DNA of 23,877 bases from a virus. Positions 1 to 23,877 of this stretch are shown here, piece by piece. Below the pieces are notes generated by a model. It saw nothing but the letters and a program-made list of their open reading frames with translations. It had not been told where the DNA came from and made no database searches. The translations under genes were made by a program, and so were the position numbers. Location of the stretch: the IMG/VR virus record IMGVR_UViG_3300032224_000389, positions 1-23,877 of that record. One strand, 5' to 3'. How positions within the stretch are numbered: the stretch's first letter is position 1; each line of letters opens with the position of its first letter.

Positions 1-2
1 TT

Positions 3-293
3 GCTTATTTCTACCAAGATCAGCAAATCGTTTATGAGATTCAATCTGACGGCACATTGGCACAGACTTCTATCGGTAGCCAATTTGACATCACGAATCC
101 GTATGCAGGTTCGACCACTACTGGTTTATCTGCTGCGACGATGTCAAGTTCTGGTACAACAAGCGGCAATAACACACTCCGTGTTATTAATATCGCTCCG
201 TATCCAGATAACAACTGGGGCGATCCTTATGTGATCGTACGTGTTCAAATCTCGCAACAGCAGTTTACTGCTAACGTTGCTGCCATCGCTTAA
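3..293 (+). CDS. Virion structural protein, 3' end (partial; possible capsid decoration/accessory protein)
   Basis: The reading frame is open from the window edge (position 3) to TAA at 291-293, so the start lies upstream. The visible 96 residues include QQIVYEIQSDGT, a Ser/Thr/Gly-rich middle, and a C-terminal half with NIAPYPDNNWGDPYVIV. I recall this PDNxWGD pattern from small proteins encoded just before the major capsid gene in metagenome-assembled phages, but I cannot confirm a named family. It ends 12 bases before the capsid gene, with a GGAGA ribosome site in the gap, so the two are probably co-transcribed. A structural or decoration role is inferred from position and composition only. 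A TTG at 57 is in frame but is not needed as a start. Confidence 0.6.
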   Translation, partial: AYFYQDQQIVYEIQSDGTLAQTSIGSQFDITNPYAGSTTTGLSAATMSSSGTTSGNNTLRVINIAPYPDNNWGDPYVIVRVQISQQQFTANVAAIA

Positions 294-305
294 GGAGACT
301 AGAAC

Positions 306-1220
306 ATGGCTGCTCCAATGAGAAGTACGGATTTCCGTTCAATTGTAGAACCGATCCTAAATGAAGCTTTTGATGGTGTATATGACCAACGTGCAGACGA
401 ATGGTCCACTGTATTCCGTGAACAAGCTGGTATTCCACGCAACTACCATGAAGAACCTGTATTGTATGGTTTCGGTGCCGCTCCTCAGTTACCTGATGGC
501 TCACCTGTAACCTATCAACAAGGTGGTGTTCTATTCTTACAACGCTACGTTTACCAAGTATTCGGTTTGGCGTTCGCTTTGACCAAAGTTTTGGTTGAAG
601 ACGGCGACCACATCCGTATTGGTCAAGTGTATGCGAAGCACTTAGCTCAATCTTTGGTGGAAACCAAAGAATTGTTATGCGCTAACGTATTGAATCGTGC
701 ATTTAACTCTTCATACGCTGGTGGCGATGGTGTTCAATTGAACTCCTCTGCTCACCCAATCGTTAGCGGCACTGCAAGCAACTTGCTTACTACTGCAGCT
801 AACTTGTCACAAACTTCACTTGAGCAGATGCTCATTCAGGTTCGTCAAGCTGTTGACAACAACGGCAAGAAGATCCGCTTACAACCATTGAAATTGGTTG
901 TTGCTCCTGGAAACGTATTCCAAGCTGAAGTGTTGTTGAAGTCTGTATTGCGTACTGGTACTGCAAACAACGACATTAACCCAATCAAATCAATTGGTCT
1001 AATGCCTGAAGGTGCATCAGTAATCTCTCGTTTGACTTCTGCGACTAACTGGTGGGTACAGACAGATGCTCCAGAAGGTATGAAACTCTTGATGCGTCGT
1101 GCGCTTGAGAAAACCATGGAAGGCGATTTCGAAACCGACTCCATGCGTTACAAAGCAACCGAGCGTTATCAGGTGGGTTGGACTGACTGGCGTTCCATGT
1201 ACGGAACTCCTGGAGTTTAA
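306..1220 (+). CDS. Major capsid protein
   Basis: A 304-aa protein preceded by AAGGAGA at good spacing. The sequence has the composition and layout of an HK97-fold or Mu gpT-like major head subunit: an N-terminal helical arm (FRSIVEPILNEAFDGVYDQ), a central segment rich in YVYQVFGLAFALTKVLVEDGDH, and a C-terminal half with PLKLVVAPGN, a phrase typical of capsid A-domain strands, then NWWVQTDAPEGMKLLMRRALE. No prohead protease or scaffold is visible in the window. A strong hairpin terminator directly follows, which separates this highly expressed gene from the next ones. The call rests on remembered family patterns and position among virion genes; the exact capsid subfamily is uncertain. Confidence 0.85.
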   Translation: MAAPMRSTDFRSIVEPILNEAFDGVYDQRADEWSTVFREQAGIPRNYHEEPVLYGFGAAPQLPDGSPVTYQQGGVLFLQRYVYQVFGLAFALTKVLVEDGDHIRIGQVYAKHLAQSLVETKELLCANVLNRAFNSSYAGGDGVQLNSSAHPIVSGTASNLLTTAANLSQTSLEQMLIQVRQAVDNNGKKIRLQPLKLVVAPGNVFQAEVLLKSVLRTGTANNDINPIKSIGLMPEGASVISRLTSATNWWVQTDAPEGMKLLMRRALEKTMEGDFETDSMRYKATERYQVGWTDWRSMYGTPGV

Positions 1221-1229
1221 TGTAGCAAA

Positions 1230-1266
1230 TGGGAATCAGATAAAAAGTCTGATTCCCAATTTTCAA
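1230..1266 (+). terminator. Rho-independent terminator after the capsid gene
   Basis: Positions 1230-1240 (TGGGAATCAGA) and 1248-1258 (TCTGATTCCCA) form a perfect 11-bp stem around the 7-base loop TAAAAAG. It is followed by a short T run (1260-1263) and an AT-rich tail. It lies 10 bases after the capsid stop codon. It probably sets the relative amount of capsid transcript versus downstream genes. Confidence 0.85.
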
Positions 1267-1298
1267 TTTAATTTGTCAAGCTTTTCAAGGAGAAGACA

Positions 1299-2276
1299 AT
1301 GCCTCAATATTCAGATGACCTATTCTTAGGTCCAGCACAGACTTACATGGGAATTGGCAATGCAAATGCCAGCGCCACTTTCAAGGGTTATATCTCTGGT
1401 ACAACTCTAACTGTTACTGCAATGCTTTCTGGCGATTCTTTGCTCGTCGGTCAATACATTGATAGTGCAACTGCTGTAACCAATGGCACTTACATCACTG
1501 CTTTCGTTAGTGGTTCTGGTGGCACTGGTACTTATACAATCAACAATTCACAAACTGTTTCTACCAGTCCTGGTGTTACAATGTATGCTAACGGCAATGC
1601 GCTGCTAGGTGATCCTGCTCCAATGTCTTTAGGTGTTGGTCCTTTGGGTCGTATTTTTGTTTGGGATACAATTCCTCAAGCTTCTGGCGCTGCTGTAATC
1701 GCTGCAAGTCAAACTCCTGCAGCTGCAGGTAATTTGACTTTAACCGCTGGTGCAGGTGTTACTTCTGTTGTTACTAATAACGGCACAGTGTTACAACTTG
1801 ATGTTCCTCGTGGTGTTAGCATCTCTCAAATAACTGCGGGTGCTGCTGTTGTGTTCACTGTTAATGGTTACGACTATTATGGTCAGCCAATGACTGAAAC
1901 AATCACCAGCTCTCCTGCGAATACTGTTGCTGGTAAAAAAGCATTCTACCAGATCAGTTCTATCGCTGTTGCAGGTGCGACAACTACTGCCGTAACTGCG
2001 GGCACGACTGATGTTCTCGGATGCCCAGTGCGCTTCATCAATAAGGGTTATGTTTCTCATGTTGGTTGGGCTAACACTTTAGGTGAAGATGCTGCTGCTG
2101 TTGTTATTGCAGACACCGCAACTGCAACCGCTGCAACTGGCGACGTACGTGGAACAATCGATCCATCAAGTGCTTGTGACGGCATTAACAGACTTGTTGT
2201 TTCAATCTTGCTACCTGCAATCGCTGTTGGTCCAAATGCTACCCGTCAAGGTGCACTTGGCGTAACCCAAGCTTAA
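1299..2276 (+). CDS. Beta-rich virion structural protein with inserted [13 protein letters not shown] module
   Basis: A 325-aa Ala/Thr/Gly-rich protein behind AAGGAGAAGACA. The N-terminus ([13 protein letters not shown]) and the C-terminal two-thirds ([53 protein letters not shown]) look like a conserved phage virion protein seen near capsid genes. Residues about 25-97 differ in character: [14 protein letters not shown], then GTYITAF, then [14 protein letters not shown]. This pattern is a mobile beta module known from many phage and bacterial surface proteins. It is inserted after the first 20 or so residues. A capsid-decorating or head-surface role is inferred from gene order and composition. 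It shares its block with the KxGG gene, which begins 12 bases after its stop. Confidence 0.7.
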
Positions 2277-2288
2277 TAGGAGAGCAAA

Positions 2289-3143
2289 ATGGGACAATTT
2301 AAACCAATGCCAAAAATGGAAACAACTGAGCCATCTGTTGAGTTAAAACTCAAAAAAGGTGGTAAAGTTAAAAAGATGATGGATGGCGGTTCACCGATGG
2401 CTATGGCAGCTCCAGCTGCTATGGGTCGTCGTATGCCTGCAGTTCGTCAAGCTGTTATGCCACGTGGTGTTTCTCCTTTAGCTCGTGCTGGTATGCCAAT
2501 GCGTAAAAGCGGTGGTCATATTGGAAACGAAAAAGCTGAACTCCGTCGTGTTAAAGCTGAAATGGCTGAAGATCGTCGTGAAGAGCGCAATGAGCACGAA
2601 GAAATTGGTCGTGTAAAAGGCGAACTAAAGCGTCACGAAGGAATGAAAGCTAGCAAAGCTCATAAAGGTCTCAAAAAAGGCGGCATGGCTCCAAAAGCTG
2701 GTCCAAATGTAGTTGGTGGATTAGAAGGTGGATTAGAAGCTACTCGTATTGACAGAAAGAAAACCACTGGCAATATTGAACTTTCTAAATACAAAAGAGG
2801 TGGTGCAATCGCTGCAAAAGGTATGGCTATTGCTAAGAAGTATATGACCACAACCAACACTGGCAATCCAATGCCAACTGTTAAAGGTAAGACTGGTAAG
2901 GTTTCTAATACTTCTGCTGGTGGTCGTCCTGCTGGATTCAAAAAAGGCGGTTCTATCGCTGCTAAAGGAATGGCCATTGCTCGTAAGTACGAAACTAAAA
3001 TCAACGATGCATCCAATGTTAAACCTGTAAAAGGTGGCACTGGTGGTATTGAAGGTTCGAAGTTTAAATCTGGTGGTCACGTTGCTATGACTTGCAAGAG
3101 TACTGGTGGCTTTACCGCTATGAAGAAAATGCAGAAGTGCTAA
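2289..3143 (+). CDS. Lys/Gly/Met-rich KxGG-repeat basic protein, function unknown
   Basis: A 284-aa, strongly basic protein with a TAGGAGA ribosome site. Short motifs recur: KKGG (22-25), KSGG (73-76), KKGG (129-132), KRGG (169-172), KKGG (218-221) and KSGG (260-263). Two longer copies, GGAIAAKGMAIAKKY (about 171-185) and GGSIAAKGMAIARKY (about 220-234), are 49 residues apart. Residues 81-118 are dense in alternating Glu, Lys and Arg and would form a charged helix or coiled coil. The C-terminus, TGGFTAMKKMQKC, ends in cysteine. No catalytic domain is apparent. Position between virion genes and the basic composition suggest a virion or DNA-associated protein, but this is inference. A hairpin terminator follows its stop codon. 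Confidence 0.7.
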   Translation: MGQFKPMPKMETTEPSVELKLKKGGKVKKMMDGGSPMAMAAPAAMGRRMPAVRQAVMPRGVSPLARAGMPMRKSGGHIGNEKAELRRVKAEMAEDRREERNEHEEIGRVKGELKRHEGMKASKAHKGLKKGGMAPKAGPNVVGGLEGGLEATRIDRKKTTGNIELSKYKRGGAIAAKGMAIAKKYMTTTNTGNPMPTVKGKTGKVSNTSAGGRPAGFKKGGSIAAKGMAIARKYETKINDASNVKPVKGGTGGIEGSKFKSGGHVAMTCKSTGGFTAMKKMQKC

Positions 3144-3147
3144 ATTG

Positions 3148-3173
3148 ATTGGCGAGGGTAACACCTCGCCAAT
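3148..3173 (+). terminator. Rho-independent terminator-like hairpin
   Basis: Positions 3148-3157 (ATTGGCGAGG) and 3164-3173 (CCTCGCCAAT) are perfect reverse complements around the loop GTAACA. The stem is GC-rich in its core. The downstream tail (ATTATTAATT) is AT-rich but lacks a clean T run, so termination may be partial. It starts 5 bases after the stop of the KxGG gene. Confidence 0.75.
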
Positions 3174-3191
3174 TATTAATTCGGAGATTTT

Positions 3192-3473
3192 ATGAGTACA
3201 TTAACTAATGTATTTGCAGTTCATTTAAATGCGACTGGCACTGCTTATTCTGGCGCAACTAATGTAGGTGGTTATCAAGTGAAGCCAGGAGGCACAGCTG
3301 GTTCCATTTTATTCCGTGATGGTGGTGCTTCAGGAACTTTAATTATGGAGCTAGACATAACAACTAACACTGCAATTATAGCAACCTTGCTTCCAGGAAA
3401 TGGTATCCGTTTTACAACTGATATTCACGTAACACTTCCAACAAGTGCAGCTATAACGATTTTTTGTGGCTAA
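3192..3473 (+). CDS. Small beta-rich virion-associated protein
   Basis: A 93-aa protein with a CGGAGATTTT ribosome site. It begins MSTLTNVFAVHLNATGTAY and contains a core of hydrophobic strands (GSILFRDGGASGTLIMELD, GNGIRFTTDIHVTLP, AAITIFCG). I recall close relatives of this compact beta protein in many cyanophage and aquatic phage genomes, where it sits among virion genes with no assigned role. It lies between a terminator and the basic multi-module gene, whose start is 2 bases after its stop. A small structural or appendage protein is the simplest reading; function is not known. Confidence 0.65.
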   Translation: MSTLTNVFAVHLNATGTAYSGATNVGGYQVKPGGTAGSILFRDGGASGTLIMELDITTNTAIIATLLPGNGIRFTTDIHVTLPTSAAITIFCG

Positions 3474-3475
3474 TC

Positions 3476-4012
3476 ATGCCATTGATCAAAAGCAAATCCA
3501 AGGAAGCGTTTGGTAAGAATGTCGCTGCTGAATTAAGGGCTGGAAAGCCTCAAAAACAAGCAGTGGCAATTGCTTACGCAACTAAACGTGCTGCTCCTAA
3601 AAAAGATGGCGGTGGATTGTACGCAAACATCCACGCTAAGCAAGAACGAATTGCACATGGCTCTGGCGAGCGTATGCGTAAAGTCGGTAGCAAAGGTGCG
3701 CCAACTAAACAAGCGTTTATCGACGCTGCAAAAACCGCTAAGAAGTCTGGCGGTGGAGTATCATTAAGTGTCGGTAGAGGAGAAAAACTTTCTACCGAAC
3801 AAGGTGCAGGGCTAACTGCCAAAGGCAGAGAAAAAGCGAACAGAGCGACGGGAAGTCACTTACAAGCGCCAGCCCCAAACCCAAAAACTAAAAAAGACGA
3901 AGGTCGTAAAAAGTCATTCTGCGCTAGAATGAGCGGTGTTGTTAAGAAATCAACAGGAGATGCACCAAGAGCTAAAGCATCTCTGAAACGATGGAACTGC
4001 CCAGGATGGTGA
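3476..4012 (+). CDS. Basic multi-module phage protein (DUF6321-like C-terminus)
   Basis: The start at ATG 3476 is preferred over TTG 3464 because MPLIKSKSKEAFGKNV is the usual beginning of this family and the ATG falls 2 bases after the upstream stop. The 178-aa product is highly basic and looks like three joined short modules: residues 1-40 (FGKNVAAELRAGKPQKQAVAIA), residues 46-92 (GLYANIHAKQERIAHGSGERM, GAPTKQAFIDAAKTAKK), and residues 93-178 (VGRGEKLSTEQGAGLTAKGRE, RKKSFCARMSGV, ending LKRWNCPGW). The last two resemble DUF-class domains found in phages; I would name DUF6321 for the final one, from memory. Two conserved cysteines (149 and 175) stand in otherwise Lys-rich sequence. Nucleic-acid contact is plausible but unproven. 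Confidence 0.7.
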   Translation: MPLIKSKSKEAFGKNVAAELRAGKPQKQAVAIAYATKRAAPKKDGGGLYANIHAKQERIAHGSGERMRKVGSKGAPTKQAFIDAAKTAKKSGGGVSLSVGRGEKLSTEQGAGLTAKGREKANRATGSHLQAPAPNPKTKKDEGRKKSFCARMSGVVKKSTGDAPRAKASLKRWNCPGW

Positions 4013-4013
4013 A

Positions 4014-5072
4014 ATGAGTACTAGCGGAACAGTCGGTCAAACAGTCGTTACAGTTCAGAATCTAATTGATTCTGGAGCAAGACGTGCAGGCAAACTCGCT
4101 GAGGAATTAACCAACGAGCAAGTCGCTGCGTCTAAACAATCTTTATACTATGTTCTTTCAAACTTGGTAAATATCGGTATTCAATACTGGTGCATTAACA
4201 AAGTTATCGTCGGTTTGATTCCTGATAAACAGTTTTATTACTTGCCTGTTGGCACTGTTGATGTGCTTAATGCCAATTACCGCACTGTCACTCCTGTAAC
4301 TACAGGTGCTTATAGTTCTTCTGGTAACACTGCGAATGCATTTAACGGCACTGGCGATGCAACTTGTTTGCTAACGACAAATACAGGCTACATTGGCATT
4401 AACAATGGCTCTGGAAACGCTGTATACATTGCTACTGTTGGTATTTTACCAGCTGTTAGTGGCTCTGTAACAATGGAAATTCAAGCTTCTTCAGACGGAT
4501 CTACATGGACAACCATCGTAGCTCCTGGTCCAACAACTTGGGTCGCTGGTGAGTGGATTTACTACGATATGCCGACTTCAGACACTCAGCCATTTTGGCG
4601 AGTTAAACAATCTGCTGGCGTGAATATGGGTTTCCGTCAGGTCGTTTTTGGAACAATGCCGTTGGCAATTAATATGGCTCGTATGAATCGTGATGATTAT
4701 TCAAGCCTGCCGAATAGAAATTTTCAGGCTTTGCGCCCATTACAGTATTGGTTTAACAGAACAATTCCGCAACCAAACATGGAATTGTGGCCAGTTCCTA
4801 ACTCCATCCAACCTCAACTCGAACTTTGGGTAAGTCGTCAAGTTCAAGATGTTGGTGAACTTAGTGGAGAAATTGAAATACCACAACGCTGGTATTTGGC
4901 AATTCAAAATATGCTTGCGCATCAAATGGCAATGGAACTTCCTGGAGTCGAAGCAGGTCGTATTACCTATTGTGAACAGCAAGCAGAAAAGTATTGGTTC
5001 CAAGCAGAGCAAGAAGAACGAGATCGCTCCCCGATCTACTATGCTCCAAACATTAGTTATTACACGAGGTAA
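4014..5072 (+). CDS. Head-tail adaptor-like protein (P22 gp4-like) with inserted beta-sandwich domain
   Basis: A 352-aa protein. Residues 1-95 begin with VTVQNLIDSGARRAGKLAEELTNEQ and a helical stretch followed by strands, and residues 218-352 resume with PLQYWFNRTI, MELWPVPN, a long C-terminal helix around IPQRWYLAIQNMLAHQMAMELP and CEQQAEKYWFQAEQEERDRSP. This split helix-strand-helix arrangement fits podophage tail accessory or adaptor proteins such as P22 gp4. Residues about 95-217 form an extra Thr/Ser/Gly-rich beta domain (SVTMEIQASSDGSTWTTI, WIYYDMP, PFWRVKQ), which looks like a discoidin or galactose-binding sandwich. The start is 1 base after the previous stop. The role as connector is inferred from layout and remembered family features. 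Confidence 0.65.
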   Translation: MSTSGTVGQTVVTVQNLIDSGARRAGKLAEELTNEQVAASKQSLYYVLSNLVNIGIQYWCINKVIVGLIPDKQFYYLPVGTVDVLNANYRTVTPVTTGAYSSSGNTANAFNGTGDATCLLTTNTGYIGINNGSGNAVYIATVGILPAVSGSVTMEIQASSDGSTWTTIVAPGPTTWVAGEWIYYDMPTSDTQPFWRVKQSAGVNMGFRQVVFGTMPLAINMARMNRDDYSSLPNRNFQALRPLQYWFNRTIPQPNMELWPVPNSIQPQLELWVSRQVQDVGELSGEIEIPQRWYLAIQNMLAHQMAMELPGVEAGRITYCEQQAEKYWFQAEQEERDRSPIYYAPNISYYTR

Positions 5073-5074
5073 GA

Positions 5075-5446
5075 ATGCCAGTTTGGTTAGATACTCTCGG
5101 GAATACTGTTTTATCGATTGCCATCTGCGACAGATGCAAGATGAAACGTGCTTATTCCGATATTCGACCAGACGGAAACATTCCAGGAATCCGAGTTTGT
5201 GGCAATGGTTGTTCTGATAACTTTGACCCTTATCGTTTACCTGCTCGGCAATCTGAAAGAATTAGTATTCGTTTTCCTCGCCCAGACGCTAATGTCGCTG
5301 AGCAGCATGATGCAATTACTACCGATCCGAATATTGCGAATGAACCAACACCATTCGACCTCACTGGGACTCCTGGTGAATGGGGTATTGCTCCTGAAAC
5401 TTCCGAAGATGATATCGACGGAAATCTCGATAATCTTAGCCCTTAA
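5075..5446 (+). CDS. Small four-cysteine (zinc-ribbon-like) phage protein
   Basis: A 123-aa protein starting 2 bases after the adaptor stop codon. Cys18-x2-Cys21 (CDRCKMKRAY) and Cys42-x3-Cys46 (VCGNGCSD) could form a zinc-binding knuckle pair. After it comes DPYRLPARQSERISIRFPRP, which I recall as a conserved phrase in phage proteins next to adaptor genes. The C-terminal third is acidic and probably disordered (EDDIDGNLDNLSP). It sits between the connector gene and the large fibre gene, so a virion assembly or minor structural role is likely; nothing in the sequence shows an enzymatic activity. Confidence 0.65.
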   Translation: MPVWLDTLGNTVLSIAICDRCKMKRAYSDIRPDGNIPGIRVCGNGCSDNFDPYRLPARQSERISIRFPRPDANVAEQHDAITTDPNIANEPTPFDLTGTPGEWGIAPETSEDDIDGNLDNLSP

Positions 5447-5457
5447 AAGAAATTAAC

Positions 5458-8400
5458 ATGGCAAATATTCGAATTTCACAGCTTCCAACAGCACCAGATC
5501 CAATTAGCGGTGCTGAGCTGGTTCCGATTGTTCAAAATGGACAGACTGTGCAAACGACTGTTAGTGCAATTACTAACAGCCCAAGTCAGACTCAAACCTT
5601 TTTAACGATCACTCAAGAATCAACACTGCCGAATTCACGTTTCATCGGTGGTGGTCTTGGCATTGGCACTTCCGATGCTGGTGCACAGGGATTGTTTAGC
5701 CTGTTCTTGAATGGTACTTCTGCAAGCCTCGAAAACGCTGCTACAGGCATTATCGTTAAGTCGGCAGTGAATACGGTAGTTAATCGCTCGATCGCAGTCG
5801 GTACAGCTGGTTTAAGCGTTGCAAATGGCGACGGTATTAATGGAAACCCTACACTTTCACTAACTAATCTTGCTTTGTCAATTGCTACGTTAACTGGCAA
5901 TGGCATGGTTAGTTTGGTTGGTGGTTCATATTTCCAGAATGTCACGCTGACAGGATCTACAAACCAGATCAGTATTGCAAATCCGAACGGAGGAAGCAAT
6001 CCAACCTTTAGCATTGCGGATAACCCAACGATTCCTGGGGTCGCTGGTATGGTTGTGCCTTCTGGCACGACTGGTCAAAGAGCAGCTGTTCCGACCAATG
6101 GTCAAATGCGTTACAACACAACTAATTCTCGTTTCGAGTTTTATGAAGGTGGTTCTTGGGCTACGATCGGTACAGGTGACGGAACAGTTACGGAAGTATT
6201 CAATGTCGTAAACCAAACTTCTGTAATCAATGGAACAACGACCCCGACTGTTGGTTTAGCTAATAATCCTGTTCTTCCAGGATTGTCAGCTGTCACACTT
6301 CCTAAAGGTGCAACATCTGACCGTACTGGTTCACCAACTAGTGGTATGATTCGCTACAACACCCAATCTAATGTTTTTGAAGGTTATACAGATGTTGGTT
6401 GGAGTCAGTTTTCAACTGCTGGTGGTGTTACAAGTTTTAATGGTGGAACAACAGGTTTAACTCCGAATATTGCGACCACTGGTGCTATTACATTAGGTGG
6501 AATTTTAGTTGTTTCAAATGGTGGTACTGGAGCTGCAACGCTAACAGGTTATGTGAAAGGTAATGGCACTGCAGCCATGACTGCCAGTGCAACAATCCCT
6601 ACGACTGACCTTAGCGGAACTATCTCAAATGCGCAATTGGCAAATAGCTCTGTTACTTACAACGGAGTTACAGTCGCTTTAGGTGCTAGTGGGACGATTA
6701 CAGCTAGTACAACAAGCACTTTGACGATCGGCACTGGTCTTTTAGGTGGAAGTTTCAATGGATCTTCTCCTGTAACGATCACCATCGATAGCACTGTCGT
6801 AACGCTAACTGGCACGCAGACTTTAACGAATAAAACGATCAGCGGTTCAAACAATACTTTAACGAACATTGGTAATAGTTCATTAACAAATAGCTCGATC
6901 ACGATTAACGGATCAAGCGTGAGTTTGGGTGGAAGTATTACTGTTACCGCCACAGCTACAAATGCTTTGACCATAGGCACGGGCTTGACAGGAACGAGCT
7001 ATAACGGGTCTTCTCCTGTCACAATTGCTATTGATAGCACTGTTGCTACTTTAACAGGTTCGCAGACTTTGACGAACAAATCAATGTCTGGCTCTTCAAA
7101 TACATTTACGAATATCCCCAATTCTGCGCTTACCAACAGTTCATTGACGATAGGTTCCACTGCTATAAGTCTTGGTGGAACTTCAACTACGCTCGCTGGG
7201 TTGGTTTCTGTAACACTTACGCAAGATCCTGTTGCTGACTTACAAGCTGCTACAAAACAATACGTTGACAATTTAGTTTCGACAGGTTTGGCTTTTCACG
7301 CACCTGTTCAAGCAGCAACAACTCAGAGTTTAGCTGCACAGACAGGTGGAACTGTAACTTACAACGCTCCTGGACCAGAAGGTGTCGGTGCAACAATAAC
7401 GCTTTCTGTCCCTTTATTGATATTAGACGGATACACACTTTTAAACACAAACCGCATTTTAGTTAAAAACGAAGTCAATCAAGCATATAATGGTATTTAT
7501 ACTTGGGCGACTGGCGGAACAGTTTTAACTCGTTCTACTGACACGAATACGTATGGTTCAGGAGTTAATCAACTTAGTCAGAATGATTATTTCTTTGTCC
7601 AAAACGGCACAGTTAATAAGGGTTCGTCTTTCGTTGTTACGACTGTTGGTGTAATTAACTTTACGACCACTCCGATTACTTTTGCTGAGTTTAGCAATTC
7701 ACAAGTTTATTCTGCGGGAACAGGTTTAACCCTAACAGGTACTACTTTTAGCATCACTAACACTGGTGTTACGAATGGTTCTTACGGAACTGCGTCTTCT
7801 GTTCCGACTATTGCGGTAAATGCGCAAGGTCAAATTACTAGCGCAAGTAACACTTCGATAGCAATCAATGCAAACCAAGTTACTTCGGGTATTTTGGCTA
7901 CAACAGTCGGTGGTACTGGACTTTCATCATTCACTTCTGGGGGTGCTTTATATGCTACTTCTACATCCGCTCTTACTTCTGGGACTTTGCCTATTACCGC
8001 TGGTGGTACTGGAATTACTGCCTTTGGGACAGGTGTTCAGACCGCTCTGGGGCAAAATGTAACAGGCTCTGGTGGAATTGTTCTTTCAACAAGTCCAACT
8101 TTAGTTACACCAGCACTCGGAACACCAAGTTCCGTCGTGCTCACGAATGCTACAGGGCTACCACTAACTACTGGTGTAACAGGCACTTTACCAATTGCTA
8201 ATGGTGGTACTGGTCAAACTACAGCTTCCGCTGCATTTAATGCACTTTCACCGATTACCACTGCTGGTGATTTGATCATTGGTAATGGAGTAAATAGCGC
8301 AACTCGTCTAGGCATTGGTGCGAATGGTTACTTGCTCACTTCTAACGGCACGACTGCAGTTTGGACAGCTGCTCCTGCCACTGGTGTTACTTCGATCACT

Positions 8401-8763
8401 TTTGGTACGACTGGTTTAACACCCAACACTGCGACTACAGGTGCAGTAACAGTCGCTGGAACCTTGGTCGTGAGCAATGGTGGTACTGGTGTAACAACGC
8501 TAACAGGTCTTGCTTACGGAAACGGAACAAGTGCATTTACCGCTGCAAGTGCTGCTCAAGTTGTTGCAGTAATTGGTTCGACTGCCGTCACGAATGCAAC
8601 CAATGCAGCAAACGTGACTGTGACCACTGGTTCAGCAACTACGAACTATTTAGCATTTGTGACCGCCACGACTGGTAATTTACCTGTTTTGACAAACACT
8701 GGATTGACTTATAATTCTTCCACTAACGCAATTACTGGTGGAATCTCTGGAGGAACATTCTAA
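5458..8763 (+). CDS. Large modular tail fibre / appendage protein
   Basis: An 1101-aa Thr/Ser/Gly/Asn-rich protein. The N-terminus (MANIRISQLPTAPDPISGAELVPIVQNG) is typical of the virion-attachment end of phage fibres. Two modules of the form GTTGQRAAVPTNGQMRYNT...FEFYEGGSWATIG occur near residues 197-238 and 278-320. An 82-aa unit is repeated in tandem from residue 396. A domain with LQAATKQYVDNLVSTGL and LVKNEVNQAYNGIYTW lies at about 585-760. Several NGGTG-containing segments follow, including the widespread LVTPALGTPSSVVLTNATG and NGGTGQTTASAAFNALSP modules. It ends in GGISGGTF. Host-receptor contact is expected of such fibres; the specific receptor cannot be read from sequence. No enzymatic depolymerase motif was recognised. 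Confidence 0.85.
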   Translation: MANIRISQLPTAPDPISGAELVPIVQNGQTVQTTVSAITNSPSQTQTFLTITQESTLPNSRFIGGGLGIGTSDAGAQGLFSLFLNGTSASLENAATGIIVKSAVNTVVNRSIAVGTAGLSVANGDGINGNPTLSLTNLALSIATLTGNGMVSLVGGSYFQNVTLTGSTNQISIANPNGGSNPTFSIADNPTIPGVAGMVVPSGTTGQRAAVPTNGQMRYNTTNSRFEFYEGGSWATIGTGDGTVTEVFNVVNQTSVINGTTTPTVGLANNPVLPGLSAVTLPKGATSDRTGSPTSGMIRYNTQSNVFEGYTDVGWSQFSTAGGVTSFNGGTTGLTPNIATTGAITLGGILVVSNGGTGAATLTGYVKGNGTAAMTASATIPTTDLSGTISNAQLANSSVTYNGVTVALGASGTITASTTSTLTIGTGLLGGSFNGSSPVTITIDSTVVTLTGTQTLTNKTISGSNNTLTNIGNSSLTNSSITINGSSVSLGGSITVTATATNALTIGTGLTGTSYNGSSPVTIAIDSTVATLTGSQTLTNKSMSGSSNTFTNIPNSALTNSSLTIGSTAISLGGTSTTLAGLVSVTLTQDPVADLQAATKQYVDNLVSTGLAFHAPVQAATTQSLAAQTGGTVTYNAPGPEGVGATITLSVPLLILDGYTLLNTNRILVKNEVNQAYNGIYTWATGGTVLTRSTDTNTYGSGVNQLSQNDYFFVQNGTVNKGSSFVVTTVGVINFTTTPITFAEFSNSQVYSAGTGLTLTGTTFSITNTGVTNGSYGTASSVPTIAVNAQGQITSASNTSIAINANQVTSGILATTVGGTGLSSFTSGGALYATSTSALTSGTLPITAGGTGITAFGTGVQTALGQNVTGSGGIVLSTSPTLVTPALGTPSSVVLTNATGLPLTTGVTGTLPIANGGTGQTTASAAFNALSPITTAGDLIIGNGVNSATRLGIGANGYLLTSNGTTAVWTAAPATGVTSITFGTTGLTPNTATTGAVTVAGTLVVSNGGTGVTTLTGLAYGNGTSAFTAASAAQVVAVIGSTAVTNATNAANVTVTTGSATTNYLAFVTATTGNLPVLTNTGLTYNSSTNAITGGISGGTF
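6643..7194 (+). repeat. Tandem 246-bp (82-aa) repeats inside the large fibre gene
   Basis: Two full units, 6643-6888 and 6889-7134, are exactly 246 bases long and in frame; a truncated third runs to about 7194. At protein level each unit begins NSS(V/I)T, has TIGTGL, then NGSSPVTI, IDSTV, TLTG and QTLTNK, and ends NS(S/A)LT. The units are clearly related but diverged, with many synonymous differences. They probably form repeated shaft segments of the fibre. Confidence 0.9.
8746..8760 (+). repeat. Shared 15-bp gene-end sequence containing the next gene's Shine-Dalgarno
   Basis: TCTGGAGGAACATTC is identical to 16861-16875. Here it encodes the last residues (SGGTF) of the large fibre, and its GGAGG lies 10 bases before the ATG at 8764. 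It therefore codes protein and also serves as the ribosome site for the downstream fibre gene. Confidence 0.8.
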
Positions 8764-9627
8764 ATGGCAGCTACAGGCTACACCCCGATAAAACTTTATT
8801 ACAGTACGACTGCTGCTGCAGTCCCTGTAAACACCAACCTTGCGGATGGTGAATTAGCGATTAACATCACTGATGGAAAACTTTATTACAAAGACAATTC
8901 AGGTGTTGTTAAGCTGCTTGCTAGCAATGCGACTGTTGCTCCTGTAACGACAATTACCTTTGGAAGCACTGGTTTAACACCTTCGACAGCCACTAGCGGT
9001 GCAGTTACAGTTGCTGGTACTTTGGTCGTTTCCAATGGTGGAACTGGTCTTACATCATTAACTGCTGGTCGTATTCCTTATGGAGCTGGAACTAGCGCAT
9101 TCGGTAACTCTGCTAATTTATTCTGGGACAGCTCGAATAATCGACTCGGTGTGAACACTGCGACTCCTGCTGTTACCGCTGCATTCATCGGCACTGACGC
9201 AATTCAACTCCCAGTCGGTAGCACAGGTCAACAGCCAGCTGGAGCTGCTGGTATGTTGCGATTTAACAACTCTTCTTTCCAATTCGAAGGATACAACGGA
9301 ACAGTTTGGGGGACGATTGGTGGCGGTGCAGCTCTTAGCAATGACACTTCAACAGCATCTTTCGAATACCCAATTTTCGCAGCTGCGACTTCTGGAAACC
9401 CAACAACAGTTTATACTTCGAATGCCAAGTATTTGTATAAACCAAGCACTGGTGAATTGCAAGCCTATGAGTTAAATGCAACAAACGGATTGGTATTGAA
9501 TAATGCAACAGTTTCAGCAAGTTACAGTATTGCGAGTGGTACGAATGCGATGTCTGTTGGACCAGTTAGTGTAGCTTCAGGACAAACAGTAACAGTCGCC
9601 AGCGGAAATCGTTGGGTCGTTTTATAA
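8764..9627 (+). CDS. Second tail fibre / appendage protein
   Basis: A 287-aa protein starting directly after the stop of the large fibre (TAAATG). The N-terminus GYTPIKLYYSTTAAAVP followed by DGELAINITDGKLYYKDNSGVV is a common fibre anchor domain. Residues about 60-103 repeat a segment also present near the end of the upstream gene (STGLTPSTATSGAVTVAG, LVVSNGGTG). Residues about 148-183 (QLPVGSTGQQPAGAAGMLRF, FEGYNGTVWGTIG) are a third copy of the fibre module seen twice in the upstream gene. The C-terminus (SVGPVSVASGQTVTVASGNR, ending WVVL) is a recurrent fibre ending. No chaperone gene follows. Likely a side fibre or a fibre segment that joins the large one. Confidence 0.8.
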   Translation: MAATGYTPIKLYYSTTAAAVPVNTNLADGELAINITDGKLYYKDNSGVVKLLASNATVAPVTTITFGSTGLTPSTATSGAVTVAGTLVVSNGGTGLTSLTAGRIPYGAGTSAFGNSANLFWDSSNNRLGVNTATPAVTAAFIGTDAIQLPVGSTGQQPAGAAGMLRFNNSSFQFEGYNGTVWGTIGGGAALSNDTSTASFEYPIFAAATSGNPTTVYTSNAKYLYKPSTGELQAYELNATNGLVLNNATVSASYSIASGTNAMSVGPVSVASGQTVTVASGNRWVVL

Positions 9628-9638
9628 AAGGATAAAAA

Positions 9639-10211
9639 ATGAGTTCAGCAATTTTACAAGGCGGTGCAACTGGGACAGGATCAGTAACGATTCTTGCGCC
9701 AAACACGAATAGCAATCAGATTTTGACTTTGCCAGATGCGACTGCGACCATTGTCACAAACAAAACAGCTGGTACTGTTTTACAAGTTGTTCAAAATACT
9801 GTAACAACAAGCACATCAACAACTTCTGTAAATACAGCAATTGATACTCTCCTTACTGCAACTATCACACCAACTTCTGCAACGAGTAAAATTTTGGTGT
9901 TAGTCTCTCAAAATATGCAAATTTATATTCAAAATAGTCAAGGGCAACAGGGTTTGGTACAAATTTATAGAGGTAGTACTTTTTTAACTACCTATGGTGA
10001 GGCTATGTTCACGCAATTTGCAACTGGAAACAATGGTTATCAAGACAGCCAACAGCAACTTTTTGTTCAATATCTAGACAGTCCTGCAACAACAAGTTCT
10101 TTAACCTATAAGACTCAAGGTTATTTTACAAATAATAGCGCCAACGCTGGAATTCGTTTTCAGTTTAATGGGGCACAGTCCTCAATGACTTTATTGGAGA
10201 TAGCAGCATGA
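9639..10211 (+). CDS. Tail fibre, cassette 1
   Basis: A 190-aa protein with an AAAGGAT ribosome site. The N-terminus (SSAILQGGATGTGSVTILAP) is a short attachment segment; LLQVV-type sequence then begins a C-terminal beta domain with ITPTSATSKILVLVSQ, QYLDSPATTSSLTYKTQG and the terminal MTLLEIAA. The same C-terminal domain recurs in the fibre at 10541-11068, so the two are paralogues with different tips. Its stop overlaps the start of a tail-assembly chaperone gene (ATGA), making a fibre + chaperone cassette. Fibre-tip or receptor-binding function is inferred from this pairing. Confidence 0.8.
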   Translation: MSSAILQGGATGTGSVTILAPNTNSNQILTLPDATATIVTNKTAGTVLQVVQNTVTTSTSTTSVNTAIDTLLTATITPTSATSKILVLVSQNMQIYIQNSQGQQGLVQIYRGSTFLTTYGEAMFTQFATGNNGYQDSQQQLFVQYLDSPATTSSLTYKTQGYFTNNSANAGIRFQFNGAQSSMTLLEIAA

Positions 10212-10217
10212 TTGATT
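10195..10217 (+). repeat. Cassette joint, copy 1 (fibre end / chaperone start)
   Basis: This 23-base stretch matches 11052-11074 at 22 positions; only position 10202 (A) differs from 11059 (T). It spans the codons for the fibre ending EIAA, a GGAGAT ribosome site, the ATGA overlap and the first residues (MID) of the chaperone. It may act as a homology joint for cassette exchange. Confidence 0.75.
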
Positions 10218-10534
10218 TTAATTCTAGTGAATTTAATATTGCACTTTATAAGTTATACCCTCAAATTGTTAAAACAATTGCTGAAGTTGGATACGACGCA
10301 AACGATAATGTTGTTAATTATGATTCAGCTGCAGTTCAAGCTGAAGCTGATAAATTAGCTTGCAGGTCTCAAGCCATTGCACTCCTCGCTGCAACAGATT
10401 GGGCGGTGCTTCCTGATGTCGGTCTTGCTAACCAAGCTGATTTTGTATTTTACAGACTAAACCTTAGAAATTTAGTCCGCAATCCAGTAGCGAACCCTGT
10501 GTTCGGGACTGAACCAACACCTGTTTGGAGTTAA
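10208..10534 (+). CDS. Tail fibre assembly chaperone-like protein (Phage_tail_APC family), cassette 1
   Basis: A 108-aa protein translationally coupled to the fibre before it. The C-terminal half carries the family pattern: KLACRSQAIALLAATDWAVL, then ANQADFVFYRLNLRNLV, and NPVANPV...PTPVWS. This matches the short phage tail assembly chaperone domain (PF16778 type, from memory) that accompanies fibre genes and helps them fold or attach. Compared with the second copy (11065-11433), the domain is conserved but the N-terminal 55 residues are unrelated, which suggests that the N-terminus is matched to its own fibre. GGAG near its stop codon serves the next gene. Confidence 0.75.
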   Translation: MIDFNSSEFNIALYKLYPQIVKTIAEVGYDANDNVVNYDSAAVQAEADKLACRSQAIALLAATDWAVLPDVGLANQADFVFYRLNLRNLVRNPVANPVFGTEPTPVWS

Positions 10535-10540
10535 ATAACT

Positions 10541-11068
10541 ATGACAATGATTATTGACGGAACCAATGGCGTCACATTCCCGAACAGTACGATTCAAGCG
10601 AGTGCTGGAACATTATTACAAGTCGTTTCTGCAGCATTGACGAGTACATTTACAACATCTAGCATTTCTTATGTTGATGTTACTGGTCTTACAGTTTCTA
10701 TAACACCCAAATTTTCCACTAGCAAAATTCTCGTAATGTATACAGCACAAACTGCATCAGACCCAGCTCTTGCTGGAACTTTCCTTCGTTTAGTAAGGAA
10801 CTCCACTGCTATTTTTGTTGGTGATGCAGCAGGTTCTAGATCACAGGATACAAACTCAGGTGCTCCCGCAAACATATATGGTTTTTACTTAGGTTGTGGT
10901 CAATACTTAGATTCTCCAGCGACTACTTCAGCTACAACTTATAAAGTACAAATACGTAATAATGGCGGTGCAACTTCATATATAAACAGGTCAGTTGGTG
11001 ATAGAGACACTGCCAACTTTGATCCTCGTTTAGCTTCTTCAATTACAGTTATGGAGATTGCAGCATGA
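10541..11068 (+). CDS. Tail fibre, cassette 2
   Basis: A 175-aa protein. MTMIIDGTNGVTFPNSTIQA is a very common N-terminal attachment segment of phage fibres; a second in-frame ATG at 10547 could also be used. The rest parallels the cassette 1 fibre: LLQVV, ITPKFSTSKILVMY, QYLDSPATTSATTYKVQ and the terminal EIAA. The region between about residues 75 and 120 is the most different and is the likely variable tip. Its stop overlaps the next chaperone start (ATGA), as in cassette 1. Confidence 0.8.
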   Translation: MTMIIDGTNGVTFPNSTIQASAGTLLQVVSAALTSTFTTSSISYVDVTGLTVSITPKFSTSKILVMYTAQTASDPALAGTFLRLVRNSTAIFVGDAAGSRSQDTNSGAPANIYGFYLGCGQYLDSPATTSATTYKVQIRNNGGATSYINRSVGDRDTANFDPRLASSITVMEIAA

Positions 11069-11074
11069 TTGATT
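11052..11074 (+). repeat. Cassette joint, copy 2 (fibre end / chaperone start)
   Basis: Near-identical copy of 10195-10217 (22 of 23 bases). As there, it contains GGAGAT, the fibre terminal EIAA codons and the chaperone start ATGATTGATT. Sequence on both sides diverges sharply after the joint. Confidence 0.75.
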
Positions 11075-11433
11075 ATTCTTTAATTTTGACTACAAATTAC
11101 ATTGACAAACAATGGTCATTGAGTGGCGACTCTTATGATGGGTTAGAATGGTTTTCTGACACGCCAAAACCAACACAAGAAGAATTAGACGCCCTATGGC
11201 CAAGTACTGTTGAAGCTCAAGCGAAAATCGATTGTAAAAATCAAGCAGTTTCAATCCTCAATGCCACTGACTGGACTTCGATTGGTGATGTTGGTAATCC
11301 ACAAATGTCGAATCCTTACCTAGTTAATCAAGCTGCGTTTATCAGCTATCGTAGTCAAATACGTGCATTGGCGGTAAACCCAGTCGAAAACCCAGTGTGG
11401 CCAACCGCACCAACTGAACAATGGAGTTCTTAA
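11065..11433 (+). CDS. Tail fibre assembly chaperone-like protein, cassette 2
   Basis: A 122-aa paralogue of the product of 10208-10534. The shared C-terminal domain has IDCKNQAVSILNATDWTSIG, then NQAAFISYRSQIRALA and NPVENPVWPTAP...QWSS. The N-terminal half (NYIDKQWSLSGDSYDGLEWF) is unlike the first chaperone and contains several tryptophans. It overlaps its fibre gene by ATGA and ends one base before the third fibre's ATG, with GGAGTT close to its stop. A role in folding or mounting the cassette 2 fibre is inferred from the pairing. Confidence 0.75.
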   Translation: MIDYSLILTTNYIDKQWSLSGDSYDGLEWFSDTPKPTQEELDALWPSTVEAQAKIDCKNQAVSILNATDWTSIGDVGNPQMSNPYLVNQAAFISYRSQIRALAVNPVENPVWPTAPTEQWSS

Positions 11434-11434
11434 T

Positions 11435-11842
11435 ATGGCATACGGAACAGTAAACGCAGACGTCATTGGCACAAGTGTTGCCAACTCCTCGCTCGGTGCA
11501 GGGAATGCGTCTAATTTTAAGAATCGCATTATCAATGGGAACATGACTATTGATCAACGGAATGGTGGTGCTAGTACAACCCCTACAGCAGATGGAACAT
11601 ATACATTAGACAGATGGCAAGTATCAATAAGTGCTGCTTCTAAATTTAGTGTACAACAATCATCTACTGCACCAACTGGTTTTATTAACTCAACATTAAT
11701 AACTTCATTGTCTGCATATTCTGTCCCCGCTGGCGGCTATTTTATGTTTAATCAGTTTATAGAGGGTTTAAATGTTGCAGACCTTGGTTGGGGAACTGCC
11801 AATGCTAAAACAGTTACATTGTCTTTTCAGGTTTATTCTTAA
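11435..11842 (+). CDS. Third tail fibre, N-terminal fragment ending at a premature in-frame TAA
   Basis: As it stands, this frame encodes 135 residues. It starts MAYGTVNADVIGTSVANSSL and continues into a carbohydrate-binding-like fibre domain: FKNRIINGNMTIDQRNGG, YTLDRWQVS, FNQFIEGLNVADLGWG, TVTLSFQVYS. It then meets TAA at 11840-11842. The same frame stays open from 11843 to the TAA at 12524-12526 and continues the same domain (LTGTFGGAFQNSAQN...). In relatives that I remember, the phrase reads S(S)LTGTFGG without a break. The product is therefore probably a truncated, non-folding half domain, unless the stop is suppressed. GGAGTT in the upstream gene's last codons is the likely ribosome site. 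Confidence 0.8.
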   Translation: MAYGTVNADVIGTSVANSSLGAGNASNFKNRIINGNMTIDQRNGGASTTPTADGTYTLDRWQVSISAASKFSVQQSSTAPTGFINSTLITSLSAYSVPAGGYFMFNQFIEGLNVADLGWGTANAKTVTLSFQVYS

Positions 11843-12526
11843 TTAACAGGAACTTTTGGCGGTGCATTTCAAAATTCGGCACAAAACAGGGCTTACCCAT
11901 TTAGTTACACAATTTCCACGGCAAATACTTGGACTTCAATCAGCGTAACTGTTGCTGGTGATACATCAGGCACTTGGCTTACAACTAATGGTGTTGGAAT
12001 AACTGTTAGATTTGGACTTGGTGTTGGCACAACTTATAGCACTACTGCTGGCGCTTGGACTGCTGGACAATATTTTTCTTCAACAGGCGCAACAAGCGTA
12101 GTAGGAACAAACGGAGCAACATTCTACATAACAGGTGTTCAGCTCGAAGTAGGTAGCTCAGCGACTGGTTTTGAATATCGTAGTATTACAACTGAAACAT
12201 CTTTATGTCAGCGTTACTATTGGAAAACAGTTACATCAACATCCAATAACTTTATTTGTTGGGTATATGCAGCAAATTCAGTTGATGCTTATGGGTATTT
12301 ATATCATCCAGTATTAATGCGAATTGCTCCAACTGCTGTTACATATTCTGGAACTGGCTGGTGGGCTGGCGGTGCAGTTACAAGTATTTCTTCAATATCA
12401 ATAGCAGAAAATGGCACAACATCAACTGTTTTAAGATTTATTAGCACGGGATATAGCTCTAATGTTATATATGGTCTTTTGCCAAATGGTTCTACTGGTT
12501 ATGTAGCTTTTACTGCGGAGTTATAA
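11843..12526 (+). pseudogene. Orphaned C-terminal part of the third tail fibre
   Basis: The frame immediately after the TAA at 11840-11842 encodes 227 further residues with no stop until 12524-12526: LTGTFGGAFQNSAQN, WTSISVTVAGDTSGTWLTTN, FYITGVQLEVGSSATGFEYR, SLCQRYYWKTV, and a Ser/Gly-rich end. ITGVQLExGxxATxFEYR and CQRYY are hallmark phrases of a widespread phage fibre C-terminal domain. An internal ATG at 12317 could give only 69 residues and has no convincing ribosome site. The whole gene would be 363 residues (11435-12526). A single C-to-A change, TCA to TAA, would explain the stop. This reads as a recent nonsense mutation, an off-state, or an assembly error. Confidence 0.8.
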
Positions 12527-12527
12527 A

Positions 12528-12701
12528 ATGTATTACACACTGACAACAACAGGAATTTCTGGTCCACAATACTATATTGTTTTAGACAACGGTGATGGTT
12601 CTTATACCACTTTTGCGGACGACCCAACCAATCCGAACTACCCAGCTTATCAAGCGTGGTTAGATGAAGGGAATGTGCCTCAGCCATTTCCAGGAGTTTA
12701 A
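12528..12701 (+). CDS. Small protein paired with the third fibre
   Basis: A 57-aa frame: MYYTLTTTGISGPQYYIVLD, then NGDGSYTTFADDPTNPNYPA and AWLDEGNVPQPFPGV. It begins 1 base after the stop of the third fibre frame, with GGAG 8 bases upstream inside that frame's last codons. The NPxYxAYQAWLxEGNxPxP ending is a recurrent motif of short phage tail proteins. It lacks the CxxxA...TDW domain of the two chaperones upstream but occupies the same place in its cassette. It may be a minimal fibre-assembly partner. It is intact although its fibre gene is broken. Confidence 0.65.
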   Translation: MYYTLTTTGISGPQYYIVLDNGDGSYTTFADDPTNPNYPAYQAWLDEGNVPQPFPGV

Positions 12702-12739
12702 AGGGTTTTCCAGCTGCCCTTTCAGCTGGTAGTTTTAAA
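12700..12739 (+). terminator. Hairpin with overlapping alternative pairing (possible terminator)
   Basis: CCAGCTG (12710-12716) and CAGCTGG (12723-12729) form a 7-bp stem around CCCTTT. The loop CCCTTT (12717-12722) is itself complementary to AAAGGG at 12700-12705, so two mutually exclusive helices or a strained pseudoknot are possible. The tail TAGTTTT is only weakly U-rich. It separates the fibre locus from the lysis cassette. Confidence 0.55.
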
Positions 12740-12750
12740 AGGAAAAAGAG

Positions 12751-12894
12751 ATGGACAAAATCACTTTGAGCACACAGTTGTTAAATGCAATCCTCGGATA
12801 TTTGGGCAAACGTCCATACGAAGAGACTTTTCAACTGATTGACGCTGTACAAAAAGAAGCAAAAGAACAATTAGAAAAACCTAAGGAAGAGTAA
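12751..12894 (+). CDS. Small conserved phage protein upstream of lysis genes
   Basis: A 47-aa product, MDKITLSTQLLNAILGYLGK followed by RPYEETFQLIDAVQKEAKEQ and a charged end. AAAAGGAAAAAGAG provides the ribosome site. The pattern LSTQLLNAILxYLxxRPYxExFQLI is one I recall from many phages, usually next to lysis or tail genes, always without a known function. It is predicted to be mostly helical with no membrane segment. It ends 2 bases before the next gene, so it is the first gene of the lysis operon. Confidence 0.7.
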   Translation: MDKITLSTQLLNAILGYLGKRPYEETFQLIDAVQKEAKEQLEKPKEE

Positions 12895-12896
12895 TT

Positions 12897-13130
12897 ATGG
12901 ATTGGCAGTCGGTTATCAATTTTGGCGGTGCTGCGTTACTTTCTGCTTTTGGCTGGTTCTGCCGTCAATTGTGGGAGATGGTGCAAGCACTCAAAGACGA
13001 TATAAAAAGAATTGAAGTCGAACTGCCAACCAACTACGTAAGAAAAGACGAGATCAACGCAAGGTTCGATCGTCTTGAAGTAATGATTTCTAAAATGTCT
13101 GACAAACTTGATGGTAAAGCAGACAAATGA
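12897..13130 (+). CDS. Single-TM coiled-coil membrane protein of the lysis cassette
   Basis: A 77-aa protein. Residues 7-25 (INFGGAALLSAFGWFCRQL) form one hydrophobic segment. Residues 26-75 are charged and helical (MVQALKDDIKRIEVELPTNY, RKDEINARFDRLEVMISKMS, DKLDGKADK) and should form a coiled coil. The arrangement is similar to haemolysin XhlA-like or holin-partner proteins, but sequence identity to XhlA is not evident. It overlaps the next gene by ATGA, so the two are probably made together. A holin accessory or antiholin role is a guess from context. Confidence 0.7.
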   Translation: MDWQSVINFGGAALLSAFGWFCRQLWEMVQALKDDIKRIEVELPTNYVRKDEINARFDRLEVMISKMSDKLDGKADK

Positions 13131-13330
13131 AACTCAACATGAAACGGACAATGAAATCGAGGACGATGTGGTTCTCGCTTTTGCTCGTTATTGTGGGTTC
13201 ACTGTATGACAATTTTTCATATTTACAAAACATTATCGATCCAAAATACTACGGATCAATCCTCGTAACGATCGGAATTATCTGTGCAGTTTTAAGATTT
13301 TATACAACACAGCCACTGGAGGATGAATGA
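13127..13330 (+). CDS. Two-TM holin candidate
   Basis: A 67-aa protein starting in the ATGA overlap with the previous gene. A basic N-terminus (MKLNMKRTMKSRT) is followed by a hydrophobic helix (about residues 14-31, MWFSLLLVIVGSLYDNF), a short loop with IDPKYYGS, a second helix (about 44-59, ILVTIGIICAVLRFY) and a short acidic tail. This size and topology fit a class II holin, and the phrase TMWFSLLL...YYG...VLRxxTTQPL is one I recall from phage holin-like families. A second two-TM protein at 14291 is a rival for the role. Start choice is fixed by the coupling; the later ATGs at 13139 and 13151 are alternatives. Confidence 0.65.
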   Translation: MKLNMKRTMKSRTMWFSLLLVIVGSLYDNFSYLQNIIDPKYYGSILVTIGIICAVLRFYTTQPLEDE

Positions 13331-13878
13331 GCTACATACTGTATCCGTTTCTCGTTGTTATTGACCTAATCGGGACTGTTCTTACATTCCCTTTAGCCTT
13401 CCTCATTGGCATTCTTTACAGCACGCAAATCGGCTGGTGTAATAACGGCACTGTTTGGGAATCTGGTCCACGTTTATATTCTTGGTTGTCATGGTTTCAA
13501 ACTCCTGACAATTCCCTTGATGGCGACCAAACTTTCCGTGCCAGCCACAATCCATGCTGGTGGTCCAAAGTTCAATGGCTATGGCGCAATCCGTTTTATG
13601 GTTTCGCAGTGAAGTATTTACATGGCACTGATGGCATGTCTTACTCTGGCGACTTAACTTGCAATGAACAAAATCCTGGCCACCTGCTCGTCAAAGGTCA
13701 AGGTCTTTTTCAATACGTGTTGTTTAAACACATTGGTGGTAAATGTTTATATTTGAATTTTGGTTGGAATATTCGTGCACTCGTTGACCCAGCGTATATC
13801 AATGATCCGAACAATGCTGCGTTTATAGCCAATTATCCAGCCACCTTTGCGTTTTCTCCAAGGTTGGTGAGCTACTGA
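13327..13878 (+). CDS. DUF7338-like membrane-anchored phage protein
   Basis: A 183-aa protein coupled to the holin candidate by ATGA. Residues 4-31 are strongly hydrophobic and form one long or two short membrane segments. The soluble part contains LSWFQTPDNSLDGDQTF, a Trp-rich stretch (PCWWSKVQWLWRNPFYGF), HLLVKGQG and YLNFGWNIRAL. The TPDNSLDGD and WLxRNPxYGF patterns match a conserved family of unknown function that commonly sits beside phage lysis genes (DUF7338, from memory). No catalytic motif is evident. Because it is bracketed by a holin candidate and the spanin genes, a lysis or envelope-linked role is plausible. Confidence 0.7.
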   Translation: MSYILYPFLVVIDLIGTVLTFPLAFLIGILYSTQIGWCNNGTVWESGPRLYSWLSWFQTPDNSLDGDQTFRASHNPCWWSKVQWLWRNPFYGFAVKYLHGTDGMSYSGDLTCNEQNPGHLLVKGQGLFQYVLFKHIGGKCLYLNFGWNIRALVDPAYINDPNNAAFIANYPATFAFSPRLVSY

Positions 13879-14294
13879 TGTTCGGATTGAATCCATTCGT
13901 CCTGTATGGTGCTATCGCTGCCGTTGTGATTGCTTTTGGTAGTGGTGCGACGATTGGTTACAAATGGGAAAAGTCGAATTTCGACAATTACAAGTTAGAG
14001 CAAGAACGCAATACAAGAATTAAAGAGCAAGAACACCAAGCAGCAACAGACGAAATAAGGAAAGCAAAAGATGCTAAAATCGCTGATATTAACAACAAGC
14101 TCATTGACGCTGTTAGCGAGTTGTGGAAGCGCACCAGTCGTCCAGCAGAAGTATCCGACAATGGACAAAGTTGCTCTGGGCGAAACCTTTACTCCGAGGA
14201 TGCAATCTTTCTTATTAGGGAAGCTGCCAGAGCAGACGTCATCCGAACAGCCCTCGAAGCCTGTTACAACCAATATGAACAAGTAACAAAATGA
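13878..14294 (+). CDS. Rz-like inner-membrane spanin
   Basis: A 138-aa protein with one N-terminal membrane helix (about residues 8-27, VLYGAIAAVVIAFGSGATIG) and then a charged coiled-coil region (about 30-85: EKSNFDNYKLEQERNTRIKE, AKIADINNKLIDAVSELWKR). The C-terminal globular part has GRNLYSEDAIFLIREAARAD and VIRTALEACYNQYE. This topology is that of i-spanins, which link to an outer-membrane lipoprotein and fuse the two membranes at the end of lysis. The partner, an Rz1-like lipoprotein, lies wholly within this gene in another frame. Start shares one base with the previous stop (TGATG). Cys99 and Cys129 could form disulphides. Confidence 0.8.
   Translation: MFGLNPFVLYGAIAAVVIAFGSGATIGYKWEKSNFDNYKLEQERNTRIKEQEHQAATDEIRKAKDAKIADINNKLIDAVSELWKRTSRPAEVSDNGQSCSGRNLYSEDAIFLIREAARADVIRTALEACYNQYEQVTK
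14071..14286 (+). CDS. Rz1-like outer-membrane spanin lipoprotein, embedded in the Rz-like gene
   Basis: A 71-aa frame, +1 relative to the enclosing Rz-like gene. The N-terminus MLKSLILTTSSLTLLASC has a basic residue, a hydrophobic core and a lipobox (L15-A16-S17-C18), so signal peptidase II would cleave before Cys18. The mature 54 residues include six prolines (P22, P29, P42, P53, P61, P64), as expected for o-spanins. AAGGAAA at 14057-14063 gives a ribosome site 10 bases from the ATG. Complete nesting of Rz1 within Rz is known from phages such as lambda. Small nested genes like this are often missed by gene callers. Confidence 0.8.
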   Translation: MLKSLILTTSSLTLLASCGSAPVVQQKYPTMDKVALGETFTPRMQSFLLGKLPEQTSSEQPSKPVTTNMNK

Positions 14295-14512
14295 ACAGAA
14301 CTGAACTAGCCAAACACGTTACCTTAATAGCTTGCTATACGCTTGCAACTACTGTCATGGCTATGGTAGCGGTTTTTGTTATTGGTTTTTTCGATGAAAA
14401 AGTAGAAAACACAAAACTATTCGAAATCGTTGGTCCAGCTTTTCAGACAATCATTGGTGGATTTATTGGTTTGATCACAGGTATCAAAATAGGTGAAGCA
14501 GAAAATGATTAA
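14291..14512 (+). CDS. Second two-TM membrane protein (holin candidate)
   Basis: A 73-aa protein joined to the Rz-like gene by ATGA. Helix one is at about residues 10-33 (VTLIACYTLATTVMAMVAVF), then a charged loop (FDEKVENTKLFE), and helix two at about 45-66 (GPAFQTIIGGFIGLITGI). The loop and FxEIVGPAFQTIIGGFIGLI phrase are shared with many aquatic phage proteins, annotated variously as holin or hypothetical. It overlaps the endolysin start by 8 bases and so is the membrane protein closest to the endolysin. I cannot tell which of the two candidates is the true holin. Confidence 0.65.
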   Translation: MNRTELAKHVTLIACYTLATTVMAMVAVFVIGFFDEKVENTKLFEIVGPAFQTIIGGFIGLITGIKIGEAEND

Positions 14513-15026
14513 CAACTTTACTCAATCTCTCGCTGCACTCCTCGAAGACGAAGGTGGATTCGTAAACAATCCTGCTGATCCAGGAGGAATGACCAATCTT
14601 GGTGTCACTAAAGCTGCTTGGGAAGCGTATGTTGGGCATCCTGTTTCTGAAAAAGATATGCGTGCTTTAACTCCGACAATGGTTACTCCGTTTTACAAAC
14701 AAAAATATTGGGACAGAGTTCGTGGTGATGAGCTACAAGACGGATTGGACTACTGCGTATTCGACGTAGCAGTTAATTCTGGTCCAGGAAGAGCGATCAA
14801 ATTCTTGCAAACAGAATGTGGCGTGCCAGCTGATGGTGGTTTTGGTCCAACGACTTTCGCTGCTGTTTCACAATTTACAGGCGACCCGCTAAAAACATTT
14901 ATCACTGGATATTGCCAAGAACGCTTAAAATTTATGCAAAGTCTTCCAGCTTGGTCAACATTCGGAAAAGGATGGGGTAATCGAGTTGCGAAGGTGGAAA
15001 AAAGAGCATTGGAGATGGTTAAATGA
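14505..15026 (+). CDS. Endolysin, GH108-type (N-acetylmuramidase) with C-terminal PG-binding_3-like region
   Basis: The ATG at 14505 gives 173 residues and has AGGTGA 8 bases upstream; GTG at 14493 is in frame but adds only four residues. The N-terminal region holds the family's catalytic motif, LEDEGGFVNNPADPGGMTNL, with Glu16 as the expected catalytic acid, followed by GVTKAAWEAY. The core has YWDRVRGDEL and DYCVFDVAVNSGPGRAIKFL. The C-terminal third (GVPADGGFGPTTFAAV, CQERLKFMQSLPAW, GWGNRVAKVE) matches the peptidoglycan-binding region that usually pairs with GH108. There is no signal sequence, so release depends on a holin. It overlaps the upstream membrane gene and the downstream adaptor gene. 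Confidence 0.9.
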   Translation: MINNFTQSLAALLEDEGGFVNNPADPGGMTNLGVTKAAWEAYVGHPVSEKDMRALTPTMVTPFYKQKYWDRVRGDELQDGLDYCVFDVAVNSGPGRAIKFLQTECGVPADGGFGPTTFAAVSQFTGDPLKTFITGYCQERLKFMQSLPAWSTFGKGWGNRVAKVEKRALEMVK

Positions 15027-15655
15027 CAGTATCTTTCGTATTAACCTATGATTCGTTGATTACTACTGTCGAGCAATATCTCGAGCGTAACGACCCTGCC
15101 ACTGTTAATCAGATCCCTACTTTTATCACGCTTTGCGAATTTGAAATTGCACAGCAGATCAAAACGCTTGGGCAGATGCAAGTTGTCGAAAGCACGATGC
15201 TAACTGGTAACCCTGTTATTCAAAAACCTGCTAGATGGCGCAAGACGATTTCTTTCAACGTGGTGGTTGACGGTGCTCGTCAGCCTGTTTATTTACGTAA
15301 ATACGAATACATAAAATCTTATGCACCTGATGCTTCTAATACTGGCTTGCCTCTTTATTATGGCGATTACGATTACGAACATTGGATCGTTGGACCAACA
15401 CCTGATCAAGATTACAATTTTGAAGTTCTATTTTATGAGCGCATAGCTCCGTTGTCTTCTGAAAACCAAACAAACTGGCTAACTCAATACGCACCGAATG
15501 CGATGCTTTTCGGCACATTGTTACAAGCTATGCCGTTTTTGAAAAATGACCAAAGACAAATATTTCAGCAGAAATATGATCAAGCTATGGCAATGCTTAA
15601 AACGGAAGATATTACTCGTGTTGGCGATCGCCAAACAATAGCTATCGAAAGTTAA
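15023..15655 (+). CDS. Head-tail adaptor-like protein (SU10 / gp4-type)
   Basis: A 210-aa protein coupled to the endolysin by ATGA. The N-terminal half is helical (LITTVEQYLERND, IPTFITLCEFEIAQQIKTLG), followed by strands with PARWRKTISF, QPVYLRKYEYIKSYAPD, YYGDYDYEHWIVGPTPDQDY and FEVLFYERIAPL. The C-terminal half has LTQYAPNAMLFGTLLQAMPF and a long helix (QQKYDQAMAMLKTED). The order helix, strand insert with GPxP, YxRxxPL, then helix is the pattern of podophage adaptor proteins that sit beneath the portal. It seems a shorter relative of the protein encoded at 4014-5072, lacking the inserted beta domain. Confidence 0.75.
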   Translation: MTVSFVLTYDSLITTVEQYLERNDPATVNQIPTFITLCEFEIAQQIKTLGQMQVVESTMLTGNPVIQKPARWRKTISFNVVVDGARQPVYLRKYEYIKSYAPDASNTGLPLYYGDYDYEHWIVGPTPDQDYNFEVLFYERIAPLSSENQTNWLTQYAPNAMLFGTLLQAMPFLKNDQRQIFQQKYDQAMAMLKTEDITRVGDRQTIAIES

Positions 15656-15657
15656 TT

Positions 15658-16881
15658 ATGACCTCTTATGTAAATCCCTTTACAGGACAAACAATTCAGC
15701 CAAGTCAAGTTGGCTATGAACAGCTGACGATTAGTGTTGATACAATCCTGCAATGGCCAGTGAATGGCAATACTAATGACGTGGTTGCGAATATCATTGA
15801 AGTGACTGCAACGACCACTGGTTTAAACCTTATCATGCCTGCAGCTACGCAAGTTTCTACAGGTCAAAGTGCATTAATTAAAAACATCGGAAGCAATCCA
15901 TTTACAGTCGTAAAATCCGATGGCAGTACGATCATCTCGATTTCTTCCAGCATTGCTGAATACATTTATTTAACAGACAATACAACGATTCCTGGAACAT
16001 GGAATTCTGTTACCTTCGGTGCTGGAACAAGTTCTGCTAATGCTTCTGCGCTGGCTGGTTATGGCTTAACTGCTTTCAGCACAACGCTAAATCAGTCTTA
16101 CAATGTTGTTAATTATTTCTCGAACACAACGCTTACTGCAGCTAATCGAGCTGAATTTGCGGTTTGGGGAAGTGGTGTTGGAACTTTCCAATTAACTAGC
16201 TCTTCCACTCTTGGAAACAATTGGTTCTGCATGATTTCCAATAATGGTTCAGGGATTTTGACCCTGACACCTGATGGAACTGATACAATCAATGGTGATT
16301 CAAATCAGCAGTTGCAACCTACAGAATCTTTAGTGATTGTGTCCAATGGATCTAACGGATTTAATACTTTTGGTTATGGTCGCTCAAATCAATTCGCTTA
16401 CACCCAATTTGCTCAAGTTGTTACAGGTGGAACATTTACTCTTTCAGCAGCGCAAGCGTCGAATACGATTCAAGAATATTCTGGTAATTTAACAAGCAAT
16501 CAAATCGTTATCGTTCCTCCAACAGTTCAGCTTTACACCTTTACCAACAATACGACAGGTTCTTATACTTTCACGATTGGTACTGGTGCAGTCGGGGGTG
16601 CTACTGTAACAATCGCTCAGGGAACTTCTCTTGTTATTATTTGCGATGGAACAAACTGCTACAATGCTGCTTCTGGTTCATCTTCTTCTGTCACTTCTTT
16701 GACGCTTGGTAATGGATCTCTTTCTACTCCGTCTTTAAAATTTATTGGAGATGTAAACACTGGTTTATTTTTACCAGCTTCTCAGCAATTAGGATTTGTG
16801 GTTGCAAACCAATTGGCTGGTTACTTTAATTCTTCTGGTTTTACAGCAACGAATGGTATTTCTGGAGGAACATTCACTTGA
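15658..16881 (+). CDS. Appendage / fibre-like virion protein
   Basis: A 407-aa Thr/Asn/Ser-rich protein starting 2 bases after the adaptor stop codon. The N-terminal part (SYVNPFTGQTIQPSQVGYEQ, LTISVDTILQWPVNGN, VIEVTATTTGLNLIMP) is a conserved block I recall from podophage structural proteins next to gp10-like genes. Middle repeats resemble one another: LIKNIGSNPFTVVKSDG, MISNNGSGILTLTPDGT and FTNNTTGSYTFTIG. The C-terminal segment (SLKFIGDVNTGLFLPASQQL) and ending GISGGTFT match the way the large fibre ends. The last codons carry GGAGG for the next gene. Probably a virion appendage attached to the tail hub. Confidence 0.75.
   Translation: MTSYVNPFTGQTIQPSQVGYEQLTISVDTILQWPVNGNTNDVVANIIEVTATTTGLNLIMPAATQVSTGQSALIKNIGSNPFTVVKSDGSTIISISSSIAEYIYLTDNTTIPGTWNSVTFGAGTSSANASALAGYGLTAFSTTLNQSYNVVNYFSNTTLTAANRAEFAVWGSGVGTFQLTSSSTLGNNWFCMISNNGSGILTLTPDGTDTINGDSNQQLQPTESLVIVSNGSNGFNTFGYGRSNQFAYTQFAQVVTGGTFTLSAAQASNTIQEYSGNLTSNQIVIVPPTVQLYTFTNNTTGSYTFTIGTGAVGGATVTIAQGTSLVIICDGTNCYNAASGSSSSVTSLTLGNGSLSTPSLKFIGDVNTGLFLPASQQLGFVVANQLAGYFNSSGFTATNGISGGTFT
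16861..16880 (+). promoter_or_regulatory. Shared gene-end sequence and Shine-Dalgarno for a TTG start
   Basis: 16861-16875 is identical to 8746-8760 and encodes SGGTF at the end of the appendage protein. GGAGG (16864-16868) is 9 bases before TTG 16878, whose last two bases overlap the TGA stop. This supports TTG as the real start of the gp10-like gene; no other start codon near its N-terminus would retain the family's opening residues. Confidence 0.75.
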
Positions 16882-18458
16882 CCGCTAAAGTCATATCTCT
16901 GCAGATTAAACCTGGAATTCAGCGAGACGGAACGTTATTCGACGCACCGACTTACGTCGATGGACGTTGGGTTCGTTTCCAACGTGGTCGTCCACGTAAG
17001 ATGAAAGGTTACAGAGGGATTTTCTTAGATGCTTCTGGTATTTCTCGTGGCATGATTATGAATTCCGAGAATGGTTTGAATTATATTTATTCAGGCTGGT
17101 CTGACGGATTGGAACTTTGGCAAACGGACAATGATGACGGTGTTGGTTTTGGTCCAACAAATATCACTCTTGCAAATTTCACTGCAGACGAGAATAACCT
17201 TTGGCAATTTGATATTGGTTATGACGTTGGCGGTGGTGCTTCTTATTTAATTGCTCACCCTGGACAGAATCTAGCACACATTGACAGCACAGTAAACACT
17301 CCTGTTCTTTATGGAGATTTTCCTGGCGGTGCAATGGCAGAGCTGACAGACACTCAAGGTTCAACTCCTTCTGGCGACCCTATTGAAATTTCAGGTGGTG
17401 TTGTCCTGCTACATCCTTATTTATTCGTTTATGGCAACAACGGATTTATCAAAAATTCTTCTGCTGGAAACTTCTTTGATTGGAACTCCGCAGACGCCAA
17501 CGAAACAAACGTAGCAACAGGCAAAATTGTAAAAGGTTTAGCAGTGCGTGGTGGTACGACTGCTCCGTCTGGTTTATTTTGGTCAACTGACTCTGTTATT
17601 CGTGTTTCTTACACTCCAACAACAGTCGGAAATTCTACGCTATATTGGCGTTACGACATAATCACCAGTCAGTCTTCCATTCTTTCTTCCAGCTGCGTTA
17701 TCGAATATGACGGGATTTATTTTTGGGCTGGTGTTGATCGATTTCTTATGTATAATGGTGTTGTTTCTGAGATACCAAATTCGATGAACTATAATTATTT
17801 TTTCGATAATTTGAACTATGCACAAAGGCAAAAAGTTTGGGTTAGCAAGGTTCCACGTTGGGGTGAAATTTGGTGGTTTTTCCCTAAAGGTGATTCTGTC
17901 GAGTGCAATGACGCTGTTGTATTTAACATTCGTGAACAAGTCTGGTATGATGCTGGCACTGCTCTCGGAGCACGTAGATCTGCTGGTGTGTTTTCTGAAG
18001 TTTTCCGTTTCCCAGTTTGGGCAGGGACGGAGCCGAATGAAGATGGAAACTACACATTATGGCAGCACGAGACTGGTGTTGACGAAGTTTATTTGAAAAA
18101 CCAAAATGCTATTCAAAGTTATTTCGAAACCAATAACATTGGTTGGGTTACTGGTGGTCCAGGAGCGGATGATCCGACTGGTCCAAATCGCTGGATCCAT
18201 TTAGAGCGTGTTGAACCAAACTTTAACCAAAACGAAGATATGAATCTTTACATCACTGGTCCAAGTTATGCACAGGGACCAGATGACGTCAGCGACCCCT
18301 ATGTTTTTTCTCCAACTACCCTTAAAATTGATTTGCGTGAACAACGTCGCGAAATGCGTCTTAAATTCGAAAGCAACACTGTAAGAGGTGATTACGAGAT
18401 GGGTCAGATTTTACTCTCCGCAGACCTTGGAGACGAAAGAGGAACAGGTAATCCATGA
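16878..18458 (+). CDS. P22 gp10-like tail hub / packaged-DNA stabilisation protein
   Basis: A 526-aa protein starting at TTG inside a TTGA overlap. It begins with KVISLQIKPGIQRDGTLFDA and YVDGRWVRFQRGRPRKMKGY. Later conserved phrases are GLFWSTDSVIRVS, CVIEYDGIYFWAGVDRFLMY (about residues 274-293), NYNYFFDNLNYAQRQKVWVS, PRWGEIWWFFPKGDS, VFNIREQVWYDAG and RFPVWAG (about 378). These match the phage stabilisation protein family (P22 gp10, about 470 residues), a hexameric ring that plugs the portal channel and carries the needle and tailspikes. The extra length is mostly C-terminal. It supports a short-tailed virion. Start evidence is the ribosome site and the lack of alternatives. Confidence 0.85.
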   Translation: MTAKVISLQIKPGIQRDGTLFDAPTYVDGRWVRFQRGRPRKMKGYRGIFLDASGISRGMIMNSENGLNYIYSGWSDGLELWQTDNDDGVGFGPTNITLANFTADENNLWQFDIGYDVGGGASYLIAHPGQNLAHIDSTVNTPVLYGDFPGGAMAELTDTQGSTPSGDPIEISGGVVLLHPYLFVYGNNGFIKNSSAGNFFDWNSADANETNVATGKIVKGLAVRGGTTAPSGLFWSTDSVIRVSYTPTTVGNSTLYWRYDIITSQSSILSSSCVIEYDGIYFWAGVDRFLMYNGVVSEIPNSMNYNYFFDNLNYAQRQKVWVSKVPRWGEIWWFFPKGDSVECNDAVVFNIREQVWYDAGTALGARRSAGVFSEVFRFPVWAGTEPNEDGNYTLWQHETGVDEVYLKNQNAIQSYFETNNIGWVTGGPGADDPTGPNRWIHLERVEPNFNQNEDMNLYITGPSYAQGPDDVSDPYVFSPTTLKIDLREQRREMRLKFESNTVRGDYEMGQILLSADLGDERGTGNP

Positions 18459-18697
18459 TAAGTTACGATCCTCGTTTTATGCCTTGGGAAAAGTGGTGTG
18501 CTTTGACAGCAGAGCTTTTTGCACCTCAACAACTAGGTACTCTTCCAGAAGAACGCTGGAAAGAATGGGCAGCTGGTATGGTTGGTATCGGCTATTTCAC
18601 TGAATCGGGTATTCCAGACCCTCGTGGTTTTTCTGAATGGAGAGACTGGGCTACTCAACTGTGCGGTATTATTTCAATAACTACTCCAAAATCATGA
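18455..18697 (+). CDS. Conserved small virion-region protein
   Basis: An 80-aa Trp-rich protein coupled by ATGA to the gp10-like gene. The sequence ISYDPRFMPWEKWCALTAEL, FAPQQLGTLPEERWKEWAAG and MVGIGYFTESGIPDPRGFSE, then WRDWATQLCGI, is a compact helical protein that I recall from many aquatic podophages just after the gp10-like gene. Its five tryptophan positions are regularly spaced, suggesting a binding surface. Function is unknown; its fixed position between tail hub and internal proteins suggests a minor virion or assembly factor. Confidence 0.75.
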   Translation: MISYDPRFMPWEKWCALTAELFAPQQLGTLPEERWKEWAAGMVGIGYFTESGIPDPRGFSEWRDWATQLCGIISITTPKS

Positions 18698-19056
18698 CAC
18701 CATCAGAAATCATCACAAAAGACTCACAGCGACTCGGCTTAGACCCACAAATGGTTCTAGGAAAAATTAGTCGTGTTGTTAAAGAAGGTGCAGGAATTCT
18801 TCTTAAAGAGGGGGATTCCCTTCTGCTCGTTATCGCTTTGCCGCACAATAACGCAGAACTACATATTTACACAGCAGATTCTCCTTTAAATATTGGAAAA
18901 TCTGTTAAGAAATTCGTACAAAAGATCCGTGCTTCTGATCTTAATTACGTGTATGGCAGTGGAGACATTCCACAAATGCTGAAGATGCTTAATAAATTTG
19001 GTGTGCACACGGAGCCATCAAATCTCCCTAACTATCGTTGGATGGCTAAAGTATGA
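18694..19056 (+). CDS. Possible GNAT-like small protein (compare T7 gp13)
   Basis: The start at ATG 18694, in an ATGA overlap, is preferred to the upstream in-frame ATG at 18637, which would overlap the previous gene by 61 bases. The 120-aa protein has an amphipathic N-terminus (TPSEIITKDSQRLGLDPQMV), a central strand pair (GILLKEGDSLLLVIALPHNN, AELHIYTAD), then SVKKFVQKIRASDLNYVYGS, IPQMLKMLNKFGVHTEPSNL and PNYRWMAKV. The late part follows the order of acetyltransferase-like phage proteins such as T7 gp13: helix, strand ending in Y-V-Y-G, helix with LxxxGV, final strand. The acetyl-CoA motif is not obvious, so it may be an inactive fold. Assignment is tentative. Confidence 0.6.
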   Translation: MTPSEIITKDSQRLGLDPQMVLGKISRVVKEGAGILLKEGDSLLLVIALPHNNAELHIYTADSPLNIGKSVKKFVQKIRASDLNYVYGSGDIPQMLKMLNKFGVHTEPSNLPNYRWMAKV

Positions 19057-20777
19057 GATACACTCTAGAATCGACTTTACCACTTGGTGCATTTGAGCAC
19101 TGTGGTGACAGAAGAATTAAATTATATGGCGGTGGCGGTGGATTCATTGAAGATATCGGCAATGCGGTGAGCGATGCAGTTAGCTCTGTTGGTGATTTCG
19201 TTGGTGATGCTGTAAGTGGTGTTGGCGACGTTTTAGCTTCTGTCGATCCAGGACCAATGATTGGTGACGTCGGTGCAACTGTCGATGATGCCGTTGGCGA
19301 TGTAATTCCTGGTGGATGGGGAACTCTCGGTGCAGTTGCAACTGCAATCGTTGCTCCTGAGCTCGCTCCATTCCTTTTTGAAGAAGGAGCTGCTACTTTT
19401 GGAGCAGAAGAAATAGCTGCAAATTTAGCTGCGGAAGATGCGGCTCTTGGTCAGGCGATGACTGAATTTGCCAACACTCCAGAACTCGGAGATCTCGGAG
19501 CTAATTTACTGGATCAAACAGCTGAAGGATTAGCGAAAGGTGATATTTCTGGTCTGACTTCGAATGCAACGGACATGATGCTTAACGGCAATCCGTCTTT
19601 AAATGCAATTGATATCGCCAATGCTTCTGCAGATCCAATTCAAACGCTAAACGCAGCAAATAACTGGACTGGTCCGATGACTAACAACATCGGAACTCTT
19701 GCTACTGAAATGGCTGCTCAAGGAGTGCCAGAAAACGTAATCGCAGATCATTTGATGCAAACTTATGGCATCGATCAATATGCAGCTGCGAATGCAGCTG
19801 GTATAGCGATGCAAGGTGGTACTGCTGAAGATATTGCGAATGTTTTAGCGCAAGATTATGGCGAGAACATGACAGGGTTGGAAGAAGATCCTTATGACGC
19901 AGTGGCTAAAGACCCTACACACATACCTTCTCTTAAAGATCTAATGCCTTATGTTCCTTTGGCAGGGTTGGGTGCAAGGTTATTAGGTGGGAATACTACC
20001 AGAGCACCTTCTGGTATTTTAGGCAATCTGGGTAATTTAGCTAAGCCATTAGCAAAAACAGCAGGTCTTTCTGATATGATCGGCGGTGGTGGTAGTAGCA
20101 GTGGCGGTGGTGCTGCATTACCTGGAAATTTACAAGCAACCATGTTAACTTCAAATGCAGCAGCGAATGCGAATATGAACTTAAATCAATTAAAACAACT
20201 CTATCCTCAGTTATCCACTGTTGATCCACGCATCCTTTCGACCTTAACAGGTAAAGGTGCATCGCAAAGTCCGAGCTATTACAACTACGGATCTGATGCA
20301 ACTACAGGTCTTATGTCAGCTCCAAAAGCTGGTGCTCCGTCTCCTGGATATCCTTCACAAGCGTCCGCAGCTCCGAGCTCAGGTAAATTCATGGGAACTT
20401 CTCCTTTAGCTTCTGGATCAAATGCACTCGCCAGTGCTGGTTTACATGCTATTACAGAAGGTGCTCTTCCAGGATCTCAGACTTATGGCTTAAAAGCTGG
20501 TGGTGGAGTTCATCGTCCAGAGTTTATTACAGGTGCTACTGGCCATTTCGTGCAAGGTCGTGGTGATGGTCAATCTGACGATATCCCTGCTATGCTCGCT
20601 GACGGAGAATATGTTTTTGACGCAGACACTGTTGCGGCATTAGGTAATGGATCTTCTAAGGCAGGTGCAGTACAATTAGACAAAATGCGTGAAGCGATTA
20701 GAAAACATAAACGCTCTGCTGCCCATAACAAAATCCCTCCAAAGGCTAAATCGCCTTTAGATTATTTGAAAGGTTAA
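19053..20777 (+). CDS. Probable internal virion / ejection protein with SDDIPAMLADGEYV signature
   Basis: A 574-aa protein coupled by ATGA. The N-terminal 110 residues have a Gly patch (YGGGGGF) and repeated short helices (AVSDAVSSVGDFVGDAVSGV). The middle is Asn/Ala/Leu-rich and helical (IADHLMQTYGIDQYAAANAA). From about 320 it becomes Gly/Ser/Pro-rich and low in order (GGGGSSSGGGAALPG). Residues about 503-540 carry a signature, GRGDGQSDDIPAMLADGEYV then FDADTVAALGNGSSKAGA, that I recall from C-termini of large virion proteins in many podophages. A Lys/Arg-rich tail follows (MREAIRKHKRSAAHNKIPPK). It opens a set of four such genes. An ejection role is inferred from position and composition. 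Confidence 0.7.
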   Translation: MRYTLESTLPLGAFEHCGDRRIKLYGGGGGFIEDIGNAVSDAVSSVGDFVGDAVSGVGDVLASVDPGPMIGDVGATVDDAVGDVIPGGWGTLGAVATAIVAPELAPFLFEEGAATFGAEEIAANLAAEDAALGQAMTEFANTPELGDLGANLLDQTAEGLAKGDISGLTSNATDMMLNGNPSLNAIDIANASADPIQTLNAANNWTGPMTNNIGTLATEMAAQGVPENVIADHLMQTYGIDQYAAANAAGIAMQGGTAEDIANVLAQDYGENMTGLEEDPYDAVAKDPTHIPSLKDLMPYVPLAGLGARLLGGNTTRAPSGILGNLGNLAKPLAKTAGLSDMIGGGGSSSGGGAALPGNLQATMLTSNAAANANMNLNQLKQLYPQLSTVDPRILSTLTGKGASQSPSYYNYGSDATTGLMSAPKAGAPSPGYPSQASAAPSSGKFMGTSPLASGSNALASAGLHAITEGALPGSQTYGLKAGGGVHRPEFITGATGHFVQGRGDGQSDDIPAMLADGEYVFDADTVAALGNGSSKAGAVQLDKMREAIRKHKRSAAHNKIPPKAKSPLDYLKG

Positions 20778-20780
20778 GTC

Positions 20781-21818
20781 ATGGCACTGACACAAGGCTC
20801 ACCATTACCGAATATAACGACTAACCAGACGCAGTCGACGACTGCGCCAGCTTGGTATACTGATTATTTAACTTCTTTAGCCAGTCAGGGAAATGCAGCA
20901 ACTCAAGGTGCGCAGTATGTCGGTGCGACTGACATGCAAAATCAAGCATTTGGTCAAGCTCAGCAGAATGTAGGAAATTATCAGCCTGCTCTTTCTGGTG
21001 CGATGAATCTTGCGAACAATGTTGGTAATTCAAATGTAGCGGATATGGCTGGTCAGTTTATGACTCCGTATACGCAGAATGTTATCGATTCTTTGCAAAC
21101 TCTTGGTCAGCGTAACATTGAACAGTATCTTGCTCCTGGAGCGACTTCAGCTGCAGTGGGTTCTGGTCAGTTCGGTTCTAAACGTGGTGCTGAAGTTCTT
21201 GGCCAAGCAATGAATCAAGGGCTACAGAACTTAACCGCTGCGCAGAATCAAGCATTGCAAACTGGTTACGGACAAGCTCTTACAGCTGCACAAAATCAAC
21301 AAGCGAATCAATTAGCAGCTAGTCAACAACTCGGTGCTCTTGCTAACCAGACGCAAAGTCAAGGTCTTACAGACGTTAATACTTTAGCGACTCTTGGTGG
21401 TCAGCAGCAGACGATTGCTCAGAATCAACAACTGTTTCCAATGCAACAATTAACTAGCAATGCAGCATTGTTGCGTGGTTATAGCGTTCCGACTTCTGTT
21501 CAATCAGCTTATACAGGTCCAATTCCTGGAGCATATTCAGCTTCACCACTTTCTCAAATTGCGGGTATTGGCTCATTGCTCGGTGCATTGAATTCTGCTG
21601 GTCCAAATGGATCAACTCCTTTCCAGAATATCGTTGGTGGTCTTGGTGGTCTTGGTGGATTCCTTGGAAATTTGTTCTCTAGTCCTGGGACTTATAATGA
21701 TCCTGGTCTTATCGATCCTGGTCAGATAAATAACGTCGTGGGTGCATCTAGCGACCCTGCTCAAAACTATAATGATTGGCTAACTGGCTCTGGTGGCTGG
21801 GGCAACTACGGAGAATAA
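20781..21818 (+). CDS. Gln/Ala-rich probable internal virion protein
   Basis: A 345-aa protein. The first 35 residues are polar with APAWYTDYLTSLAS, a phrase I recall at the front of such podophage proteins. MTPYTQNVIDSLQTLGQRNI (about residues 94-113) precedes SGQFGSKRGAEVLGQAMNQG and a long Gln/Ala/Asn-rich helix to about residue 225 (QALTAAQNQQANQLAASQQL). The last third is Gly/Leu-rich with GGLGGLGGFLGNLF, a hydrophobic stretch that may insert in membranes. No enzymatic motif is seen. Membership in the ejected set is an inference from gene order after the tail hub and from its unusual composition. Confidence 0.7.
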   Translation: MALTQGSPLPNITTNQTQSTTAPAWYTDYLTSLASQGNAATQGAQYVGATDMQNQAFGQAQQNVGNYQPALSGAMNLANNVGNSNVADMAGQFMTPYTQNVIDSLQTLGQRNIEQYLAPGATSAAVGSGQFGSKRGAEVLGQAMNQGLQNLTAAQNQALQTGYGQALTAAQNQQANQLAASQQLGALANQTQSQGLTDVNTLATLGGQQQTIAQNQQLFPMQQLTSNAALLRGYSVPTSVQSAYTGPIPGAYSASPLSQIAGIGSLLGALNSAGPNGSTPFQNIVGGLGGLGGFLGNLFSSPGTYNDPGLIDPGQINNVVGASSDPAQNYNDWLTGSGGWGNYGE

Positions 21819-21820
21819 TT

Positions 21821-23473
21821 ATGGCACTACCAACAGGTAATATTCCTGCAGCTCCACAAGGATTGGGCATGGACAACGATGGTCGTCAAGAGTATTTTGA
21901 TGCTTTAAATAAAACCCTTTCAGCTCTTGAACAACGAGGTAACCAAGGAATTAACTGGTGGAATGTTGCTGGTCAATTTTTAAATCCTGGACGCACGGGT
22001 CAATTTAGCGAGTCGTTGGGTAATGTAGCTTCAACTGTTGGGCGTGATGTCGAGAAACAGCAAGAGTATGCACTCCCAATTGCGCAAATGCGTGCAACGA
22101 TTGCTGGTCAGAAATATCAGGTCGGGAACGAAACAAAAGCTCTTGGCATTCTTGCTAAAGCACTAGACACGACTCCCGACAAAGCAAGTGAAATTGTTAG
22201 CTCAGGAGAAATGACTCCTGATATGCTAAGCAAAGTTCCTTCAGGAATGTATGTTATGCTTAATAAACTCGATCCGAAATTAGGCGAGGGTATTAAGAAT
22301 GCATTTAGCATGGACGTTGAGCGTCGTAAGCTGGTTAATGACGATATCAAAAATGGTTTGAGTGTAACAGAGCTAAAAGCCAAATATGGCGATTCAGTTA
22401 ATCAGTATCTGCCAAGCCAATTACAGAAGAAAACTTCAGCACCGAATGCACCGATGGAAATCGTTGCTCCTAAAGATTTAGCTTCTCAAATCGAAACTGA
22501 TTTTGGAATTAAACTTGGACCAGCAGCACTCGAGCGCACTCCTGTTCAACAAAAAGACCTTGGTGATCGAGCTGCAAAAGGTGAACAAGGAATTTATAAA
22601 CCTGCACCAGTGGTCGAAGGTAAAGAGAAATACCACGAAGGTGCAATTGACGTGCCACGTACTGTTCCAGAATCTTATATGCGTGCTCGTGGTTATTATC
22701 GTCCTGATCCAAAAGGTGATCCTGTTCATTATGTCCCTATGGCTAACAAGCCAGCTCCTAAAACTACAACTACAGCTACAGCAGATGAAGACCTGAGTGA
22801 GTTGCCTTTGGCTGAGCGTAGCAAAGTTATGACGTCTCGTACTGAAGCTTCTGATAAGCGTTATGGCGATCAACTTACAGAAATTTCTAAATGGATTCCT
22901 TCAACAACTGACCAGACTGATTCTCGTTTACGTGAAATCCACAACATTGCAAATAGCAAATATGGTCCACGTATTTTCGGCATAATGCAACAGCAAGGTT
23001 TGATCAGTGGTTTGCAAAATGCTGCTCAAGAAGGAATTACAGCAGGTCGTTTAGGTAGTGTTAGTGCACCTGTTAAAACTTTCTTAGAGAAAGTAAAACT
23101 GGACAAAGATGAGCAAAAAGTATTGCGCAGAGCTTCTCAATTGTTTGCTGAACAATTTTTTGAGAATGCTAAAGCTGCAAAATCAGCTCTTGGTCCACAG
23201 ATCTCGAATGCGGATGCACAATTTATGCAACGACCAATGGCTACAGAATCTGACGCAGATACTTCGATTAAATATTGGGTTAAAAACCATATGCTATTCA
23301 ACAAGCAGAAAGCTGACGAATTCACTGCATTACGTGATTTCGAAAAACGTGGTGGTGCGCAGCGTTCTCCTGGAGCTTATTTCAGCTCTCCAGGATACGT
23401 TGATGTCAATAGCAGATATTCTAGTTTACGCAAACAATTGCAGGAACAGTATCCTGATTTCGGAGCGAAATAA
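21821..23473 (+). CDS. Probable internal virion / ejection protein
   Basis: ATG 21821 is chosen over ATG 21776 because the latter lies inside the previous gene, while 21821 follows its stop by 2 bases and has GGAGAATAATT before it. The 550-aa product starts MALPTGNIPAAPQGLGMDND. It is mostly helical and charged, with short repeats absent. Residues about 200-330 are Lys/Pro/Ala-rich and linker-like (PNAPMEIVAPKDLASQ, NKPAPKTTTTATADED). The C-terminal 210 residues have RYGDQLTEISKWIPST, SRLREIHNIANSKYGPRIFG, QKVLRRASQLFAEQFFENAK and a final RKQLQEQYPDFGAK. I do not recognise a named domain. Its stop codon shares one base with the next ATG. Confidence 0.65.
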   Translation: MALPTGNIPAAPQGLGMDNDGRQEYFDALNKTLSALEQRGNQGINWWNVAGQFLNPGRTGQFSESLGNVASTVGRDVEKQQEYALPIAQMRATIAGQKYQVGNETKALGILAKALDTTPDKASEIVSSGEMTPDMLSKVPSGMYVMLNKLDPKLGEGIKNAFSMDVERRKLVNDDIKNGLSVTELKAKYGDSVNQYLPSQLQKKTSAPNAPMEIVAPKDLASQIETDFGIKLGPAALERTPVQQKDLGDRAAKGEQGIYKPAPVVEGKEKYHEGAIDVPRTVPESYMRARGYYRPDPKGDPVHYVPMANKPAPKTTTTATADEDLSELPLAERSKVMTSRTEASDKRYGDQLTEISKWIPSTTDQTDSRLREIHNIANSKYGPRIFGIMQQQGLISGLQNAAQEGITAGRLGSVSAPVKTFLEKVKLDKDEQKVLRRASQLFAEQFFENAKAAKSALGPQISNADAQFMQRPMATESDADTSIKYWVKNHMLFNKQKADEFTALRDFEKRGGAQRSPGAYFSSPGYVDVNSRYSSLRKQLQEQYPDFGAK

Positions 23474-23877
23474 TGGCTAAAGAAACAAAACTGGAAGATG
23501 TTGATCCTATTTTTAGCAATGATAAAAGTCGTCAACCTTCTGTTACTGTAACAGGTGCAAAAGGAGATTTCAAACTTGAAGACGTTGATCCAATCTTTGC
23601 GAAAGAAGAAAAGAAAACAGAAGACAAACCCATTGTCGTTCCATCACCACCTTCTGACGTTGATACAGGTGCTCTGGTCGGAGCTGCTACAGGTTACGTT
23701 GCGAATAAAGTTCTTCCTCCTGTAACAGAACCCAAAGTAACAGGATATACCGCTGCAAAAGCTGCGGAAGCTGAAGCAAAGGGAGTCTTGCAGAATCGCA
23801 CTGCTGAGCTGCAAAATCGAGTAGTGACTCATCAAATTTCAGTAGATGATGCTTATAAAGAATTGCAACTTTTAAAA
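23473..23877 (+). CDS. Probable ejection protein, 5' part (partial at window end)
   Basis: The frame starts in a TAATG overlap and is open for 135 codons to the window edge. A nine-residue motif, KLEDVDPIF, is present twice (residues 6-14 and 34-42), separated by a polar spacer. Then comes an acidic and proline-containing linker (EEKKTEDKPIVVPSPPSDVD), a short Gly/Ala hydrophobic stretch (TGALVGAATGYVANKV) and an Ala/Glu-rich helix (GYTAAKAAEAEAKGVLQNRT). N-termini with repeated xLEDVDPxF elements are something I associate with large phage internal proteins, some of which carry lysozyme-like domains downstream. Nothing beyond the N-terminus can be judged here. Confidence 0.65.
   Translation, partial: MAKETKLEDVDPIFSNDKSRQPSVTVTGAKGDFKLEDVDPIFAKEEKKTEDKPIVVPSPPSDVDTGALVGAATGYVANKVLPPVTEPKVTGYTAAKAAEAEAKGVLQNRTAELQNRVVTHQISVDDAYKELQLLK

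Follow-up and report, generated by a model that had tools for sequence, protein, structure and literature searches.

Does a row of three fibre genes, each followed by a small partner gene, represent a set of modules that phages exchange, and what would the partners contribute? Phages evade changes of the bacterial surface by changing their fibres, and a new fibre must also fold. In the present study, we analyzed such a row in the window, namely the whole stretch of 23,877 nucleotides (positions 1 to 23,877 of IMG/VR virus record IMGVR_UViG_3300032224_000389). The results indicated that the region is probably a variable host-recognition slot, in which three fibre and partner units are exchanged between phages, and that the partners c1 and c2 are putative folding or assembly chaperones.

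Layout of the fibre and partner genes

The features of the locus were as follows.

8764-9627, + strand: final gene of the conserved left flank, encoding a tail fibre-like protein of 287 aa (PHROG tail fibre/baseplate matches)
9639-10211, + strand: f1, short tail fibre of 190 aa with an N-terminal anchor and a predicted TNF-like head (alignment with f2 and 22 relatives)
10179-10217, + strand: direct repeat D2, copy 1, spanning the f1/c1 junction (39 nt, 82% identity to copy 2)
10208-10534, + strand: c1, putative partner of f1, 108 aa, N-module of type A (about 11-45) and C-module alpha (about 50-108) (ATGA overlap; phrog_4912)
10541-11068, + strand: f2, short tail fibre of 175 aa with the anchor MTMIIDGTNG and a predicted TNF-like head (phrog_6942; AF2; Foldseek; PDB 9efk)
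11036-11074, + strand: direct repeat D2, copy 2, spanning the f2/c2 junction (39 nt, 82% identity to copy 1)
11065-11433, + strand: c2, 122 aa, putative partner of f2 with an XkdW-like N-module (about 1-42) and C-module alpha (about 56-122) (ATGA overlap; Pfam XkdW below the cut-off; AF2)
11435-11842, + strand: f3 before an in-frame TAA, 135 aa (phrog_4492 tail fiber)
11843-12526, + strand: f3 after the TAA, same frame, 227 aa (phrog_4492, E 2.8e-24; homologues are single unbroken genes)
12528-12701, + strand: p3, small 57-aa protein paired with f3, with a motif around NTDYQAYL/WLxEGNxPxP (phmmer relatives directly 3' of f3 homologues)
12751-13878, + strand: conserved right flank with 47-aa, 77-aa, holin (PHROG) and DUF7338 genes (77-90% DNA identity to the nearest relative from 12784 on)

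Unit 1 consisted of f1/c1 (9639-10534), unit 2 of f2/c2 (10541-11433), and unit 3 of f3 (11435-12526) and p3. An earlier note, made from the letters of the sequence, had placed two intact units at the first two of these spans; the coordinates were right, and both f1/c1 and f2/c2 overlapped by ATGA, through which each fibre may be translationally coupled to its own partner. The junction consensus of the D2 repeat was kept among relatives, whichever N-module was present.

The two heads, f1 and f2, were 34% identical over 179 columns (E 2e-11), with a common frame, a divergent middle and N-terminal anchors that were unlike each other. When they were aligned with their relatives, the middle proved hypervariable. 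The earlier note had described a shared C-terminal frame and a differing middle; the difference of the middle was confirmed, but the common frame lay on both sides of it rather than at the C-terminus alone. The f2 protein matched phrog_6942 (tail fiber, E 1.5e-16) and, in the PDB, orf22 of 9efk (E 7e-20), and the head family was homologous by sequence to the tail fibres of P-SSP7. The AF2 model of the f2 monomer (pLDDT 79.9) gave the TNF-like lectin PLTL (9ib6/9ib7) as top Foldseek matches in the PDB, with E values of 5e-7 to 1.5e-6 and a TM-score of up to 0.76 by target. As modelled, the f2 head has a TNF-like jelly-roll fold of the lectin type. Both proteins would be short fibres with an N-terminal anchor and a C-terminal lectin-type head, and by analogy with known TNF-like fibres the heads may act as trimers that touch a cell-surface glycan.

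The alignment of c1 and c2 was confined to the C-terminal region (76 aa at 46% identity, E 4e-20), with nothing alignable before residues 41/47, which agrees with the earlier description of a common C-terminal domain behind unlike N-terminal parts. The c1 protein matched phrog_4912 (tail fiber assembly, E 1.7e-6), its relatives in phage Melnitz were annotated as tail assembly chaperone, and the partner families were labelled either with tail fibre assembly or with tail assembly chaperone. For c1 and c2, none of the Pfam or NCBIfam families reached its cut-off: c1 scored 17.4 bits against Phage_tail_APC (PF16778; curated cut-off 26.6), and c2 scored 24.2 bits (E 2.8e-5) against XkdW (PF09636), just under the curated 24.6. 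The AF2 model of c2 was largely helical (pLDDT 94.5) and had no significant match in the PDB by sequence or by fold; among sequenced phages, the search for c2 relatives gave no match. Because the Pfam scores were below the cut-offs and c2 had no significant fold match in the PDB, homology of c1 and c2 to a proven chaperone was not established. The partners resembled Tfa-type proteins in being encoded directly downstream of their fibres and in having a variable N-terminal domain: the N-parts of c1 and c2 did not align, and the N-modules A and B were unrelated by hhalign. The C-terminal domain was common to c1 and c2 and helical in the c2 model, yet three unrelated C-modules occurred among relatives. 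Most likely, c1 and c2 would be intermolecular folding or assembly chaperones, of which the variable N-module would fit the head frame and the helical C-module would do the remainder.

The interrupted third unit

The third unit had been described as a different fibre type with a 57-aa partner, and the match of f3 to phrog_4492 together with the length of p3 bore this out. The f3 gene was broken by an in-frame TAA at 11840-11842, after which the frame remained open to 12526. Serine occupied this position in 39 of the 42 homologues that had a residue there, and five contigs sharing a block of f3 had a sense codon in place of the TAA. An alternative genetic code was rejected, as these five contigs have a sense codon and c1, c2, f3 and p3 all end in TAA. 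Transfer of the block itself was observed: 684 bp of f3 (11495-12178, + strand) matched a lineage of distantly related phages at 90% identity, with 95-98% over 11753-12112, while the anchor and the C-terminal tip outside it differed from that lineage. Since the core of the block was this close to an intact gene, the TAA represents a recent change or a consensus error.

Unit 3 may be non-functional in this genome owing to the stop. It is quite possible, although we lean against it, that the unit is a decaying remnant and that units 1 and 2 alone work; the serine of the homologues and the contigs that read through are consistent with such a loss, whereas the reading frame stays open and conserved before and after the TAA and p3 is intact. 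Among the matches listed, a small p3-like gene came after all but a few of the f3 homologues, at a distance of -4 to +11 nt, and p3 is a near-obligate partner of the f3 type. We suggest that f3 is another type of adhesin with its own partner, stop-interrupted in this contig.

Pairing of heads and partners

A recognised partner directly followed 117 of the 168 head genes of relatives, and 97 of these 117 pairs were joined at the exact ATGA overlap. Together with the near-constant gene behind the listed f3 homologues, these junctions indicated that the fibre-partner arrangement did not arise by chance. The partner was not always needed, however. The Prochlorococcus phage P-SSP7 likewise has three tandem short fibre genes (PSSP7_037-039), and its genome has three matches to the same head family, but unlike the present locus it has no partner genes between the fibre genes; pelagiphage Lederberg also has a tandem of three head-type genes that lacks intervening partners.

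On the head tree, the N-type of the partner required 11 changes, compared with 19.8 ± 1.05 in 2000 label shuffles, none of which was as low, and the C-type required 27 changes, compared with 35.1 ± 2.4 after label shuffling. Taken alone, the contrast of NA with NB was weak among 70 pairs: it needed 10 changes versus 12.0, and 130 of 2000 shuffles were equally low. The divergent XkdW-like subtype ND therefore accounts for part of the N-type signal. With 99 pairs, NA and NB separated clearly in the nearest-neighbour test. Head regions I and III predicted the N-type (0.75-0.77 versus 0.57), but the middle hardly did so (0.62 versus 0.56). Among relatives, all six combinations of two unrelated N-module families with three unrelated C-modules were found. 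This six-way pairing, and the tracking of the head frame over the middle by the N-type, were the less expected part of the results. We regard it as an evenly balanced proposition that the partners are two-part adaptors with both halves exchangeable, in which the N-half is matched to the head frame, the presumed receptor-binding middle is free to change, and the C-half is picked largely independently.

The partners might instead remain at the tip of the fibre and serve there as accessory proteins or adhesins, in the manner of the T2-type gp38 adhesins or Mu Tfa; this is a known alternative for downstream fibre partners (PMC7289586). The high variability of the partner modules would suit an exposed tip protein, but the N-type follows the head frame and not the divergent middle, as expected of a folding partner. 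In addition, gp25 of the myocyanophage Pam3 was not detected in virions (PMC9608196), and gp27 of Alteromonas phage V22 is absent from the final fibre (PMC7289586). On this evidence, retention at the tip seems improbable.

The folding-partner reading was also in line with the arrangement in Pam3, where gp24, a fibre with a TNF-like domain, is followed by the gene of the chaperone gp25, whose N-terminal domain is variable and binds the fibre and whose C-terminal domain is helical (PMC9608196). Unlike in Pam3, c2 had no detectable sequence or fold match to solved chains, the heads lacked a glycine-rich tip, and the C-module was also exchanged across relatives. The Alteromonas phages A5/V22 similarly carry a fibre with a downstream cognate chaperone that is shared horizontally between distant phages (PMC10579305, PMC7289586), but as a single pair with no tandem units, and their chaperones contain DUF4376, which was not found here. 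The cultured Methylophilales phage Melnitz-2 (MZ577096) has an f3-type fibre with a small partner, then a TNF-like head with a type A partner and an ATGA overlap; both partners are annotated as tail assembly chaperone. It differs in being a 141-kb Kyanoviridae phage with one such head unit and low identity.

Replacement of units between phages

Comparison of the locus among related phages, which the earlier note had proposed, revealed that cassette content, number and order vary; fixed orthologues in the same order were not seen in distant relatives. The DNA identity to the nearest contig was 90% upstream and 77-92% downstream of the cassettes, with no shared DNA across 9065-12784; on either side, some stretches reached 90-92%. 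Positions 8764-9065 aligned to the nearest relative at 70%, and homology ended after 9065. The same-flank contigs L109, L120, L127, L142 and L152 carried cassette sets that differed from one another, and in MW202545, a complete and distant genome with the same gene order, the slot held one 827-aa endosialidase-like gene. The unit order was f3-head in 13 contigs, head-f3 in 9, head-head-f3 in 3 besides the window and head-f3-head in 2. Unit order was not random, since the block f2-c2-f3-p3 recurred in order in L115/L116. Whole-window DNA matches were absent among sequenced phages, and the search for prophage relatives found no genome contig encoding a relative of the protein at 4014-5069.

As judged from these alignments, the locus is replaced between otherwise similar phages, a trait of hypervariable host-recognition islands. 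The swapping of modules that the earlier note had expected was supported by the same-flank replacements; as for duplication within one phage, the 34% identity of f1 and f2 leaves an origin in other phages just as probable. Entire cassettes as well as blocks within genes would be acquired, lost and recombined from phage to phage, with a possible effect on host range. The variable regions known as metaviromic islands of marine phages likewise contain tail fibre, C1q-like, XkdW and tail fibre assembly genes (PMC3909814); in these islands, the number of genes and the size are reportedly maintained, whereas gene content and number change here.

It is very unlikely that a dedicated system, such as a diversity-generating retroelement or DNA inversion, generates the variation in place of recombination between phages. 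The hypervariable middle of the heads would fit such a system, but the changes were whole-gene and block replacements, and the scanned window proteins gave no reverse transcriptase or recombinase match (the window is a fragment, and such a gene could lie elsewhere). No long inverted repeats were found around the cassettes, and DNA inversion was rejected on this ground. Also very unlikely is the reading in which each of the six genes encodes a fixed virion component of its own in a conserved order, as L115/L116 might suggest; it is contradicted by the other gene sets in the same-flank contigs and MW202545 and by the varying unit order.

Collectively, the arrangement is a well-furnished example of a largely known phenomenon, and the differing fibre genes in close relatives fit an exchange of parts that tracks changing bacterial surfaces. 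The module idea can be tested with the cultured Melnitz-2 and the numerous related contigs. If the partner reads the constant head frame alone, receptor specificity could drift or be swapped with assembly unbroken; if both partner halves shuffle, the modules would form a combinatorial parts list.

Cassette locus and its variability

The window comprised an entire IMG/VR record of 23.9 kb, and every clear gene lay on the + strand: a capsid protein, tail adaptor-type genes, the region reported here, and holin, spanin, endolysin and SU10-type adaptor genes. The region and its left neighbours were as follows.

5458-8763, +, long fibre
8764-9627, +, second fibre-like gene
9639-10211, +, fibre f1
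10208-10534, +, partner c1
10541-11068, +, fibre f2
11065-11433, +, partner c2
11435-12526, +, third fibre f3, with TAA at 11840-11842
12528-12701, +, partner p3

The earlier note described f1/c1 and f2/c2 as intact units, each with an ATGA overlap of fibre and partner, and this was confirmed. The f3 gene was a single frame of 363 codons with TAA at codon 136, followed by the 57-aa p3. The shared and different parts were as claimed, except that the frame common to f1 and f2 flanked the divergent middle on both sides and was not C-terminal only. The f1/c1 and f2/c2 junctions formed a 39-nt direct repeat (82% identical), whose consensus was conserved in relatives with either kind of partner N-terminal half (N-module). 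Protein constraint at the ATGA overlap probably accounts for much of this repeat, although a short homologous stretch of this kind could also favour exchange.

Contig 3300034198_006214 was 90% identical to the window DNA over 2344-6026 and 77-92% identical in parts of 12784-15695, with no DNA-level homology across 9065-12784; genes of 1163, 344 and 138 aa replaced the cassettes. The content of the slot differed again in further contigs that shared the long fibre, the second fibre and the right-flank genes with the window, and the complete genome MW202545, with the gene order of the window, carried one endosialidase-like gene in the slot. In contigs with both unit kinds, either order was common. 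These results supported the proposal of variable cassettes rather than fixed genes. The order f2-c2-f3-p3 was kept in L115 and L116, which counts against complete freedom.

Outside the locus, a DUF7338 gene (PF24027, E 1.4e-25) at 13327-13878, between holin and spanin, adjoined a holin-like gene in many contigs otherwise unlike each other. The Rz-like spanin gene (13878-14294) contained, in another frame, a lipoprotein-like ORF (14071-14286, LASC lipobox), an apparent embedded Rz/Rz1 pair. In the structural region, a 182-aa protein (3464-4012) had a C-terminal DUF6321 domain.

Fibres, partners and their pairing

Both f2 (phrog_6942) and f3 (phrog_4492) matched tail fiber families. The predicted f2 structure (24 input sequences; pLDDT 79.9) had eleven strands, and its best solved matches were TNF-like lectins (PLTL with blood-group sugars, BC2L-C) and the Pgp3 C-terminal domain. 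By sequence, the f2 head, its C-terminal TNF-like part, matched the C-terminus of orf22 in PDB 9efk (E 7e-20), where 18 chains contain it. The head family also occurred in P-SSP7, pelagiphages, Methylophilales phages and Limnohabitans phage DC33. The DC33 record (PQ492659.1, L269) is filed under Inoviridae, yet is 39 kb with tail-fibre-like genes; this taxonomy line looks wrong. The f2 anchor MTMIIDGTNG was also fused to quite different C-terminal parts at gene starts in L020, L021 and L022, so anchors shuffle too.

The c1 partner matched phrog_4912 (tail fiber assembly, 1.7e-6), and its homologues in phage Melnitz are annotated as tail assembly chaperone. Against XkdW, c2 scored 24.2 bits, below the cut-off of 24.6. 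Its confident model (pLDDT 94.5) was mostly helical and had no significant match among PDB folds, so these data do not establish homology to Tfa or Pam3 gp25.

Across 411 retrieved sequences, the window included, heads at the C-terminus of a protein were sorted by the next gene. A recognised partner followed in 117 cases, starting at ATGA in 97; the remainder preceded another gene (29, several being apparent partners for which there was no model), another head (19), no gene (3) or the contig end (4). Nearly all f3 homologues preceded a p3-like gene of 46-90 aa, mostly with a motif around NTDYQAYL. Glycine-rich fibres in the same slot (L109, 4630-9592; L416, 3925-7767) apparently came with partner types of their own: a 136-138 aa family (MSYFA...AADQ) and a 135-aa protein carrying C-module alpha. 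Other fibre classes may therefore also follow the fibre-plus-partner rule.

Module exchange and coupling to the head

Profiles were made for partner N-modules A, B (XkdW-like) and D and C-modules alpha, beta and gamma. With hhalign, D was a distant version of B (96%), while A and B, and alpha, beta and gamma mutually, were unmatched (probabilities <0.2%). At E <1e-3 in each half, the combinations were A-alpha 18, A-beta 9, A-gamma 26, B-alpha 5, B-beta 6, B-gamma 1 and D-alpha 8; heads were de-duplicated solely at identical sequence, so these are counts of sequences, not independent events. On the head tree, N-type changed 11 times versus 19.8 expected from shuffles, and C-type 27 versus 35.1.

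Module type was also predicted from the nearest neighbour by head region, leaving out neighbours >70% identical. N-type was predicted at 0.75 and 0.77 from frame regions I and III and at 0.62 from the middle (null 0.56-0.57), suggesting that the partner N-half contacts the head frame. C-type was predicted about alike from all three regions (0.45-0.48, null 0.35); thus the poor N-type result of the middle was not simply missing information.

Exchange within f3 and relation to known systems

Five contigs, mutually identical in their overlaps and thus one lineage, shared 684 bp with f3 at 90.4% identity (95-98% over 11753-12112). Identity fell to about 50-58% past 12173 and <75% ahead of 11573. 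These contigs had no other DNA match to the window, and their proteins were distant (endolysin 59%, tail-adaptor homologue 30% identical). Thus the body of the f3 fibre has recently moved between distant phages, with anchor and tip differing. The f3 TAA falls in the shared block, at a position that encodes serine in all five contigs, and stems either from a recent nonsense change or from an error in the consensus.

Previous studies have reported the movement of fibre-plus-chaperone modules from phage to phage, modular chaperones that accompany TNF-like fibres, and variable islands with C1q-like, XkdW and fibre assembly genes (PMC9608196, PMC10579305, PMC7289586, PMC3909814). Melnitz-2 carries both unit types side by side, as in the window, which adds one further example to these systems. 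A limited literature search, covering few subscription papers, found no description of C-module exchange or frame-specific coupling. These two, drawn from comparison with relatives rather than from the window alone, are the less expected parts of the system.
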